This document shows, piece by piece, positions 1 to 64,000 of a stretch of DNA of 64,000 bases. The stretch is taken from the NCBI RefSeq assembly GCF_003952665.1, contig NZ_CP017947.1, forward strand, positions 310,001 to 374,000. The letters run 5' to 3'. The translations under genes and the position numbers were made by a program. This DNA is from Bosea sp. Tri-49 (GTDB taxonomy: Bacteria > Pseudomonadota > Alphaproteobacteria > Rhizobiales > Beijerinckiaceae). Under the pieces are notes generated by a model. That model was not told where the DNA came from and did no database searches. It was given only the letters and a program-made list of their open reading frames with translations. Each line of letters starts with the position of its first letter. Within the stretch, counting starts at the first letter, position 1.

Positions 1-1
1 G

Positions 2-880
2 GCCTTTATTCCAGGCGAAGGTGACGCCTGGGACTGGACCGCGTCCTATCTTGGCCGTGTTATCGACGAACTGTCTCGCGAGGGAGCCGATCTTGCCGAT
101 CTGCTGTCGACCTTCGAGCGTTTTGCCCAGCTTTTGGGCCAGCGCCTGGGAGAGATGCACGTCGCGCTGTCGCAGCCGACAGATGACGCTGCTTTTGCGC
201 CGGCCGTGGCAGATGACGCACATATCGAGCGCTGGACTGAGCGCGTCGGAGGCCGTGTCCATGCGGCTTGCGACAATCTGGCGAGGCACCGCGATCGGCT
301 CGGCGAGGCGGAGCGTGCGCTCGTCGATCGCGTCCTAAGGCGTCGGAAGGCTCTGCTCACGCTGGTGAACCGGCTCTGCAAGGCGGGCAAGGGCAGCCTG
401 CTGCATCGCATCCATGGCGATTTCCATCTTGGCCAGGCACTGGTTGCGAGCGGTGACGTGATGATCATCGACTTCGAAGGTGAGCCCTCCCAGCCGCTGG
501 CGCAGCGCCGCGCCAAAGACAGCGGCTGGCGTGACGTCGCCGGCATTCTGCGGTCCCTCGACTATGCGCTGGCGGCCGCCCATCGCAACCCCGCCGCCGC
601 GAGCCACGACGGCGCGTATGCGACTCTGGCGGCGGCGTTCAGTGAGAGAATGCCGCGTGCCCTGCTGCTGGCCTATTCCGAGGTCATCGCAGAGCAGCCT
701 GTCCAGCGTTCGCGCGATCAGGCTGGGGATGCGGCACTGCTCGACCTCTTCATGGTTGAGAAGGCTGCCTATGAGATCAATTACGAGGTCAGCAACCGGC
801 CAGACTGGCTCGGTGTGCCGTTAGGCGGACTGACCGATCTCATGGATCGATTGCTGAGCGGGGAAGCTGCCGATGACTGA
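2..880 (+). CDS. Trehalose synthase/maltokinase, C-terminal (maltokinase) part, 5' truncated by window edge
   Basis: The reading frame is open from base 2 to the TGA at 878-880 and has no start inside the window, so the gene begins upstream. The visible 292 residues match the maltokinase domain found alone (Mak/Pep2) or fused to trehalose synthase (TreS): HGDFHLGQ is the kinase catalytic loop and IIDFEGEP the metal-binding loop, followed by [13 protein letters not shown]. The family phosphorylates maltose with ATP to maltose 1-phosphate for the GlgE glucan pathway. Whether a TreS domain precedes it cannot be seen. The stop overlaps the glgB start by 8 nt, so the two are co-translated and this kinase feeds glycogen synthesis. 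Confidence 0.85.
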
Positions 881-3065
881 TCTGTCAGGGCGCATTCCGC
901 CGCTCGATCCTGAGATCGTGACAGCTCTAGCGCATGGCCAGTTCGGTCATCCCTTTACGGTACTCGGCCCCCATCGCGGCCCTGACGGACGTTTCGTCCG
1001 GGTGTTCCTGCCCGGCGCCATGTCAGTCGCCGTGCTGCAGGGCGCCGATCACGAGCGCTTCGAATTGACGAGGCGCGAAACAGCCGGTCTGTTCGACGGG
1101 GCGATCGGCGAGGGCGCGTACCTGCTCACGATCCGCTGGCCGGGCGGCGAACAGGTTACCGAGGACCCGTACTCCTACGGACCGCTGCTTGGCGAGCTCG
1201 ATCTCCATTTGATCGGTGAGGGCAGGCATCAGCGGCTGGCGGACGCGCTCGGCTCCAATCTCGCTACGGTGGACGGCGTTTCCGGCACGCGATTCGCCGT
1301 CTGGGCGCCTAATGCCAGGCGCGTTTCCGTGATTGGCGGCTTCAATAGTTGGGATGGGCGCCGCCATGTCATGCGCCGGCGGGGTGGCAGCGGGATTTGG
1401 GAGCTCTTCATCCCGCGCCTCGGCAGCGGGGAACTCTACAAATACGAGATTGTCGATTGCCATGGCCAGGTGCTTCCGATGAAAGCCGATCCGGTTGCGC
1501 GAACAGCAGAGCCGCTTCCTGGCACTGCCTCGGTTGTACCGCGGCCGCCTTCGCATGTTTGGCAGGACGATGAATGGATGAGTTCCCGGGCGGCCCGGCA
1601 GACCGAAACGGCCGCGATCTCGATCTATGAGTTGCACCCCAGCTCGTGGACGCGGGCCCCAAACGGCACGACGCTTGACTGGCGGGGCTTGGCCGACCGT
1701 CTGGTCCCCTATGCCAAGGAGATGGGGTTCACCCATATCGAGCTTCTGCCCGTGGCCGAGCACCCCTTTACTGGCTCCTGGGGTTATCAGCCGCTTGGCC
1801 TCTTCGCACCAACACGGCGTTTTGGGGATCCCGAGGACTTCGCGATATTCGTCGACGCCTGTCATCAGCAAGAAATCGGTGTGATCGTCGACTGGGTGCC
1901 CGCGCATTTCCCCTCTGATGCCCACGGCCTCGCCCGCTTCGACGGGACCGCGCTCTACGAGCACGAGGATCCGAGCGAGGGCTTCCACAAGGACTGGAAC
2001 ACGCTGATCTACAATTTCGGCCGCCGGGAGGTTTCCGGCTTCCTGATCGCCAGCGCACTCCATTGGCTTGAGCACTTCCATGTCGATGGCTTGAGGGTCG
2101 ATGCGGTCGCCTCGATGCTCTACCGCGACTACAGCCGTAATCCTGGCGAGTGGCGGCCGAACATCTACGGTGGACGCGAGAACCTCGAGGCGATCGATTT
2201 CCTGCGCCATCTCAACAGGGTGGTGGCGGAGCGTCACCCCGGCGCAATCATGATCGCCGAGGAATCCACCGCCTGGCCGGGCGTCACACGCCGCTCCGAG
2301 GAAGGCGGCCTTGGCTTCAATTTCAAATGGAACATGGGCTGGATGCATGACACGCTACACTACCAGGCGCGTGATCCGATCCATCGCCCGCACCATCATG
2401 ACGAGATGACCTTCGGCCTGGTCTATGCCTTTGCCGAGCATTTTATCCTGCCGCTCTCGCATGACGAGGTCGTGCACGGGAAGGGCTCGCTGATTGGCAA
2501 GATGCCGGGCGATCGTTGGACCAAGCTGGCCGGGCTGCGCGCTTACTTCGCGTTCATGTGGACCCATCCGGGTAAGAAGCTCCTTTTCATGGGCGGCGAG
2601 ATTGCACAGGAGCGCGAATGGAACCATGACGGCGAGGTCGATTGGAATTTGCTCCAGGATTCCGGCCATGCCGGGGTGCAGCGCCTGATCAAGGATCTCA
2701 ACCGGATCTACCGTGACCAGCCGGCACTCCATGCCACCGATTCCGACCCGAGCGGCTTTCGCTGGGTGGTGCAGGACGACCGCGACAACTGCGTTTATGC
2801 CTTTATTCGCCAGCAGCCCGGCTCGCCGAGCGTGCTTGTTGTTGCGAACATGACGCCGGTGCCGCGGGCCAACTACAAAATGGGCGTGCCTTCCGCCGGC
2901 TTTTGGCGCGAAGCACTGAACAGCGACTCGACCTTTTACGGCGGCTCCGGGATTGGAAACGGTGGAGGCGTCGGCGCCATCGATGCCTCGAGCCATGGCT
3001 ACCCGGCCAGCGTCGAACTGTTGCTGCCGCCGCTAGCAACGTTGGTCTTCATCGCCGAGGCTTGA
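873..3065 (+). CDS. glgB: 1,4-alpha-glucan branching enzyme GlgB
   Basis: A 730-aa cytoplasmic GH13 enzyme of the usual length for GlgB. It cuts alpha-1,4 glucan and re-joins the piece by an alpha-1,6 bond. An N-terminal CBM48-type region ([22 protein letters not shown], about residues 140-160) precedes the barrel. Catalytic motifs are [11 protein letters not shown] (nucleophile Asp), [12 protein letters not shown] (acid Glu) and [14 protein letters not shown] (third acid). The ATG at 873 lies inside the end of the maltokinase gene. A 31-nt gap leads to treZ, so maltokinase, glgB and treZ look like one operon. Confidence 0.97.
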
Positions 3066-3096
3066 GCCGTTGCACTTACAATAGGACAGGAGCCCC

Positions 3097-4854
3097 ATGC
3101 TCGATAGCAGCGATGAGACCGCAGCCCGGCTTCCGGCCACGCCGCTTCGCTTCGGCGCCTGGAAGGACGGCGAAGTCGCCATCTTCCGGATTTGGGCACC
3201 CGCTGCCGCGGGCCTATCGATCGAGATCGATGGGGCCACACCTTCGCCGATGACGCTGCTCGCCGATGGCTGGCACGAATACCGGGCTGAGCTCCCTTTC
3301 GGCACGCGCTATCGCTACCGCCTACCAAATGGAGTTTTCGTCCCTGACCCGGCCTCGCGTCGACAAGAAAGCGGAGTCCATGGCGCGAGCGTGCTGATCT
3401 CCCCCGACGATTATGCCTGGCGTAGCGCTGGCTGGCGCGGACGGCCCTGGCGAGAGACCATCCTCTATGAGCTTCATGCCGGGTTGCTCGGAGGCTTTGC
3501 CGGCGTCGAGCGCGAGCTATCGCGCCTGATCGACCTGGGCGTCACCGCGATCGAGCTGATGCCGATCGCCGACTTCCCGGGGAGCCGGAACTGGGGCTAT
3601 GACGGCGTGCTACAATTTGCGCCGGCTGCTGCATATGGCACCTCGGCCGAGCTCAAAAGCCTGATCGATCGGGCTCACGAACTCGGGCTCAGCGTCCTAC
3701 TCGACGTCGTGTTCAATCATTTTGGCCCGGATGGCTGCTATCTGCACACCCTTTCGCCTGAGTTCTTCAAGGCCGGCAGTCAGACGCCCTGGGGTGCCGG
3801 CATCGCATTCGACCGACCCGAAGTCCGCGCCTTCTATCGCGCTTGCGCTTTGCAATGGCTCGACGAATTCCGGTTCGACGGGCTGAGATTCGACGCTGTC
3901 CATGCCATCCCGTCGACCGAGTTCCTGCTCGAGCTCGAACGCGATATCCGCAAGGCATTGCCCACAGAGCGGCATATCCATCTCATCGTCGAGAACGAGG
4001 ACAACGACGCCGATCTGCTCGTCGCCTACGACGCGCAGTGGAACGATGATTTCCACCATGCCGTCCATGTGCTGCTGACCGGCGAGACGCGCACCTATTA
4101 CGGCAGCTTTGCCCCTGAACCCGTCCGTCATCTTGCTCGGATCCTGGCGAGCGGCTTCGCTTTCCAAGGCGAGGTGACGTCGAGCCGCGCGCGCCCGCGC
4201 GGGAAGCCGAGCGGGCATCTGGCGCCGACGCGCTTCGTCAACTGCCTGCAGAACCACGACCAGATTGGCAATCGGCTGTTCGGCGAACGGCTGCTCGTCC
4301 TGGCCGATCCCAACAAGGTCAAGGTCGGCGCGGCGCTGCTGCTGCTTACCCCCCAGATCCCGATGCTGTTCATGGGCGAGGAGTACGGAAGCCGCACACC
4401 CTTTTACTATTTCACCGATCACAATGAGGAACTCGCCCAGGCGGTGCGCGAGGGGCGCAAGCGCGAATTCGAGCATGAGGATCATGGCGGCGACCTCCTC
4501 GCGCTCGATCCCAACGCCCCCGAGACCTTCGAAGCTTCCCGGCCGGAAGCCGGGGAAGACGCCGAGGAATGGCTCTCCCTCTATCGCACGCTCCTCGAGG
4601 TCAGGCGTGATGCGGTCGTGCCGGATCTTGGCGACTGCCGCAGCCTCGGCGCGGCTCCGCTCGGAGCGCACGCGGTGAGGGCAAGTTGGCGGCTCGGCGG
4701 CCGCACCCTGAGTCTGCTCGCGAATTTCAGCGACGGGCCGGTCCAAACAGCACCGCCGGCGGGCCGGACGATCTTTTCGCTCGGGACCGTCACCGTTCAG
4801 GCGGATCAGGCGACGCTGAAGGGCTCTTCGTTCCTGGCGATGCTGTCCGACTGA
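3097..4854 (+). CDS. treZ: Malto-oligosyltrehalose trehalohydrolase TreZ
   Basis: 585 aa, normal for TreZ. It hydrolyses the alpha-1,4 bond next to the trehalose end made by TreY and releases trehalose. After an N-terminal beta domain (FRIWAPAAAGLSIEID), the GH13 signature motifs are VLLDVVFNHFGPDG, GLRFDAVHAI, HLIVENEDND and NCLQNHDQIGN, the last typical of TreZ. The start at 3097 has AGGAG 4 nt upstream. The gene converges on treY with 7 nt between the two stops. Together they form the TreYZ route from glycogen or maltodextrin to trehalose. Confidence 0.96.
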   Translation: MLDSSDETAARLPATPLRFGAWKDGEVAIFRIWAPAAAGLSIEIDGATPSPMTLLADGWHEYRAELPFGTRYRYRLPNGVFVPDPASRRQESGVHGASVLISPDDYAWRSAGWRGRPWRETILYELHAGLLGGFAGVERELSRLIDLGVTAIELMPIADFPGSRNWGYDGVLQFAPAAAYGTSAELKSLIDRAHELGLSVLLDVVFNHFGPDGCYLHTLSPEFFKAGSQTPWGAGIAFDRPEVRAFYRACALQWLDEFRFDGLRFDAVHAIPSTEFLLELERDIRKALPTERHIHLIVENEDNDADLLVAYDAQWNDDFHHAVHVLLTGETRTYYGSFAPEPVRHLARILASGFAFQGEVTSSRARPRGKPSGHLAPTRFVNCLQNHDQIGNRLFGERLLVLADPNKVKVGAALLLLTPQIPMLFMGEEYGSRTPFYYFTDHNEELAQAVREGRKREFEHEDHGGDLLALDPNAPETFEASRPEAGEDAEEWLSLYRTLLEVRRDAVVPDLGDCRSLGAAPLGAHAVRASWRLGGRTLSLLANFSDGPVQTAPPAGRTIFSLGTVTVQADQATLKGSSFLAMLSD

Positions 4855-4861
4855 CGACGGC

Positions 4862-7435
4862 TCATTTCTTGGCGATCGCGACGCGGCAAGGGAAGCCGCC
4901 ATCCGCTTCGCCTGGCGTCAGGACCATGCTTGAGATCGCGCGACCAATGATCGAAGTCCACGCGAATCTGCTCTCGGTCAGCTTGATCCGGGTGTCCTGC
5001 CACCACGCGTCCGAGACCGTCAAATCCGCCGAAACCATCGCAGCGCATCGCAGCGGCACGACGACGAGCAGCGCCGCATCCTGCGTCTCGCGCAGGAAGG
5101 CGATGACGTCGTCGCGTCTGACGCCGGTCACGGGTAGCGGGCAATACGATGCGCCGACGAAGAGGTCCGGATTTAAGCGCCGTGCCTGCAGCAGCCGCTG
5201 CAGCACCTGTTGTTTGAGGCGGCCGTCGCGCCAATCTTGGCGCAGATCGCCTTCTTGCGCATCGCTCTCCAGCGCCTGCCGGCGCCCGGTAAAGTCGACT
5301 GGCCGGCGATTGTCGGGATCGACCATGCTGAGGTCCCAGAACTCGGTGCCCTGATAGGTGTCGGGTACGCCGGGCACGGTGCATTGCAAGATCAGCTGAA
5401 CGATCCCGTTGAGTGCCGCGGCGGGCGCGATCGCCTCCACCCAGTCCTGCAGCGAAGCGAGGAAAGCGCCGCTGCGCGACTGGTCGAGCGCCGCATGCAG
5501 GAACCGCTCCGCTGCCTGCTCATAGGCTTCATTGGGTGATATCCATCCCGTCTTCAGCTTGGCCTCGCGCAGCGCCTTCCGCCACCAGCCGCTCAGCCGG
5601 TCGGCGAACTCGCAGGTCACAGCCGATCCATCGAGCGGCCAGGCTCCGACCAGCATCTGATAGAACTGGTACTCGTCACCGCGATCGAGCTCGTCCGGGC
5701 GGATGGCATCGTTCTGCGCGAACCAGCGCTCGACGGCCTCGCGCCAGCGGCCGGGGTCCTCGCTGATCACCGCAAGGCGAGCGCGCACGTCGGCGCCGCG
5801 CTTGTGGTCGTGGGTGGCGAGCGCCAGCATGGAGCGCGGCTGCGCTGTCGCCCGCTCCTGCATGAGCGCGTGGAACTCCAGGACAGGCAACGACAGCCGC
5901 GTAGCATCGAAGCCGACATCGTTGCGCGAGAGCAATCGCCCGTAGCGATAGAAGGCGGTGTCCTCGACGCTGCGCGCCGCTAGCGGCGAAGTCAGCTGGT
6001 TGAAGCGCTGCACTGCCGCCTTGCGCAGCTCGGCAGGAAGCCCGGATTCAGCACCGGTCATTGCGGCCTTGATAAAATCGAGCGCAAGATGCTCCGCTTG
6101 CGGCTGCGCACGGGCGGTTTCGAGCGCCGCTGCCAAGAAGGGGCCGGGCTCTTCAATTTCGCCGACGCCGGTCATGTAGCTGCGGTAGCTGTGCATATTG
6201 CAAGCGAGCGCAGCCGTGGCACGCCGCATCGCACCGCGCGGTATGTCGACATCACGGCCGGCGGCCTTCGCCAGCGCCATCAGCATGTCGACGACATATT
6301 CGAGCTGGCCCTCGAAACCGTGTTCGAGGACTTCGCGCCGTGCGCTCTGTTCCTCGTCAGCGAATTTTGCCGGCCGTCCGCTGATCTCCGACCAGAATGA
6401 GGCGAGGGCGGTCTCATCGCGGTCGTTATGCAGAACGGCGCTGACCTGATCCATGAAGTCATAGCCGGTTGTCCCGTCAACACGCCAGCCGGCGGGCAGC
6501 GCCTCGCCTGGCGCCAGAATCTTCTCGACAACCAGCCAGGCCGGGCCTGGCGTCGCCCAGGCTGGCCGGCCTTTCGACAATGCCTCGAGCCGTGAGCGAA
6601 GCTTCGCGCAGTAGCCTGCCGGATCGGCGAGCCCGTCAACGTGATCGATCCGGAGCCCGTCGATCAACCCTTCCTCGTAGAACGCGAAGGCCAGGCGATG
6701 GGCCGCCTCGAACGCGTCCGGCTTTTCGATCCGGATGCCAGCGAGCTGGGTGATCTCGAAGAAGCGGCGCCAGTTCAGCCTGTCCGAGGCGTTACGCCAA
6801 TAGTCCAGATGGTAATGCTGGTGCTGAAGCAGGGATCGCAGCCTGTCGGCCTCGTGATACGCGTCTGGTCCTGCGGTACGGATTTCGGCATCGGTCTCCG
6901 AACGCAATGGAAACAGGTGCTCGCCATAGCGCAGTGCGAAGCCCTGCCGGGCCGGATCCTCCACTAGCGCGAACTTGCCTTGATCGAGAGCTTCTGTAAG
7001 GGGCTCGCCTAGGAAAGGCACATGGATGCGGCCGGCGAGAATCGGGTCACGCTCGTCGAAATCGACGTCGAACCAGGCTGCATAGCGGCTGTCCCGGCCA
7101 CGCTTGAGCAGATCCAGCCACATGGCGTTGTCGTCTCCACCGACGGCGACATGGTTCGGCACGATATCCAGAATGATGCCGATTTCCTGTCGGCGGAAAG
7201 CCTTGGCCAGCGCCCGAAAGCCATCGGCGCCGCCAAGTTCCTGATTGATCTGCTCATAACTGGTGACGTCGTAGCCATGCATCGAGGCGGCGCGTGCTGC
7301 TAGAATCGGCGACGAATAGACATGGCTGATCCCGAGCTGTCGCAGATAACTCGCCAACCCAAGAGCGGCGGAAAACGGAAATTCCCGATGGAACTGCAAC
7401 CGATAGGTCGAGAGCACCGAATTCGTTTGTTGCAA
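4862..7435 (-). CDS. treY: Malto-oligosyltrehalose synthase TreY
   Basis: 857 aa, full length for TreY. It isomerises the reducing-end alpha-1,4 bond of maltodextrins into alpha,alpha-1,1. Seen: TYRLQFHREFPF at the N-terminus, SHVYSSPI, the insertion with GLRIDHVDGLADP (nucleophile region), VVEKILAPGE (acid Glu) and DGTTGYDFMDQV, all diagnostic of TreY. The start is a TTG at 7435 with GAGGGG 6 nt upstream; no ATG lies near the conserved N-terminus. The next gene, on the plus strand, is divergent. Confidence 0.95.
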   Translation of the reverse strand: MQQTNSVLSTYRLQFHREFPFSAALGLASYLRQLGISHVYSSPILAARAASMHGYDVTSYEQINQELGGADGFRALAKAFRRQEIGIILDIVPNHVAVGGDDNAMWLDLLKRGRDSRYAAWFDVDFDERDPILAGRIHVPFLGEPLTEALDQGKFALVEDPARQGFALRYGEHLFPLRSETDAEIRTAGPDAYHEADRLRSLLQHQHYHLDYWRNASDRLNWRRFFEITQLAGIRIEKPDAFEAAHRLAFAFYEEGLIDGLRIDHVDGLADPAGYCAKLRSRLEALSKGRPAWATPGPAWLVVEKILAPGEALPAGWRVDGTTGYDFMDQVSAVLHNDRDETALASFWSEISGRPAKFADEEQSARREVLEHGFEGQLEYVVDMLMALAKAAGRDVDIPRGAMRRATAALACNMHSYRSYMTGVGEIEEPGPFLAAALETARAQPQAEHLALDFIKAAMTGAESGLPAELRKAAVQRFNQLTSPLAARSVEDTAFYRYGRLLSRNDVGFDATRLSLPVLEFHALMQERATAQPRSMLALATHDHKRGADVRARLAVISEDPGRWREAVERWFAQNDAIRPDELDRGDEYQFYQMLVGAWPLDGSAVTCEFADRLSGWWRKALREAKLKTGWISPNEAYEQAAERFLHAALDQSRSGAFLASLQDWVEAIAPAAALNGIVQLILQCTVPGVPDTYQGTEFWDLSMVDPDNRRPVDFTGRRQALESDAQEGDLRQDWRDGRLKQQVLQRLLQARRLNPDLFVGASYCPLPVTGVRRDDVIAFLRETQDAALLVVVPLRCAAMVSADLTVSDAWWQDTRIKLTESRFAWTSIIGRAISSMVLTPGEADGGFPCRVAIAKK

Positions 7436-7540
7436 GCTGGACCCCTCGGCTCAGCGGCAGGGCAAAGGCCGCACGTCCTCAACGTCCGAGAGGACCGCCA
7501 GTTCGGCTGCTGCCTTGCGCAAAAATCGGGCGCGAGGGAT

Positions 7541-7566
7541 GGAACCTCCGCCGGGACCGGCGCGTT
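7541..7566 (+). promoter_or_regulatory. EcfG-type stress promoter (GGAAC-N17-CGTT)
   Basis: GGAAC at 7541-7545 and CGTT at 7563-7566 are 17 nt apart and end 21 nt before the ATG at 7588. This matches the alphaproteobacterial general-stress sigma (EcfG) consensus, which tolerates 16-17 nt spacing. Inference from motif only. Confidence 0.5.
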
Positions 7567-7587
7567 TGCGTGCGGGAGGTGCTCCTC

Positions 7588-7824
7588 ATGGACATTGCGC
7601 CGATCAGATCGCCCGTCGACATGATACGCGCGCAAGCGCGCCTTGTCGCCTTGGCCGCCTCGACACGGGGGTCGGAGGATGAGCTCGAATATGCAGCGCT
7701 ACGCGACGCGATCGAGCACTACCGATGCGTTACTGAGCGGGTGGCCGGTGGATCGCCGCCGGCCTGGAACGGACCGGACGCCATCGAAGTCGAGGCACAG
7801 TGTCAGCTGCGCCGGGCCAGCTGA
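7588..7824 (+). CDS. Small hypothetical protein
   Basis: 78 aa. I do not recognise a family. It is a soluble, mostly helical sequence (SPVDMIRAQARLVALAA, then an acidic stretch ending in RDAIEHYRCVTERVAGG). I chose ATG 7588 rather than the in-frame GTG at 7570 because GGAGG lies 8 nt upstream and because the stress-type promoter at 7541-7566 would put the transcript start near the GTG. Its end overlaps the convergent malQ by 22 nt. The promoter and the setting between treY and malQ suggest a stress-induced accessory role. Confidence 0.6.
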   Translation: MDIAPIRSPVDMIRAQARLVALAASTRGSEDELEYAALRDAIEHYRCVTERVAGGSPPAWNGPDAIEVEAQCQLRRAS

Positions 7825-9851
7825 CCGAGCCTGGGGCCAACGCCGGGGTAATCGAGCAGGTCGGCGGCATCCCCGGCAAGCCGGTGACGCCAGTTCGGCT
7901 TCTCGACCGTGGTGCCAGGGACATTCGGCTGTGTTCGGACGCCGAGTGCGTCCTCGATCGGCACAATCTTCAAAGCGCAGGGCGTCGCCGCGACATACCG
8001 CACGGCCGCATCGACGACCGGATCGGTATCGTCAGGTGCCGGCCGTTCGCCATGAACGATCCCCGCATCCTGGAAGGCTCCCCAAAGCACGCCACGATCC
8101 CAATCGCGAACGCCATGAGGATCGGCCTCGCCGCCGTGCCGATCGAGATCTGAGCCCGCCCACCATCCGGCTGTCGGCACCAGATCATGCGTGCTGGTCA
8201 TGGCAATTGCTTGAGCATCCCAATTACCCGGCGGCACATAGCCATGCTGTGTGCGCTCAAAACGGAGAACACGCATCCCGGCGATGCCTTGCTCGTTCAG
8301 CTGCTCGCGAAAGCCGTAGGGTAAAGTGCCAAGATCCTCACCAATGACGATGGCACGGTGCCGCCAGGATTCAAGCGCGATCAGGCGAAACAGCGTCTCC
8401 TGCGGAAAGGTGACATAGGCGCCGTCGAGCGCTCCGGCGCCCTCGGGAATCAGCCAGAGGCGATTCATGCCCATGACATGGTCGATGCGAATGCCACCGA
8501 CATGGCGCAGGCTAGCCCGCAACGTCTCAATGAACGGCGCATAGCCGCTTGCCGCCAGCCCGAGCGGCGAAAACGTGGTCAGGCCCCAGTCCTGGCCATT
8601 GGCGGCATAATAATCAGGCGGTGCGCCGATCGTCAGCCCGATCAGGACATCGCCAGGCCGGCTCCAGGCATGGCTGCCGGCACCGTCCATGCCGATGGCG
8701 AGATCGGCGATGAGGCCGACCTTCATGCCGGCGTCCCGGCAGGCTTGCTGAGCCTGAGCATAGGAGCGCGCCGTTAGCCACTGCAGGAAAACCTGATGGT
8801 CGATCGCCTCAGCATGGTTCGCGGCGAAGGCGGCGACCTCCGCGCTCGCGGCATCGCGATAGCAGACCGGCCAGTCGCGCCAGTGCAACGCCGAAGGAAC
8901 TTGCTCGCACTGCTCGGCATGCAGCAGCTCGAAGACCGCATGGTCGCGAAGCAAGGGCGATGCCTCAGCCGCGAAATGTTCGAAATCCTGGCGTGCCGTC
9001 GTCGCGGCGGTTGACTCCCGAAAAGCTTTGAACAACGCATTCAATAGCCTCCGCCGCAATGGCGTCGCTTGCCGCCACTCGATCACCGACAGGGCCGACA
9101 GGCGCGCCATCTCGCCGGCGAGTCCAGTTTGCGCGATAACGTCCCTGATGAACCCTTCCGGCAGCGCGGCCGCCGGATCGGCGTGAAGCGGGTTGTAGAA
9201 GAGGCGGGTCGAAGGAGAGTACGGGCTGAACTGATCCGGCAAGGACCCGTACAATGCGTGTACGGGGCTGATCGCCAAAGCATCCGCCCCGCGCGCGGCT
9301 GCCGCACGGCCGAGTGCGGCGACGCCGGCAAAATTGCCGATGCCGCCATCGTCTTCGCTGCGCAGCGAATAGATCTGGGCGGCGAGCCCCCACCCAGTCG
9401 ATCCTCCGCCGAGCTCGGCAAAGGTTACGCAGCTGGGCGGCGCCACAGCGACGGTGATATCGCCGTCGGTCAGATGAACGGTATGGTAGCCGGGCTCTGC
9501 GAAGGTCGGCAGGGTCAGCCTGTCGCGATTGCCTTCGAGGGGCGATACAACGCGCCGCGCGCCACGTTCAAGCGTGACTTCGACGGCGCCTTTGGCCCGG
9601 TGCGGGAGGGGCAGTTCGACCGGATGCCCCGCGCGGGCAACGACAAATCGGGAGCCGGCTCCGGCGTCTTGCATTTCGATGGTCACAAACGCCTCGCGGA
9701 TGGCGGCATCGGTATTCGCCGGTAGTCCGATCGCTGCAAGAATCGCGCGCAAACTGTCGGCTGACACCTGCCGGATCGCGCCGGTTTGATCTGTCCAGTG
9801 GGGCGCAACGCCGGCACGTATCGACAATTCTCGAAGGCTCTGTTCAGTCAT
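7803..9851 (-). CDS. malQ: 4-alpha-glucanotransferase (amylomaltase) MalQ
   Basis: 682 aa, GH77. It transfers maltodextrin segments between glucans and releases glucose, balancing chain lengths for glycogen turnover. Seen: WGLAAQIYSLRSEDDGGIGNF, LIADLAIGMDGAGSHAW, GGIRIDHVMGMNRLWLIPEG (nucleophile Asp), AIVIGEDLGTLP (acid Glu) and MTSTHDLVPTAGWW. ATG at 9851. The N-terminal 130 residues form the extra beta domain seen in bacterial rather than plant MalQ. It stands alone on the minus strand next to treY. Confidence 0.95.
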   Translation of the reverse strand: MTEQSLRELSIRAGVAPHWTDQTGAIRQVSADSLRAILAAIGLPANTDAAIREAFVTIEMQDAGAGSRFVVARAGHPVELPLPHRAKGAVEVTLERGARRVVSPLEGNRDRLTLPTFAEPGYHTVHLTDGDITVAVAPPSCVTFAELGGGSTGWGLAAQIYSLRSEDDGGIGNFAGVAALGRAAAARGADALAISPVHALYGSLPDQFSPYSPSTRLFYNPLHADPAAALPEGFIRDVIAQTGLAGEMARLSALSVIEWRQATPLRRRLLNALFKAFRESTAATTARQDFEHFAAEASPLLRDHAVFELLHAEQCEQVPSALHWRDWPVCYRDAASAEVAAFAANHAEAIDHQVFLQWLTARSYAQAQQACRDAGMKVGLIADLAIGMDGAGSHAWSRPGDVLIGLTIGAPPDYYAANGQDWGLTTFSPLGLAASGYAPFIETLRASLRHVGGIRIDHVMGMNRLWLIPEGAGALDGAYVTFPQETLFRLIALESWRHRAIVIGEDLGTLPYGFREQLNEQGIAGMRVLRFERTQHGYVPPGNWDAQAIAMTSTHDLVPTAGWWAGSDLDRHGGEADPHGVRDWDRGVLWGAFQDAGIVHGERPAPDDTDPVVDAAVRYVAATPCALKIVPIEDALGVRTQPNVPGTTVEKPNWRHRLAGDAADLLDYPGVGPRLGQLARRS

Positions 9852-10030
9852 ATGTCGCTAAGCCGCGTGGAATTGGTTATCATGGGGTCCTCAGTGCCGG
9901 ACAGCACGGGACGGTTTTGTCACCGACCGATCTGGCGAACTTCGAGAGCCCGTCGCCGGTGTCGCAACGCGGCTGAAATGGTCATGGTTCCCGCTCCGCC
10001 TCCGATGAAGTCCATCAGGCGCGCCCGCGT

Positions 10031-10055
10031 GGAACATGAGCAGCCTGTGGCGGTT
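10031..10055 (+). promoter_or_regulatory. Near-consensus EcfG-type promoter (GGAAC-N16-GGTT)
   Basis: GGAAC at 10031-10035, 16-nt spacer, GGTT at 10052-10055, 35 nt before the ATG of the DUF2934 gene. One of four -10 bases differs from CGTT. Supported mainly by the exact copies elsewhere in the window. Confidence 0.35.
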
Positions 10056-10089
10056 GTTTGCAGCGCCTGATGCAGCCGGGAGACAGCCG

Positions 10090-10317
10090 ATGAGCCGCGA
10101 AAAACTCGTGCAGGATACAGCCTATGCGATCTGGGAGGCCGAAGGCCGCCCGGAAGGTCGCGAGTCCGACCATTGGCGGCTCGCGGAAGAACGGGTCGCG
10201 GCCGGCGATGTAGATCATGGCAAGGCGAAGCGTGCGCCGGCAACGACAGGGCGGAGCAAGAAAGAGGCGGCTGACAAGCCGGCTGGAAGCAAAAGCAGGG
10301 CCAAGAAGGCGCCATGA
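10090..10317 (+). CDS. DUF2934 family protein
   Basis: 75 aa. The N-terminal 35 residues (VQDTAYAIWEAEGRPEGR, then DHWRLAEERV) match the DUF2934 pattern of a short helical motif; function unknown. The C-terminal half is a Lys/Ala-rich, probably disordered tail (KKEAADKPAG), suggestive of nucleic-acid or polyanion contact. I chose ATG 10090 because GGGAG lies 7 nt upstream; an upstream in-frame ATG at 10036 would overlap the promoter-like element. DUF2934 genes often sit next to glycogen genes in Rhizobiales. Confidence 0.75.
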   Translation: MSREKLVQDTAYAIWEAEGRPEGRESDHWRLAEERVAAGDVDHGKAKRAPATTGRSKKEAADKPAGSKSRAKKAP

Positions 10318-10392
10318 CAAGGTATCGGCGGGCCATGGAGCCCGCCACTATTGTCTCATAGCTGTTTAACGTGCCAGTGACTACGATATGCT

Positions 10393-11925
10393 TTAGGCTC
10401 CGAGCGCCTTGGCGTAGACGGATGCGTAGCGGTAACCGGGGCGGCGCCAGTCAAAGCGCCTGGACATCGCCTGTCCGCGCATCAGTTTGAAGGCGCGTTT
10501 TGAGCGGTAAGCCTGAAGCGCGCGCCCTATCGCCGCGGACAAGCCCGGCCCCGTCAATGACGAAAAAAGGAAGCCCGAGATACCGTCTTCGATGGTGTCG
10601 ACGAGCCCGCCTGTGCGGGACGCTATCGGGAGGGCACCGGCCCTTTGCGCATACATCTGGCTTAGTCCGCAGGGCTCGAAGCGCGACGGCATCAGCAAGA
10701 AATCGCTTGCTGCGAACAGGCGCCGCGCCTCTGCATCGTCGAAGCCAATCCTCGCGGCAACGGCATGCGGATAGCGTTTGGCCAAATGCGCGACTGCATC
10801 CTCCAGGCGCGATTCCCCCTGACCCGTTACAACGAGTTGCCCGCCCGCGGCGACGATTGTCTCGGCAGCCTCGATGGAAAGATCGATGCCCTTTTGATGG
10901 ACCAGACGGGAGATGATCGAAAAGAGCGGTCCGCCCGAATTGGGCAGTGCGAAGGCCTTCCGGATGGCCGTCGCATTGCGGCGCTTCCACTGCCGAATGA
11001 CATGCTCGGTCGTTGCCCCGCCTTCGATCAGGGTGTCCCAGCTCGCATCGATTCCGTTGACGATGCCGGTCAGGAGCCCTGCGGCCATCCTGCTCTTGAG
11101 CAGGCCTTCAAAGCCGCAGCCATGCTCGGGTGTGGTGATCTCCCTGGCGTAAGTCTCGCTGACTGTGGTGACGTGAGAGCCGTAGAAAATGCCTGCCTTC
11201 AGGAACGACAGCCTGCCGTGGAATTCGGCGCCTTCGACGCTGAAGGCGTGGTGCGGAATCCCGAGAGCCGCCATTCGCGCGGGCTCGAACAAGCCCTGAT
11301 AGGCGAGGTTGTGGATGGTGAGGATTGCCGGCGTGGATACATTCTTCCACCGCAGATAGCCGGCGGCCAGCCCGGACGGCCAGTCGTTGATATGAAGGAT
11401 GTCCGGCCTCCAGTTTGGATCGGCCTCTCCTGCCGCGATTTCCGCTGCCGCGAGTGAGAGGCGCGCGAACCGGATATCGTTGTCGGCAAAGTCGCTGCCG
11501 CCAAACGGACCATAAGGTGAGCCTGGACGGTCGTAGAGCTCATCGCAAAGGACAGCGTAGATTGTCAGGCCGTCGGCTGTGGCGAAGCGGCCGAGCGACC
11601 ATGGCGGCAGGTCGGCCGTTCCCGGCATCTGGCGCACCACCTCCATGACCGGCTTGGCCGCGCGGACCTGACGGAAGCCGGGGATCAGGATCCGGACATC
11701 GCAGTAGGAGCGCATCTGGCGCGGCAGCGCCGTAGAAACCTCGCCGAGCCCGCCGGCCTTGATGAAATCGCTCATCTCGGAAGTGACGAAGAGCAGCTTC
11801 GTCGCTGCCGAAATCGGTGCCGGCGCCTCGTGCGGATCGTCTTTGACGGCGTGAGCATAATGTAACGCATGCGCCGAGGTTGAGGAGGAATTTATCGTTT
11901 CGGGGAGCTTGAGGATGTCAGTCAT
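10393..11925 (-). CDS. glgA: Glycogen synthase GlgA (ADP-glucose type)
   Basis: 510 aa from ATG 11925; an in-frame upstream start would add 20 residues but they look non-coding. GT5, GT-B fold: it adds glucose from ADP-glucose to the non-reducing end of glycogen. Seen: FVTSEMSDFIKAGGLGEVS (KxGGL nucleotide-sugar loop), TVSETYAREITTPEHGCGFE and SRFEPCGLSQMYAQRAGALP (catalytic E-x7-E region). The roughly 45-residue extension before the synthase core (from MTDILKLPETI) is longer than in E. coli. Divergent from glgX across a region with back-to-back stress-type promoters. glgC is not in the window. Confidence 0.94.
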   Translation of the reverse strand: MTDILKLPETINSSSTSAHALHYAHAVKDDPHEAPAPISAATKLLFVTSEMSDFIKAGGLGEVSTALPRQMRSYCDVRILIPGFRQVRAAKPVMEVVRQMPGTADLPPWSLGRFATADGLTIYAVLCDELYDRPGSPYGPFGGSDFADNDIRFARLSLAAAEIAAGEADPNWRPDILHINDWPSGLAAGYLRWKNVSTPAILTIHNLAYQGLFEPARMAALGIPHHAFSVEGAEFHGRLSFLKAGIFYGSHVTTVSETYAREITTPEHGCGFEGLLKSRMAAGLLTGIVNGIDASWDTLIEGGATTEHVIRQWKRRNATAIRKAFALPNSGGPLFSIISRLVHQKGIDLSIEAAETIVAAGGQLVVTGQGESRLEDAVAHLAKRYPHAVAARIGFDDAEARRLFAASDFLLMPSRFEPCGLSQMYAQRAGALPIASRTGGLVDTIEDGISGFLFSSLTGPGLSAAIGRALQAYRSKRAFKLMRGQAMSRRFDWRRPGYRYASVYAKALGA

Positions 11926-11953
11926 TGCTCGGTTCCCAGACCTGCGAACCGGC

Positions 11954-11978
11954 AACCGCCAGCTCGGTCGCGAGTTCC
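11954..11978 (-). promoter_or_regulatory. Near-consensus EcfG-type promoter of glgA
   Basis: On the minus strand GGAAC (11978-11974), 16 nt, GGTT (11957-11954), ending 28 nt before the glgA ATG. One mismatch to CGTT. A second minus-strand match, GGAAC-N16-AGTT, lies at 12047-12023 overlapping the plus-strand promoter of glgX. Confidence 0.35.
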
Positions 11979-12020
11979 ACCCCAACCTCCAAGATTCTCA
12001 TGCAAACTAGGGGCCGAGCT

Positions 12021-12045
12021 GGAACTGGCGGCTCCCAGCTACGTT
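12021..12045 (+). promoter_or_regulatory. Consensus EcfG-type promoter of glgX
   Basis: GGAAC at 12021-12025, exactly 16 nt, CGTT at 12042-12045, 75 nt upstream of the glgX ATG. This is an exact match to the EcfG consensus of the alphaproteobacterial general stress response and suggests glycogen debranching is induced by stress. Confidence 0.6.
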
Positions 12046-12120
12046 CCACTTTTCACGGCGCGGCGAATGGCCGGCCGCGAGCGCCAATCATCAGCTCGAA
12101 CGCCAGGGGCGAATCACGGC

Positions 12121-14199
12121 ATGTCGCAAGATCAGATCGAAGTGAGGCCCGGCTCCCCAGTCGAGCTCGGGGCGAATTTCGATGGGGAGGGCACTAATTT
12201 CGCGTTATTCTCGGCCTACGCCGACCGCGTCGAGCTATGTCTCTTCGATGACACCGCTAGGATCGAGACGGCGCGAATAACCCTTCCAGAATATACCGAC
12301 GAGATCTTTCACTGCTATCTGCCGGGAATCGGGCCCGGCCAGCGCTATGGCTACCGGGTGCATGGCCGCTTTGCGCCGGAAGAGGGGCATCGCTTCAACC
12401 CGCACAAACTCCTGCTCGATCCCTATGCACGGGAGTTCGCCGGAACGCTCGGCTGGAACGAAGCGCATTACGGCTACGACTTGAATGGGATTGAGGATCG
12501 CGATCTGGGCTTCAGCGAGCTCGACAGTGCGCCCTTCATGCCCAAATGCGTCGTCTGCGACTGGAAGGCCGATCCGCACCCGCCGGCAAAGCCGCTCGTG
12601 CCTTGGGACCGAACCGTCTTCTACGAGGCCCATGTCCGCGGTTTGACCCGGCTGCATCCGGCCCTGTCGGAATCCGAACGCGGCACCTTCGATGGCCTCC
12701 GGCACGAAAAGGTGGTCGACTACATCCGCAGCCTCGGCGTCACCTCGATCGAGCTGTTGCCGGTCCACGCTTATCTCGATGATCACCATCTCGTCTCGAA
12801 GGATCTTTCGAACTATTGGGGTTACAACAGCATCGGCTTTTTTGCGCCGATGCAACGCTATGAAGGCAAGACGGGTCTTGCCTCGTTCCGCGAGATGGTC
12901 CGGACCTTTCATGACGCCGGTCTCGAGGTCATCCTCGACGTCGTCTACAATCATACGGCGGAAGGCAACGAACTTGGGCCGACGCTCTCCTTCAAGGGCA
13001 TCGACAATTTCTCCTATTACCGGACCATGCCCGAGGAGCCGCGCTACTATATCAACGACACCGGCACCGGGAACACCGTCAACACAAGTCATCCACGCGT
13101 GCTGCAGCTGGTGATGGATTCGCTGCGCTACTGGGTCGAGGTGATGGAGGTCGACGGCTTCCGCTTTGATCTCGGCACCATTCTCGGCCGCGAGCCGCAT
13201 GGTTTCGATCCCCGCGGCGGCTTCTTCGATGCGGTGGGACAAGATCCGGTGCTGCGCAAGGTCAAGCTCGTCGGCGAGCCCTGGGACATCGGCCCGGGCG
13301 GCTACCAGGTCGGCGGCTTTCCGCCAGGGTGGGCAGAGTGGAACGACAAATACCGCGATACCATCCGCGCCTATTGGAAAGGCGAGGAAGGTATCATCCG
13401 CGACCTTGCGGCGCGCATCACCGGCTCGGGCGACGTCTACGACCAGCGCGGGCGGAGGCCATGGGCGACCGTCAATTTCATCACTGCCCATGACGGCTTC
13501 ACGCTCAACGATCTTGTCTCCTACAACGACAAGCACAACCAGGCGAATGGCGAGAACAACGAGGACGGCCACGGTCACAACCTGTCGTTCAACCATGGCG
13601 CGGAAGGTCCAACCGATGATCCTGGTATTATAGCCGTCCGCCAGCGCCAGAAGCGCAACATGCTCGCAACGCTGCTCCTTTCACATGGCACGCCAATGCT
13701 GCTCGCCGGTGACGAGCATGGTCATTCCAACCACGGCAACAACAATGTCTACGCGCAGGACAACGAGACGGCCTGGATGCGCTGGGAGGAGATCGGCGCA
13801 CGGGACAAGAAGCTTGCCGACTTTGTGAGGCGCGTCCTGCAGTTGCGAGCTGAGCATCCGATCTTCCGCCGTGCCTCGTTCCGCGACGGCTGCCTGCTGC
13901 GCTGGATCAATCCCGCCGGTGGCGAGCAGGAAGAAGAGCACTGGGACGACCCTGGCCTGCTGGCGATCGGTCTCCTGATGCATATGCCCGATGTCGATGT
14001 CGGCGGCGACGAGGCGCTCATGTTGTTCAACGCCTTCGACGGCGAGGTCGTCTTCAAGATCCCGCCGCGCGTGAAGTCGGGCTCCTGGTCCGTGGTGCTG
14101 GATACCGAGACCGGCCCAAACTCGGACGAAGGTCGCAAGGGGCTCAAGGCCGATCAGGAGATCACGCTCTCGCCGCGCTCGCTGATCGTGCTGATGTAG
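12121..14199 (+). CDS. glgX: Glycogen debranching enzyme GlgX
   Basis: 692 aa from ATG 12121; an earlier ATG at 12067 would add 18 residues of low-complexity sequence. GH13_11 isoamylase-type enzyme that removes the short alpha-1,6 stubs left by phosphorylase. Seen: CBM48-type N-terminus (GTNFALFSAYADRVELCLFD), LDVVYNHTAEGNELGP, GFRFDLGTILGREPHG, KLVGEPWDIGPGGYQVG and NFITAHDGFTLNDLVSYNDK. Its last 38 nt overlap the 3' end of a second, convergent debranching-enzyme gene. Confidence 0.95.
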   Translation: MSQDQIEVRPGSPVELGANFDGEGTNFALFSAYADRVELCLFDDTARIETARITLPEYTDEIFHCYLPGIGPGQRYGYRVHGRFAPEEGHRFNPHKLLLDPYAREFAGTLGWNEAHYGYDLNGIEDRDLGFSELDSAPFMPKCVVCDWKADPHPPAKPLVPWDRTVFYEAHVRGLTRLHPALSESERGTFDGLRHEKVVDYIRSLGVTSIELLPVHAYLDDHHLVSKDLSNYWGYNSIGFFAPMQRYEGKTGLASFREMVRTFHDAGLEVILDVVYNHTAEGNELGPTLSFKGIDNFSYYRTMPEEPRYYINDTGTGNTVNTSHPRVLQLVMDSLRYWVEVMEVDGFRFDLGTILGREPHGFDPRGGFFDAVGQDPVLRKVKLVGEPWDIGPGGYQVGGFPPGWAEWNDKYRDTIRAYWKGEEGIIRDLAARITGSGDVYDQRGRRPWATVNFITAHDGFTLNDLVSYNDKHNQANGENNEDGHGHNLSFNHGAEGPTDDPGIIAVRQRQKRNMLATLLLSHGTPMLLAGDEHGHSNHGNNNVYAQDNETAWMRWEEIGARDKKLADFVRRVLQLRAEHPIFRRASFRDGCLLRWINPAGGEQEEEHWDDPGLLAIGLLMHMPDVDVGGDEALMLFNAFDGEVVFKIPPRVKSGSWSVVLDTETGPNSDEGRKGLKADQEITLSPRSLIVLM

Positions 14200-16174
14200 C
14201 CGGTGGCGCTTCGGCTTTTCGGCCATGTCGCCACAGATTGACACTCCGAGGGGGAAGATCGCCTGCGCCTTCGGCTGAGCAGAGCAGGCGGCTCCAGCCG
14301 TCCCCTGCCGGCGCGAGCGTGAGGCAGCTATCGCCATGATTGATCGCGATCAGCACGGTGCTGACCCGGTCACGCAGGAGCAGGCAGAAGGCGTCGAGAC
14401 TCTGCCATTCATCGCTGCCAATCGCGGTACCGTCCGGCTTGAGCCATTGCGCACCCGGTGGATCCCCCTTGCCGTTGAAAAAGCTGTTCTCTGTCAGCAA
14501 AAACAGTTCGCGGCGAAGCCGAGCAAGGCCAGCGACGAAGACTTTCAACTCTTCATCGGCATTCGCCCAATCGAGCCAGGTCGTCTCATTGTCCTGGGCA
14601 TAGGCGTTGTTGTTGCCGGCCTGCGTGCGGCCGAACTCATCGCCGGCCGTCAGCATCGGAACGCCACGCGACAGGAAGAGCGTTGCGAGCAGCGCCCGGA
14701 CATCGCGGCGACGGGCCGCCATCGGTTCTACATCATCAGTCCAGCCCTCGACGCCGTTGTTCCAACTGTGGCTGTCATTATCGCCGTCGCGATTGGCCTC
14801 GCCATTGGCTTCGTTGTGCTTAGCGGAGTAGCTGACGAGATCGGCGAGGGTAAAACCGTCATGCGCGGCGAGGAAATTGATGCTCGCGCACGGGCCGCGA
14901 TGCCTTGCTGAGAACAGGTCCGACGAGCCGGCCAGCCTCGTGGCGAGTGACCCGGCCAAACCGGAATCGCCGCGCCAGAAGCGGCGGACGTCATCGCGAA
15001 AGCGCCCGTTCCATTCGGCGAAGGGAAAAGGGAACTCGCCAAGCCGGTAGCCGCCGGGGCCGACGTCCCAGGGCTCCGCGATCAAGACGGACTGCGAGAG
15101 GTCGGGCTCCTGGAGGATTGCTGCCAGAAGCGGCGCATCGGCGCTGTATCCGCGCGCAGTTCGACCCATCACCGTCGCGAGATCGAAACGGAAACCGGCG
15201 ACGCCGAGGCTGCGCCAGTACCGCAGCGCATCCATCGCCAAGCGCACGACTGGTGCACGGTCCAGCGCCAGCGTATTGCCGCAACCTGTGTCGTTGACGA
15301 GCCGCCCGGGATCGTCCTGCGCATGGCGATAATAGACGGCGTTGTCGAGCCCGCGCAGCGAGACCGTCGCGCCGAATTCGTCGCTTTCTGCGGTATGGTT
15401 GAGAACGATGTCGAGGATCACGCCGATCCCGGCCTCGGCATAGATCGCGCACAGCCGGCGCAGCCCATCGGCGCCGTCGGGTGCGAGGCGCGGATCGAGT
15501 GCAAAGAAATTGACCGGGTTATAGCCCCAGGCATTGCTCAGCCCGAGCGGTGGCAGATGACGCTCGTCCATCCACGGCGCGATCGGCATCAGCTCGACAT
15601 GGCTCACGCCAAGGCGCTGCAGATAATCGACAATGAGAGGCTCGGTCAGCGCGGCAAGCGTACCGCGCAGCTTCTCCGGTATCGCTGGGTGGCGCATGCT
15701 GAACGCCTTCGTCGCGATCTCGTAGATGAAGCTCGGCTGCGTCGGCTCAAGCGTCAGCGGCTCCCTCTCTGCTGTCACGAGGCAGCGTGGAACGAGATCC
15801 ACTGTGTCACTGCCAAGCAGTGCCAGCCGCGGATGCCAGCGAAAGGGCCGGTCAACGGCCTTGGCATAGGGATCAACCAGAAGCTTCGCCGGATCAAAAC
15901 GATGGCCGCGATCAGGCTGCCACGGACCTTCGACGCGCAGACCATAGCGCAGGCCGGCCCCGACCCCGGGCAACAGCCCGTGGTGGATATCGCCGCTACG
16001 GCAGGGCAGTGGCAAGCGGGCGATCTCGTTCTCGCCGGCTTCGTCGAAGAGCGAGACCAGTACGCGCTCGCCGTTCTGCGAGAACACGGCGATAGACACG
16101 CCGCCTGCCGTCACCGTCGCGCCGAGGCGGGGCGGCAGCGGGCAGGGGATCAGTTCGGCCCGCACTCGAGGCAT
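14162..16174 (-). CDS. glgX: Second GlgX-type glycogen debranching enzyme
   Basis: 670 aa from ATG 16174; the longer frame to 16315 overlaps glgP and reads as non-coding. A diverged paralogue of the neighbouring glgX with intact motifs: ILDIVLNHTAESDEFG, GFRFDLATVMGRTARGY, LIAEPWDVGPGGYRLG and NFLAAHDGFTLADLVSYS. It lies 23 nt downstream of glgP on the same strand, so phosphorylase and debranching enzyme are probably co-expressed for glycogen breakdown. The convergent 38-nt overlap with glgX is unusual. The two copies may differ in preferred branch length. Confidence 0.92.
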   Translation of the reverse strand: MPRVRAELIPCPLPPRLGATVTAGGVSIAVFSQNGERVLVSLFDEAGENEIARLPLPCRSGDIHHGLLPGVGAGLRYGLRVEGPWQPDRGHRFDPAKLLVDPYAKAVDRPFRWHPRLALLGSDTVDLVPRCLVTAEREPLTLEPTQPSFIYEIATKAFSMRHPAIPEKLRGTLAALTEPLIVDYLQRLGVSHVELMPIAPWMDERHLPPLGLSNAWGYNPVNFFALDPRLAPDGADGLRRLCAIYAEAGIGVILDIVLNHTAESDEFGATVSLRGLDNAVYYRHAQDDPGRLVNDTGCGNTLALDRAPVVRLAMDALRYWRSLGVAGFRFDLATVMGRTARGYSADAPLLAAILQEPDLSQSVLIAEPWDVGPGGYRLGEFPFPFAEWNGRFRDDVRRFWRGDSGLAGSLATRLAGSSDLFSARHRGPCASINFLAAHDGFTLADLVSYSAKHNEANGEANRDGDNDSHSWNNGVEGWTDDVEPMAARRRDVRALLATLFLSRGVPMLTAGDEFGRTQAGNNNAYAQDNETTWLDWANADEELKVFVAGLARLRRELFLLTENSFFNGKGDPPGAQWLKPDGTAIGSDEWQSLDAFCLLLRDRVSTVLIAINHGDSCLTLAPAGDGWSRLLCSAEGAGDLPPRSVNLWRHGRKAEAPPATSARSASAARA

Positions 16175-16197
16175 CGACTGACGGCCAGAGGGCACGG

Positions 16198-18666
16198 TCA
16201 GGCTCGCGCCGCCTGGCCTGCCGGCACGTGCCAGATGCGATCGGCATATTCGCCGATCGCCCGGTCTGCACTGAACCAGGCGCAATGGGCGGTGTTGATG
16301 GCGGACATGCGCCACCAGCGCGCGCGATCGGCCCAGAGCGCATCGACGCGCCGCTGCGCCTGATGGTAGCTCTCGAAATCGCGCAGCACCATGAACCAGT
16401 CGTTGAGGCGCAAGCCCTCGACGAGCGCCGCATATCGGTCGCGCTCTCCCGGCGAATAGGCGCCGCCGGCGACGGCATCGAGCACGCTTTCGAGGTGCGG
16501 CGTCGCGCGGATCACCTCCGCGCTCGGTTGCGGATTGCGCTTCGCAATCTCCACCTCGTCGGCGTTCATGCCGAAGATCACGATATTGTCTGCGCCGACG
16601 CGCTCGCCAATCTCGATATTGGCGCCATCGAGCGTGCCTATGGTGATCGCCCCGTTCAGGGCGAACTTCATATTGCCGGTTCCGGACGCCTCCATGCCTG
16701 CAGTCGAAATCTGCTCGGACAGATCGGCTGCAGGAATGATCAACTCGGCAAGGCTGACATTGTAGTTCGGCAAGAACACGACCTTCAGCCGGTCGCGCGT
16801 CGTGATATCGTTGTTCACCACGGTGGCGACGTCATTGATGAGATTGATGATGGATTTGGCCGTCGTGTAGTTCGAGGCCGCCTTGCCAGCGAAGATCTTC
16901 ACGCGGGGTGCCCAGTCGCGATAGGGCTCGGTTCGGATGGCATTGTAGAGCGCGATCGTCTCAAGGATATTGAGCAGCTGGCGCTTGTATTCATGAATGC
17001 GCTTGATCTGCACGTCGAAGAGAGCCTCGGTATCGACGACGACGGCGCAATCCCGCTGGATGATTTTCGCCAGCCTAAGCTTGTTCTCGCGACGGATGGC
17101 GGACAGTCGCTCCTGCAAGCCCGCATCGTCGGCATGGCCGCCCAACTGTCGGATCCGCTCGATATCGTCCGCGACCGCTTCGCCGCAAACCTCCTGCAGC
17201 AGCTGCGTCAGCCCGGGATTGGCGTTGAAGAGCCAGCGTCTTGGCGTGATCCCGTTGGTGACGTTGGTGATCTTCGCCGGGAATGTCCGGTGCAGCGGGG
17301 CGAAAACGGTTTCCTTCATCAGGTTGGAATGGAGCGCCGAGACACCGTTTACGGTGTGCGAGCCGACGAAGGCGAGATGGGCCATGCGCACGCGCCGGCC
17401 ATGGTGTTCGTCGATGAGCGAGAGACTAGCCAGGTCCGCGTCTGGCGTGCTGCGGCGCACCGCGTCGAGGAAGCGGGCGTTGATGCCAAAAATGATCTGC
17501 ATGTGCCTCGGCAGCAGACGCTCGACCAGCGTGAGGGGCCAAGTCTCGAGCGCTTCGGGAAGCAGGGTGTGGTTGGTGTAGGAGATCGTCGCAGTCGTAA
17601 TCTCCCAGGCTTTCTCCCACCCCAGCTTGTGCTCGTCGAGCAAGAGCCGCATCAGCTCGGCAACAGCGAGCGAGGGATGGGTATCGTTGAGCTGTATTGC
17701 CGCCTTTTCAGCAAGGTTATCGAGGCTTCCGAACTGTCGATGATGCCGGTGCACCAGATCCTGCAGCGATGCCGAAGTGAAAAAGAACTCCTGCCTCAAG
17801 CGCAATTCCTGCCCGGCGGGCGTCGAATCATTGGGATAGAGGACCTTGGAGATTGCCTCGGCGCGATTACGCTCGGCGACGGCGCCAACAAGGTCGCCCT
17901 TATTGAAGGCATCAAGCGACAGCGGATGCATCGCCCGCGCGCGCCAAAGACGCAAAGTGGTCGAATCTCGGCCGCGCCAACCAATGATTGGCGTGTCATA
18001 GGCGACCGCAAAAACAGTCTCTTCTGGCGTCCAAGCGACCTGATCCGGCCCATTGGCTGCCAGCGAGCCGCCAAATCCAATGCGATAGGACGCCTCGCGC
18101 CGCTCAAATTCCCAGGGGTTGCGGAACGATAACCAGTCTTCCGGTCGCTCGATCTGTCGGCCGTTCTCGACCCCCTGTTTAAACAGGCCGTGATCGTAGC
18201 GGATACCGTAGCCGAGCGCCGGAACGCCGGTCGAGGCCATCGCCTCCATATAGCAGGCTGCCAAGCGGCCAAGGCCGCCATTGCCGAGCGCCGCATCAGG
18301 CTCGATCGTCTCGATTTCCGACAGATCGACGCCAAGCTCGCGCATGGCGCGAGTCATCGGCTCCGTGAGGCCAAGATTATTGAGTGTGTCGGCGAGCGAC
18401 CGACCGATCAGGAATTCGAGCGAGAGGTAATAGACGCGCTTGCGGCCCGTCGCGTAACTCTTCTTGGTACTCGCCTGCCAGATGTCGATCGCGTGATCTC
18501 GCGCCGCAAGGATGCTGGCTGTCAGCCAATCATGCGGCAGGGCGGCAGCCGGATTCTTTCCGAGCGAATAGGTCAGCTTGCGCAGAATCTCGGCCTTGAG
18601 TCGATCAACCTGATCGTCCGGCTCGAAGTGGACGGCGCCCTTCAGCTTATCATCTGAATCGTTCAA
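16198..18666 (-). CDS. glgP: Glycogen phosphorylase GlgP
   Basis: 822 aa, GT35. It releases glucose 1-phosphate from glycogen with inorganic phosphate and a PLP cofactor. Seen: YYLSLEFLIGRSL, DAALGNGGLGRLAACYMEAM, the nucleotide-like site IQLNDTHPSLAVAELMR, and the PLP lysine in EASGTGNMKFALNGA. The frame opens at a TTG (18666) with AGAGGA 9 nt upstream; no ATG precedes the conserved region. Followed by the second glgX. Confidence 0.96.
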   Translation of the reverse strand: MNDSDDKLKGAVHFEPDDQVDRLKAEILRKLTYSLGKNPAAALPHDWLTASILAARDHAIDIWQASTKKSYATGRKRVYYLSLEFLIGRSLADTLNNLGLTEPMTRAMRELGVDLSEIETIEPDAALGNGGLGRLAACYMEAMASTGVPALGYGIRYDHGLFKQGVENGRQIERPEDWLSFRNPWEFERREASYRIGFGGSLAANGPDQVAWTPEETVFAVAYDTPIIGWRGRDSTTLRLWRARAMHPLSLDAFNKGDLVGAVAERNRAEAISKVLYPNDSTPAGQELRLRQEFFFTSASLQDLVHRHHRQFGSLDNLAEKAAIQLNDTHPSLAVAELMRLLLDEHKLGWEKAWEITTATISYTNHTLLPEALETWPLTLVERLLPRHMQIIFGINARFLDAVRRSTPDADLASLSLIDEHHGRRVRMAHLAFVGSHTVNGVSALHSNLMKETVFAPLHRTFPAKITNVTNGITPRRWLFNANPGLTQLLQEVCGEAVADDIERIRQLGGHADDAGLQERLSAIRRENKLRLAKIIQRDCAVVVDTEALFDVQIKRIHEYKRQLLNILETIALYNAIRTEPYRDWAPRVKIFAGKAASNYTTAKSIINLINDVATVVNNDITTRDRLKVVFLPNYNVSLAELIIPAADLSEQISTAGMEASGTGNMKFALNGAITIGTLDGANIEIGERVGADNIVIFGMNADEVEIAKRNPQPSAEVIRATPHLESVLDAVAGGAYSPGERDRYAALVEGLRLNDWFMVLRDFESYHQAQRRVDALWADRARWWRMSAINTAHCAWFSADRAIGEYADRIWHVPAGQAARA

Positions 18667-19054
18667 CCGCGTGGTTCCTCTGCCGATGACAGGTATCGGC
18701 GCTGGTTGCCGAGTGCGAGCCTAGGAGATGAAGGCACGATCGCCAAGGGTGAGCGTTGAGGCTGTCGCACGCCCTAATTTGCGGATCAGCTGAGGCAGCG
18801 CAAGCGGCTGCTCGCGATCCCCGGCATGGGTCTCGTCGTGTGGCTGGCTCGCGCCAAACTCCGCCGGCGCTGCGGCAGGCCGTGCGACCGGCGGCCCCAT
18901 CGGGGCGTTCGAGAGACGAACAATGCAGTCCTGCGAGCTATCGACCGCGACATCGACCAGCTGATCGACGAGATTGATCGCGACTATGCCGGTCGCCAGC
19001 CTCCTCAACATTCCGTCCGCGAACATCTCAGCTAAACCGGTTCTTGCGTGAGCT
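18667..19054. other. Gene-poor stretch between glgP and the DUF2171 gene
   Basis: Open frames exist on both strands (for example minus 18721-19026, plus 18826-19035) but none has a convincing start or family. One short plus-strand frame contains RKRLLAIPGMGLVV, faintly like the PG-G core of IS110 transposases, and ends about 40 codons later in an acidic helix ([17 protein letters not shown]). It may be a decayed element; I cannot support a gene. Confidence 0.3.
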
Positions 19055-19079
19055 GGAACATCCCCACCGGCGCCTCGTT
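19055..19079 (+). promoter_or_regulatory. Consensus EcfG-type promoter
   Basis: GGAAC at 19055-19059, exactly 16 nt, CGTT at 19076-19079, 48 nt before the DUF2171 ATG. Exact consensus match; the transcript probably continues into the ThDP enzyme. Confidence 0.6.
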
Positions 19080-19127
19080 CCCACTTCGGATAGCCGCGCG
19101 GTGCTGACAGGACCGGAGGACGCTCAG

Positions 19128-19367
19128 ATGATGCATGTCGATCAAATACGCGAAGGGCTCGAGGTGGTCGGTTCCGACGAGGATCATGTCGGCACGGTCG
19201 ACGCCCTCGCCGGCCAGCTGCTCAAGTTGAAGAAGAACGATCCCGCCTCGGGCGGTACTCACCACTATCTCGACATTGGGCTTATCAGCGCGATCGAAGG
19301 CGACACCATTAAACTGCTCGTCACCGGCGACGATGCCAGGCAGCGCTGGTCGGAAGAGAGCGAATAG
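19128..19367 (+). CDS. DUF2171 domain protein
   Basis: 79 aa. The pattern [32 protein letters not shown] and [19 protein letters not shown] is a PRC-barrel-like DUF2171 protein, a small beta protein often induced by stress in alphaproteobacteria; its molecular role is unknown. ATG 19128 has GGAGGA 7 nt upstream. An exact EcfG-type promoter lies at 19055-19079. A 37-nt gap separates it from the ThDP enzyme, implying one transcript. Confidence 0.85.
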
Positions 19368-19404
19368 GCCCTCGCGCAGATGAGCGAACGATCAGGAGAC
19401 TGTG

Positions 19405-21192
19405 ATGGCCGACAGCGTCGCCGACTTCATCTGGAATCGCCTGCACGATTGGGGCGTGCGCCGCGTTTATGGCTACCCGGGCGATGGAATTGGCGGGCTG
19501 ATCGCGGCGCTGCAGCGACACGAGAACCGGATTTCGTTCATCCAAGCTCGGCATGAGGAAATGGCAGCGCTGATGGCGTCTGGCGAAAGCCGCTTCACCA
19601 ACGAAGTCGGCGTCTGCATTGCGACATCCGGGCCTGGCGCAGTCCACGTCCTGAACGGTCTTTACGACGCGCGCCTTGACCATCGTCCCGTGTTGGCGCT
19701 GGTCGGGCAGCAAGCCCGTACCGCCATGGGCGCGCATTACCAGCAGGACCTCGATCTGCAGAGCCTGTTCAAGGACGTCGCCGGAGCCTATGTCGAGACG
19801 GCATCAGTGGCGGAGCAGGTGCCCCATCTGATTGACCGGGCATACCGCATCGCCAAGGCAGAACGGCGCGTCACCTGCGTAATCCTGCCAAATGACCTGC
19901 AGACACAGGAGATGCGTCTGCCTGGACGGAAACACAGCATGACTTTCTCCGGTGTCGGTATCGAGATGCCGACGCCTGTTCCGGGTGAGGCAGCATTGCA
20001 GCGCGCCGCAGATATCCTGAATTCCGGCGAACGGGTCGCAATGCTGGTTGGTGCCGGAGCGCTTGGCGCCACGGATCAGGTGCTAGCGGTGGCAGAACGG
20101 CTTCAGGCCGGCATCGCGAAATCATTGCTCGGCAAGGCAGCGGTGCCCGACGACGTCGCTTTCTGCACCGGCTCGATCGGCCTGCTCGGCACCCGCGCGA
20201 GCTGGGAGATGATGCAGGGCTGCGACACGTTGTTAATGGTGGGATCTGGCTTTCCCTATGCCGAATTCCTGCCCGAGGTCGGACAGGCGCGCGGTGTCCA
20301 GATCGACCTCGACGCTGGCATGCTCGGCCTGCGTTACCCCATGGAAGCCAACCTGCTTGGAGATGCGGCGGCAACGCTGACGGCGCTTCTCCCCCTCCTC
20401 GAGCAGAAGTCGGCACCGGATTGGCGCGCGCAGATCGAGGAGAACGCCCGCAAGTCCTGGGAAGAGCTCACGGCGCTCGCCGAAGTCGAGGCCGACCCGA
20501 TCAATCCCCAGCATGTTGTGCGGGAATTGTCCTCGCGCCTGCCCGAAGCGAGCATTGTCACCGCAGACAGCGGCACGACCACGGTCTGGTATGCACGCAA
20601 TCTGCGCTTCCGTGCCGGCATGATGGGCTCGGTGTCGGGCACGCTCGCCACCATGGGCTGCGCCGTACCCTATGCGATCGCCGCGAAGTTCGCTTACCCT
20701 GACAGACCGGTGATCGCGCTCGTTGGCGACGGCGCCATGCAGATGAATGGCCTTGGCGAACTCGTCACCATTGCGAGATATTGGCAGGGCTGGAGCGACC
20801 CCAGACTGATCGTCATGGTGCTCAACAATCGCGAGCTTGCCTATGTGACATGGGAAGAGCGCATCCAGGCGGGCGATCCTAAATGGCCAAGCAGCCAGCA
20901 CTTGCCGGATCTGCCTTATGCGGAGATCGCGAGGCTGATGGGGATCGATGGTGAGCGCGTCACCGACCCGGCACAGGTTGGCCCAGCCTGGGACCGGGCT
21001 TTGGCAGCACGGCAGCCCTTCGTCCTCGACATGGTCACTGATCCCGACATCCCACCGCTGCCGTCGCACATCACCTTCGAACAAGCGCGCGGTTTTGCTG
21101 GTGCGCTCGTCGCGGGCGATCCCGCCGCCAGCAGTGTGCTCGCCAAAACAGCCCGTTCCGTCCTCAGTACCTTTTTGCCCGGGCAAAACTGA
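19405..21192 (+). CDS. Thiamine diphosphate-dependent enzyme, pyruvate oxidase/dehydrogenase (PoxB-like)
   Basis: 595 aa. Three-domain ThDP fold: N-terminal pyrimidine domain with the activating Glu (QARHEEMAALM), central domain (AMLVGAGALGATDQV) and C-terminal diphosphate domain (VGDGAMQMNGLGEL, then VLNNRELAYVTWEERI). It resembles the acetolactate synthase/pyruvate oxidase family and is closest in length and pattern to PoxB-type pyruvate dehydrogenase (quinone), which makes acetate from pyruvate. The exact substrate cannot be told from motifs. Start ATG 19405 has AGGAG 8 nt upstream; GTG at 19402 is the alternative. Confidence 0.85.
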   Translation: MADSVADFIWNRLHDWGVRRVYGYPGDGIGGLIAALQRHENRISFIQARHEEMAALMASGESRFTNEVGVCIATSGPGAVHVLNGLYDARLDHRPVLALVGQQARTAMGAHYQQDLDLQSLFKDVAGAYVETASVAEQVPHLIDRAYRIAKAERRVTCVILPNDLQTQEMRLPGRKHSMTFSGVGIEMPTPVPGEAALQRAADILNSGERVAMLVGAGALGATDQVLAVAERLQAGIAKSLLGKAAVPDDVAFCTGSIGLLGTRASWEMMQGCDTLLMVGSGFPYAEFLPEVGQARGVQIDLDAGMLGLRYPMEANLLGDAAATLTALLPLLEQKSAPDWRAQIEENARKSWEELTALAEVEADPINPQHVVRELSSRLPEASIVTADSGTTTVWYARNLRFRAGMMGSVSGTLATMGCAVPYAIAAKFAYPDRPVIALVGDGAMQMNGLGELVTIARYWQGWSDPRLIVMVLNNRELAYVTWEERIQAGDPKWPSSQHLPDLPYAEIARLMGIDGERVTDPAQVGPAWDRALAARQPFVLDMVTDPDIPPLPSHITFEQARGFAGALVAGDPAASSVLAKTARSVLSTFLPGQN

Positions 21193-21225
21193 GCAAGCAT
21201 AAGCAACGGTAGATCTTCGTTTTGA

Positions 21226-21500
21226 CGCCTCGGCAAGCTTCTGACCTGGAGCGAAAGGGGCGCGCCGCTGTCGCATTTCCGGACGCGGGAGCAGGATGAG
21301 GTTGATCTCGTGCTTGAAAATCGACGCGGGCGGATCGTCGGAATCGAGGTCAAAGCCGCCGTAACGCTCAGGCCCAAGGACTTTTCAGGTCTGAAGAAGC
21401 TGCAGGAGGCGGCGGGCGATAAATTCATCCAAGGTTTCGTGCGTCAAGACCATGACCGCGCGACGCCATTCAGTGAAACAACCCGGGCTGTCGCGGAGTG
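21226..21500 (+). pseudogene. C-terminal remnant of a DUF4143/AAA ATPase
   Basis: A frame with no usable start reads GKLLTWSERGAPLSHF, then REQDEVDLVLENRRGRIVG, IEVKAAVTLRPKDFSGLKK and GFVRQDHDRATPF. This is the nuclease-like C-terminus of the ATPase-DUF4143 family (EVD...E.K motif). The frame is stopped just upstream (TGA 21223-21225), so the ATPase and most of DUF4143 are gone. Homology fades near 21500, where a LexA-box promoter region begins. A remnant, not a gene. Confidence 0.7.
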
Positions 21501-21557
21501 GAAATTCCTGCACGAAAAGCCACTTTTTCTCCCGCAGGGTGAGTTGCCCTCTTATGA

Positions 21558-21572
21558 GAACATAACTAGAAC
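21558..21572. promoter_or_regulatory. LexA (SOS) box, GAAC-N7-GAAC
   Basis: GAACATAACTAGAAC is a perfect alphaproteobacterial LexA direct repeat (GTTC-N7-GTTC on the other strand), 41 nt upstream of the 21614 gene. The same 15 bases recur at 60486-60500 before its paralogue. Confidence 0.75.
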
Positions 21573-21613
21573 GTATGAGCCAAGACGGAGTCAAGATATC
21601 GAGGGAGTTGCAT

Positions 21614-21922
21614 ATGGACCAGACCGAACTCGCGGACATGCACAAGGCCCAGCTGGTCGACCAGCTCCACATGGCTCAGCACGTCATGCAGGGGTTCACT
21701 CGAACGATCCTGCTCGTCAGCAAGACGATTAGCGGCGAGGATGTCGACGGAGCCGAGCTGACGGAGAAGGCCGCACTGATAATCGCCGAGATGCTTCTCA
21801 AGGAGGCGGCCGAGAAGCGAAAAGTCAACGACATCGGCGAAGCGGAGATTCGCGAGCGCGCCGTCGAGCAGTTCAGCATGGTGATCCGCGAGACGCTCCG
21901 CATGGGTCAGCCTCGGCAGTAG
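21614..21922 (+). CDS. 102-aa SOS-type hypothetical protein, copy A
   Basis: I do not recognise a family. It is a helical, charged cytoplasmic protein: TELADMHKAQLVDQLH, then QHVMQGFTRT, KAALIIAEMLLKEAAEK and IGEAEIRERAVEQF. By my count 62 of 102 residues match the minus-strand gene at 60135-60443, same length. I chose ATG 21614 because GGGAG lies 6 nt upstream, because the paralogue starts at the same residue, and because the LexA box at 21558-21572 would overlap a longer start. SOS induction is therefore expected. Confidence 0.75.
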   Translation: MDQTELADMHKAQLVDQLHMAQHVMQGFTRTILLVSKTISGEDVDGAELTEKAALIIAEMLLKEAAEKRKVNDIGEAEIRERAVEQFSMVIRETLRMGQPRQ

Positions 21923-22009
21923 CGTGGTGGATCAAGCGGCGCAATGACGCCGGGTCTGATCCTGCGCCGCACTTGCCCTGGCCACCACGACGTGAAGGGG
22001 CGCGGTCGG

Positions 22010-22034
22010 GAACATACCAAGCTGGGTGCAGTTC
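22010..22034 (+). promoter_or_regulatory. Near-consensus EcfG-type promoter (GGAAC-N16-AGTT)
   Basis: GGAAC at 22010-22014, 16 nt, AGTT at 22031-22034, 60 nt before the DUF1236 gene. One mismatch in the -10 part. Confidence 0.35.
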
Positions 22035-22094
22035 TTCGAGCTGAGGGATAGCTAAGGGCAACCTTCGGCTTCACCGTGCACGAAGGAACATCCT

Positions 22095-22427
22095 ATGCTC
22101 AGGAACGCCATCTTTGCCGCCGGACTCATACTGCTGCCTGCGACCGCTATGGCTCAGGGCCAGGGCCAGCCCAACGGGTTGCCGGAACCGCCGTCGATGC
22201 GCAGCGAACTCGCGCCGCGCTTCAAACAGTACGTGGTCACCCAACGCCCGACTTCCTACAGCTACGCTCAGCCGCTCTCTGTCGGCACCGTTCTGCCGCA
22301 GCAAGGCGTAACCTATCGCGACGTGCCGGCGGAGTACGGTGTCAGCGGATATCGCTATACGGTCGTGAATGATCGTACCGTGCTGGTTGAGCCGAGCACC
22401 GGCCGGATTGTCCAGATCATCGAGTGA
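22095..22427 (+). CDS. DUF1236-type exported protein
   Basis: 110 aa. A signal peptide (MLRNAIFAAGLILLPATAMA, cleaved after AMA) is followed by a short linker and one DUF1236-like unit: VVTQRPTSYSYAQPLSVG, then YRDVPAEYGVSGYRYTVV and TGRIVQIIE. DUF1236 proteins are small periplasmic proteins of unknown role, common in Rhizobiales. A strong terminator follows at 22476-22499, so it is likely monocistronic. Confidence 0.8.
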   Translation: MLRNAIFAAGLILLPATAMAQGQGQPNGLPEPPSMRSELAPRFKQYVVTQRPTSYSYAQPLSVGTVLPQQGVTYRDVPAEYGVSGYRYTVVNDRTVLVEPSTGRIVQIIE

Positions 22428-22475
22428 TGACTGCGGGCCGGCGCGCGGCACGCGCTGAGTGGCCTAGCCATACGG

Positions 22476-22499
22476 CCCGCTCCCTAGGGAGCGGGTTTT
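22476..22499 (+). terminator. Rho-independent terminator
   Basis: CCCGCTCC-CTAG-GGAGCGGG followed by TTTTA: a perfect 8-bp stem with a 4-nt loop, 48 nt after the DUF1236 stop. Confidence 0.85.
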
Positions 22500-22604
22500 A
22501 TCGTTCGAGTATCGTGATTATGGCTACAGACGAAGCCCGACCTCGAAGGCCGGGCCACGCTATAGTTTGCTCGCCGGATTCATCGACGCTTGAAGATGGC
22601 TGCC

Positions 22605-22790
22605 TCACCGGTCCTGCTGGTGGCCCTGGTGGGTGGTATTGATCTTGGTATTACCCTGTTGTCCTTGCGAGGCGGTGTTGGACGGCCGATCATTCGGTTC
22701 GGCCTTGTGGGGATCCGTACCCTGATGGCCGGGCTCGCCCCGACCCTTGTCGCTGCGATTGGCAGGCGGGATCGGTGGTTGCTTGCTCAC
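22605..22790 (-). CDS. Small disordered hydrophilic protein
   Basis: 61 aa, rich in Gln, Gly, Pro, Asn and His (PPIPPANRSDKGRGEPGHQG), no hydrophobic core, probably intrinsically disordered. Not recognised. The GTG start at 22790 has a perfect AAGGAGG 6 nt upstream, which is strong evidence that it is translated. A near-consensus EcfG promoter lies at 22840-22816. Small desiccation- or stress-linked proteins of this kind occur beside DUF892 and DUF2171 genes; that role is inference only. Confidence 0.65.
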   Translation of the reverse strand: MSKQPPIPPANRSDKGRGEPGHQGTDPHKAEPNDRPSNTASQGQQGNTKINTTHQGHQQDR

Positions 22791-22815
22791 GGCTTACCTC
22801 CTTGTCTCAGGAGGC

Positions 22816-22840
22816 AACCAGCTTTGCGATGAAGGGTTCC
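22816..22840 (-). promoter_or_regulatory. Near-consensus EcfG-type promoter (GGAAC-N16-GGTT)
   Basis: Minus strand: GGAAC 22840-22836, 16 nt, GGTT 22819-22816, 25 nt before the GTG at 22790. One mismatch. Confidence 0.4.
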
Positions 22841-22862
22841 GTGCAGCCTGCAGCTCTACCAG

Positions 22863-23126
22863 TCACTTCAGCTGACTATCCTTGCTGCCGCGTCGATTGA
22901 TGCCACCGAATTCCGGGCGCCGGTCAATTCCCGACTGGCAATCGACGCAGGTGCGAGCCCCCGGCATGGCCTTTCGCCTGGCCTCCGGGATCTCATCGCC
23001 GCATACCTGACAGTGAGTTTCGCCAAGCCCGCTTGGAAGCTTGGCCCGCGCTAGCCGCACGGCGTCCGTCACCGAGTCGTCGATCTGATCCTGAACTGCC
23101 CCGTCTGGAGCCCATCCGCTCGCCAT
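22863..23126 (-). CDS. DksA/TraR C4 zinc-finger protein
   Basis: 87 aa. A short member of the DksA/TraR family, YbiI-like: ASGWAPDGAVQDQIDDSV, then the four-cysteine finger CQVCGDEIPEARR and ARTCVDCQ (C-x2-C, 17 residues, C-x2-C). Family members bind the RNA polymerase secondary channel, but this short form lacks the long coiled-coil with acidic tip, so its activity is uncertain. ATG 23126 follows AGAGGG. Monocistronic; divergent from the 23320 gene. Confidence 0.85.
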   Translation of the reverse strand: MASGWAPDGAVQDQIDDSVTDAVRLARAKLPSGLGETHCQVCGDEIPEARRKAMPGARTCVDCQSGIDRRPEFGGINRRGSKDSQLK

Positions 23127-23218
23127 CACAATGCCCTCTACCGAACTGCATCAATCGAGGATGATCGCAATGGTTCCATTGTTGGGGCCTCGGACCATCG
23201 AAACCGATAACGCGAAGT

Positions 23219-23243
23219 GGAACAGATCAAGCGTTCGGCCGTT
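23219..23243 (+). promoter_or_regulatory. Consensus EcfG-type promoter
   Basis: GGAAC at 23219-23223, exactly 16 nt, CGTT at 23240-23243, 76 nt before the 23320 gene. Exact consensus match; likely drives the membrane protein and the DUF892 gene. Confidence 0.6.
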
Positions 23244-23319
23244 GCACCGGCATCGAACGGCCAACGTGCCGCATGTAACGCGATCGCTGCGCTAGCGACG
23301 CCCTTAAAGTGTTTTAGCC

Positions 23320-24225
23320 ATGACAGACTACACCGCTAGCGGCCTCGCCGATGGCCCGATTGCGCGCGCGTCCTCCGCAGTATCGTGGGGCGCGGTCCTG
23401 GGAGGTGCCGTCGTCAGCGCGTCGATCTCCCTGATGCTGCTCGCAGCGGGCGCTGGCCTCGGCTTCACATCGATCTCGCCCTGGACGAACGCCGGCGTCA
23501 CCGCCACGACGTTCGGCATCGGCGCGGTGACCTGGCTGGCTCTCGTTCATCTTATCGCTGCAGGAGCCGGCGGCTACCTCGCCGGTCGGCTTCGGACCAA
23601 GCGCGTCGGCGTGCACACCAACGAGGTCTCTTTCCGCGATACCGCTCACGGCTTCATGACCTGGGCCGTCAGCGCGATTGTCAGCGCCGTTCTGCTTGCG
23701 TCGGCCGCCTCGGCGATCATTGGCGGCACGGCTCGCCTTGGCGCCAGCGCCGCATCGAGCGTCGGTTCGGCCGTATCCGGTGCAGCAAGCCAGGCAGCCG
23801 GTCGGCTCGATCTTTCGAACCTCGACCCGTCCGCTTACCTGACCGACACCCTGTTCCGTGCGGATCGCCCGGCTCCGACATCGACCGACACAGCCCCCGC
23901 GCGCGCCGAGGTCGGCCGTATCCTTGCGATGAGCATCCGCAATGGTGACATCGCACCGCCCGACAAGGCGTACGTCGCGAACGTAATCGCGGCGCAGACG
24001 GGCATCAGCCAGCCCGACGCTGAAAAGCGCATCAACGACGCCATCGCTAAGACGAAGGAGACCGCCGCCAAGGCGGAGCAGACCGCGCGCGAAGCGGCTG
24101 ACGCAGCTCGTAAAGGTGCTGCCTCGTTCGCCCTGGCATCCTTCATCGCGATGCTGATCGGCGCGCTGGCGTCGAGCTATGGCGCGACTGTCGGTGGCCG
24201 CGCACGCGACAAGGCCGAAGTCTGA
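23320..24225 (+). CDS. Conserved inner-membrane protein of unknown function
   Basis: 301 aa. Three N-terminal membrane segments (about 22-46, 58-86 and 107-130: GGAVVSASISLMLLAAGAGL, LALVHLIAAGAGGYLAGRL, AVSAIVSAVLLASAASAIIG) and one near the C-terminus (ASFALASFIAMLIGALASS). Between them lies a periplasmic or cytoplasmic stretch ending in an Ala/Lys/Glu helix (AKTKETAAKAEQTAREAADA). No enzyme motif seen. The exact EcfG-type promoter upstream and the DUF892 gene 39 nt downstream make it part of a stress operon. A role in envelope stress is only a guess. Confidence 0.7.
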   Translation: MTDYTASGLADGPIARASSAVSWGAVLGGAVVSASISLMLLAAGAGLGFTSISPWTNAGVTATTFGIGAVTWLALVHLIAAGAGGYLAGRLRTKRVGVHTNEVSFRDTAHGFMTWAVSAIVSAVLLASAASAIIGGTARLGASAASSVGSAVSGAASQAAGRLDLSNLDPSAYLTDTLFRADRPAPTSTDTAPARAEVGRILAMSIRNGDIAPPDKAYVANVIAAQTGISQPDAEKRINDAIAKTKETAAKAEQTAREAADAARKGAASFALASFIAMLIGALASSYGATVGGRARDKAEV

Positions 24226-24264
24226 TCACCAACCTAAACATCCCTCACTAACCCGGAGAGACCC

Positions 24265-24777
24265 ATGGCCACGAACACGCCCAAAGCCCTCGATGACCTG
24301 TTCCACGACATGCTCAAGGACGTCTACTACGCCGAAAAGCAGATCCTGAAGGCACTGCCCAAAATGGCGAAGGCCGCCAATTCTGCCGAGCTGAAGAAGG
24401 CTTTCGAGACCCATCGTACCGAGACCGAGGGTCATGTCGAGCGTCTCAGCGGTGTCTTCGATGCGATCGGGAAGGCGCCCCGCGGCAAGACCTGCGACGC
24501 CATCCTCGGCATTCTCGAGGAAGGCAAGGCGGTGATGGAAGACTACGCCGACAGCCCCGCACTCGATGCTGGGCTGGTGGCCTCGGCCCAGGCGGTCGAG
24601 CACTATGAGATGACCCGCTACGGCACGCTCAAATCATGGGCCCAGCAGCTCGGCCACAAGGACGCTGTGGCCCTCCTTGAGGCAACTCTCGCCGAGGAGA
24701 CCAAGACCGATGAGTTGCTGACGCAGATCAGCAGCTCGACGAACTCAGCCGCCGTCGCGAAGGCGAAGGCAGCCTGA
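24265..24777 (+). CDS. YciF/YciE-type ferritin-like protein (DUF892)
   Basis: 170 aa. Four-helix ferritin-like DUF892 protein: LDDLFHDMLKDVYYAEKQIL, then HRTETEGHVERLSGVF and QAVEHYEMTRYGTLKSWA carry the Glu/His metal ligands (E of YYAEK, E..H of ETEGH, E..H of AVEHYE). Related proteins are stress-induced and thought to bind a di-iron site. ATG 24265 has CGGAG upstream. Second gene of the membrane-protein operon; a terminator follows. Confidence 0.9.
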   Translation: MATNTPKALDDLFHDMLKDVYYAEKQILKALPKMAKAANSAELKKAFETHRTETEGHVERLSGVFDAIGKAPRGKTCDAILGILEEGKAVMEDYADSPALDAGLVASAQAVEHYEMTRYGTLKSWAQQLGHKDAVALLEATLAEETKTDELLTQISSSTNSAAVAKAKAA

Positions 24778-24790
24778 GGCCCGATAGCGT

Positions 24791-24829
24791 GCAAGGCCTG
24801 TTGAGCGGCACTCGGCAGGCCTTGCTTAC
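24791..24829 (+). terminator. Probable rho-independent terminator
   Basis: GCAAGGCCTG at 24791-24800 pairs perfectly with CAGGCCTTGC at 24816-24825, then TTAC. The T-run is short. Confidence 0.6.
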
Positions 24830-24856
24830 TCAAGCCTCAATAGCTGTTGGTCAAGA

Positions 24857-25033
24857 ATGCATAAAGGCGCCCTGGTCCTGATCTCCGTAGCGCTGGGTTT
24901 AGGGATCATCTGCATATGGACGCTGGGACACGCCCGGGTCATAAGGCGGCTCTGGAAGATTGCCTCGACACTGCGATGCTACCCTATGAAGTGCCACGGG
25001 AGCTGTTCTGCGAATGCTACGTTGATGAAGTGA
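24857..25033 (+). CDS. Small single-pass membrane ORF, overlapping the next ORF
   Basis: 58 aa starting with a hydrophobic segment (KGALVLISVALGLGIICIW) and then basic residues. Not recognised. It overlaps the 85-aa ORF at 24916 in another frame. Its hydrophobic start may be the lost signal or anchor of that protein (see findings). No good ribosome site is visible. Confidence 0.3.
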   Translation: MHKGALVLISVALGLGIICIWTLGHARVIRRLWKIASTLRCYPMKCHGSCSANATLMK

Positions 25034-25173
25034 GCAGCATCAGCCACCGCGCCTTTTGCCTCATGACGTTCAATGAAACCAGCGAGATGTCTAAGCGGGC
25101 ATTAATCATGGAATGTACCGCTTCAGCGTATGAACAGGGTCAGCGCAGACCAGACAAGCCTCCGCATCCTTGA
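24916..25173 (+). CDS. Hypothetical Cys-containing protein, possibly frameshifted
   Basis: 85 aa. The sequence around LFCECYVDEVSSISHRAF and a late Cys (IMECTASAYEQG) looks like the mature part of a small exported helical protein with a C-x-C...C pattern, but there is no signal peptide in this frame. A signal-like stretch is present in the overlapping frame at 24857. Either a short cytoplasmic protein or a secreted protein broken by a frameshift. Family not recognised. Confidence 0.4.
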   Translation: MDAGTRPGHKAALEDCLDTAMLPYEVPRELFCECYVDEVSSISHRAFCLMTFNETSEMSKRALIMECTASAYEQGQRRPDKPPHP

Positions 25174-25256
25174 ATAAGCCGTTGGCAGCGACCGCTAGAT
25201 CGTAGCGCGTTGCCGGCGGCGCGTTATCAATGAGGCGTAGGGCCAGCGCGCGGTAG

Positions 25257-25276
25257 TTCCACTACGGAGTGGAACC
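25257..25276. repeat. Perfect inverted repeat
   Basis: GTTCCACT-ACGG-AGTGGAAC, 8-bp arms with a 4-nt loop, 158 nt upstream of the second DUF892 gene. No T-run follows, so it is a possible operator or structured leader rather than a terminator. Confidence 0.5.
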
Positions 25277-25434
25277 AGACAGGCCCCAACAAGTATTGCC
25301 ATCACAAGGTCAGGCTCCGGCAAAGCAGAGTTCACGGAAGCGCTCGTATGGTGGCCATCGGCATCGCCAGCCACGCGCCGGTTTCCTCCCATGCCGCGCC
25401 GGGCCCGACTACCCTCGCAATTGGAGCGAAGACC

Positions 25435-25944
25435 ATGACTAATCGCGAAGATCATCTGATGGACTGGCTGCGCGACGCGCATGCGATGGAGCAGCAGGCA
25501 ATCACGATGCTGTCGGCCTTAGCCGGCCGCATCGAAAATTATCCCGAGCTCAAAGAAAAAATCGAGGAACACCTAGTCGAAACTAAGCGACAGGCTTCAC
25601 AAATTGAAAGCTGTATCGAGAGGCGCGGCGGCGACACATCGATAGTGAAAGATTTCACCGCCAAGTTCGTGGCCATGGGCCAGGGATTGAGCGGCGCGTT
25701 CGTCGGAGATGAGATCATCAAGAGCTCGATGGCAGGCTACACGTTCGAGCATATGGAGATTGCTGCCTATCGCACCCTGATCACGGCATCCGACGCCGTT
25801 GGCGATCCTGAGACCAGTGCCGTTTGTGCGCGCATTATGGGGGAAGAGGAAGCCATGGCATCTTGGCTTGCTGACAATCTTCCGGCCGTGACGGCAAAAT
25901 ACCTGGCTCGCGACGAAATGGATGGGGTCCAGGCGAAGCATTAG
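25435..25944 (+). CDS. Second DUF892 ferritin-like protein (YciE-type)
   Basis: 169 aa. DUF892 four-helix protein, diverged from the 24265 copy: LMDWLRDAHAMEQQAITMLS (first ligand Glu), EEHLVETKRQASQIESCIER, then GYTFEHMEIAAYRTLIT and IMGEEEAMASWLADNL. ATG 25435 is chosen because GGAG lies 9 nt upstream; a longer frame from 25348 would add 29 residues without family similarity. Two DUF892 genes this close suggests paralogues or the usual YciE/YciF pairing, though they are not in one operon here. Confidence 0.88.
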   Translation: MTNREDHLMDWLRDAHAMEQQAITMLSALAGRIENYPELKEKIEEHLVETKRQASQIESCIERRGGDTSIVKDFTAKFVAMGQGLSGAFVGDEIIKSSMAGYTFEHMEIAAYRTLITASDAVGDPETSAVCARIMGEEEAMASWLADNLPAVTAKYLARDEMDGVQAKH

Positions 25945-26049
25945 GCGGTGGACCCGTACAGCTTGCCGCCGGCATCACGACGGCATCTGGCCCGCTTCAT
26001 CACGCAGATCGTAATTGCTCCAATCGCTCCGAAGAGCAAGCGGGCTGGA

Positions 26050-26292
26050 TCAGCCATTGAGATAAATGCGCTCTTCGGTGATGACCAGCCTCACGCAAAA
26101 GAGTGGCGTCGGCCCTCGCCGCACGCGAACGGAAATGACCGCGTCTGTACCCCTCAGAATTTCCAAGCAGGCACGCCCAGCTAACATTGATCGCGCCGCA
26201 ACCGCGGCGTGTCTATCATTATCCAACTCCCTGCCATCCACATCGACCAGGTCGTGGAAGCTGTCCTGATAATCGAGATAGTAACGGGGCAC
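26050..26292 (-). CDS. DUF6894 family small protein
   Basis: 80 aa. MPRYYLDYQDSFHDLVDVDG, then ARSMLAGRACLEILRG and ISVRVRRGPTPLFCVRLVI follow the pattern of a small alpha/beta family (DUF6894) abundant in Rhizobiales, function unknown. A second member lies at 62791-63033. No strong ribosome site; the ATG start is set by the conserved MxRYxxD opening. Confidence 0.7.
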   Translation of the reverse strand: MPRYYLDYQDSFHDLVDVDGRELDNDRHAAVAARSMLAGRACLEILRGTDAVISVRVRRGPTPLFCVRLVITEERIYLNG

Positions 26293-26328
26293 ACCAAAGC
26301 CACTGAGTTGTCACGCGCCAAAACATTC

Positions 26329-26366
26329 GGTCCCGCCGGCTTGTGAGGCTGGCGGGGCCTTTTACT
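26329..26366 (+). terminator. Terminator-like hairpin with no obvious upstream gene
   Basis: GGTCCCGCCGGC (26329-26340) pairs, with one G-U, with GGCTGGCGGGGCC (26347-26359), then TTTTACTTT. It ends plus-strand transcription, yet the only nearby gene is on the minus strand. Confidence 0.6.
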
Positions 26367-26552
26367 TTGACACACCATGGGGTTGCGAGTGAAACGCCCG
26401 CTCAGGTCAGAAGTTCCTGCGCTCTCAGTCGCTTCCCTAACCGGCTCCGCGTCAGGGAGCGTTGCGCACGGTCATGTCCAAAGCGACATGGAGACAACGG
26501 CTAATTCATTGGGCGCCTTTTCCGGCCGTCGATGTCAAAGACAGTTCCACCA

Positions 26553-27015
26553 CTAGGGCAGCCTATAGATTTTTGCCTCGTCGGCCTTCTCGCGGGGACC
26601 CTTGAACGATGCGTGCCGCAGCTTTTCGTCATGCGTCCAGCCGCGATAGGTGATCTCAGCTGCGAGCTTTGGCTTGACGCAGACGACGCCCTTGCGGCTC
26701 AGGCCACGAGCCCCGCGGCGACGTTGCAGTGATCCGGTCGAGCTGCTTGCGAATTGCGGTTGCGCTCGCATTCGTGAAGCCCGTCCCAACGCTGCCGACA
26801 TAGGCCAGGCCGTAGTTGCCATGTGCCGCAAGCAGCAGCCGGCCGATGCCGCCAAGCGCCGCGCTGGACGGCTCATAGCCGATGATAAGGAAGGTGTCCG
26901 ACTGGATGCATTTGATCTTGAGCCAGTCACCACCGCGGCGGGGGCGATAGGGCGCGTCGCGCCGTTTGGCGATAATGCCTTCAAGACTGAGCCGGCAGGC
27001 CTCTACCAGGAATGC
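26553..27015 (-). pseudogene. Remnant of an ATP-dependent DNA ligase (LigD-type), frameshifted
   Basis: Reading the minus strand from about 27015, one frame gives SLEGIIAKRRDAPYRP (motif IV), GGDWLKIKCIQSDTFLIIGY (motif V) and YVGSVGTGFTNASATAI, stopping after RITATSPRGSWP. The sequence resumes in another frame as GVVCVKPKLAAEITYRGWTH and LRHASFKGPREKADEAKIY, the OB-fold end of LigD-family ligases, with its true stop at 26553. The N-terminal adenylation half (KxDG lysine) is absent. So this is a 5'-truncated and frameshifted ligase of the NHEJ type, not functional. Confidence 0.85.
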
Positions 27016-27035
27016 CGCGCCGTCCGCTTCTGGGG

Positions 27036-27167
27036 GTGATTATAAAGCTCGCGATCGATGGCAGCACCGACGTCGACCTGCTCTTCGATTCACTGACCTT
27101 GGCCAAACTGCAATCCGCGCTCGCGAAAATGGATCAGCGGCACGCGGACGTGCGCCCACCACAGTAA
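27036..27167 (+). CDS. Small ORF, possibly truncated
   Basis: 43 aa from GTG 27036: IIKLAIDGSTDVDLLFDSLT, then AKLQSALAKMDQRHADVRPP. It reads like a real soluble peptide but has no clear ribosome site and abuts the ligase remnant, so its 5' end may be missing. A good terminator follows 9 nt after the stop, which supports transcription. Not recognised. Confidence 0.4.
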   Translation: MIIKLAIDGSTDVDLLFDSLTLAKLQSALAKMDQRHADVRPPQ

Positions 27168-27175
27168 GACGAAAG

Positions 27176-27208
27176 AGCCCCGCCGGGGTTGCCGACGGGG
27201 CTTAAAAT
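27176..27208 (+). terminator. Rho-independent terminator
   Basis: AGCCCCG (27176-27182) pairs with CGGGGCT (27196-27202), followed by TAAAA. Same GCCCCG-type stem as the terminators at 27512-27548 and 28059-28095. Confidence 0.6.
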
Positions 27209-27511
27209 GGATGCCTCTCGCCGGCATGTGCTGGGGAGCGACTGGATCAGCGAGAGGCATGGCGCTGGTGGGACGCCGCGCTCAGGCTAGCACGTCACGA
27301 GGAAAGAAAAAGCCGCCATGAGGAGCCCAACAGCCCCTCGCCGACGATGCGGCTGGGCAGCGTGCCATATCGACGAGGGGCGTGGCGCTCGGGACCAGCC
27401 GGGCGCCGCAACCTGAACTCGCTACGACGTCCTTTGATCCGGGTGACGTGCAGGGAAACAGCCATCGTGCGGTGCCGTACGCTCTGGAGTTTCGTTTAAG
27501 ACCCCATGCCC
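27209..27511. other. Stretch without a supported gene
   Basis: A minus-strand frame (27282-27518) is open but is rich in Trp, Arg and Cys with no family likeness. I see no RNA gene or repeat here. Confidence 0.4.
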
Positions 27512-27548
27512 GAACCAAATAAGCCCCGCGCGAGTGTGCTAGCGGGGC
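27512..27548 (-). terminator. Rho-independent terminator
   Basis: On the minus strand GCCCCGC (27548-27542) pairs with GCGGGGC (27529-27523), then TTATTTGG. It lies just after the stop of the 27555-27761 gene. Confidence 0.65.
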
Positions 27549-27554
27549 AAGGCG

Positions 27555-27761
27555 TCAGGGGCTTTGTCGAAACCGTTCAAGAGCTCGCCGGGCCAGATCT
27601 TCGGCAAGAGTGGCGAAGCTCGCCACGATATAGGCCAGCCGCGTCCGCTCTCGCTCAGTGTGCGCCTGAGGAATGCTCGATTTGATCTGAGCCAATGCAG
27701 CATCCAGTGCCGCGCCCGCCCGAGCTAGCTTGACGGGATCGGTCAATGATGAAAATGGCAT
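27555..27761 (-). CDS. Small helical hypothetical protein
   Basis: 68 aa: SSLTDPVKLARAGAALDAAL, then IKSSIPQAHTERERTRLAYI and LAEDLARRALERFRQ. Two amphipathic helices, no membrane segment; not recognised. ATG 27761 follows a purine-rich GGGGGAAGGAG tract that runs into the start codon. A terminator follows directly, so it is probably a real monocistronic gene. Confidence 0.55.
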   Translation of the reverse strand: MPFSSLTDPVKLARAGAALDAALAQIKSSIPQAHTERERTRLAYIVASFATLAEDLARRALERFRQSP

Positions 27762-27964
27762 CTCCTTCCCCCAAGGTGTCAGCTCGGGGGTGGAATTAGC
27801 GCAAGCATCGGGCTTTCAAGTTTTTGAAATTGGACGTGCACGAGTGACACCGCCCAGGGGAATGTGAACAGCAGTTCACAACCGTGTAAGCATCACCGAA
27901 CGAACCAATTCCGTTTGGAACGAACGGGGGTTACCTTTGTAGCCGCGGCAATTCGAGACTCGAT

Positions 27965-28045
27965 ATGACAGTGCCTGTTGGATGGCTCTATACGGCAGCT
28001 GTTGCCGTGATCGGGTTTGCGTGCTGGCAAGTCCTCAATCCTTAG
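27965..28045 (+). CDS. Very small membrane ORF
   Basis: 26 aa, almost entirely one membrane helix (VGWLYTAAVAVIGFACWQVL). No ribosome site or family. The surrounding 27762-28058 holds nothing else I can support. Listed because similar tiny membrane ORFs recur in this window. Confidence 0.25.
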   Translation: MTVPVGWLYTAAVAVIGFACWQVLNP

Positions 28046-28058
28046 CAGTCTCTTTGGC

Positions 28059-28095
28059 TGAAAAGAAAACGCCCCGCCGGCAGTGCCAGCGGGGC
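28059..28095 (-). terminator. Rho-independent terminator
   Basis: Minus strand: GCCCCGC (28095-28089), loop, GCGGGGC (28077-28071), then GTTTTCTTTTC. It ends the phage-like pair 29056-28156. Confidence 0.75.
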
Positions 28096-28155
28096 TGAGT
28101 TGGCTTGGTCAAGGAGACCTTTGGAACGCGCTGTGGATCAACCGGTTCCAGCAGC

Positions 28156-28755
28156 TCACGAGGGTCCGCGTCGCTCCAAAGTACGCATCCGATCGTCGAG
28201 GTTCTTGAGGAAGTCGCGCGCGCTGACGAGGTCGGTGTTGAAGCGCTCCAGATTGTCGATCTGCCGCTGCACGCTCTCGATCTGGCGGTAGTGGCCACGC
28301 CACTTCTCTTCATGTTCACCGCGAGCAACGGTCACCCGGTCGACTGCCTGGACATCTTCGCGCAGACGCGACAGGTCCGTCAGCGTTCGCGCCGATCGCA
28401 CATCGAGCTCGCCGCGTGTGACGGCGGCATCGCGCAGCTTCTCGACCCCGACCTCAAGCCGCTCTGTGGAGCTGCGGATTGGCAGATAGGCAAGCGTCCC
28501 GATCGAGGTCATGAACGCGAGCAGGAAGCCGGCCGACATGATCATGATCGTCCACTGCGGCCGACCGCGCTCCTCGATCTTGGTCGCCAGCCCTGAGATC
28601 GCACCGTTCAATGCCCCGAATTGCGTCTGGAAGGCCTGGTTGAGATCCTGGATGTCTCGCTCGATCCCAGAAACGCGGGTGCGCAGGATACCCAGCTCTT
28701 CCCGATCACTTTGCGACCATCCGACATATGCCCCGGGGCGATCACCGGTCTGGCG
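28156..28755 (-). CDS. Phage-like membrane/coiled-coil protein, start codon unclear
   Basis: The C-terminal 150 residues carry a membrane segment (TIMIMSAGFLLAFMTSIGTL) and a long coiled coil (REDVQAVDRV...IESVQRQIDNLERF), like proteins that sit beside holins in Rhizobiales prophages. The frame continues upstream without a stop through YVGWSQSDREELGILRTR and DIQDLNQAFQTQFGALNG, which clearly belongs to the protein, up to an AGGAG about 28755. No ATG, GTG or TTG follows that ribosome site; the first TTG is at 28611, after about 45 conserved-looking residues. Either a rare start (ATC) or a lost one. Confidence 0.5.
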   Translation of the reverse strand, partial: RQTGDRPGAYVGWSQSDREELGILRTRVSGIERDIQDLNQAFQTQFGALNGAISGLATKIEERGRPQWTIMIMSAGFLLAFMTSIGTLAYLPIRSSTERLEVGVEKLRDAAVTRGELDVRSARTLTDLSRLREDVQAVDRVTVARGEHEEKWRGHYRQIESVQRQIDNLERFNTDLVSARDFLKNLDDRMRTLERRGPS

Positions 28756-28789
28756 CGGCCTGATAGGTGTCGTCTCCTGTCGCGGCGCG

Positions 28790-29056
28790 TCAGCGGGTCG
28801 TCACCGCGGGATCATCGACCGTCGTTGCGATATCGGCCGTGGTGACGATCTTCGTCACCTCTGGCAAGACGGCAGCCGATGCGACAAGGCCGGCCTTGCG
28901 GCGGACGTAGAGGCTCCAGGCCGTTGGGATTGCCCACATAACGAAGGCGACGATCACCAGCTCGCCGGAGGCATCGATGAAGCCCTTTGCAGCAAGGGCG
29001 CCTGCAGCGCTCTGCACGAGGGTGCGCAAGAAGCTGAGGATCTGTTCGCTTATGAT
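28790..29056 (-). CDS. Holin-like protein (Pam3-gp28 type), start codon unclear
   Basis: About 88 aa: SEQILSFLRTLVQSAAGALA, AKGFIDASGELVIVAFVMW, then SLYVRRKAGL and a polar tail. The N-terminal pattern resembles the Pam3-gp28 family of putative phage holins. The expected start after AGGAG (29064-29060) reads ATC (29056) then ATA (29053); there is no ATG, GTG or TTG within reach. So translation would need a rare start or the gene is silent. It lies upstream of the coiled-coil gene with only 30-odd nt between. Confidence 0.5.
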   Translation of the reverse strand: MISEQILSFLRTLVQSAAGALAAKGFIDASGELVIVAFVMWAIPTAWSLYVRRKAGLVASAAVLPEVTKIVTTADIATTVDDPAVTTR

Positions 29057-29132
29057 GTTCTCCTGGAGGTGACGAAACGTAAATTCGCCGCTACCGTCGC
29101 CGGCGGTGCGCGGTGAGGGCGTTGCGATCGTG

Positions 29133-29228
29133 ATGGAAAAGTTGATGGCCAATAACCTGCGCGCGATGTGGCTCAGGGTGGCGCTGGTGATCGCGATCGG
29201 AACCGCCCTAGCCCTGCCGATTCTCTGA
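29133..29228 (+). CDS. Very small membrane ORF
   Basis: 31 aa with one hydrophobic helix (LRVALVIAIGTALALPIL) after a basic start. GTGAGGG lies 14 nt upstream. No family; low confidence. Confidence 0.25.
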   Translation: MEKLMANNLRAMWLRVALVIAIGTALALPIL

Positions 29229-29690
29229 TCCGCTTGCGTGTATTTCTGCATGGCCAGACACGTCTGGCCGTGGTTGCCCCTTGTCGGCATAACAATATGC
29301 ATCAACTTCAATTTGGTGAGCCATCGAGACGCCGGAGATCCGGGAAGCGATCACCGCCATCATGGAAGGCGGCCTGGACGCCTTCGACCTGCGGGCCAGG
29401 AAGTACCGGGTCGACCTCCCGGCCTAGCCGGAGAGGGAATGTGCGGTGGCCAATGCAGGAATCAAAAAACGCTCAATGCAGGATTCATGAAATTACGACA
29501 CGGGCAGCGCCAATATCTGTTCTCTGGCAAATGTAGATTCGCATAAGGTATCTTATGGAACCTAGAAGCGATTTCATGTCTGTTGGGTTCCGGTGCGTGA
29601 GCGGGCTGGATGTAGCCGTCCACCGCATGGAATCGCAAACAATATGCATCCGGCAAAAGGGCTCGAAGAACTGCGGAGCATAGCCCGATC
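29229..29690. other. Gene-poor stretch with a possible gene tail
   Basis: The only protein-like piece is plus 29320-29427, with no start: IETPEIREAITAIMEGGLDA, then DLRARKYRVDLPA and a stop. It looks like the C-terminal 30 residues of a lost gene. The rest shows nothing I can name. Confidence 0.35.
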
Positions 29691-30026
29691 TCACCGACCA
29701 AGTAAGCGGCGCTCAAGCAACGCTTGTAGGTCGCGACGACCATCGGCGACAACGAGGATAAAGACCTTATTGCCGCTGACGCGATAGATCAGGCGGTAAG
29801 GATCGAGCAGAATCTGCCGGAATTCCCGAACCCCCAGCACCTCGAGTACCCTGGGAAAGCTACCTCGCTCCGGGTGGTGTTCCAGTGTATGGATTTTCTC
29901 GAGGAATGCGTCGAGCAACGACTCGGCCGCCTCCCTTGAACGGTGTTCCAGCAGGTATCGGTGAATGGATTCGAGGTCATCTTCGGCGCCTCGCGTCAGT
30001 TCGACCTCGAAGCGGCCTTCCTTCAT
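29691..30026 (-). CDS. RelE/ParE-family toxin of a type II TA pair
   Basis: 111 aa. ELTRGAEDDLESIHRYLLE, then SFPRVLEVLGVREFRQILLD, PYRLIYRVSGNKVFILVVA and DGRRDLQALLERRLL follow the RelE/ParE fold, closest in pattern to ParE (gyrase-type) toxins. The ATG at 30026 overlaps the antitoxin stop by one base (TGATG), so toxin translation depends on the antitoxin. Target (gyrase or ribosome) cannot be told from sequence alone. Confidence 0.85.
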   Translation of the reverse strand: MKEGRFEVELTRGAEDDLESIHRYLLEHRSREAAESLLDAFLEKIHTLEHHPERGSFPRVLEVLGVREFRQILLDPYRLIYRVSGNKVFILVVADGRRDLQALLERRLLGR

Positions 30027-30301
30027 CAACGATCGGCCGCTTTTGCGCGCAACCTTTCGACAACGCCGCGAACGGGCGAGGTCTTGCCGGCATCGATATC
30101 CTGATTGCCGATGGCTAGCAGCTTTAGCAGTGCGAGCGTCTCTTGCGTCTGCTCGAAAGAGGCGACGTCCTGGATAACGGCCCTGGCTTCGCCATTCTGC
30201 GTGATCACCATGGGCTCCCGCTTCTCGGCGAGGCTTAAAAGGATATCGGCTGCATTGGCCTTCAAATAGCTGATCGGTTTGACCTGGGCCGAGTATCGCA
30301 T
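30026..30301 (-). CDS. Phd/YefM-type antitoxin
   Basis: 91 aa. YSAQVKPISYLKANAADILL, then REPMVITQNGEARAVIQDV is the Phd/YefM DNA-binding N-terminus; the C-terminal helix (LLKLLAIGNQDIDAGKTSPV) would bind the toxin. It precedes the toxin in the usual order. Interlocking inverted repeats lie at 30315-30339, 14 nt upstream of the ATG, and are the likely autoregulatory operator. Confidence 0.88.
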   Translation of the reverse strand: MRYSAQVKPISYLKANAADILLSLAEKREPMVITQNGEARAVIQDVASFEQTQETLALLKLLAIGNQDIDAGKTSPVRGVVERLRAKAADR

Positions 30302-30314
30302 GGCTGCCTCGATC

Positions 30315-30339
30315 TAAATTCAGACCGAATTTAGTCTGA
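30315..30339. promoter_or_regulatory. Probable TA operator: two interlocking inverted repeats
   Basis: TAAATTC-N5-GAATTTA (30315-30333) and TCAGAC-N8-GTCTGA (30320-30339) are both perfect and share bases. Position just upstream of the antitoxin fits autorepression. Confidence 0.6.
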
Positions 30340-30378
30340 GCGCGTGCGGGCCGCAAGAGCTAATCGTACGGTCTGAGC

Positions 30379-32529
30379 TCAAGTGGCCGATCTGTCGGCA
30401 TCGCCAAACCCGCGCTGCAGGCTCTTGAGGTTTTCCGCAGCTTGAGCGACGGAACTGCTTGTAGAAGACGGTTCGCCAAGAGCCTGCATCATTATGGCGA
30501 AGGTCGCCTCCTGTTCGTCCCCGGCAGCCGCGATGATCCCGCGCAGATCGCAATCTTCGCCGACCGGCGCCGGCGGTGTCCCGAGGCTCAATTCCCCGGA
30601 AGGCTTCGTACTCACCCGAGGTGCAGAGGCCTTGACGGGCTCTGTCCGCTGCGTGGGGCTGGTCATGGTGACTGGCGACATATCCGGAGGTTTCCAGTTT
30701 GCCGGTGCTCTCTCCGAGGCCGCCCGCTCGGCCTTTGCAGCGGTTCTGGGGAGCTGCTCCGTTTCGCTTTGCCGCGCATGCGCCGATGGGCTGATCGTCC
30801 CGCCAAGTGGCTTATCCAGCCAGCCATCGAGGCGCGGCAGTGCGGGTGGAGACCCCTTCGCGGCCTCATAGAGCCGGCGATACGGCTTGTCGCGATAGTG
30901 CCGAATCTTGGTGAGCTCGAACGATGGGGAGTTCTTCACCATCAGGATCGAGAGCCGCGCCGACATCTCGCGCAGCTCGAGCGGGCTTCGGAGCGGGCGC
31001 GGCGTGTAGTGCGGTGCCCAGACGCGTGGCGAGAAGACCCCCTGCCCGGGCCGCATGACCGGCGTCTTGTAGATCTGCGTGGTCTCGCCGAGCATCTCCG
31101 ACACGAATCCCGAGGTTTCCAGGTCGTTGATCTGGATGAACAGCTTGATCTGCGAGCCCGAGACCGTGGTGATGCGGGTGTTGCGGCCATAGAGTTCGTC
31201 GAGCTGGGCGATGTCCTGCATAATAATCGCCATGCGGAAGCCATAGCCGGCGGAGATCGTGATTTTCGAGATCAGCGAGTCCATCCGCCCGACATGGTAG
31301 AACTCATCGAGCATGAGCAGGACCTGATGCGGTTCGTCGGGCCCTGGGATTTTTTCCATCAGCAGGTCGTGGATCTGCTGGAACAGGATGCGGATCAGCG
31401 GCCGGAAGATCGCGAGTTCCGCGATGCTGCAGCCGATGAAGATGGTCATCGGGTAGCGGCGCAATGCGCGGATGTCGAAGTCGGAGGTCTCGGTCGCGGC
31501 CGAAATCAGTCCGTTGTTCCACAGGCTCATCGCCATGTTGATGTTGAACACGGCGCTGTTGCGGGTTTCCGGCTCGAGCGCGATGTACTGGTTGAAGCTG
31601 TCGACGACCCAGGTCGGCAGATGCTCGCTTTCAGTCTTCACGATCGCCCGCAGGACGGTCGAGATGTCCTTGCCGGTCGTCGTCATGCGCGCAACGCTGC
31701 GCATGTGCTGTGCGGCGGCCGTCAGCGGCGACGAGAGTACGTACCCGATCAGCGCCGAGAGCAGGAGGCGCCCTGCCCCGGCCCAAGTGTCGTCGGCCTT
31801 TTCGGGAATAACAAAGCTCGCGACGACAAGGCAGTCCGTTGCCATACGCTCGTCGCGGCGCACGAAATCGAGCGGATTGTAGCGATGGGTATCGGGTGAG
31901 CCCGGCGAGAACATGAAGACCTTGTTGCCCTGCTGCTGCCGGTGGCCGGCGAGGGCTTCGAAATTCTCGCGCTTTGGATCGAAGAACACGGCCGAGCCCT
32001 GCCAGAGATAGCCGTTCGGCAGCACAAAGCCGGTGCCCTTGCCCGACCGGGACGGTCCGACGACGAGGATATGAGCCGGCTCGTCCGAGCGGATGGTGAC
32101 GCCGTTCAGCGTGCCGAGGATGATGCCTCTTTTGGCGGTGAGGCCCTGTTTCGCGGCCTCCATGAAGGTTCCGAAGCGGGCCGCGCCAAACGGCATCTGC
32201 CGACGATTGATCAGCCCGATGACGACGAGGCCGACACCGAGCGCGACGACGGCGCCGGCAGCATAGCCGGCACGGATCAGCGCCTCGGTGCGGGTCGGCG
32301 GAAAGATCAGCCGCTCATGGAAGTGCCGCCAGGCGATGAAGGCGAAATCAGAGGAGCGGTCGGCGTTCTGCATCCGAAGCAAGGCCCAACGCTGCGATCC
32401 TTCGCTCGGAAACCGCGACGGCGCCCAGCGCAGGCCAACAACCACCTCATAGGCGAGGCCCCAGAGCAGCCAGAAGGCAATCAGCGCCAGGATGGCAATG
32501 CCGATCCTATAGACGACGATGCGCGCCAT
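30379..32529 (-). CDS. virD4: Type IV coupling protein VirD4/TraG
   Basis: 716 aa. Hexameric inner-membrane ATPase that hands DNA or protein substrates to the T4SS. Two N-terminal membrane segments (VVYRIGIAILALIAFWLLWG; AAGAVVALGVGLVVIGLI), Walker A VVGPSRSGKG, the early motif SAVFFDPKRENF and Walker B-like VLLMLDEFYHVG with AIIMQDIAQL. The Pro/Ser/Ala-rich C-terminal 150 residues are variable. It overlaps virB11 by 23 nt and is the last gene of the operon. With virD4 present the system is equipped for conjugation, although no relaxase is in the window. Confidence 0.93.
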   Translation of the reverse strand: MARIVVYRIGIAILALIAFWLLWGLAYEVVVGLRWAPSRFPSEGSQRWALLRMQNADRSSDFAFIAWRHFHERLIFPPTRTEALIRAGYAAGAVVALGVGLVVIGLINRRQMPFGAARFGTFMEAAKQGLTAKRGIILGTLNGVTIRSDEPAHILVVGPSRSGKGTGFVLPNGYLWQGSAVFFDPKRENFEALAGHRQQQGNKVFMFSPGSPDTHRYNPLDFVRRDERMATDCLVVASFVIPEKADDTWAGAGRLLLSALIGYVLSSPLTAAAQHMRSVARMTTTGKDISTVLRAIVKTESEHLPTWVVDSFNQYIALEPETRNSAVFNINMAMSLWNNGLISAATETSDFDIRALRRYPMTIFIGCSIAELAIFRPLIRILFQQIHDLLMEKIPGPDEPHQVLLMLDEFYHVGRMDSLISKITISAGYGFRMAIIMQDIAQLDELYGRNTRITTVSGSQIKLFIQINDLETSGFVSEMLGETTQIYKTPVMRPGQGVFSPRVWAPHYTPRPLRSPLELREMSARLSILMVKNSPSFELTKIRHYRDKPYRRLYEAAKGSPPALPRLDGWLDKPLGGTISPSAHARQSETEQLPRTAAKAERAASERAPANWKPPDMSPVTMTSPTQRTEPVKASAPRVSTKPSGELSLGTPPAPVGEDCDLRGIIAAAGDEQEATFAIMMQALGEPSSTSSSVAQAAENLKSLQRGFGDADRSAT

Positions 32530-33565
32530 GGCCCCCCTCCTCTCCCTGGCGCTCCTTGGGCCATTCCGCCATCCGCGCGAAATAAATCGCCGACGTGCCG
32601 CGCCAGCCGCCGATCTTGGTCTGCTGGATCACGATCGGCAGGACCGACTTGATGTAGGCGATAATCTCCTCGCGCTTCAGGCCGAGCCCGGCCTGCATCA
32701 CCATGAGTGCAAGCTGCTCGAAGGCGCCGGTGGGGCTGTCGGCATGAACCGTGGTGATGCTGCCGGGATGGCCGGTGTTGATCGCACGGAGAAAGGAATA
32801 GGCCTCCGCGCCCCGGATCTCGCCGAGGAAGATCCGGTCGGGGCGCAGGCGCAGCGACGCCTGCAGCAGCATCTCGACGGTGATGCGCGCCTCGCCCTGG
32901 TCGCCTTTCGAGGCGATCAGCGGCAGATAGTTCTGCTGGATCGGCCTGACCTCGCGGGTATCCTCGATGGTGATGATCCGCTCGTCGGCCGGAACCTCTT
33001 TGAGGATCGCGTTGAGGAAGGTGGTCTTGCCTGAGCTGGTGCCGCCGGAGAGCAGGATCGAATACCGACTGACCACGGCGAGCTTGATAAAATCCTCGAT
33101 CCGTCCCGCATCGAGATGCTCGCAGAGCGCCTGGTCGGCTTCGGTCAGAAACCCCTCCCCGGCCGTCTCCACCTGCTTGAACGAGCCGAGCTTGCGGTAA
33201 TCGTCGAGTCGCATCTCCTTGATCACCTGCTTGCGGATGGCGAAGGCACCGCCAGCTGTAGTCGCCGGCGGAATGACGCCCTGGAAGCGTTCGCCAGTCG
33301 GAAGTGCCGCTGACAACAGCGGGTGCTCCTCGTTGACACTCTGCCCGGAATGGCCGGCGATGCGCTCGGCGAGATGGCGGATCGCCTGCTCGGTCAGTTG
33401 CGGAACGTCGTGACGCTCCATCGCGGATTGGCCGAAGCGCTCGACCCAGATCACGCCCGGGCCATTGGCGCAGATCTCGACGACCTGGTCGTCGTCCAGC
33501 CAAGGCCGCAGAGGCGAAAGCGCGCGGTCAAGGAAGACCGTGAGGTTTCTGGATGGTGCGCTCAC
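32507..33565 (-). CDS. virB11: T4SS ATPase VirB11
   Basis: 352 aa, normal length. Hexameric traffic ATPase on the inner face of the membrane. Seen: LRPWLDDDQVVEICANGPG, Walker A LLSGGTSSGKTTFLNA, the Asp box IITIEDTREV, RPDRIFLGEIRGAEAYSFLR (Walker B) and INTGHPGSITTVHADSP (His box). GTG start; overlaps virB10 by 38 nt and virD4 by 23 nt, so the three are co-translated. Confidence 0.95.
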   Translation of the reverse strand: MSAPSRNLTVFLDRALSPLRPWLDDDQVVEICANGPGVIWVERFGQSAMERHDVPQLTEQAIRHLAERIAGHSGQSVNEEHPLLSAALPTGERFQGVIPPATTAGGAFAIRKQVIKEMRLDDYRKLGSFKQVETAGEGFLTEADQALCEHLDAGRIEDFIKLAVVSRYSILLSGGTSSGKTTFLNAILKEVPADERIITIEDTREVRPIQQNYLPLIASKGDQGEARITVEMLLQASLRLRPDRIFLGEIRGAEAYSFLRAINTGHPGSITTVHADSPTGAFEQLALMVMQAGLGLKREEIIAYIKSVLPIVIQQTKIGGWRGTSAIYFARMAEWPKERQGEEGGHGAHRRL

Positions 33566-34874
33566 GCCTGAGCTCCCGCAGCGCCTCCTTCACCGGATCG
33601 GGATAAAGGGACGAGAAATCGAGATCCCGCCGGACGAAGACGATGATCCGGATACCCTGGTCGAGATGGATCGTCGGCGGGATGTTGATCGAATTCTTGA
33701 GCGCCTCCTGGGCGATGTTGGTCAAGGTTTGCGAGACATTCTGGGCGGCGATCTGCCTCGCCTGCAGGGAGAGCTGGTTCTGCCCGACGCCGGTCTGGGT
33801 CTGCGTGACCGCGCCAGTGACGGGGTCGGTCGTGGTGACGACCGTGCCATTGCCGGTGCTGTCGTAGTTCTGGCCGAAGCCGCTGAGGAACTGCGCGGCG
33901 CCGCCGACGAGGGACAGCATGATCGCCGCGCCGAAGCGCTCAAGATAATGGTTGTCGACGGTGCCGGCGCTGCCGGCCCGGCCGAGATCGTCAGTGCCGT
34001 TCGAACCGAGCTGGATCGAGACGCCGTCGGAACGCAGCAATCGTGTCCAGACGACGAAGACACGGGTCTGGCCGCGGGTCAGGCCGGATTTGTACTCGCC
34101 GACGAGCCGGCTGCCGGCCGGGATCAGGATGCGTCGGCCGTCGTACGACCAGACATTTTCGGTAACGACGGCACGCACCATGCCGGGCAGGTCGCTCTGG
34201 ACGGCGGTCTCCAGCACGCCGCGGATCAGCGTGCCCTGGGCGACCAACGCATCGATCCGATTGTTCCTGGTTGCGCGCGAGATATCGACGCCGGCGGCCG
34301 ACACCGAGGCGAGGAAGCGGCGATTGGGATCATCGTCTGCGGCCGTCGCGGTTCCCGATGAGCTCTCAAGATTCCCGGCACCGGCGGCCGTCGCACTATT
34401 GTCCGAGATCACCTGCGGGGCGCGCAGACGCTCCCATTTGCGGCGTTCCTCTTCCGCCAGCCGCTGGCGTTCGAACTCGGCCAGACGGCGCGCCTCGTCG
34501 TCGTTAGCCGCTGCGGTCGGGAGGGGAGGTTCGGGCGCGGGTGGCGGCTGGATCGTCTGGGGCGGTGGTGGCGGAGGAGCCGGCGGTTCGACCGGCGCTT
34601 GCGGGATGACGATCGTGCCCTGGTCGGTCTGGGGCCGCGGCGTCGACAGCGACGGCGCCGGAAACTGCGTCGTCGTAAACTCCTCCTTGTCTGGCGTGGT
34701 CATGATGGTCGGGCGCTGATTGGTCGTGCGATAAAGCAGCCAGCCGGCCACGACGAGCGCTCCAGCCGGAATGCCGACCGTAAGCAGGCGGCCGAGCACG
34801 GTGCGGCCGCGGGCGACCGAGGTCGCGGCCGCGGCCTCCAGCTCGAAAGCGCGATAGTCGTCAGCGCTCGGCAT
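33528..34874 (-). CDS. virB10: T4SS core-complex protein VirB10
   Basis: 448 aa. Spans the inner membrane once (VGIPAGALVVAGWLLYRTT), then a Pro-rich periplasmic linker (VEPPAPPPPPPQTIQPPPAP), then the TrbI/VirB10 beta-barrel domain: TLIRGVLETAVQSDLPGMVR, RILIPAGSRLVGEYKSG, FVVWTRLLRSDGVSIQLGS. It joins inner and outer membrane parts of the channel. 9 nt after virB9. Confidence 0.95.
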   Translation of the reverse strand: MPSADDYRAFELEAAAATSVARGRTVLGRLLTVGIPAGALVVAGWLLYRTTNQRPTIMTTPDKEEFTTTQFPAPSLSTPRPQTDQGTIVIPQAPVEPPAPPPPPPQTIQPPPAPEPPLPTAAANDDEARRLAEFERQRLAEEERRKWERLRAPQVISDNSATAAGAGNLESSSGTATAADDDPNRRFLASVSAAGVDISRATRNNRIDALVAQGTLIRGVLETAVQSDLPGMVRAVVTENVWSYDGRRILIPAGSRLVGEYKSGLTRGQTRVFVVWTRLLRSDGVSIQLGSNGTDDLGRAGSAGTVDNHYLERFGAAIMLSLVGGAAQFLSGFGQNYDSTGNGTVVTTTDPVTGAVTQTQTGVGQNQLSLQARQIAAQNVSQTLTNIAQEALKNSINIPPTIHLDQGIRIIVFVRRDLDFSSLYPDPVKEALRELRRERTIQKPHGLP

Positions 34875-34883
34875 CGCTTCTCC

Positions 34884-35675
34884 TCATTTGCCGGTGGCGC
34901 CGATGCGCTGCGGCGCGTAGGGCTCGAGCCCCGTGGGCTCGTGCAGGTTGGTGCGGCGGCGGTTGAAAATGCAGGTCGCATCCTGGCCATTGCGCAGCGT
35001 CCACTGCGCCGCGACCTTGTCGACGACGACATAAGGGCCTTCCGTTCGGAAATTAACCAGGCTCTCGTTGCGGTCGCCGTCGACGATGTAGATCGCCGGC
35101 GTCTCGCCTTCGAAGCGGAACCAGGTCTTGGTCCCGTCGTCGAACACCGTCATCGGCTTGTTGGCCGAGGCGCCCTTATAGCCATAGTCGCTATTGGCGT
35201 TGGCGATGTTGAGGGCCTTGAGATTGGGATGGGCCGCGCGATCTTTGGCGGTTGCGAGCAGACGCGCATCGGCCTCGTCATCCGGGAAGCGGAAGCGCAC
35301 GGCGTAGGTCTGGTCCTGTGCGGGGTGCGTGTTCGAGCGCAGCAGGAAGACATAGACGCGCTTGGTGGTGACGACATTGAGGTTCGACAGGGCGTTCTTC
35401 TCGACCGGCTTGACGAAGATGATGTCGCCCTTGCGGTTGGGCTCGACCTTCCAGGCGATCGCGTCGCCAAGCGCCAGCGTCTCGATCTTCTCGTCGGACT
35501 GAAGCTGGATCATCGTCGAGGTGCCGTAGCTCGCGTCGATCGCCGTGACATTGTCGCGGTTATAGGTGACGTCACGGATCCGGGCGTCGATCCGGCCAGG
35601 CCGCGGCGTCGCCTCGGCGAAGGCTGCGGAGATCGTCAGAGCTGTGATCGCGAGGCCGAGCAGAGTGCGCCGCAT
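34884..35675 (-). CDS. virB9: T4SS core-complex protein VirB9
   Basis: 263 aa from ATG 35675, which begins a clear signal peptide (MRRTLLGLAITALTISAAFA) and overlaps the virB8 stop (TGATG); a longer frame adds no signal. Periplasmic/outer-membrane core protein with VirB7 and VirB10. Seen: LGDAIAWKVEPNRKGDIIFV, NLNVVTTKRVYVFLL and the C-terminal WFRFEGETPAIYIVDGD. Confidence 0.94.
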   Translation of the reverse strand: MRRTLLGLAITALTISAAFAEATPRPGRIDARIRDVTYNRDNVTAIDASYGTSTMIQLQSDEKIETLALGDAIAWKVEPNRKGDIIFVKPVEKNALSNLNVVTTKRVYVFLLRSNTHPAQDQTYAVRFRFPDDEADARLLATAKDRAAHPNLKALNIANANSDYGYKGASANKPMTVFDDGTKTWFRFEGETPAIYIVDGDRNESLVNFRTEGPYVVVDKVAAQWTLRNGQDATCIFNRRRTNLHEPTGLEPYAPQRIGATGK

Positions 35676-36391
35676 CACGGCTGGCTCCCTGCCGTGCCCG
35701 GTGACGGAGCCGTCTCCTGGTCGCGGCGATATTCGAGTGCCTGGAATCCGAGCGGATTGTCGAAGCGCCATTGGTTGCGCATCGGTGTCGCGGTGTAGCG
35801 GAAGCGCACGAGCGAGACCCAGTGTCGGGTCAGGATGTTGGTCGCCGATTTCTGATCGGTCGAGAAGCGCACCAGGGCCGTGCGGTGGTTCGGGAAGGTC
35901 ACCGATTTGATGGTGACGGCAACCTCGGTGTTCGAGCCGAACAGCTTGACCGGATTGTTCGGATTCGCCGGCGAATAGATCTCGGTGAGTTCGCGCGAGG
36001 CGTCGCCGGCCGAGAGCAGCTGGGCGAGGTCGAAATTGTCCTTGAGTGCACGCGGATCATAGGTCTCGCGCGCCTTGATATAGCGCACGACGCTGAACAT
36101 GGTGACGGCTTCGTCCTGCGTCAGCGCGCCCTCGGCCATCGGACGCTTGACCTCGACGAAGCCCGTCGTCTTGTCGACCACGACCATATAGGGCTCGTAG
36201 GTCTTGAGCGGCACGAGCAAGGCAAGCAGCCCGAGCGCGACGACGGCAACGACGGTCATCACCGCGGCGACGATCCAGGCGAGGGCCCGTGAATTCCGAT
36301 TACGGCGGGCGAGATCATGTTCCCAGGTCGCGCCCTCGGCGTAATAGCGCGGATCGACCCGAGGTGATTCCGATGCGGTGACCTCGCTCAT
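35675..36391 (-). CDS. virB8: T4SS inner-membrane protein VirB8
   Basis: 238 aa. Short cytoplasmic start, one membrane segment (WIVAAVMTVVAVVALGLLAL), then the NTF2-like periplasmic domain: VPLKTYEPYMVVVDKTTGFV, DEAVTMFSVVRYIKARETYD and WVSLVRFRYTATPM. It nucleates the assembly. ATGA overlap with virB6 and TGATG overlap with virB9. The frame could be read further upstream into virB6 but that part is antisense-like noise. Confidence 0.95.
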   Translation of the reverse strand: MSEVTASESPRVDPRYYAEGATWEHDLARRNRNSRALAWIVAAVMTVVAVVALGLLALLVPLKTYEPYMVVVDKTTGFVEVKRPMAEGALTQDEAVTMFSVVRYIKARETYDPRALKDNFDLAQLLSAGDASRELTEIYSPANPNNPVKLFGSNTEVAVTIKSVTFPNHRTALVRFSTDQKSATNILTRHWVSLVRFRYTATPMRNQWRFDNPLGFQALEYRRDQETAPSPGTAGSQP

Positions 36392-37521
36392 GACCGCCCT
36401 CCTCGCTCGCCGGTTCCGGGCGCGGCAGCCTGATTGCGAATCTGGTCGGCGAGCCGGCGGAATTCGGGGGTCTCGGCCCAGGAGCCCGCGCGCAAGCCGA
36501 CGCGGGCACGCTGACGGGCGGTGAGTTCCTCGCGCCGCGACAGCGAGGCTGGTCTGAACGGATTGCGCAGATCGAGCCGGGTCCGGTTGGCGGCGAGGCC
36601 AAGGCGATAGCCTGTCGCGGTCGCGAGCACGGCGCCGATCCGCGGCGCGTGGACAGGAACGCCGCCGGCGATCGCCGCGGCGACGTTGTTGATCTGAGCG
36701 AGCAGCAGAATGCCGATGATGGCGAGCAGAACGACCGGACCGATCGTCGCCCAGGTCGCGGACTTGCTGCCGGCGACGCCGTTCAGCGCATCGATCGATT
36801 GCTGGATCAGCGAGACGTAGAAGGCGAGGAAGGCGTAGACGAGGATCTGCACCACGAAATACTGCGCGATCGCGCCGAGCCAGCCGCTGAAGAAGCGGCT
36901 CGTCACGCCGAACAGCAGCAGGATGATGAAGACCGGCGCGAGCGCGAGCAGCAGCCACATGAACATCTTCGAGAGGATGATCAGGAAGATCGCGAAGCCG
37001 ATCAGGATCGCCATCGCGACATAGAAGACGGCGGCGAAGATGTAGGGTCCCCAATTTGTGATGCCGGCATTCTGCAGGAAGGCTTCGGTGGCGCTGTTCG
37101 TCGTGTCCCACATGTTCTGCAGGGCATTCTGGACGCCGTTGACCGAGGTGAGGTTCGCCGAGGTACCGGTGTTGTTGGCGGTGGTGACGACGCTGAGCAG
37201 AGCGTTGCCGATGGCTGAGGGGCCGCTGTTCATCGCGTCGTAGACGAGGGTCTGGAAGTCGCTCCAGCTCGTCGCTAGCGCGTAGATCAGGAAGGCCCGA
37301 AACAGCCGGAAGGCATGGTCGGCCGGGCCGCCGGTCGCGGTTCCCTGCCAGATGCCGACACCCCATAAGATCACATAGAGCGTGAGCAGGAGCCCGGCGA
37401 CGCTGGTGGCGCCGCCAGAGGTCGCGGCGTTCGCCAAAGCCTGGTAGGCGCTCGAGACGTAAGTCTCGCCGATCTGATCGACAGATTGCAGGAGCGTGGT
37501 GACGCTGAAGGACTTGGCCAT
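36388..37521 (-). CDS. virB6: T4SS polytopic inner-membrane protein VirB6
   Basis: 377 aa from ATG 37521; the frame extends further upstream but that part overlaps the lipoprotein gene in a different frame and is not VirB6-like. At least six hydrophobic segments, including GLLLTLYVILWGVGIWQG, FYVAMAILIGFAIFLIILSK, WLLLALAPVFIILLLFGV and LLAIIGILLLAQINNV: TrbL/VirB6 family. The C-terminal 60 residues are Arg-rich and cytoplasmic. Confidence 0.92.
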   Translation of the reverse strand: MAKSFSVTTLLQSVDQIGETYVSSAYQALANAATSGGATSVAGLLLTLYVILWGVGIWQGTATGGPADHAFRLFRAFLIYALATSWSDFQTLVYDAMNSGPSAIGNALLSVVTTANNTGTSANLTSVNGVQNALQNMWDTTNSATEAFLQNAGITNWGPYIFAAVFYVAMAILIGFAIFLIILSKMFMWLLLALAPVFIILLLFGVTSRFFSGWLGAIAQYFVVQILVYAFLAFYVSLIQQSIDALNGVAGSKSATWATIGPVVLLAIIGILLLAQINNVAAAIAGGVPVHAPRIGAVLATATGYRLGLAANRTRLDLRNPFRPASLSRREELTARQRARVGLRAGSWAETPEFRRLADQIRNQAAAPGTGERGGRS

Positions 37522-37529
37522 CGTCGTCC

Positions 37530-37724
37530 TCAGATCGGCCGCATCGGGCCGCAGGGTGTGAGTGAGGTGAACGCGGCCAGCGGCAGTGATGGGGCGCCCT
37601 CGCGGGATGCGATCGAGGCCGCGTCCTCGTCGGCCGAGCACGGCGCCTTCAGCGGCTTGTAGGCGCAGCCGCCGAGAAGGCCTGCGAGCAGCGCGAGGGT
37701 CGTCAGCCTGCGCGCGAGGATCAC
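37530..37724 (-). CDS. VirB7-like small lipoprotein
   Basis: 64 aa. Short signal and lipobox (LTTLALLAGLLGGC, Cys 20), then AYKPLKAPCSADEDAAS and the C-terminus TPCGPMRPI. Small lipoproteins ending in a CGPxRPI-like motif are common between virB5 and virB6 in alphaproteobacterial systems and take the VirB7 place. GTG 37724 forms a GTGA overlap with the stop of an upstream ORF. 8 nt before virB6. Confidence 0.65.
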   Translation of the reverse strand: MILARRLTTLALLAGLLGGCAYKPLKAPCSADEDAASIASREGAPSLPLAAFTSLTPCGPMRPI

Positions 37725-37918
37725 GGCACCGGCGCCTTCGGCTGTGTGAAGGCATGGCGCGGGACGCTGCCTTTGCCGCATCGTCCGAACTTTGCTGGGT
37801 ATCGGGTGTTGCCGGGCGGTTCGACGGGACTGCCGAAGAGCCGATCGCAGCCGCGACGAAGGCGACGACCAATCCGCCAAGACACCACAGAACGATCTTG
37901 CCGGTATCGGGCCCTCAT
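37721..37918 (-). CDS. Small ORF linking virB5 and the lipoprotein gene
   Basis: 65 aa. Its ATG overlaps the virB5 stop (ATGA) and its stop overlaps the lipoprotein start (GTGA), which is how real genes of this operon are joined. Yet the product is Arg-rich and unlike a T4SS protein, while a different frame, the one continuing virB5 past its TGA, encodes a good membrane segment (KIVLWCLGGLVVAFVAAAIG). Which frame is used cannot be decided here. Confidence 0.3.
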   Translation of the reverse strand: MRARYRQDRSVVSWRIGRRLRRGCDRLFGSPVEPPGNTRYPAKFGRCGKGSVPRHAFTQPKAPVP

Positions 37919-38622
37919 TGGGTGAACTTCATGGCGCGCGCGACGGCCGATTCCGCCGCGAGACGATCGAGATTGGCCTGGTTGGCCGCAGCCGCCGCGG
38001 TGTTGACCGTACCGGTGAGCTCGTTGATCGTCTGGCCGGTCTGGACCTGAACCTGGGTGTTCTGGTCGACGCTGCCCTTGAGATCCTGGGCCTTTCCGAT
38101 CTCCTGGCCGCCTTGGGTGAAGGCTTGCGAGCGCTGCTTCACAGCGCCTTGCGTGGAATCGATCAGGCCCGACAGGGTCGCCGCGACGTTCACGGAGTTC
38201 TTGTAGGCGGTGTCGACCGGATGGGTCTTGCCGCTCACCATCCCGGTGATCGTCTGTACGAGCTGGAGCCCGTTGATCAGAGTCGAGACGATATTCTGCG
38301 ATCCTGAACCCATTCCGGCGAAAGACAGCGTCCCGCCCGAGATCACCGAGCCGAGCGAGGGGGCCGACCCCATGGAGAAGCCACCGCCGAGCGCCATCTG
38401 CGCGAGCGAGCCTTGCGCCTGAGACGAGCGATCCCCGGTGACGGCGGCCAGCGTCTTTTGCGTGAACTGCATGATTTGCTGGTCGGCAGTGAGGATCTGC
38501 CGTGTCGTCGAAGCGATTTCCTGGGCTTTGATGAGATTGGCACCGTCACGGGTCGGGACCTGCGCGAAGACCGGACTGGTAATCGCGATCGCAAGGCCTG
38601 AGAGCAGCAAGCGGAGGCGCAT
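37915..38622 (-). CDS. virB5: T4SS minor pilin VirB5
   Basis: 235 aa. Signal peptide (LLLSGLAIAITSPVFAQVP), then a helical protein with long amphipathic helices: TRDGANLIKAQEIASTTRQI, LTADQQIMQFTQKTLAAVTG and TGTVNTAAAAANQANLDRLA. Fits VirB5/TrbJ, which sits at the pilus tip. Length and position before virB6 agree. Confidence 0.85.
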   Translation of the reverse strand: MRLRLLLSGLAIAITSPVFAQVPTRDGANLIKAQEIASTTRQILTADQQIMQFTQKTLAAVTGDRSSQAQGSLAQMALGGGFSMGSAPSLGSVISGGTLSFAGMGSGSQNIVSTLINGLQLVQTITGMVSGKTHPVDTAYKNSVNVAATLSGLIDSTQGAVKQRSQAFTQGGQEIGKAQDLKGSVDQNTQVQVQTGQTINELTGTVNTAAAAANQANLDRLAAESAVARAMKFTQ

Positions 38623-38633
38623 CGATCTCTCCC

Positions 38634-39464
38634 TTATCGGTTGCTGGCGGCAGTGGCCGCGTTCTGGGTCTGCTCGAGGAAGAACAGGACGTTGCCAGCG
38701 GTATCGACATAGCGTGGCGTGACACAGGCCGGATCGCCTGAGGTGCCGGCTTCCGGCGACGGACAGTTCGACGTGGAGCGACAGGGATCGAGCGCGCTCC
38801 CTGAACCGGCCGTGCCAGCGGGACAGACCGTTCCCGTTGACGCCGGGTGGTCGGGACTACCTGCCCGCATCCCACCGGCGGCACGGCTTCCGTCGCTGAT
38901 GCGCGCGAGATTGAGGGCATTCAGCGCCGTCACCCATAAATTCGTGGAGTTGATCGCCTCGTTCCAGGCGAGGTTGTTCTGGATCCGGGCCGAGCTGTTT
39001 GCATCAAGGGCCGCCATCACCGTGTCAGTCGCGCCGATCTGCTGCCCCGTCGTGCGAAAGCCATTCTGCGCCGCCTGCAGGGTCGAACGGCTGGCATCGA
39101 GACCGCCGACGACGTTGCCAGCGGACTGGAAGAGCGTCTGGTCGTTGAGGGCCGCGCCCTTGGCACCGGCAGTGGGCGTGACGGAACTCTCTGGGCTGTA
39201 GGCCTGGATCTTGCGGGCACCGTCACCGCTCCGCGGCTGCACGGTCGGGTTGGTGACGTTGGCCTTCTTGCCCGTCGTCACGGCGCATTTGACGCCCTTA
39301 TTAGCCTCTTTGCGCTGACTTCTGATCGGAACGAGCTTGACCGTCGTCCCGGCGGTCTCCGATTGCTTCGTCAGTAGGGCGGCGTCGTTGACGGGGACAT
39401 TGGCAAGCGTCGGCGGCACGCCGAGCAACGTGATCATCGTGACGATGAGGTGCGTCCGTTTCAT
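38634..39464 (-). CDS. Second secreted VirB5-like/T4SS accessory protein
   Basis: 276 aa. Signal peptide (LIVTMITLLGVPPTLANVP), a middle helix region (RSTLQAAQNGFRTTGQQIGA, WNEAINSTNLWVTALNALN) and a C-terminal part with four Cys (TVCPAGTAGSG, CRSTSNCPSP, DPACVTPRY) ending in AGNVLFFLEQTQNAATAA. It overlaps virB4 by ATGA and precedes virB5 by 11 nt. Not a known VirB protein; a diverged VirB5 paralogue or pilus-associated protein is my best guess. Confidence 0.6.
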   Translation of the reverse strand: MKRTHLIVTMITLLGVPPTLANVPVNDAALLTKQSETAGTTVKLVPIRSQRKEANKGVKCAVTTGKKANVTNPTVQPRSGDGARKIQAYSPESSVTPTAGAKGAALNDQTLFQSAGNVVGGLDASRSTLQAAQNGFRTTGQQIGATDTVMAALDANSSARIQNNLAWNEAINSTNLWVTALNALNLARISDGSRAAGGMRAGSPDHPASTGTVCPAGTAGSGSALDPCRSTSNCPSPEAGTSGDPACVTPRYVDTAGNVLFFLEQTQNAATAASNR

Positions 39465-41872
39465 GATGCCTCCCTCCCGAGGAAGATCGGCAGCCAGATT
39501 GTAGGGTCGTCACCCACGCGGGCGCGCAGCGCGTCGAGCTCGGCCACCGTCTCGGTCCGGCCGGACAAGACCTTGATGAGATCGGGCATGCCGGCGAGGT
39601 TCAACCGTGCCACCACGCTGTCGCGCCCGTGCTTGATCAGGAAGGAGCGGCTTTCCGGGGCGGTCGAACGAATCCACGCGACCTCGCGGCCGGACAGACG
39701 GAAGGCCTGGGCGTAGCTGTCGTCGTCGGCCTTCGGGTTCGGGAAGAAGATGTTGGTGCTGGTCTGTTCGATCAGCGTGTTCGACGATCTCGAGCGAACG
39801 ATATCGGCCGCCGATTGCGTGCCGAAGCCGATGATGCCGTTTTGCTTGCGGATCGTCTTCAGCTTGTCGCGGATGAAGAAGGCGAAGACATCGTCGTCGA
39901 GCAGGCGCCAGCCCTCGTCGAGGAAGATCATGACCGGATCGCCGGTCAAGAGCTCCTCGGTCCGATGGAAGATGTACATCAGCGCCGCGGTGCGGATGAC
40001 CGGATCGCCGAGCACCCGCGTCATGTCGAAGCCGAACACGCTCGAGATCGAGAACCGGTCCTCGTCATTGTCGAAGAGCCAGCCGCGCTGGTCGGCCCGC
40101 ATCCAGCTTTCGAGCCGGGCGAGCAGATCCCCCTCCCCTGCCCGGATGCGGCCGCGCAGCAGGGTCGAGAAGGCTTTCAGCGTCCGCCCTTCGGGCCCGG
40201 CACCGAGCGAGGCCGCGATTGCGTTGCGGATCACCTGCTCCTCGGAGGCCGAGAGCTCGCCGCCATTCGCCGGCCGCAGCATGAAGGCGAAGAGCTCGAA
40301 CAGGAATTCGCGGTTGGGTGCGGTATCGGGCAGCGAGAGTGGGTTGAAGCCGGTCGCCTCGCCCGGGACGAGTGTTTCGTATTGGCCGCCGAGCGCGCGG
40401 ATGAAGATCTCGGCGCCGCGGTCCTTGTCGACGAAGACGAGCTTTGGCCGCGGTTCGATCCGCTGGGTCTGCGCCGCGATGAAGGACAGGAACACCGTCT
40501 TGCCCGAGCCCGTCGGGCCGACCACGGTGAAATTGCCGATGTCCCGGATATGGTGGTTGTAATAATAGGCCGTCTGCGAGGTCGTCTCGAAGACCGAGAT
40601 CGCCGGTCCCCAATGATTGCCGGCTGGCCGGCCGCTCGGATAGTTGTGCAGGGAGGTCAGTCCCGCAAAATTCTTCGACGAGAGGATCGACTTGCGCGCG
40701 ATATAGGCGAAATTCCCTGGAAGTTGGGCCCAGAAGGCCGGCTCGCAATTGAGGTCCTCGCGCACCCAGGTGACCGAGCGATCGGTGAGTGCAGCCCCAA
40801 TCGCCGTGACTGCCGCGCCCACCTCGGCAAGATCGCGACCAAGGCACATCACGGTCATGTGGTGCTCGCCATAGATCGCCTCGGAGGCGAGGAGCTCGTC
40901 GCGCGCTGCGTCGAGATGCTCGGCGACGATCGAGCCGGCTTCGTCCGACATGTCGACCTGGCGGGAGACGCGCTCGATCTGCTTGGCCGCCTCCGGCCGG
41001 TCGACGATCGCAAAGCTCTGCGTCGCGATGAACTCGTGCGGGACCCGCAGGAGATTGTCGAAGGAGCCGGGGCCGGTTTGGGCCGGGTATTCCCGGATCG
41101 AGACCATCGCGCCGAAGCGCGTGTCGGCGGGGCCGGCGCCACGGAGCTCGATCGCGTTGCGGCCGAAGAAGATGCGCTTCATTGCCAGCGCATCCGCCAG
41201 ATCCATGCGCGGCAGATGCATCGGCCGCGGCTGGCCGCCGTTCAGCAACTGGACCAGGAATTCCAGCGGTTCGGAGAACCAGACGTCGCCGCGACTGACG
41301 ACGCCGAGCTGCCGGATTCCGTAGCCCGAGAGGTTCGCGCGGACGGCGGTCGCGACATCGCGCAGCTCGGTGAGCGCTGTTTGCTGTGCGACCGACGCGC
41401 CCGCCTCGTCCGTGCGGCCGAGCAGCTTCGCCATCATGAATTCGAAGGTGCCGGCCTGGCCCTGTAGCGGCCGGCGAACGATCGTAAGGTACAGATCGTT
41501 GACGAACATCCGCCGTTTCGATAGCGCCGCGTTGTAGCGTTCGTCGAGCTCCCGGCAGAACGGATTGTCGAAGCTGGAGTCGATCCGGGGCTGAATCTCG
41601 CGCCGCACGATATGCGAGACGAGTGCGAAGCGAGAATTCGCCAAGGTGCGCACGACATCGTTGCGGCCGAGCAGGTGCGCATTGACCTCGCTGATGTCCG
41701 AGGTCTCGAAGGAATAGCCTTCGAGCTTGAAGACGGTCAGCACCAACCCGTTGAGCGTGCGGATGACGTGATCGTCGACATGTCGGGTGTAGGGTACATG
41801 TGAGCTGACCGGCCGCTCGCGCCGCGAGACCGCCCCGAAAGTCAGTTCGTCGAGAAGGGCGCGGGCGACCAT
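39461..41872 (-). CDS. virB4: T4SS ATPase VirB4
   Basis: 803 aa, full length. Largest T4SS ATPase, needed for pilus assembly and transfer. N-terminal domain (HVDDHVIRTLNGLVLTVFKL), Walker A FTVVGPTGSGKTVFLSFIA, KLVFVDKDRGAEIFIRALGG, Walker B DPVMIFLDEGWRLLDDD and IGFGTQSAADIVRSRSSNTL. ATG 41872 lies 6 nt after virB3. Confidence 0.96.
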   Translation of the reverse strand: MVARALLDELTFGAVSRRERPVSSHVPYTRHVDDHVIRTLNGLVLTVFKLEGYSFETSDISEVNAHLLGRNDVVRTLANSRFALVSHIVRREIQPRIDSSFDNPFCRELDERYNAALSKRRMFVNDLYLTIVRRPLQGQAGTFEFMMAKLLGRTDEAGASVAQQTALTELRDVATAVRANLSGYGIRQLGVVSRGDVWFSEPLEFLVQLLNGGQPRPMHLPRMDLADALAMKRIFFGRNAIELRGAGPADTRFGAMVSIREYPAQTGPGSFDNLLRVPHEFIATQSFAIVDRPEAAKQIERVSRQVDMSDEAGSIVAEHLDAARDELLASEAIYGEHHMTVMCLGRDLAEVGAAVTAIGAALTDRSVTWVREDLNCEPAFWAQLPGNFAYIARKSILSSKNFAGLTSLHNYPSGRPAGNHWGPAISVFETTSQTAYYYNHHIRDIGNFTVVGPTGSGKTVFLSFIAAQTQRIEPRPKLVFVDKDRGAEIFIRALGGQYETLVPGEATGFNPLSLPDTAPNREFLFELFAFMLRPANGGELSASEEQVIRNAIAASLGAGPEGRTLKAFSTLLRGRIRAGEGDLLARLESWMRADQRGWLFDNDEDRFSISSVFGFDMTRVLGDPVIRTAALMYIFHRTEELLTGDPVMIFLDEGWRLLDDDVFAFFIRDKLKTIRKQNGIIGFGTQSAADIVRSRSSNTLIEQTSTNIFFPNPKADDDSYAQAFRLSGREVAWIRSTAPESRSFLIKHGRDSVVARLNLAGMPDLIKVLSGRTETVAELDALRARVGDDPTIWLPIFLGREAS

Positions 41873-41878
41873 CTCGCC

Positions 41879-42175
41879 CTACACGCGATAGCTGTCGGCA
41901 CTCCAAAAGGAGCGCGAGCGAGGCGGGCACCTGGCGGATCTGACGAAGAGGATCTCGAAGATCCGATCATCCCGCACCGTCATGACGAAGCCAAGCAGAT
42001 GCAACGGAATCGCCACCAGCAGCATCAGCAGATTGTGCGAGACGAGGAAGCAGACGCTCGTCACCACACCGTTCAGCATGAAGTACATGTAAGGCACGCC
42101 CATCAATGTCGGCGCTCGCGTGAGTCCCTTGACCAAGGGCGTGATCAACGGATCCTCCAGCTCGGCTTCGGTCAT
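41879..42175 (-). CDS. virB3: T4SS protein VirB3
   Basis: 98 aa from ATG 42175, which overlaps the virB2 stop by ATGA. Small inner-membrane protein with the VirB3 opening ELEDPLITPLVKGLTRAPTL and a hydrophobic hairpin (YFMLNGVVTSVCFLVSH; LLMLLVAIPLHLLGFVMTV). Works with VirB4 in pilus assembly. Confidence 0.9.
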   Translation of the reverse strand: MTEAELEDPLITPLVKGLTRAPTLMGVPYMYFMLNGVVTSVCFLVSHNLLMLLVAIPLHLLGFVMTVRDDRIFEILFVRSARCPPRSRSFWSADSYRV

Positions 42176-42471
42176 TGGCCGACAGCCGACTGGAAGAACT
42201 GGACGATCTGCGCCGACCCGAAGACCAGGACGATGCCGAAGATGACGCTGCCGGCGATGCCCCAGGTCAGCCGTGCCGTCCAGGCGAAGAAGCCGCAGGC
42301 GATGACGGCGAGCGTCGCGAGCGAGGTCGCGATCGGGCCGGTCATCGTCGAGACCAGTTGCTGCAAGGTGGACTGGACCGGTTGCAGGGTGCCAGCCTGG
42401 GCGAACGCCTCGCTGGCGCCGAGGCCGAGCAAACAACCGATCGCAGCGGCGCGAGAGATCGAGACCTTCAT
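42172..42471 (-). CDS. virB2: T4SS major pilin VirB2
   Basis: 99 aa. Long signal peptide (AAAIGCLLGLGASEAFAQAG) and two hydrophobic helices of the mature pilin (TSLATLAVIACGFFAWTARL; IAGSVIFGIVLVFGSAQIV) separated by a short polar loop, ending QFFQSAVGQ. Classic VirB2/TrbC. Start ATG 42471; 12 nt from virB1. Confidence 0.92.
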   Translation of the reverse strand: MKVSISRAAAIGCLLGLGASEAFAQAGTLQPVQSTLQQLVSTMTGPIATSLATLAVIACGFFAWTARLTWGIAGSVIFGIVLVFGSAQIVQFFQSAVGQ

Positions 42472-42483
42472 GGGAGCTCCTCT

Positions 42484-43152
42484 TCAGTCGATGTGCATGA
42501 CGAAACCGTCGTTCCAGCCAGCGCCTGGCGGTGCCTTTGACGGGGATTTGCCGGCGACTGCGCGACCGGGCGCGGGCAATGCGTAGAAGTCGTTGATGAC
42601 CTCGGCGACGTAACGCACGGTCTCCGGATAAGCCGGAACGCCGCGGTTCTTCTCGATCGCTTCCTCGCCGGCGTTGTAGGCGGCGAGGATATAGAAGGGA
42701 TTGCGGTACTTCTCGTGTAGGGCGCGGAGGAAGCGGACACCGCCGCGGACATTGCCAGCCGGATCGCAGAGATCGACCTGGAAGCGTTTTGCCGTCTCCG
42801 GCATGAGCTGCATCAGCCCGAAGGCGCCCTTCTCGGAGAGCGCCACCGAATTGAAGCGGCTCTCGATCTTGGCGACCGCGAGCACGAAGTCGGGATAAAA
42901 CTCCTCCTCGGTGGCGACACGGGTCACCAGCGCGCGCGCCTCCTCGGGCGGTAGCGGCTTATCGGTCGAGCAGGCTGGCATCCGCCCTGCCTTATCGCCT
43001 TGTGTAGGCTGAGCGGGCGCCGGCGCCACCGGCATAACACGCCCCGACGCGTCGACGGTGGCCAGGCGCGGCTGCGGACGATCCTGCGCGCGAACGCCCA
43101 CGAAAGCAGTCGCGATGATCCCTAGTCCGACTGCCAGGCCTGGAATCCGCAT
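42484..43152 (-). CDS. virB1: T4SS lytic transglycosylase VirB1
   Basis: 222 aa. Signal peptide (GLAVGLGIIATAFVGVRAQ), a Pro/Ala linker and an SLT domain: DFVLAVAKIESRFNSVALSE (catalytic Glu in KIES), GAFGLMQLMPETAKRF and FYILAAYNAGEEAIEKN. It opens peptidoglycan for the channel. First gene of the operon; an operator-like palindrome lies at 43169-43190 just upstream. Confidence 0.93.
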   Translation of the reverse strand: MRIPGLAVGLGIIATAFVGVRAQDRPQPRLATVDASGRVMPVAPAPAQPTQGDKAGRMPACSTDKPLPPEEARALVTRVATEEEFYPDFVLAVAKIESRFNSVALSEKGAFGLMQLMPETAKRFQVDLCDPAGNVRGGVRFLRALHEKYRNPFYILAAYNAGEEAIEKNRGVPAYPETVRYVAEVINDFYALPAPGRAVAGKSPSKAPPGAGWNDGFVMHID

Positions 43153-43168
43153 CTCTTGGCTCTTTCAA

Positions 43169-43190
43169 TCTAATATCTATTAGAATAGAT
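43169..43190. promoter_or_regulatory. Operator-like overlapping palindromes between the T4SS operon and its divergent accessory operon
   Basis: TCTAAT-N4-ATTAGA (43169-43184) and ATCTATT-AG-AATAGAT (43175-43190) are both perfect and overlap. They lie in the only AT-rich patch of the 96-nt divergent intergenic region, 17 nt from the virB1 start. Likely a repressor site. Confidence 0.55.
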
Positions 43191-43248
43191 GTTGTGAATG
43201 TGGTAGCCGCTTTGGCATGAGCCGGTCAACCCCGGTCACGGAGGAACG

Positions 43249-43746
43249 ATGAGAGCGAGAGCTGCTTGGGGGATCGTGGTGCTAAGTGCATTCGGACCGC
43301 TTTTGGCGGGACCGGCCGCCGCGCAGGACGCTTCCTTCGGCTGCAAGGTGCTGCTCTGCTCGGCCGCGACCTCGCCCGGCTGGCCAAGCGTCCCCTATTG
43401 CGTGCCGGTGATGCAGACTCTGTTCCGGATTCTCGCCAAGGGCGGGAGCTGGCCGAGCTGCCCGGAGGCCCGCACCGGCGGGCTTGGCTATGAGGCTTAT
43501 CAGACTTGCCCCGCTGGCCAGACGCCCGTCCAACCTAGCGACGATGCCGCAGCAACACCGACGGAGGCGTCCAACGGCAATCTCTGCGCCGACCTGTCGA
43601 AGCCGCAGCAGGACTGCTCAACGGATGCGGGCTGCCGCACGCGCTATCCGACGACCCCGCGCGCGATTCGCAGCGAACCTCACTTCGTCGAGATCACCAC
43701 GGCGAACGGCGTCCAGCGCTTCTACTTCTCGCTGCAGGGCTATTGA
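43249..43746 (+). CDS. TrbM/KikA-like secreted T4SS protein
   Basis: 165 aa. Signal peptide (AAWGIVVLSAFGPLLAGPAAA), then DASFGCKVLLCSAATSPGW, VPYCVPVMQTLFRILAKGG and SWPSCPEART: the Cys-rich opening of the TrbM/KikA/MpfK family of conjugal proteins. ATG 43249 follows GGAGGAACG. First gene of a six- or seven-gene set running away from virB1. Confidence 0.65.
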   Translation: MRARAAWGIVVLSAFGPLLAGPAAAQDASFGCKVLLCSAATSPGWPSVPYCVPVMQTLFRILAKGGSWPSCPEARTGGLGYEAYQTCPAGQTPVQPSDDAAATPTEASNGNLCADLSKPQQDCSTDAGCRTRYPTTPRAIRSEPHFVEITTANGVQRFYFSLQGY

Positions 43747-43747
43747 G

Positions 43748-44332
43748 ATGAGGCGAACGGGAATCGTCGCGATCGCGATGACGATCCTTGCGATCGCCAG
43801 TGCGTCGGCGCAGACGGCGTCACGCTGGTTCCCGGTTCCGGCGCACGCTCAGTATCTCACCGGCGACAGTTGGTCGGATGCGGCCACGACCTATCGCCTC
43901 TACGGCGTGCAGTCCTGTCTGCGCGGCACCAGCTTCACCAACGCTCGCGGCATCCACCGAGATTGCGGCGAAGCGTCGCTTGCCATGCTGGTCGCGCTGA
44001 CGCGCGATCTGAAACCGCAGTGCTATGACGCGGCCGCACAGCCACAGAGCCGCACGGTCTTCGTCTTCTGCGTCGCCACGCGCAGCGAAGGATCGGGTAC
44101 CGGCTCCCGGATCGATCTTGGCACCGCCTTGATCGCCACGGGCTTCGCCTTTGCCGCGCTGAACCCGGATGGCAAGCCGGTGCATGAACCCTATCTCGTG
44201 GCCCAGCGCGTCGCCCAACAAGCTCGCGCCGGGCTCTGGGCCTTTCCCGATCTCCCCGATCCGAACGCCATCATCCTGCGCGCCTTGCGCGAAGGCAGCG
44301 CCCCCTCGGCCGGCATGCCGTCACCACGCTGA
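43748..44332 (+). CDS. Secreted nuclease-fold (SNase-like) protein 1
   Basis: 194 aa. Signal peptide (IVAIAMTILAIASASAQ). QYLTGDSWSDAATTYRLYGV, then QSCLRGTSF, DCGEASLAMLVALTR and YLVAQRVAQQARAGLWAFP follow the staphylococcal-nuclease-like fold (strand, R-L-Y-G-V/I, late A..A..G-L-W). The SNase catalytic Arg-Glu-Arg set is not clearly kept, so nuclease activity is uncertain. One base after the TrbM-like stop. A related protein follows. Confidence 0.6.
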   Translation: MRRTGIVAIAMTILAIASASAQTASRWFPVPAHAQYLTGDSWSDAATTYRLYGVQSCLRGTSFTNARGIHRDCGEASLAMLVALTRDLKPQCYDAAAQPQSRTVFVFCVATRSEGSGTGSRIDLGTALIATGFAFAALNPDGKPVHEPYLVAQRVAQQARAGLWAFPDLPDPNAIILRALREGSAPSAGMPSPR

Positions 44333-44355
44333 TCGTTCCATCAGGAGACTTCAGA

Positions 44356-44973
44356 TTGCAGCCTCGAGCTCGATATGGGAATCCCGCGATGACGCGGCTG
44401 CGTGAAGCCGGCGTCGTCGGCTGCCTCAGCGCGTTCGCGTTTGTCGCGCCGTGCTTGGCGCCGGCCTCGAGCACCGGAACCTATCGTCCGAAGCTGCCGG
44501 CGCAGTCGCCACCGCTGCGGGTCGAGGTCATCGACGGCACCCGCTTCCGCGACATCGAGACGAAGGCGGAGTTTCGGCTCTACGGCATAGAGAGCTGCGC
44601 GCCCGGCCAGATCGCGACTCTGGCGCGCCAGCCTTGGCCCTGCGGGACAGTTGCCGCGGCCTGGCTGGTGAACGCGACCCTCAACCGCTGGCTCGCCTGC
44701 GCTGTGATCCGCGAAGAGGGGGACGAGCGCCTCGCGCGCTGCGCCACCGCCCATCATCCGGATCTCGCAGCTTCGATGCTGCGCGAGGGCGTCGCGGTTC
44801 TGGCTCCCGCAGCTAGCGACGATCCGGCAGTCCCGCCGAGCTATGGCCAGGCTGAACAGCAGGCGCGCAAAGCCTACCGCGGCCTGTGGTCGAGCACGTT
44901 CGAGATGCCCTGGGACTGGCGCGCGCGCCAGCCCGACGGGGCTCGGGCCGTTGGGCGCGGGAATGTGCCATGA
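44356..44973 (+). CDS. Secreted nuclease-fold (SNase-like) protein 2
   Basis: 205 aa from TTG 44356, which has AGGAG 8 nt upstream; ATG 44389 is the alternative and gives a cleaner signal peptide (EAGVVGCLSAFAFVAPCLA). VEVIDGTRFRDIETKAEFRL, YGIESCAPGQ, AAWLVNATLNRWLACAVI and AEQQARKAYRGLWSS show the same fold as the preceding gene and are closer to the classic D-G-D/T...R-L-x-G-I-x-x-P pattern. Likely a duplicated pair; substrate could be DNA in the periplasm or none. Confidence 0.6.
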   Translation: MQPRARYGNPAMTRLREAGVVGCLSAFAFVAPCLAPASSTGTYRPKLPAQSPPLRVEVIDGTRFRDIETKAEFRLYGIESCAPGQIATLARQPWPCGTVAAAWLVNATLNRWLACAVIREEGDERLARCATAHHPDLAASMLREGVAVLAPAASDDPAVPPSYGQAEQQARKAYRGLWSSTFEMPWDWRARQPDGARAVGRGNVP

Positions 44974-45530
44974 CGCTGCGCTCGGTGCGGTTCATCATCG
45001 CGCTCCCGATGGCGCTCTCTGGATGTTCAACATCGGCTCCGGAGCCGGTGCCATCGATCGCCACGATATCGGCCGTGGGACGGCACGCATTGCAGACGCC
45101 GGCGCGCGTCGTTCCCGGAAGGCTCGAATATGCGCCCGATGGTTGGACCCTTGCGCCGATCCTGACGGAGCGCTTCCCTTACCCCACGCAAACAGACGCT
45201 AACGCCGCCTATCTCCGATTGATCAGCGCGGCCGCTCCAGGCTGGTCGCATACTTCGGCAGTGCGCCTGTTCGGTTGCAAGCCGGGCGCCCTCGACGCGC
45301 AGACTGCGCGGGTGACCCGCTATCGCGGCCCCGTCGTTCACTGCGCGACAGACTTGCTCGACGGTGACGGCCGGCGGCTGCGGCGCGAGACGGTGAATTT
45401 CTACTTCCACCGCTCGCTCTGGACGATGCAGCCGGTCGCCCCGCCGCGCGCGCCCGTCGCATGGCGGGATTGGGAGGGCTCGCCCCGTGATCCCTGGTGG
45501 TGGCTGCCCGGCCGCGCTCGCTACCAGTAG
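44970..45530 (+). CDS. Lipoprotein of the T4SS accessory operon
   Basis: 186 aa. Lipobox FIIALPMALSGC (Cys 19), then a mature domain not recognised: PTQTDANAAYLRLISAAAPG, VVHCATDLLDGDGRRLRRE and VAWRDWEGSPRDPWWWLPGR. The ATG overlaps the previous stop (ATGA), so it is co-translated. Expected on the periplasmic side of a membrane. Confidence 0.6.
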   Translation: MTLRSVRFIIALPMALSGCSTSAPEPVPSIATISAVGRHALQTPARVVPGRLEYAPDGWTLAPILTERFPYPTQTDANAAYLRLISAAAPGWSHTSAVRLFGCKPGALDAQTARVTRYRGPVVHCATDLLDGDGRRLRRETVNFYFHRSLWTMQPVAPPRAPVAWRDWEGSPRDPWWWLPGRARYQ

Positions 45531-45618
45531 GAGGCCGGAGGTGGTTGGTTCGGACCTCATCGAGAAAGGAGCTAGTAGCGAGCGGGGGCGTCAGATTGGG
45601 CCGCCTCGTGGGCGCCCC

Positions 45619-46191
45619 ATGACGATCCTGCTCGGACTTCTGCTGATACCGGCGGATGCTGCGCCGCTCCCTGCCCAGGCGCTTACGCCGGATCCGGGCG
45701 CCTGGCGTCCTCTCGCCTATTCCGACCTTCAGCGGCCGACGCCGCGCAATGCGACTTACGCCGATATCTGGAAGGATCAGATCGACGCCAACAACGCCGC
45801 CTATCGGGCGCGTGGCGATCGGCGCTTCGTCGACGCAAATGCTCCAGCGACAGAGGCGCATTTCGTGATCTGGAGCGCGAAGCGCTCCGTCGTGCTCAGC
45901 ATCCTGAACACGGCGCTCGGCTGCAAGGAAAAGGCGCGTGACCGCAATGCGGCCATTGTCGTCAAGCTCTGCCCGATGCGCGTCGCGATCTACGACGGTC
46001 TGCAGGTCCGGACCATGGAAGCGGGACAAGCCTGCTTCATCGAGCCCGTCCCGGAGACGACGCTCAATCCCAAGATGGCAGCGGCTTATGGCGCCTACGA
46101 CGTCGCCAGCAAGACTCTGAAGCTTGGGCTGGTCGTCAGTCATCAGGCGCCCGACGGTTGTTCGTTCAATGTCCCGCTCGGTCGAGAATGA
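45619..46191 (+). CDS. Exported protein of unknown function
   Basis: 190 aa. Signal peptide (TILLGLLLIPADAAPLPAQA), then SDLQRPTPRNATYADIWKDQ, HFVIWSAKRSVVLSILNTAL, GCKEKARDRNAAIVVKLCPM and HQAPDGCSFNVPL. Two or more Cys suggest a disulfide. Not recognised. 88 nt after the lipoprotein gene. Confidence 0.55.
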   Translation: MTILLGLLLIPADAAPLPAQALTPDPGAWRPLAYSDLQRPTPRNATYADIWKDQIDANNAAYRARGDRRFVDANAPATEAHFVIWSAKRSVVLSILNTALGCKEKARDRNAAIVVKLCPMRVAIYDGLQVRTMEAGQACFIEPVPETTLNPKMAAAYGAYDVASKTLKLGLVVSHQAPDGCSFNVPLGRE

Positions 46192-46234
46192 CCATTCCCT
46201 CCTCCCCTCCCCGCCGCATCAGAAAGGGATTGCC

Positions 46235-46708
46235 ATGCCAGTTCATCTGCCTTCCGGGATCGCCCTCTCGATTGCATATCTGCTGATGGCGGGTTCCGCA
46301 GAAGCGGCCGAGGCGAATTTCACCTTCAATTCGGCCCGCCGCGATGTGCGGGCCGATCCGGATGGCATCTGGACGGGCGATGCCTTCGCTGGCGGCAAGG
46401 CGAGCATCTTCAACTACGAGATGCGATCGGGGGCCGGCAGCCTGATCGTCTCGCAGATCTGGAACGAGGATTGCTCATCCAGCGTCTGCCCGACCAGGCT
46501 GGTTCGCCTCGAATCCGACGGCCGCCGTATCGTCCTGGTCGACGATATGATGCACCAGGTCGTTCCGCCGAACGATCCGCGCTTTGCAGGGCTCCCGAAA
46601 TCGGCCGAGCAAGCCGAATACGAGCGCCATCCCTTCCGACTGAGCCAAGACGGCAAAAAGCTTCTCAATGATGATTTCAGCTTCGACATCGATGAGAGCA
46701 AGCCGTGA
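46235..46708 (+). CDS. Exported protein of unknown function
   Basis: 157 aa from ATG 46235. Signal peptide (SGIALSIAYLLMAGSAEAAE), then a beta-rich domain: FTFNSARRDVRADPDGIW, SIFNYEMRSGAGSLIVSQIW, NEDCSSSVCPTRLVRLES and FRLSQDGKKLLNDDFSFD. The C-x5-C pair is probably a disulfide. AAAGGG lies 6 nt before the start. Its stop overlaps the next gene (TGATG). Confidence 0.55.
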   Translation: MPVHLPSGIALSIAYLLMAGSAEAAEANFTFNSARRDVRADPDGIWTGDAFAGGKASIFNYEMRSGAGSLIVSQIWNEDCSSSVCPTRLVRLESDGRRIVLVDDMMHQVVPPNDPRFAGLPKSAEQAEYERHPFRLSQDGKKLLNDDFSFDIDESKP

Positions 46709-47397
46709 TGGCGCGCTTGCGCATTCGACGGACACTGTTCGAAGGCGGGCTCGCTTTGAGCCTGTCGGCAACCCTGGCCCTCGCCGGCGAGTCCGCCGCA
46801 AGCCTCGTCGCGGCCGGCATGCCGGCGAACTGTGCGCCCTTTGCTGCCAAGGTGTCAGCTTCGGAGGGAAATTTTGGCTCGGTCAACCAAGCACGTTGTC
46901 TCGGGGCGTTTCAGTTCTGTCCGGGGACCTTCGAGCGCTACTATAAGGGGGAGGCGCAGAGTTTCCTCAACGACCCGCAGGCGCAGGTCGCCGCCTGGTC
47001 GAAATATGAGCGCGATTCCTGGTCGCAGGCCGAGCGAAACGGCCTGACCTCGCTTGTTGGCCAGCAAGTCTGTCATGGTGGCCGCTGTGCCATGATCGAC
47101 CAGTCCGCAATTCTATTCGCCTGCCAGTTCGGCTGTGGCAAAGGCGGGAAGCTCGCCAACTATGCTGCGAATGGCGACTGCAACGCTCGCAACGTCAAGG
47201 ACGGCAACCTGGTCAGCGTCTGCTCCTATATGATCAAAGGCGCAGGCTACGATGCCTCGTGCTTCACCGGCCAGCAGTCGACCGCCTGTGTCCAGACCCC
47301 GACCAGCCCCGGCGACTATCCGACCTCGACGGGGATCGCGGCGAACCCGCCCTCCCCCGGCGACGCTTCGGTCATCGTTGGGCCGACGGATGTCTGA
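46708..47397 (+). CDS. Lytic transglycosylase-like exported protein
   Basis: 229 aa. Signal peptide (GGLALSLSATLALAGESAA), then CAPFAAKVSASEGNFGSVN, ARCLGAFQFCPGTFERYYKG and QSAILFACQFGCGKGGKLAN. The order Glu (SEGNF)-x-N-x-G-A-F-Q-F resembles the lysozyme-like core of transglycosylases used by secretion systems, with extra Cys pairs. The C-terminal 40 residues are Pro/Ser-rich. This is a second muramidase-type protein besides VirB1. Last gene of the set; a weak terminator follows. Confidence 0.6.
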   Translation: MARLRIRRTLFEGGLALSLSATLALAGESAASLVAAGMPANCAPFAAKVSASEGNFGSVNQARCLGAFQFCPGTFERYYKGEAQSFLNDPQAQVAAWSKYERDSWSQAERNGLTSLVGQQVCHGGRCAMIDQSAILFACQFGCGKGGKLANYAANGDCNARNVKDGNLVSVCSYMIKGAGYDASCFTGQQSTACVQTPTSPGDYPTSTGIAANPPSPGDASVIVGPTDV

Positions 47398-47428
47398 AAC
47401 TGATCCAAGCGAAGTTTGAACAAATGAG

Positions 47429-47465
47429 GCCGGCGTCCCTTTGGGGAGCCGGCTTGAAAGTTTGA
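47429..47465 (+). terminator. Possible terminator after the accessory operon
   Basis: GCCGGCGTCCC (47429-47439) pairs, with one bulge, with GGGAGCCGGC (47444-47453), then TTGAAAGTTT. The T-run is broken, so only moderate support. Confidence 0.45.
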
Positions 47466-47691
47466 GAACCCGGCGACACGCCGAATATCTCAGAGGGGAA
47501 CGGCTGGGACGGGGTCGACGCCGGGAGGAAATGGCGGAGCCCGTTCAAAACAACCGTGCGTCCGATATCGACCTGGGCTGGTGATTTTGCAAGGCAACAG
47601 GACCCGCTACCGCTATGCACCAATCGCATGTCAAATCGGGCGCGCGCCTGCGCTTTTCAAGATCGCGGGGCTGAATTGGCTCAGCCGAGTT

Positions 47692-47982
47692 TCATGGCTC
47701 GCGGCGAGCTGCCAGCTCGAACTCGGATTGGCTGACGAGGACGCCTTTCTGGAACACCGCGCAGGACGTCACGCCAGAGCCGGCCTGCATCTGTCGTAAC
47801 AGGCGCAATGCATCGCTGGCGGAGGTGGCACGATTGGACATCTTTGAGCCTCGCGCAACGGCTTTCACTTGATACACGATATCCTCGCGGTTGATTGCTG
47901 CCCGGCGATAGTGGCTGGCAGCGCGCATGAAAAGTATCGCGAACCACATCGGCGTGGAAAAAGCTGCTTCCGTCAACTCCAT
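47692..47982 (-). CDS. Hypothetical protein, third gene of the AHL-synthase operon
   Basis: 96 aa: SHYRRAAINREDIVYQVKAV, then ATSASDALRLLRQMQAGSG and CAVFQKGVLVSQSEFELAAR. Soluble alpha/beta; family not recognised. ATG 47982 overlaps the previous gene by 10 nt. The conserved-looking tail and tight overlap argue it is real and co-expressed with the signal synthase. Confidence 0.5.
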   Translation of the reverse strand: MELTEAAFSTPMWFAILFMRAASHYRRAAINREDIVYQVKAVARGSKMSNRATSASDALRLLRQMQAGSGVTSCAVFQKGVLVSQSEFELAARREP

Positions 47983-48251
47983 TGAGACGGACCGCGCAGG
48001 ATAAATGGCTCAAAGGCGTCGAGCTCGCTTTCAACAGCTGGAGACAGATCGCCGCCACAGTAATGTGCGAAGACAAGCGCCCAGAACATGACCTCGTCCG
48101 GTCGCCCTCCAAATAGCGCCTTCTGCGAGACGCGTCCGATCAGCGTGATCGCCCGGATATGCTCATAGCGAGCGTGAAGTTCCTGAGCGACCACCTTCGC
48201 ATCGGGAATCCGAATCATAGTGACACCATTGCGTAGATGCCGTGCGCTCAC
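47973..48251 (-). CDS. Hypothetical protein, second gene of the AHL-synthase operon
   Basis: 92 aa from GTG 48251, whose GTGA overlaps the synthase stop; an internal ATG at 48218 would give 81 aa. AKVVAQELHARYEHIRAITL, IGRVSQKALFGGRPDEVMFW, then LSPAVESELDAFEPFILRG. Helical, soluble, not recognised. Coupling to the AHL synthase suggests a role linked to signalling, but nothing in the sequence shows what. Confidence 0.5.
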   Translation of the reverse strand: MSARHLRNGVTMIRIPDAKVVAQELHARYEHIRAITLIGRVSQKALFGGRPDEVMFWALVFAHYCGGDLSPAVESELDAFEPFILRGPSQWS

Positions 48252-48847
48252 GCCGCGGTGGCGAGTGCGGCTTCGCGCAGCACAGATGCCTTGGGGCCCC
48301 TCGCCTCCTGGATCGTGTGCAGCGTCTCACGATCGAACGACATCCGCAGGGCCACGACCTCGTCTCGCCCAATTCTCTTCGGGAAGCCCAACGGCCGTAC
48401 GAAGAAGCGCAACTGCATCGCGATGACCACGAGGCGCCAGTCGATCGCGACTGCGAGGGTGCCGACCCTGTGTGCCAGCGCCCATTCGACGACCCCCTGT
48501 GCCAGCTCAAGCAAGGGCTCGTCTCCCTTTGACCGCGTGTCGCGCCAGCCGGGCGCTACGCAGAACCGTGTCCGCTCGAATGTCCGCTGGTCAGTCGGTG
48601 GCCGCTTCCAGCACAGATCCGCAAGGTTATTAGTTAGGAGAATGGGCCGGGTTGTCGTCAGCAGCCGCTGGTATCCGACGATGTCTTCGTCGCGCAGGCA
48701 GATGCGATGAACGGTGTGATTGCAGCCGGCCTGGTCCAAATCCGACCAGTCCCTGTCATCGACGAAGATCTTGTGGCGAAACTGACAGGCACGCTCCATC
48801 GGAGCGGCGTGCGGGTGGATATCTGTGCCTGGTATGGCCAAAAGCAT
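48248..48847 (-). CDS. Acyl-homoserine-lactone synthase (LuxI/TraI family)
   Basis: 199 aa from ATG 48847, with GGAGG 6 nt upstream. LuxI enzymes make AHL signals from S-adenosylmethionine and an acyl carrier. Seen: CQFRHKIFVDDRDW (R24, F28, W34), IVGYQRLLTTTRPILLTN (R61) and TFERTRFCVAP (E91, R94), matching invariant LuxI residues. The acidic D-x2-D/F-D stretch reads DLDQAGCNH, where one Asp seems to be Gly41. No luxR gene is visible in the window. In rhizobial plasmids AHL signalling often controls conjugation, which fits the T4SS 4 kb away. Confidence 0.85.
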   Translation of the reverse strand: MLLAIPGTDIHPHAAPMERACQFRHKIFVDDRDWSDLDQAGCNHTVHRICLRDEDIVGYQRLLTTTRPILLTNNLADLCWKRPPTDQRTFERTRFCVAPGWRDTRSKGDEPLLELAQGVVEWALAHRVGTLAVAIDWRLVVIAMQLRFFVRPLGFPKRIGRDEVVALRMSFDRETLHTIQEARGPKASVLREAALATAA

Positions 48848-49637
48848 CTCGCGCCTCCTCGATTGATAAAGGGGCGTCGAACTGGTCATACGGGCAGCGT
48901 CACGGTTATGGCCGTAAATGACCATTGACAACGAAAATCGGCAGCTAAGTGCAGTCGGAAGTTGTAGCCTCGCGGAACTTGCCCTTGCCAGCCAAACTTA
49001 AGAAATGCCGGCTTGAGGAACCCTCCCCTTCCGGCGCCTATCGGGTGGGCATGTTCGATCAAGCAGTAGCCGAGATGGCACTAAAGATCGCGGAACGTGA
49101 TGTCCTTGCGTTCCTTCTTTCATCTGTGCGGTCAGGCTCGCAGCCGCGAGCTTCGCGATCGAGCTCGCAGGGCCACGCGTGATGGTAGCTTGCTGGTTGG
49201 CGCTTGGTCCCAAGTCTCGAGAGCATCGAGATTGGCTTGATGGGCGTCGACCTCCCGGCAGTCTGAACCCACGATCCCGGTTCGACCTCGCCTGCGGGAC
49301 GCCGCCGCCGACATTTCCTCTCTGACGCTCGGTGATCGGGGAGTTCGAACCTCATGAAACGGCGCCATGGTCTTGAGTTCGGGTGAACCTGTTTCAGACG
49401 CGACAGGCTCCCCGACCATAAGGTCAAGGAGTCGGCGCCGCATCGGCCGGCACCAATTCGCTCGCAGGGGTTTCGACGCCCCAAGGCAGCCGTACTACCT
49501 CGCTAGGACATTAGGCACCCAGGAGGCTGGTCTACCAGGCTTGAAAGGTTTCTGGATCGGTGCTGCAGCCCGCACGACCGGTGTGGAGCATACACCTGCG
49601 GCGCGGACAGTGCCTACCCCTGCTCAGTGCTGCGAAA
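48848..49637. other. Long stretch without a supported gene
   Basis: Several overlapping short frames exist on both strands (for example minus 49059-49484 and minus 49132-49443) but none has family likeness or a good ribosome site. I found no inverted repeat resembling a tra/lux box upstream of the AHL synthase. Possibly decayed coding DNA. Confidence 0.4.
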
Positions 49638-50066
49638 TCATTTGACTGCCTTGCCGCCGGATGTCCGGCGCTGCCGGCCAAGGCCCATCTTCGTTGCAAG
49701 GCTTGATCGTGTCTCGGCGTATGACGGGGCGACCATCGGGTAGTCGACTGGCAGACCCCACCGCGCTCGGTATTCCTCTGGCGACAAGCCATGGGCGGAG
49801 CGCAGATGCCGCTTGAGCGACTTGAACCTCTCCCCGTCCTCGAGGCACATGATGTAGTCCGCTGTGATCGACCTTTTGACTGTCACCGCTGGCGTGGGCT
49901 TTTCCTCGACCGCCACTACCGCCGATTCAGCTCCCAATCCAATGATGGCCGCGTGGGTGGTCGCGATGAGGTTGGGAAGGTCGGCGGTTGGGACAGTATT
50001 GTTCGAGACGTACGCCGAAACGATATCGGCGACGAGGCCGGCAAGGCCGTTGGTGTTGTCTGTCAC
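49638..50066 (-). CDS. MucR/Ros-family zinc-finger regulator
   Basis: 142 aa from GTG 50066 with GGGAG 6 nt upstream. Ros/MucR proteins bind AT-rich DNA through a C2H2-like finger and control surface polysaccharide, motility and plasmid genes. Seen: N-terminal LVADIVSAYVSNNTV and then YIMCLEDGERFKSLKRHLRS, AHGLSPEEYRARWGL and DYPMVAPSYAETRSSLA, with the Cys, Asp and His ligands in place. The AT-rich palindromes at the T4SS promoter and the repA upstream region are candidate targets. Confidence 0.92.
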   Translation of the reverse strand: MTDNTNGLAGLVADIVSAYVSNNTVPTADLPNLIATTHAAIIGLGAESAVVAVEEKPTPAVTVKRSITADYIMCLEDGERFKSLKRHLRSAHGLSPEEYRARWGLPVDYPMVAPSYAETRSSLATKMGLGRQRRTSGGKAVK

Positions 50067-50636
50067 TGCAATCTCCCACAATGTTGCTGTGGTGCGTATG
50101 AAACGAAAGCAATGAAGCCTGATTGGAGCAATCGATTAGGTCGACAGCACGAGAATTCTAGGCTTGAGACCACAGAAGCCTAGCACGCTGTCCACAAGAT
50201 AAGGTTCTCCAGCAGCGTAGACGTGCTGTGTCGTGGCGAAGCTTCAAGGCTGGCGGTCGTCAACATTCTACCCGCGCATCGGTCGATCGAAATAGACAGT
50301 CCCGGGAGCTCCTCTAGTCGCGGATCTAAATGGCGAATTGCAGCCTCATGCACTCACGTTGAAGGTTGGTGCCACGACATGCTCGGATGTCGAAGGCGCT
50401 ATTTGCAGAAGCGCCCTCCCCTCGCCTGGCTGATTCTCCAAGGTTCAGGAGAAAATCTTTCAAGTGGCGGCGTCGTGCGGTCAGGCAGCGACGGACAATA
50501 TGTGGACTCTTGGCCAAGTTCCCGGAACCTGGTGGCGTTAACGTTTGATTAATCTTAAAATCCTTGTCACCGGCTCCGACTCGCGGCAATCCTATGACTA
50601 CGAAATTCACCCGTAGTTGGAGCCTATCGCGTAGTT
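50067..50636. other. Upstream region of repABC
   Basis: No convincing gene. The last 100 nt before repA are AT-rich (TTTGATTAATCTTAAAAT around 50544-50561), the likely repA promoter and RepA/RepB autorepression zone. No palindrome of the parS type is present here. Confidence 0.45.
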
Positions 50637-51851
50637 ATGCTGAAAGCGCGTAATACCCCCTCCTCCGAGGAGCCGGGCCGCCTCGCGGTCGCAGATATCA
50701 TCGCTGGCGACGGATCAGCGCTGTCAACCGAGCTGCACGCGATGCGTGAAGCGCTATTCCCCCCTGTCTCGAAAAAGACCTTGCGATCATTTTCCTCTAT
50801 CGAGGCCGCAAAGCTCATTGGAATTGCGGACGCTTATCTTCGGCAAGTGTCTCTCCAAGGCAAGGGACCGCAGCCGGCAATCACTGCCGGCGGTCGTCGA
50901 TCGTATACTCTCGACCAGATCAACGAGCTTCGCGCGGTTCTGGAAGAGGGCTCCAAGAACAAACGCTATGTTCCTCACCGCCGAGGGACCGAGCACTGCC
51001 AAGTCTTGGCAGCTGTCAACTTCAAGGGGGGCTCCGGTAAGACGACAACCGCTTCGCACCTCGCGCAATATCTCGCACTGCACGGCTATCGCGTTCTGGC
51101 GATCGACCTCGATCCGCAGGCCTCGCTTACCGCCCTTCATGGCTATCAACCTGAGTACGACATTCAGGCCAACGAGACGATGTACGCGGCCGTTCGCTAC
51201 GACGATGAGCGGCGGCCGCTGCGGGATATCATCCGCAAGACCTACTTCGCGGGGCTCGATCTCGTCCCGGGCAATCTGGAGCTCATGGAGTTCGAGCACG
51301 ACACGCCGCGCGCCCTCGCCGAGCGGTCGACAGAACCATTCTTCGGACGAGTCGCCACTGCCTTGGGTTCGGTGGCCGATGACTACGACGTCATGGTTGT
51401 CGACTGCCCTCCCCAACTCGGCTTCCTGACACTTGGCGCGCTTTGCGCCGCAACAGGTCTCCTCATCACGGTTCATCCGCAGATGTTGGACGTCATGTCG
51501 ATGTGTCAGTTCCTGTTAATGGCCTCGGACATGCTCAAGGTCGTCCAGACCTCTGGTGGTACGCTCGATTACGATTTCATCCGTTACATCGTGACGCGGT
51601 TCGAGCCGGCTGACGCTCCGCAAACGCAGATGGTTGCTTTCATGAGGTCCCTGTTCAGAGACCGGGTGCTCAACAGCACGATGGTGAAATCGACGGCTGT
51701 CTCGGACGCTGGGTTGTCCAAGCAGACGCTGTATGAGGTCGGCAGGGAGAATTTCTCCAAACAAACCTACGATCGCGCGGTCGAGTCCCTTGACGCCGTG
51801 AACGGCGAGATTGAGCGCCTGATCGCTCAAGCGTGGGGGCGTGCTGCATGA
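50637..51851 (+). CDS. repA: Plasmid partition ATPase RepA (ParA family)
   Basis: 404 aa, typical for RepA of repABC plasmids. Partition ATPase and autorepressor. N-terminal helix-turn-helix-type region (FSSIEAAKLIGIADAYLRQV), deviant Walker A AVNFKGGSGKTTTASHLAQY, RVLAIDLDPQASLTALHG (Walker A'), and VMVVDCPPQLGFLTLGAL (Walker B). The stop overlaps the repD start by ATGA. Confidence 0.95.
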   Translation: MLKARNTPSSEEPGRLAVADIIAGDGSALSTELHAMREALFPPVSKKTLRSFSSIEAAKLIGIADAYLRQVSLQGKGPQPAITAGGRRSYTLDQINELRAVLEEGSKNKRYVPHRRGTEHCQVLAAVNFKGGSGKTTTASHLAQYLALHGYRVLAIDLDPQASLTALHGYQPEYDIQANETMYAAVRYDDERRPLRDIIRKTYFAGLDLVPGNLELMEFEHDTPRALAERSTEPFFGRVATALGSVADDYDVMVVDCPPQLGFLTLGALCAATGLLITVHPQMLDVMSMCQFLLMASDMLKVVQTSGGTLDYDFIRYIVTRFEPADAPQTQMVAFMRSLFRDRVLNSTMVKSTAVSDAGLSKQTLYEVGRENFSKQTYDRAVESLDAVNGEIERLIAQAWGRAA

Positions 51852-52138
51852 GCGCTCGAGACCATCGTCGGTATCTTCCGGAGCGAGTTGCCACCTGGCA
51901 ACTCGCCCGCTTGTATCGCCCCGCTTTCAAGATCCGCCATGCCGGCCGCAAAATTCCGCGTCCGCTTTCTCCGGACCAAGGTTGGGACGGCGCCAGGTGG
52001 CGTCGCTTTACGTGCATCGCCAGCGGCGCGTCGCAACTGGACGCACTCTCATCTTGTCTGCCCTTCGAGTTGCCAGGTGGCAACTCGAAGGCTGGAGCCG
52101 GTGCAACCGCGGTCAGCGGAGGGAGTGTGCGACCATGA
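51848..52138 (+). CDS. RepD-like small ORF between repA and repB, containing parS sites
   Basis: 96 aa. Starts with an ATGA overlap to repA and ends with an ATGA overlap to repB, so the three are linked for translation. Product is basic and Trp-containing (RYLPERVATWQLARLYR, FELPGGNSKAGAG); the parS palindromes are read as ATWQLA and LPGGNS. A small ORF named repD in this place, holding parS, is known from Agrobacterium repABC plasmids (pTAR, Ti). No sequence similarity to a family is visible. Its main job may be to keep translation running across the parS sites. Confidence 0.6.
   Translation: MSARDHRRYLPERVATWQLARLYRPAFKIRHAGRKIPRPLSPDQGWDGARWRRFTCIASGASQLDALSSCLPFELPGGNSKAGAGATAVSGGSVRP
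51885..51904. other. parS site 1
   Basis: GAGTTGCCACCTGGCAACTC, an 18-of-20 palindrome (only the central CC breaks symmetry), inside repD. Matches the repABC centromere pattern GTT...AAC bound by RepB. Confidence 0.8.
52067..52086. other. parS site 2
   Basis: GAGTTGCCAGGTGGCAACTC; the symmetry extends to 28 bp (52063-52090) with only the central GG breaking it. Inside repD, 49 nt before repB. Confidence 0.8.
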
Positions 52139-53133
52139 GTCGAAAGGACACTCTTCGCGCGATGCTCACCCGCCGTACTGACGAGTTGCCAGGTGGCAAC
52201 TCGTCAGTTGCGACGCCTCCAGCAACGCCTCTGCAGCATGTTCGAGCTGGCGCTGTGGGCGCGATGGGGCGCTCGCTTGAACACATCGCGTCTGCTGCCG
52301 AGCGCGCAAAAGCGTTGATCGCATCAGGCGCATCCGTCATCGAAATCGCGCCGGATAAGCTGACGAGTTCGTTTGCTCAGGATCGCCTCGACGACGAGGG
52401 CATCGAGCAGACGACGCTCTATACGGCGATCAAGGAATCTGGTCAGAAAAGTCCGATCCTTGTCCGGCCGGATCCCAGCAAGGCTGAGCACTTCCAGATC
52501 GCCTATGGTCACCGGCGGGCAAGGATTCTTCGCCTGCTTGACCGGCCAGTCCGTGCGGTCGTCCAGAACCTGTCTGACGAAGAGTTGGTCGTCATTCAGG
52601 GTCAGGAGAATTCGGCCCGGAAGGATCTGAGCTATATCGAGCGCGGCCTCTTTGCTCTGACTCTCGAGGAGAGGGGGTTCGAGCGCGCGGTCATTATGTC
52701 AGCGCTGAGCATGGAGAAGACCCAGCTTTCGAGGCTGCTGGCGCTTACGAAGTCCATATCCAAAGACCTCATCGTCGCGATAGGCCCCGCGTCGAAAGCC
52801 GGGAGGCCGAGATGGACGGCATTTGCGGAGCGGCTTGAGGCAATCGACGACAGGTCGCGGCTCGACGGACTGCTTTCCAGTCCAGAGTTCAAGGATGCTG
52901 ATAGCGATCAGCGCTTTCTCCTGGCATTCGGCGCATTGGCTCCGAGGCGGCCGACGAAGGAGAAAAAAGTCATTCTGAGAGCTGAGGCGGGTGAGCGAAT
53001 CGCCACCATTGAGCGGACAAAGAAAACATTGTCGGTCGTGGTCGATACCTCGGCGTCATCGGCATTCGGGGAGTTCGTCGCGGCGCAACTCCCGGAACTT
53101 TTTCGCCAATTTCAGTCGAAAGGAGTGGCCTGA
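52135..53133 (+). CDS. repB: Plasmid partition protein RepB (ParB family)
   Basis: 332 aa from ATG 52135, with GGAGGG upstream and the repD stop overlapping. ParB-like centromere-binding protein. Seen: APDKLTSSFAQDRLDDEG, the ParB nuclease-like motif IAYGHRRARILRLLDRPVRA, QGQENSARKDLSYIERGLFA, and a helix-turn-helix region AVIMSALSMEKTQLSRLLAL. A third parS palindrome lies inside its own codons 17-23 (ELPGGNS). Confidence 0.94.
   Translation: MSRKDTLRAMLTRRTDELPGGNSSVATPPATPLQHVRAGAVGAMGRSLEHIASAAERAKALIASGASVIEIAPDKLTSSFAQDRLDDEGIEQTTLYTAIKESGQKSPILVRPDPSKAEHFQIAYGHRRARILRLLDRPVRAVVQNLSDEELVVIQGQENSARKDLSYIERGLFALTLEERGFERAVIMSALSMEKTQLSRLLALTKSISKDLIVAIGPASKAGRPRWTAFAERLEAIDDRSRLDGLLSSPEFKDADSDQRFLLAFGALAPRRPTKEKKVILRAEAGERIATIERTKKTLSVVVDTSASSAFGEFVAAQLPELFRQFQSKGVA
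52183..52202. other. parS site 3, inside repB
   Basis: GAGTTGCCAGGTGGCAACTC again, with flanking TGAC/GTCA giving 28-bp symmetry (52179-52206). It is read in frame by repB as ELPGGNS. Confidence 0.8.
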
Positions 53134-53162
53134 CGAAGCAGGTTACAACGTAAGAGGCCGCA

Positions 53163-53212
53163 AAAGAAAAAGGCCCCCAGAACGAGTTCCGGAAGCCCTT
53201 CTCCTGTGTAGC
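53163..53212 (-). ncRNA. Counter-transcribed incompatibility RNA (ctRNA/IncA) in the repB-repC gap
   Basis: Minus strand. A perfect -35 TTGACA (53247-53242), 17-nt spacer and -10 GATTCT (53224-53219) predict a start near 53212. A terminator follows: GGCTTCCGGAAC (53197-53186) pairs, with G-U pairs, with GTTCTGGGGGCC (53183-53172), then TTTTTCTTT. The RNA would be about 50 nt, the size and position of known repABC ctRNAs that repress repC by antisense pairing with its leader. Confidence 0.75.
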
Positions 53213-53314
53213 AACTAGAGAATCACACTTCCGCGAATCGCTGTCAAGAGTCACGTCGAACGCAGTGTCGTTTTGGCGAGCCCAATTCTTTTGCCTAACC
53301 ACAGGTAAAGGAAC

Positions 53315-54544
53315 ATGGTTTCGCACATCTCAACGACGCCCTTTGGGCGGCGAACGCTGACGCTTGCGCATGTGGCAAGCCAGGCGGACGCGAAGGATAG
53401 ACCGCCGGAGAAAGCGGTCCACAAATGGAACATCTTCCGCGCGATCTGCATGGCGAAGAACCGTCTGGGGGTGACCGAGCGCGCCCTGGCGGTCCTGGAC
53501 GCCCTGCTGACGTTTCACCCGGAGACAGTCCTGACAGGGGAGGGGCTGGTGGTCTTTCCCTCCAACCAGCAGCTCTGCCTGCGGGCGCATGGCATGTCGC
53601 CGGCGACGTTGCGACGTCATCTCGCGGTCCTGGTCGACTGTGGCTTGATCATCCGGCGCGATAGCCCGAACGGGAAGCGCTATGCCCGCAAGGGCAGGGG
53701 AGGGGAGATCGAGCTCGCTTTCGGCTTCGACCTGGCGCCACTGGTTGTCCGCGCCGAGGAATTCGAAGCGCTGGCGGAAGAGGTCCTGGCTGAAGACCGG
53801 GCTCTGAAGCTCGCGCGCGAGCGGATTACAATCTGTCGGCGGGACATCTGCAAGATGATCGCGACGGGCATCGAAGAGGGCGTTCCGACGCGAAGGGATG
53901 GCCGGGGGCCGGCCAACTGGGCCGAACTGCATGAGCTCTATAGGGGCATTGTCGGCCGGCTTCCGCGGACCGCCACGCGAACGCTGCTCGAAGAGATCGC
54001 GACCGAGCTGTCGCTGCTTGCCGACGAAATCCTCAACCTTCTGGAGATGCACATTAAAACTCAGAATCCGAGCGGCAATGAGTCTCATTCTGAGCGTCAC
54101 AAACAGAATTCAAAACCAGACTCTCTTTTTGATCTTGAACCACGCTCTCCAGAGAGCAGGGGGGCGATTGTCGCGTTCGATCCTGAACCGGAGCGGATGC
54201 CGGACAGGACGTATCCCTTGGGGATGGTCTTGGACGCCTGTCCCGACATTATCGACTACAGTCGCGGTGGCATCGGCAATTGGCGCGACTTCCAGGCGGC
54301 GGTCGCTGTGGTTCGGCCGATGCTGGGAATCAGTCCGAGCGCCTGGTTCGATGCGCAAACCGTCATGGGCGAAAGCGACGCGGCCGTCGTCGTGGCCGCC
54401 ATTCTGCAGAGGGGAGAAGCGATCAGCAGTGCCGGCGGCTATCTGCGCGGCCTGACCCGCAAGGCCGCAGCGGGGGAATTCTCTCTGGGACCGATGCTGA
54501 TGGCCCTGATCGGCAGCAGAAAGCGGGAGAAGCAACGTGCCTAG
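53315..54544 (+). CDS. repC: Replication initiator RepC
   Basis: 409 aa. Essential initiator of repABC replicons; acts in cis on an origin inside its own gene. Seen: N-terminal KWNIFRAICMAKNRLGVTER, ALLTFHPETVLTGEGLVVFP, SNQQLCLRAHGMSPATLRRH (winged-helix) and the C-terminal RPMLGISPSAWFDAQTVMG and GGYLRGLTRKAAAGEF. ATG 53315 with AAGGA close upstream. The leader 53134-53314 carries the ctRNA on the other strand. Confidence 0.95.
   Translation: MVSHISTTPFGRRTLTLAHVASQADAKDRPPEKAVHKWNIFRAICMAKNRLGVTERALAVLDALLTFHPETVLTGEGLVVFPSNQQLCLRAHGMSPATLRRHLAVLVDCGLIIRRDSPNGKRYARKGRGGEIELAFGFDLAPLVVRAEEFEALAEEVLAEDRALKLARERITICRRDICKMIATGIEEGVPTRRDGRGPANWAELHELYRGIVGRLPRTATRTLLEEIATELSLLADEILNLLEMHIKTQNPSGNESHSERHKQNSKPDSLFDLEPRSPESRGAIVAFDPEPERMPDRTYPLGMVLDACPDIIDYSRGGIGNWRDFQAAVAVVRPMLGISPSAWFDAQTVMGESDAAVVVAAILQRGEAISSAGGYLRGLTRKAAAGEFSLGPMLMALIGSRKREKQRA
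54045..54150. other. Probable oriV (AT-rich segment inside repC)
   Basis: The stretch 54045-54150 is clearly richer in A/T than its surroundings and encodes the low-complexity linker of RepC (HIKTQNPSGNESHSERHK). In repABC plasmids the origin lies in such an AT-rich part of repC. Placement is by analogy. Confidence 0.45.
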
Positions 54545-54648
54545 CCGGTGCCGTGGTCCGCTCTGTCATAAGCTGCGTGAATCGGTGGCGCCGGATCGAT
54601 TCAACCTTTGCGTTGGACCGGGCGGTCGACAGCGAGCGACATGTCCGC

Positions 54649-54951
54649 ATGGACAGAGCCCTGACCTCGAATGGACCGCGGTTGCAGATGCTGGTGCTGG
54701 ACCGGACCGATCCGCACCAGAACATGGCGCGCTTCTACGTGCTCTCCCTCGAACCGACGCTGTTCGGCGATGCGGCGCTCGTGCGCGAATGGGGACGCTG
54801 GGGCCGGCCCGGCCGGCGGCGGTTGGACCTGTTTGCGGATATCGAGGCGGCCGCCGAGGCGCTCGAGGACTGGTTGCGGAAAAAGACCAGGCGCGGCTAT
54901 CGCGTCGCCGACAGTGCGGCCGGAGCCGAGGATCGCGACAGGCGCGTCTAG
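54649..54951 (+). CDS. WGR-domain protein
   Basis: 100 aa. LQMLVLDRTDPHQNMARFYV, LSLEPTLFGDAALVREWGRW, GRPGRRRLDLFADIEAAAEA and LRKKTRRGYRVAD are a single WGR domain, a nucleic-acid-associated fold also found in PARPs and MolR. Standalone WGR genes are common on rhizobial plasmids; function unknown. I chose ATG 54649; the frame is open further upstream. It follows repC by 104 nt and ends exactly where a degenerate parS begins. Confidence 0.85.
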   Translation: MDRALTSNGPRLQMLVLDRTDPHQNMARFYVLSLEPTLFGDAALVREWGRWGRPGRRRLDLFADIEAAAEALEDWLRKKTRRGYRVADSAAGAEDRDRRV

Positions 54952-54966
54952 TTGCTAGGTGGCAAC
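54951..54966. other. Degenerate parS-like site
   Basis: GTTGCTAGGTGGCAAC differs from the core of parS sites 2 and 3 by one base. It lies 400 nt past repC; weaker RepB binding is likely. Confidence 0.5.
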
Positions 54967-55057
54967 TTGGCGGGCGCATGCTGCACTGGGCCTGAGAGAT
55001 TCCGGTTGTGTCGATGCAGGTGCTGCGGGAAGCTGCCTTCCCTAGGGAGGCGATGAC

Positions 55058-55171
55058 ATGCGGACGCATAAAACTGCCGAAGCCGGAATGGCCCGGGTCA
55101 ATGGGATCCTCATTCGCAGCGCGATTGTCGTGGCGATTGCTGCAGCTTTGGTCGCGCCGCTGTTACGTTGA
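55058..55171 (+). CDS. Small membrane protein
   Basis: 37 aa with one hydrophobic helix (ILIRSAIVVAIAAALVAPLL). GGGAGG lies 7 nt before ATG 55058, a strong ribosome site for so short a frame. Not recognised. It is the only supported gene between the WGR gene and the recombinase (54952-55266). Confidence 0.45.
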   Translation: MRTHKTAEAGMARVNGILIRSAIVVAIAAALVAPLLR

Positions 55172-55266
55172 GCGTGGTACTATCGGTCGAGCACGTGGCG
55201 ACGCGGCGCGGCAAGCTCCGTGTTTGGAGATCGGCGAGCTTGGCAGAGCCGGACGCGCAGCAATGG

Positions 55267-56430
55267 CTAGAGCGCCAATCGGGCAGCCTTGCTGCGCTGC
55301 CGGTCAGCTTCGTTGTAGTAGCTCGCCGCCTGCTGGACCGAGCGGTGCTGCGACTGTGCCATCGCCGCAGGCAAGGGCACGCCGTTCTGGGCAGCTTCGG
55401 TCAGATAGCCGGAGCGTAGGCCGTGGGCGGAAAACGCGAGTGGATCGAGCCCGGCCTGGGCGCAGCGGCATTTCAGGATCAGATTGACGGCTTGTGGAGT
55501 GAGGGCGCGATTGGAGAGCCCCTCCCAGCGATCGATTGCCCGGAACACTGCGCCTTTGCTGATGTTGGCGCGTTCGAGCCAGTCGCGCAGGGCTACGACC
55601 GGCGGGCCGACAATCAGGACGCGGGCATCCTCGTCGGCAGCCGCGGTCTTGGTCTTGCCGAGCGCGATCGCCAGGCAGGGCAGGCGCGGCGAATCCGGAT
55701 CGTCGGGATCGCGCGGCACCGGCGCTTCCTCGCTGAGCTGCTCGACCCGCAAACGGGCGATCTCGCTGCGGCGGCGGCCGCCCGAGCCGAACGCGACCAG
55801 CAACAGCGCCTGGTCGCGGCTGTCGCATAGTCGGTCACTGCCGCAAGTGGCGAGCAAGTGATCGAGGATCGTGCGGGTGACGGCCCGCTTGCTCTTGCGC
55901 CGGCGCGGTCGGGCGCTGGCCCGCACCGCCAGTCGCACTGCCGTTCGTAACGATGGCGCGGCGAACGGGCCCAAGAGCCCCTTCCAGCGGTGCAACGTCG
56001 CCCAATGCGCGAGACGGCGTTTCACCGTCGCGGGCGCATGCGGACCGTCAACGCGCAAATGACCGCCGAGGCGCAAGGCGCTTGCGATAGCGTCGGGCAT
56101 GCCGTGGCTGGGATTCGCCTCGCGTTGGGCTGGGTCCCAGAGATGCTGGGCCAAAAATTTCAGCGCCAGCGCTTCCGGAGCCGGCCAGGGCAGGGGCGAC
56201 CCGGTCGCAGCGATCGCCCAGGCCTCGAGATAGGCTAGGTCCGAGGCCAAGGCGCGCAACGAGTTTTCGCCCATGCCCTCCTTGGCGAGGTGGCGCAGGG
56301 TCGCGACGTCGTTGTCGGTCAGGATTTTGGCGAGCTGGTCGCGCCGCTCCATCGGCAAAATGCCGGCGAGCGCGTCGAGCTGCAGGGCGCGGCGGGTTTC
56401 GGCGCCGCCGATCGCTGTGATGTCATTCAT
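55267..56430 (-). CDS. Tyrosine recombinase/integrase
   Basis: 387 aa. N-terminal SAM-like domain and C-terminal catalytic domain with the first Arg in FGSGGRRRSEIARLRVEQL, the box LDPLAFSAHGLRSGYLTEA (H-x2-R), QHRSVQQAASYYNEADR (His and the Tyr nucleophile). Likely a site-specific recombinase of a mobile element or plasmid resolution system. ATG 56430. No flanking att repeat or tRNA found. Divergent from mntA. Confidence 0.92.
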   Translation of the reverse strand: MNDITAIGGAETRRALQLDALAGILPMERRDQLAKILTDNDVATLRHLAKEGMGENSLRALASDLAYLEAWAIAATGSPLPWPAPEALALKFLAQHLWDPAQREANPSHGMPDAIASALRLGGHLRVDGPHAPATVKRRLAHWATLHRWKGLLGPFAAPSLRTAVRLAVRASARPRRRKSKRAVTRTILDHLLATCGSDRLCDSRDQALLLVAFGSGGRRRSEIARLRVEQLSEEAPVPRDPDDPDSPRLPCLAIALGKTKTAAADEDARVLIVGPPVVALRDWLERANISKGAVFRAIDRWEGLSNRALTPQAVNLILKCRCAQAGLDPLAFSAHGLRSGYLTEAAQNGVPLPAAMAQSQHRSVQQAASYYNEADRQRSKAARLAL

Positions 56431-56525
56431 GGCATGCCCTGCGCTGGCCGAGGGTCGCTTTTGAGAACCTTCGACTGAGGACCAGCATCATTCCGCTGTC
56501 GGCCGCTTTGGTGTACAACTCCTCC

Positions 56526-56822
56526 ATGACCCGCGAGCAAGCTATCGCCGAGATCGCTGTCAGCGCCCCCGCCTTGCGCGCTCGCGGAGTCGAGGCCGCA
56601 TATCTGTTTGGCTCGACCGCGCGCGGTGAAGCGCGGCCCGACAGCGACTTCGACGTCTTCGTTGACATCGCGCCGGACGCAAAATTCTCGCTACTTGATC
56701 TGGCCGGCGTGCACCGCCTGTTGAACGAGTCGATCGGGCGCAAGGTCGATGTGACCACGCGAGAAAGCCTGCATCCCAAGCTGCGCAGCGAGATCGAGCG
56801 GGACGCCGTGCGCGTGTTCTGA
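56526..56822 (+). CDS. mntA: MntA-type nucleotidyltransferase antitoxin
   Basis: 98 aa. Minimal nucleotidyltransferase: AAYLFGSTARGEARPDSDF and DVFVDIAPDAKFSLLD carry the G-S-x10-D-x-D active site. In MntA-HepT systems it adds AMP to the HepT toxin. The stop overlaps the hepT start (TGATG). There is no good ribosome site before ATG 56526. The toxin partner is broken. Confidence 0.85.
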   Translation: MTREQAIAEIAVSAPALRARGVEAAYLFGSTARGEARPDSDFDVFVDIAPDAKFSLLDLAGVHRLLNESIGRKVDVTTRESLHPKLRSEIERDAVRVF

Positions 56823-57166
56823 TGGCGCGCCGCATCGACGTTGTTCTCGAGGACATCCTCGTCGCGATCGACATTGTCGACGGGGCTGTCGACGGGCGAA
56901 CGCAGGCGAGTTTCCAGGCTGACGTGTTTCTCCAGCTCGGAGTGGAGCGGGCTCTTGAGATCATCTCGGAGGCGGTTCGGCATCTGCCCTAAGAGCTTTT
57001 GGCGACGCAGCCAGATATCCGCTGGCCGGACGTGCGTGCGCTCGGCAACCTGATCCGCGACGAATATTGGCGTGTCGATCCCAAAATCGTTTGGCGGATC
57101 GTCGCCGACGATCTCCCGCCGCTGCGCGCCGCGATCGCGGATCTGCTCCGGCGACAGACGGCCTGA
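56822..57166 (+). pseudogene. HepT toxin gene with an in-frame stop and altered active site
   Basis: The first 56 codons (VLEDILVAIDIVDGAVDGRT, FLQLGVERALEIISEAVRHL) are HepT-like and end at TAA 56990-56992. The frame continues without shift through ELLATQPDIRWPDVRALG, NLIRDEYWRVDPKIVWRIV and LPPLRAAIADLLRR. The HEPN RNase motif R-x4-6-H is altered: the family's RHxY reads RDEY, so the His is lost. A nonsense mutation plus active-site loss means no toxin. Confidence 0.8.
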
Positions 57167-57334
57167 GCCATCCGGCGCTCGCGTTAACGGCCTTTCGCCG
57201 ACGAACCGATCGCATCGCTTCACCGCTGATCCTTGCGCTTCCTATTCGCCATTCTCGTCGTCCGGAGGCCCGGCTGACGTCATCGTCGGTGTTTTGGAGC
57301 GCCAGAATCGCCGATTACGGAGGACATGTCCATC

Positions 57335-57363
57335 ACTATCGATAAGAGGTAATTATCGATAGT
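57335..57363. repeat. 11-bp inverted repeat before the RHE_PE00001 gene
   Basis: ACTATCGATAA-N7-TTATCGATAGT, perfect arms, in an AT-rich patch 76 nt upstream of the 57440 gene. Likely an operator or recombination core; not a terminator (no T-run). The rest of 57167-57439 holds no gene I can support. Confidence 0.6.
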
Positions 57364-57439
57364 TATAGATGTACGGTGGTGGGTGTCAGTGTGAAACAAA
57401 CGAATGGCTATTTAGATTGGTTATGATAGATTTGTAGGG

Positions 57440-58642
57440 GTGAATTCAACTCGCTACGATTTCTCGCACGCCGAGCGCCAGGCGCTGGTTTCGGACTGCG
57501 CCGTAGCCGCGGAAGCCGCGGCGATCGCGCTCGCCCGTTGCGACGAGCGTCTGCTCCACGCCGAGCCCGTCCTGGCCGAGGGCGCGCGCCAGCGCGGCCA
57601 CGCTTTTGAGGCCCAGGCCCTGATCGGGCTCACGGGCGGCCTGTGCCCGCTCGAGGACCTTTGCCTGCACGATGCCGGCATGGATGTGCGCAGCCCGACG
57701 CGCGAGATCGCCCGGGCTGCCGCCATGCTCGACGAGCGCCGGCGCCTGGCGCGGCGTGAGCCGGACGAGATCTTGAGCCCGAGCGCCCTTCGGCAGCGGC
57801 TCGGGATCGAAGGATCACCGGAACCCGGTCGGCCGGACAGGTTGACGACCTCGGTGGCCGCGAAACAGTTCGTGGCACCCTGGGACCGGATCGGACGGGA
57901 CGACGACGATCAGGACCACGCCGGTGAAAATGAACAGGACCTGGAGGAGGAGGAGGACGATCACGCCGATTCGGCCTTCGCTGAGATCGACGCTCTGTTG
58001 GTGCGGACCCGCAAAAAGCTAGACGCTTGGAACGATTTGTCCTCCGACGCGGGCCGCAAAAACCTGACCCTGCGCGATCCCGGCTATGATGCCGCCGGGC
58101 GGTTCGCGCGCTGGCAACACATTCTGGAGGAGGGCAGGGGGCTGCCAGCCGCGCTTGCGGCCGCGCTCGCGCTCGACGCCTGGCTTTGGCTCGAGCCGTC
58201 GGAACGCGCCGGCGAATTCGGCTTCGCGCTGGCCGCGACCGTGTTGCGGCAGCGGGGGGCGGCGTTGGCGCATTTGCCGGCGCTTGGGCTGGGGTTGAGG
58301 CGAGGGAAGTTTCGGTGGAGCCCGCATTTGGCGCTCGGCGTCCGGATCGCGGGGCTGCTCGACGCCTTTGCCGAGACCGCCGTGTTCGGGCAGGCGGATC
58401 TTGACCGGTTGACCTTGGCTCGAGCCGTGATGTTGCGGAGGTGTGAGGGCAGGAGGGGGAATTCGAAACTGGCGGAGCTGGTCGACCTGTTCGTGGCGTC
58501 ACCGCTCGTCACCGTGCAGCTGGCGGCGGCGCGCCTGCAGGTGACGCCGCAGGCGGTCGAGGCCATGCTGAAGCAGCTCGGCGGCAGCCTGCCGCGCGAG
58601 TTGACGGGCCGGAAGCGGTATCGGGCCTGGGGGATCATGTGA
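57440..58642 (+). CDS. RHE_PE00001-family protein (DUF1403/DUF1612-like with HTH)
   Basis: 400 aa. AIALARCDERLLHAEPVLAE, CPLEDLCLHDAGMDVRSPTR, then an acidic linker (DQDHAGENEQDLEEEEDD), FARWQHILEEGRGLPAALAA and a C-terminal helix-turn-helix-like VTVQLAAARLQVTPQAVEA. This architecture is common on rhizobial repABC plasmids; role unknown but DNA binding is likely. GTG 57440 follows AGGGG directly; an inverted repeat upstream may be its own operator. Confidence 0.75.
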   Translation: MNSTRYDFSHAERQALVSDCAVAAEAAAIALARCDERLLHAEPVLAEGARQRGHAFEAQALIGLTGGLCPLEDLCLHDAGMDVRSPTREIARAAAMLDERRRLARREPDEILSPSALRQRLGIEGSPEPGRPDRLTTSVAAKQFVAPWDRIGRDDDDQDHAGENEQDLEEEEDDHADSAFAEIDALLVRTRKKLDAWNDLSSDAGRKNLTLRDPGYDAAGRFARWQHILEEGRGLPAALAAALALDAWLWLEPSERAGEFGFALAATVLRQRGAALAHLPALGLGLRRGKFRWSPHLALGVRIAGLLDAFAETAVFGQADLDRLTLARAVMLRRCEGRRGNSKLAELVDLFVASPLVTVQLAAARLQVTPQAVEAMLKQLGGSLPRELTGRKRYRAWGIM

Positions 58643-58655
58643 CCAGGCAGACATA

Positions 58656-58687
58656 TGCACTTGACGGCATAATGCACTTTAGGGCAT
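58656..58687. promoter_or_regulatory. Direct repeats before the HigBA-type pair
   Basis: TGCACTTGACGGCAT (58656-58670) and TGCACTTTAGGGCAT (58673-58687) differ at three central bases only and end 9 nt before the toxin ATG. Probable antitoxin-binding operator. Confidence 0.55.
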
Positions 58688-58696
58688 GTCGAGCGT

Positions 58697-59074
58697 ATGG
58701 TCTGGGCTGTTCAATCCGTCGTTGAGTTCGAGCGCTGGTTCCTGACTCTCGAAAGCGGCGTCCGGGTCGAGATCGCCGCCAAGATCAGCCTGTTGCAGCA
58801 AGTCGGGCCAACGCTTGGCCGGCCGCATGCCGATACGCTGAAGGGTTCGGCCTATCCGAACATGAAAGAGCTGCGGGTCCAGATCGGCGGCGACCCCTGG
58901 CGAATCTTCTTCGCCTTCGACCCAAGACGGTCAGCCATCTTGCTGGTCGGCGGCAATAAGGGCGGCGATGGCCGCTTCTATGAGGTCAATCTGCCGATCG
59001 CCGACGAGCGGTATCGCGACCATCTCGCGACGCTGATCGTGCCACCACCATCGAAGAGAGGGCCAAAACGATGA
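58697..59074 (+). CDS. HigB/Gp49-type RelE-family toxin
   Basis: 125 aa. VEFERWFLTLESGVRVEIAA, HADTLKGSAYPNMKELRVQ, DPWRIFFAFDPRRSAILLVG and GNKGGDGRFYEVNLPIAD fit the Gp49/HigB branch of RelE-like mRNA interferases. Toxin-first order with an ATGA overlap to the XRE antitoxin is the HigBA layout. Confidence 0.88.
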   Translation: MVWAVQSVVEFERWFLTLESGVRVEIAAKISLLQQVGPTLGRPHADTLKGSAYPNMKELRVQIGGDPWRIFFAFDPRRSAILLVGGNKGGDGRFYEVNLPIADERYRDHLATLIVPPPSKRGPKR

Positions 59075-59412
59075 CCGCCTCCTGGAATGAGACGCTGGCC
59101 AAACTCCCAGCCGACGAGCAGGCCGCGATCGCAAAGCGTAGCCGCGAGGTAATGGCCGAATATGTCGGCCTCAAGGAGCTCCGTAAGGCGCGCCGCCTGA
59201 GTCAGGCGGCTCTGGCTGCGCGTCTGCACACCGATCAGGCCGGTGTCTCAAAACTCGAGAAGCGCGCAGATCTGCTGCTGAGCACGCTCAAGGGCTATGT
59301 CGAGGCCGCCGGCGGCAGCCTTGAGATCGTGGCGCGGTTTCCGGACGGTCCGACCTTGCGCATCGACCGGCTGGGAGATGTCGGGCGGCCAAAGAAGGCT
59401 GATGCCGCGTAG
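59071..59412 (+). CDS. HigA-type XRE antitoxin
   Basis: 113 aa. A helix-turn-helix of the XRE type: LKELRKARRLSQAALAARL, HTDQAGVSKLEKRADLLLS, TLKGYVEAAGGSLEIVARF. N-terminal 35 residues (ETLAKLPADEQAAIAKRSRE) give dimer and toxin contacts. Overlaps the toxin by 4 nt. It should bind the direct repeats at 58656-58687. Confidence 0.9.
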   Translation: MTASWNETLAKLPADEQAAIAKRSREVMAEYVGLKELRKARRLSQAALAARLHTDQAGVSKLEKRADLLLSTLKGYVEAAGGSLEIVARFPDGPTLRIDRLGDVGRPKKADAA

Positions 59413-59480
59413 TCTCTCGCTTCTGCTTGTGGCCCGGTGCGGACGTTGCGCTGAATGAGGCGGCGTGATGTCTTGATGGC

Positions 59481-59822
59481 ATGATCGTCGAGACGCACAT
59501 AGACCCGACTGGAAGTCTGGTTCTTGCAGTCGATCGAACCGATGGGAGGCTGATCTCGATCGGCTTCGAGGGGTTCGAGTGGCATACTCACCCCGACCTC
59601 CTGATGGGCGAGTATGGTCCAACCGCGGAGATGGCACTGGAAGCATTCAAGCACGCGCTCATGAGCGACGAGCTCGTGATTGCCATCATCCGGCGCGGCA
59701 GCCGCATGGTCGACGTATCCCTGCCCGACGAACCGCTGTCCGAGCATGAGAGCCTGTCCGAGGGCGAGACGCTGGAACGGCGCCACTGGAGCGGGCGGCT
59801 TTGGTCGCAACATGCGATGTGA
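59481..59822 (+). CDS. Hypothetical protein
   Basis: 113 aa: ETHIDPTGSLVLAVDRTDGR, LISIGFEGFEWHTHPDLL, ALEAFKHALMSDELVIAII and the acidic tail DEPLSEHESLSEGETL. It reads like a small immunity-type or housekeeping alpha/beta protein; not recognised. 68 nt after higA, no clear ribosome site. Confidence 0.55.
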   Translation: MIVETHIDPTGSLVLAVDRTDGRLISIGFEGFEWHTHPDLLMGEYGPTAEMALEAFKHALMSDELVIAIIRRGSRMVDVSLPDEPLSEHESLSEGETLERRHWSGRLWSQHAM

Positions 59823-59843
59823 TTGAGCGTCGGCTTCCGACCC

Positions 59844-60131
59844 TTAGCTGACATTGCGGTTCCGCTCGACCATCTCGTAATGCTCGCCGATGCTGCCGCG
59901 AGACATCAGGTTCTTGCTGCCGCATTTCGAGCAGCGGTAGCGCAGGCAGATATCCGGGATAGGCAGATCGTCGGGCAGCCCGTCCATGCCGATCTCGGCA
60001 TGATGCAGGCAGTCGTTGCACCAGATCTCGGCTCGCTTAAGCCCTCGCGCTCGATCGGAGCCGACTGTCGCCGGCTGCGCCATCGAGCCATCCTTGTTGT
60101 AGGCGCGGCGCGGGTTTCGGACTGGCGCCAT
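59844..60131 (-). CDS. Small zinc-ribbon protein downstream of the SOS-type gene
   Basis: 95 aa from ATG 60131, 3 nt after the stop of the preceding 102-aa gene; ATG 60083 with AAGGA 7 nt upstream gives 79 aa and may be the true start. LKRAEIWCNDCLHHAEIG, then RYRCSKCGSKNLMSRGS: two C-x2-C knuckles, probably one zinc ribbon. Unknown function. It should be co-transcribed from the LexA-box promoter. Confidence 0.65.
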   Translation of the reverse strand: MAPVRNPRRAYNKDGSMAQPATVGSDRARGLKRAEIWCNDCLHHAEIGMDGLPDDLPIPDICLRYRCSKCGSKNLMSRGSIGEHYEMVERNRNVS

Positions 60132-60134
60132 TGA

Positions 60135-60443
60135 TCACTGCTGCGGCTGGCTCGGGCGCAGCGTCTCGTCGATCAGCATCCTGAAATGCTCGATTGCGCG
60201 ACCCCTGACCTCCGCTTCGCCGATCTCACCTGCATCGCGTTTCTCGACGGCTTCCGCGATGAGCATTTCCACGACCTTCTCGGCTGCCTGCCGGGTTAGA
60301 TCGGCGCCGTCGAGCTCGTCGCTCGTTATCGCCACGCTGACCAGGCGAACCGTTCGGGTGAAGCCCTGCATGATGTGCTGTGTGACGTGAAGCAGGTCCA
60401 CCAGCTCGGACTTGTGCATGTCCGCCAATTCCGTCGTGTCCAT
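60135..60443 (-). CDS. 102-aa SOS-type hypothetical protein, copy B
   Basis: Paralogue of the 21614 gene: TELADMHKSELVDLLHVTQH, IMQGFTRTVRLVS, AAEKVVEMLIAEAVEKRD and IGEAEVRGRAIEHFRMLID, with 62 of 102 residues identical by my count. Helical, soluble, no known family. ATG 60443 has GGGAG 7 nt upstream. The LexA box at 60486-60500 and the sequence between box and start are also conserved in the other copy, so both are one SOS-responsive family. Confidence 0.78.
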   Translation of the reverse strand: MDTTELADMHKSELVDLLHVTQHIMQGFTRTVRLVSVAITSDELDGADLTRQAAEKVVEMLIAEAVEKRDAGEIGEAEVRGRAIEHFRMLIDETLRPSQPQQ

Positions 60444-60485
60444 CTGGCTTCTCCCTCGATGGCTTGACTCCGTCGCCGCCGATGC

Positions 60486-60500
60486 GTTCTAGTTATGTTC
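60486..60500. promoter_or_regulatory. LexA (SOS) box, GTTC-N7-GTTC, divergent
   Basis: GTTCTAGTTATGTTC, perfect consensus and identical (on the other strand) to the box at 21558-21572. It sits between the minus-strand 102-aa gene and the plus-strand 60520 gene that leads to the SRAP gene, so it probably controls both sides. Confidence 0.8.
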
Positions 60501-60519
60501 TCATTCGAGGGCAAGAACG

Positions 60520-60753
60520 ATGTCAGCGCAGCCGGCCGACCAGCGGGTCGAGGACGCATCCCTGGATGCTGAAATCACGGGGATCGTCGCCGAATTATTG
60601 GACGAACACGGGTCCGAGCTCGCCGCGCTTCGGGCGCTGGCGCATGACTTCCTCGTCCTGCTCGCCGATGCGGATCGCTCGGTGTCGCGCGGCTATCTCC
60701 GGGGCCTGTTCTCGCAAGGGGCGCGCCCGGTCCGCGACGGCGACGAGCCGTGA
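60520..60753 (+). CDS. Hypothetical protein, first gene of the SRAP operon
   Basis: 77 aa: DASLDAEITGIVAELLDEHG, SELAALRALAHDFLVLLADA, DRSVSRGYLRGLFSQGARPV. Helical and acidic, unknown. GAGGG lies 9 nt before the ATG. 19 nt downstream of the LexA box; its end overlaps the next (broken) gene by ATGA-type spacing. Confidence 0.6.
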   Translation: MSAQPADQRVEDASLDAEITGIVAELLDEHGSELAALRALAHDFLVLLADADRSVSRGYLRGLFSQGARPVRDGDEP

Positions 60754-61134
60754 CGCGCCGGCCGGTCACGCTCGCGACGATGCTCGGCCACTATCCTTGG
60801 GTGGTCGTCCACCTGCGCTGTCATTACTGCGCGCGCGAGACCAGGGTGCGGCTGGCTGGCGATCGAGTACGGGCTCAACGCGCCACTCGGGCGCGTGCTC
60901 CGCAGCTTCATGTCGGAATGCGCCTACGACCCGCACAGCGAACTGCGCCGGCCGCAGAAATACGGACGCAAATGCGGCGCCTACTGTCCCGATGTGATGA
61001 GCCCGCGTCCGCCTGATCTTCCGCCCAGCCTCTCGGGGCTGACCTTGATCGAAGGCGGCAAGGCGGACATGCTCCCGGCCGAGCCGAGCGAGCCAGGTCG
61101 CCGCCGGCGCGTCGGCGAGGGCGATGATGTGTAA
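60750..61134 (+). pseudogene. Hypothetical zinc-knuckle gene broken by a 4-bp duplication
   Basis: Frame 1 from ATG 60750 reads LATMLGHYPWVVVHLRCHYC, ARETRVRLA; frame 2 then reads AIEYGLNAPLGRVLRSFMSE, CAYDPHSELRRPQKYGRKC and AYCPDVMSPRPP to the stop at 61134. At the junction the sequence is CGGCTGGCTGGCG: removing one tandem CTGG restores a single reading frame through VRLAIEYG. A Cys-rich protein (C-x2-C, later two Cys) of unknown family, inactivated recently. Confidence 0.75.
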
Positions 61135-61906
61135 TCTCTACAGCCACACCCGCAACGTAGAGGCGATGCGCAAGCTGTTCGCGCCGTTCGACGATGGCGG
61201 CGCGAACTTTGCCAACCTGCCGCCGATGCCGAACATTAATCCCGACCGGCCTGCACCGATCATTCGGAACAGTGAGGCAGGGCCAGAGCTGGCCATGGTC
61301 CGATGGGGCATGCCCTCGTCTCGCAAAGCTCTGTACGACGCCGCAAGCGAGCGTGCCGAGAAGCTGCGGGCGAAGGGCAAGCCGGTGGATTTTGAGGAGC
61401 TGTTACGTCTGGAGCCGGACCGGGGAACGACGAATATCCGTCGCACCGACAGCAAGCACTGGCTGCGCTGGCTCGGCGTCCAGAACCGGTGCCTCGTGCC
61501 CTTCACAAGCTTCAGCGAGTTCAACAAGTTTGAGGGCGGCGACGTCTGGTTCGCCTTCGGAGAAGAGCGCCCCACGGCCATGTTTGCCGGGATCTGGTGC
61601 TCTCAATGGACCAGCGTCCGCAAGATCAAGGACGGGGAAGAAACCCTCGACCTGTTCGGGTTTCTCACGACCGACCCGAATGCCGATGTTCGCACGATCC
61701 ATCCCAAGGCGATGCCGGTTATCCTGACGACGCCGGAGGAATGCGCGGCCTGGATGACTGCGCCTTGGGACGTGGCGAAGGCCCTGCAACGACCTCTGCC
61801 CGACGGAATGCTTCAGATCGTCGCTCGCGGGGCGAAGAAAGACGATCCACTCGATCCGGCGCTATTCCCGGCGGTCAAGGCGCCGGTGCAGGGCGCTCTG
61901 TTCTGA
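61127..61906 (+). CDS. SOS response-associated peptidase (SRAP, YedK/HMCES family)
   Basis: 259 aa. SRAP proteins covalently trap abasic sites in single-stranded DNA through Cys2. I chose ATG 61127, not 61124, because only it puts Cys at position 2 (MCNLYSH). Other motifs: [17 protein letters not shown] (active Asn region), [23 protein letters not shown] and the late [15 protein letters not shown] (catalytic His). It overlaps the broken gene by 8 nt and sits in the LexA-box transcription unit. Confidence 0.9.
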
Positions 61907-61999
61907 CAGCCAATTCCCGCGAGCAGGAAAACCCGCCTGCAACAGGCTGGCAAAAATTGGCGTTTAGCCGATATTCTAAGGCGATCGGAGAAGAGGTGC

Positions 62000-62212
62000 A
62001 TGACCAGCAATTGTCGACCCGGCCACCCTGAGGCACCCGTCGTAGTCATCGATACCGAGGAGGCATATGTCGATGCTCTGGAGACAATCGAGCGACTGAG
62101 AAGCGCTCCCGAGGGCTCCGTCGAGTATTTGCTGATGGTCGCCTACGGGGACGCTATCGAGCGTTACCTGGACGCCCGCAACAGTAGCCGCCCTCCTCGT
62201 CAACCGGCGTGA
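62000..62212 (+). CDS. Small hypothetical protein
   Basis: 70 aa: APVVVIDTEEAYVDALETIE, RLRSAPEGSVEYLLMVAYG, DAIERYLDARNSSRP. Helical; faintly like the N-terminal part of HigA/MqsA antitoxins, not enough to name. AGAGG lies 5 nt before the ATG. 93 nt after the SRAP stop. Confidence 0.5.
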   Translation: MTSNCRPGHPEAPVVVIDTEEAYVDALETIERLRSAPEGSVEYLLMVAYGDAIERYLDARNSSRPPRQPA

Positions 62213-62227
62213 TCATCACGCTCAAAT

Positions 62228-62365
62228 CTACCACCCCGCTCTCCATTTCAGCCAGACCGCGATCACAGCCACAGAAGCCGTGACGATAATAGCGGCTAGG
62301 AGGAGGGAACTAGGGCGTCGGTCATCCCTCTTTCCCCTCTGCGAGCGCGAGAATGTCTTGGTCAT
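62228..62365 (-). CDS. Tiny membrane protein coupled to the 62362 gene
   Basis: 45 aa. Basic N-terminus (MTKTFSRSQRGKRDD) then one membrane helix (LLLAAIIVTASVAVIAVWLK). Its ATG overlaps the stop of the upstream gene (ATGA), which supports real, coupled translation. Unknown function. Confidence 0.55.
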   Translation of the reverse strand: MTKTFSRSQRGKRDDRRPSSLLLAAIIVTASVAVIAVWLKWRAGW

Positions 62366-62577
62366 TTCTCGTCCGGCTTCCACTGATGCGCAGATTCAAT
62401 AAAAAGCTGGCGCAGACAGCGCGGGCCGCCGCCGTGCATATCGCTGCTTGGATAGCTCAATTCCCAGAATTGTGCCGTATCTCGATCCCTGTATAGAATC
62501 GTCCAGCCCGCATCGGCAGTTGCTATCTGCTCGAAGGTCTCGGGAAGTTTGTCACCTGTCTCAGCAATCGTGGACAT
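62362..62577 (-). CDS. Imm27-like small protein
   Basis: 71 aa from ATG 62577. TADAGWTILYRDRDTAQFWE, LSYPSSDMHGGGPRCLRQLF resembles the Imm27 immunity-protein pattern (W..LYRD...FWEL.YP...HGGGP). Imm proteins protect against polymorphic toxins, but no toxin gene is in sight. TTG 62622 is a possible longer start. Co-translated with the tiny membrane protein. Confidence 0.55.
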   Translation of the reverse strand: MSTIAETGDKLPETFEQIATADAGWTILYRDRDTAQFWELSYPSSDMHGGGPRCLRQLFIESAHQWKPDEK

Positions 62578-62643
62578 AGCGGCATCATGCTGGTGGACCT
62601 TGGCAATTCCAAGCTCTGTCAACGCGCCCAGATTTCAAACTAA

Positions 62644-62720
62644 CCCACTACCGATCCGGCCCATCCAGCGCTCTTCCCAGCGGTCAAGTTGCCGGCGCAG
62701 GGTGATCTGTTCCGATGGGC
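62644..62720 (+). pseudogene. C-terminal scrap of a second SRAP gene
   Basis: A frame with no start reads [20 protein letters not shown], nearly identical to the last residues of the intact SRAP ([20 protein letters not shown] at 61849-61904). It runs on without a stop because the end codon is lost. Evidence of a former second SRAP copy or a local duplication. Confidence 0.65.
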
Positions 62721-62790
62721 CATTGGGAGCAGAGCAGTGTGGCCTATTCCGCGTCCGGGAACACGCCCACGTTCGGCTCGTTTGCTGGAA

Positions 62791-63033
62791 ATGCAGCGTT
62801 ACTTTTTCGACGTCTTCAACGGCGTGTTCGAACGGGTCGATCTGGTCGGTCAGGAATTGGCTGACGAAGCGGCCGCGCGCGACCTTGCTCTCCAAACCTT
62901 GGCCGACATCGCGCACGAAGCCATCCCGCGCGGCGGCGAGGCGCTGATCACCGTGAGAGTTCGACGCGATGGCGTACCCATCTACAGCGCTTCGTTAGCT
63001 CTTGCAGATCAGTGGATGCGGCTCGACTCATAA
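62791..63033 (+). CDS. DUF6894 family small protein, second copy
   Basis: 80 aa from ATG 62791. MQRYFFDVFNGVFERVDLVG, AAARDLALQTLADIAHEAIP and ALITVRVRRDGVPIYSASLA match the 26050-26292 protein and DUF6894. GGA lies 1-3 nt before the ATG, so the ribosome site is poor. The longer frame to 62689 is the SRAP scrap. Confidence 0.7.
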   Translation: MQRYFFDVFNGVFERVDLVGQELADEAAARDLALQTLADIAHEAIPRGGEALITVRVRRDGVPIYSASLALADQWMRLDS

Positions 63034-63046
63034 GCCCCGGACCGTA

Positions 63047-63139
63047 TCAGCGCCAGGCCCCCGATAGCCATCCGTAGATCCCAACGACGAACAGCGCGAC
63101 GATCAGCACCGCCATCGTGATCGAGTTCGGGCGGGTCAC
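63047..63139 (-). CDS. Tiny membrane protein coupled to the 63136 gene
   Basis: 30 aa from GTG 63139: one helix (MAVLIVALFVVGIYGWLSG) after TRPNSIT. The GTG overlaps the previous stop (GTGA), the same arrangement as at 62228-62365. Confidence 0.5.
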   Translation of the reverse strand: MTRPNSITMAVLIVALFVVGIYGWLSGAWR

Positions 63140-63372
63140 TGTTTCGGCAGCCGCTTCGCTTGCTCCAGGCTGGCGCGCGCGAGCATTGCCTCCAGCTCCG
63201 CCACAACCGTCGGCGGCAAGCGCAGGACAATGTCCGTGTCAGCCTCGGTGATGAAAGTAACCAAGGCATCTTGTGTCGGGTCGCCACTCACCTCAACCGC
63301 GGCAACTCGGACAACTGGGATTTCAATGGCCTGCTTGTCTGGCATCGCCCTTGTCCCAAGAGGTAGCTTCAT
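63136..63372 (-). CDS. Small hypothetical protein
   Basis: 78 aa from ATG 63372, or 69 aa from ATG 63345, which has AAGGG just upstream. EIPVVRVAAVEVSGDPTQDA, LVTFITEADTDIVLRLPPTV, VAELEAMLARASLEQAKRL: a beta strand part followed by a helix, soluble, unknown. Its stop overlaps the start of the tiny membrane protein. Confidence 0.55.
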   Translation of the reverse strand: MKLPLGTRAMPDKQAIEIPVVRVAAVEVSGDPTQDALVTFITEADTDIVLRLPPTVVAELEAMLARASLEQAKRLPKQ

Positions 63373-63435
63373 CGCTCCAGACTACGGCCTCTCCTCAACG
63401 ATGGCGAGGCGGGGTGCAGGCGGTGCTTTGCAAGG

Positions 63436-63777
63436 TCAGTCAGGGATTTCGGGCTCGTGGAGCATTTCATGGATCAACTCTGCCGCCTTCTCCGTCGAGA
63501 TTGTCCTGACACCGGAGCTTGCAAGGCGATCGAACATTTTTGCGACCGCCGCGATAGCGTCATGCTCGGCAGCTGAGAACGCCAAAGTGGCCTGAGCCAA
63601 GGCCTTGTCTCGGTTGGCAAGAACAATCGCAGTCGATGACGAATGCAGCGTCGTCGTGAACCCCTCGATGAGTTCCTTGGCACGTTCTTCGGGCGTGTAT
63701 CCCGATGGAGAACTACTTTGTGTCACTCTGAGGCAACCCAATGACTCGAACAGGCTGCTGTTCAATTTCCTTGCCAT
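63436..63777 (-). CDS. Hypothetical helical protein
   Basis: 113 aa: YTPEERAKELIEGFTTTLHS, SSTAIVLANRDKALAQATLA, FSAAEHDAIAAVAKMFDRLA, TEKAAELIHEML. Mostly helical, soluble, not recognised. ATG 63777 has no strong ribosome site. The last 220 nt of the window (63778-64000) hold no gene I can support. Confidence 0.5.
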   Translation of the reverse strand: MARKLNSSLFESLGCLRVTQSSSPSGYTPEERAKELIEGFTTTLHSSSTAIVLANRDKALAQATLAFSAAEHDAIAAVAKMFDRLASSGVRTISTEKAAELIHEMLHEPEIPD

Positions 63778-64000
63778 TGTTGGCGACGTGCCTGGCTGGC
63801 GGCGTGAGCTGCATCGCCACGGGAATGCGGCACTCGCCGCGGCTGACTGGGGGGGCTGGCAGCGTTAGGGATACCGGAGGTTTGAAATTGCTGAACTAGA
63901 GCCACCAGAATCTGAGCGCGACGGCGTCGCGAATTGCCAACACCTCTCCAGCACGAGCAGCAAATCCTGCAGCCCGAATCGGGCACTCATTAACCCTCGA

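Follow-up and report, generated by a model that had tools for sequence, protein, structure and literature searches.

SidA is a small division inhibitor that Caulobacter makes in response to DNA damage. DidA, another small damage-induced division inhibitor, has been described in the same genus (PMC4211646), and the SOS (LexA) box of Caulobacter crescentus is GTTCN7GTTC (PMC9578287, PMC12700426). SOS control also extends to the imuABC mutagenesis cassettes, which are plasmid-borne in rhizobia (PMC4151985). Here we describe a family of small proteins, family A, encoded twice on a plasmid of Bosea sp. Tri-49, together with four accompanying families, B–E.

Bosea shares with the C. crescentus LexA regulon the same direct-repeat box. 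The two differ in that families A–E do not appear in the available text of the regulon's description, and in that Bosea, unlike the regulon as set out there, repeats one promoter module many times with differing genes on its right arm. The resemblance to imuABC lies in SOS-type genes on a plasmid, which here also carries a boxed, presumably ImuA-like gene; as far as the excerpted account goes, imuABC encodes polymerases and their helpers, whereas the Bosea set consists of small uncharacterised proteins. Family A, if its putative induction holds, resembles SidA and DidA as a small damage-induced alphaproteobacterial protein and differs, at the level of the accounts available, in its predicted three-helix fold. 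The umuDC (DNA polymerase V) operons offer a further parallel: the same TTGACTC/box promoter precedes UmuD-like genes of Bosea and, at one locus, in Bosea lupini, the divergent right arm has family A as its last gene. Unlike umuDC, families A and B could be assigned to no known family. No paper on LexA control in Bosea or on families A–E was found in the open-licence literature by title and start of abstract. Families A–E are put forward here as five uncharacterised small-protein families that probably belong to the DNA-damage response of Alphaproteobacteria.

Two family A genes share a box and a leader

The window, meaning the whole 64-kb stretch analysed, covers bases 310001–374000 of the 454,531-bp contig C2, in a genome of 6.45 Mb and two contigs. 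The family A genes and their boxes are as follows.

21558–21572, plus strand: LexA-type box GAACATAACTAGAAC of copy 1, pattern GAAC-N7-GAAC
21614–21922, plus strand: family A copy 1, 102 aa, by homology and a three-helix model
60135–60443, minus strand: family A copy 2, 102 aa, by homology to copy 1
60486–60500, minus strand: LexA-type box GAACATAACTAGAAC of copy 2, pattern GAAC-N7-GAAC

The original prediction described two paralogous 102-aa reading frames, about 61% identical, each behind the same 15 bases and a similar stretch up to the start codon, and this description holds throughout: both frames are present, 62 of 102 residues are identical (61%), the boxes match at 15/15 positions and the leaders, taken from 3 nt ahead of the box up to the ATG, at 48/60. 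The flanks are not conserved, with 36/68 aligned columns identical in the 60 bp upstream of the leader (shuffled mean 32, maximum 40) and 29/64 in the 60 bp downstream of the gene. Silent sites have diverged further, third codon positions being 58% identical and shared four-fold sites 11/28, and on these alignments the leader is conserved beyond silent sites. Copy 1 has an alternative upstream ATG at 21575, which in the list of open reading frames gives a 115-aa frame; we take 21614 as the start because homologues align to it. The ratio dN/dS is 0.35 between the two window copies and 0.19–0.35 across six pairs among four genes (B. lupini excluded), values that support purifying selection on family A. 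A protein search of the whole two-contig genome found no third copy.

The pattern GAAC-N7-GAAC matches the window exactly twice. Shuffled windows contain it 1.40 times on average and at least twice in 39 of 100 shuffles, and genome-wide it occurs 148 times against 106 for a reversed control. The extended box TGAGAACATAACNNGAAC, with up to three mismatches, has 24 genome sites against 5 for its control. It is in the context of the box, not in the bare pattern, that chance is exceeded. The single lexA match of the genome (L022) has a box, GAACACAAGGCGAAC, 71 nt upstream. A box, GAACAAAAAAAGAAC, also lies upstream of recA, which was recognised by sequence (L004/L054). The family A box shares its GAAC-N7-GAAC form with the boxes of these two SOS genes.

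Family A matches no described family

Family A has no match over cut-off in Pfam or NCBIfam and none in PADLOC, and nothing convincing in PHROGs, in agreement with the earlier description of a helical protein of no known family. The Pfam family DUF3482 (14.1 bits against a cut-off of 29.2) and the best PHROGs hit (E 0.0071) are both too weak to assign an identity. Toxin–antitoxin and anti-phage readings were considered, and PADLOC gave no match. A family A profile searched against PDB chains returned 0 matches at E up to 1. The structural model of copy 1 has three helices with a mean pLDDT of 91; comparison of the model gave generic helical matches only (Rop/Rom-like and PchB-like folds were considered), so we draw no functional claim from the structure.

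The box lies at the centre of a divergent promoter recurring across Bosea

At each of the two window boxes a −35-like element reads away from family A.

21588–21594, minus strand: TTGACTC (−35-like) of the leftward promoter at copy 1, by sequence and genus-wide motif
60464–60470, plus strand: TTGACTC (−35-like) of the promoter toward family B at copy 2, by sequence and genus-wide motif

Judged by its motifs, the box forms the centre of a divergent promoter, and the −35/−10 that can be recognised there points away from family A; its form is TTGACT-N13/14-GTTC-N7-GTTC. The motif TTGACTC-N11-14-GTTC-N7-GTTC occurs at 102 sites in 47 of the 67 Bosea genomes, and its reversed control at 0. A logo of 83 distinct promoters shows TTGACTC, GTTC-N7-GTTC and then TCAT with a purine-rich ribosome-binding stretch, and the TTGACN hexamer lies 13 or 14 nt from the box in 71 of them. 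These promoters contain 39 different box sequences, so the half-sites are kept while the spacer drifts. From the motif spacing, we infer that the box sits over the −10 and the start site of the leftward promoter. Both window copies have a gap of 15 nt between TTGACTC and the box, beyond the 11–14 nt range of the genus motif search; such a gap occurs in 3 of the 83 promoters, and even the leftward promoter may therefore be weak at the window copies. Toward family A, no rightward σ70 promoter was found with a consensus scanner or by eye, and the scanner missed the leftward promoter too.

Copies of the promoter occur on many different contigs and replicons within Bosea; in this genome they stand both on the chromosome-sized contig and on the plasmid. 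The earlier suggestion of selection for damage induction ‘on this replicon’ was thus too narrow.

Family B accompanies the promoter

On its left arm the promoter at copy 2 leads into a small gene and the remnant of another.

60520–60753, plus strand: family B gene, 77 aa, divergent from family A copy 2
60768–60939, plus strand: family D remnant, broken, with matches in two frames

Family B proteins are 70–80 aa long, and family D is Cys-rich. Within 200 nt, 77 of the 102 promoter sites lead into family B. Of the other 25, 22 were read, by eye and with UmuD-like genes recognised through their resemblance to the B. lupini gene: 7 lead into a UmuD-like frame (L204, L207, L220, L226, L227, L229, L234), 7 into family D (L044, L223, L225, L230, L233, L235, L239) and 8 into neither. 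The last 3 comprise the B. lupini umuDC-like operon and family D in Root483D1 and at C2:55376 of our genome.

Family B is present in 48 of the 67 Bosea genomes in a search that scored up to 87 candidates per genome. The Tri-49 genome has five clear copies, all five boxed, and a sixth match (C2:47112) that is a fragment. Across the genus, GTTC-N7-GTTC lies within 250 nt upstream of family B at 84 of 94 distinct places (85 of 95 rows, of which L069 and L077 are the same place in our genome), against 3 of 935 control windows, and its position is −34 to −38 in 62 of the 85. Seven of the 101 family B places stand outside this count, namely the fragment at C2:47112, five weak matches and G301:C19:76406, where a box is visible at L039:12582. 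We hold SOS control of family B to be very probable.

One conceivable reading is that the boxes before family A are chance matches, inherited by duplication and without regulatory role. A bare pattern expected 1.4 times per window would allow this, and the genus-wide promoter with its zero control matches, together with the family B box counts, already contradicts it; we regard chance as vanishingly improbable.

No box was found in ten of the family B rows, which include two strong matches, L110 (G318:C6:28752, E 1.1e-30) and L102 (G110:C1:14658, E 4.4e-28), neither of which has GTTC-N7-GTTC within 250 nt upstream. At L166 (G339:C1:301414) a family B-like gene lies on the right arm of the box, the reverse of the usual arrangement. 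In Root483D1, three boxes fall within 7 kb (L033, 1000–8600; boxes at 1259, 2418 and 7947), and the family B gene behind the second has an early stop. Blocks of these small genes thus appear to lie in clusters and to undergo decay.

Across the order, 24 of 397 sampled genomes, three of them Bosea, contain family B-like matches. A box lies within 300 nt at 6 of 24 non-Bosea places, drawn from 29 listed, against 0 of 166 in the control. The family- and order-level searches are samples in which 12–16 candidates at most were scored per genome and absences weigh little; on this sample, and by sequence, the tight coupling of family B to the box is mainly a Bosea trait.

A conserved promoter with a variable right arm

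The right arm at copy 2 continues, behind family A, with a further small gene.

59844–60131, minus strand: family C gene, zinc-ribbon-like, with two CxxC pairs

The genome has five copies of family C, none of them farther than about 0.4 kb from such a box; an internal stop interrupts one copy, and another is truncated. Across 106 distinct promoters, the first right-arm open reading frame belongs to family E in 28, to family C in 8 and to family A in 3, with other or single frames in 37 and none in 30; the rule asks for a frame of 50 aa, by which several single frames may be spurious, and the count leaves out L033, L034, L106 and L107, which are the same places as other loci. The right-arm start falls exactly 3 nt after GAGTCAA in 29 of the 106 (25 family E, four others). 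By these counts the right arm is variable and the promoter is kept, and because the right-arm genes alternate, what is conserved as a unit is not family A but the promoter, in most cases together with family B on its left.

Tentatively, with a confidence that falls a little short of even, we read this as a dispersed modular SOS cassette of Bosea, in which a divergent LexA-controlled promoter has an exchangeable right slot filled by families E, C and A, helicases and others. If so, new genes would gain damage induction by slotting into a ready-made operator, and family A would be one such recruit, its box retained even without the left gene. The locus would then offer a testable case of how a gene enters the SOS regulon, by joining an existing divergent operator as against evolving a box of its own.

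Family A in other genomes

With all candidates scored, family A is found in 4 of the 67 Bosea genomes, ours included, and it forms 40 protein clusters in a large protein database (alignment A3 omits four fragmentary or frameshifted proteins, P0016, P0018, P0039 and P0040). Each of the five genomic copies found occupies the right arm of a box. In three, the box stands directly before the gene, with about 40 nt between its end and the ATG; in the other two it is 1.0 and 2.3 kb away. By the original prediction, homologues lacking the box would count against it, and those of B. lupini and G338 have none directly upstream, the box standing before other genes. A UvrD/PcrA-like helicase (best NCBIfam match PcrA, 376 bits, under the cut-off of 911) comes first after the box in G338, and family A follows, 2.3 kb from the box. 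In B. lupini family A lies 1.0 kb to the right of the box, after a broken family E frame, and the left genes are UmuD-like (109.7 bits; NCBIfam Pol V UmuD cut-off 110) and UmuC-like (405.7 bits; cut-off 431). Left of copy 1 there is no family B or D match, left of copy 2 there are family B and the broken family D, and left of the Root483D1 gene there is family D.

Linkage of families A and B also appears in the protein database, where at least 11 of 38 family A proteins share the exact size of their longest contig with a family B protein, while the same test at 20 shifted lengths gave 0 or 1 coincidence each; the test excludes our own copies, uses 120 of 602 family B proteins and compares sizes, not contig names.

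SOS control of family A

From its sequence context, family A is likely to be under SOS control, and its genes are probably switched on by DNA damage. The reading we favour, and hold with fair confidence, joins family A to a LexA-repressed divergent promoter both of whose arms would be damage-induced. LexA bound at the single GAAC-N7-GAAC box would block both arms. In three copies the roughly 40 nt from box to ATG leave little room for an independent promoter plus a ribosome-binding site, and we infer that the family A transcript starts at or before the box. Once DNA damage had set off RecA-driven cleavage of LexA, the operator would be released and the cell would produce both the left-arm product and family A. 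On this view family A would be an accessory protein in the damage response, soluble and built of three helices, and would most probably work alongside the repair and translesion genes present at some of its loci (the UvrD-like helicase, the UmuDC-like genes and SRAP). In the two of five copies with the box 1.0–2.3 kb off, membership of family A in an operon is putative.

The original prediction of selection for damage induction stands in part: the form of the box, the linkage to the right arm in 5/5 copies and dN/dS below 1 agree with it, and the recognisable promoter, pointing to the opposite gene, does not. Another reading assigns box and promoter to the left gene alone, be it family B, family D or UmuD-like; family A, made constitutively from elsewhere, would adjoin that gene through descent of the block. 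The conserved −35/−10 on the leftward side only, the failure to find a rightward promoter, the rarity of family A on the right arm (3 of 106 promoters) and the two homologues lacking a box directly upstream all fit this account. It sits poorly with copy 1, which retains box and leader though no family B or D match lies there, with a leader better conserved than silent sites and with the little room that a promoter would have between box and ATG. On balance we think it unlikely that family A is such a bystander, and keep to joint repression of both arms as the preferred reading.

Plasmid context

The other genes of the window that bear on its setting are as follows.

30379–41872, minus strand: type IV secretion/conjugation genes (T4SS-DNA_transf coupling protein, T2SSE ATPase, CagE/TrbE/VirB ATPase)
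50637–54544, plus strand: repABC-type genes (ParA-like, RepB PF07506, RP-C PF03428), by Pfam
55267–56430, minus strand: phage-integrase family gene, between the rep region and family A copy 2
57440–58642, plus strand: DUF1612/HTH_13 gene, between the rep region and family A copy 2
58697–59412, plus strand: Gp49-like (PF05973) gene, then an HTH gene
61124–61906, plus strand: SRAP (SOS response associated peptidase) gene, PF02586, 64.8 bits

The repABC-type genes mark C2 as a repABC-type plasmid, and 50637–54544 is likely its origin region. This setting is what a further reading draws on, namely that a mobile or plasmid element, not recognised as such, carries the block, and that family A serves the element with SOS timing, in maintenance, transfer or an anti-host function, and not in repair. 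The window's own repABC-type, T4SS-like and integrase genes, the patchy distribution of family A (4 of 67 Bosea genomes) and the several broken cassette genes, as in DNA subject to gain and loss, are consistent with this. Against it, searches of 72,556 plasmid and 50,697 phage records and of the IMG/VR contigs gave no family A match; records near the window's genome are possibly absent from these collections. We consider a role as cargo of this kind distinctly unlikely, and a part in the host's damage response remains the reading we favour.

The order of the Gp49-like and HTH genes is one that we take to be a HigBA-type toxin–antitoxin layout. The SRAP gene lies beyond family B on the same strand. 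Elsewhere on the plasmid, one boxed gene (L064, G000:C2:265760) resembles, in our estimation, ImuA, and another (L065, G000:C2:434836) encodes a UvrD-like helicase whose start is nearly identical to that of the G338 helicase before family A.
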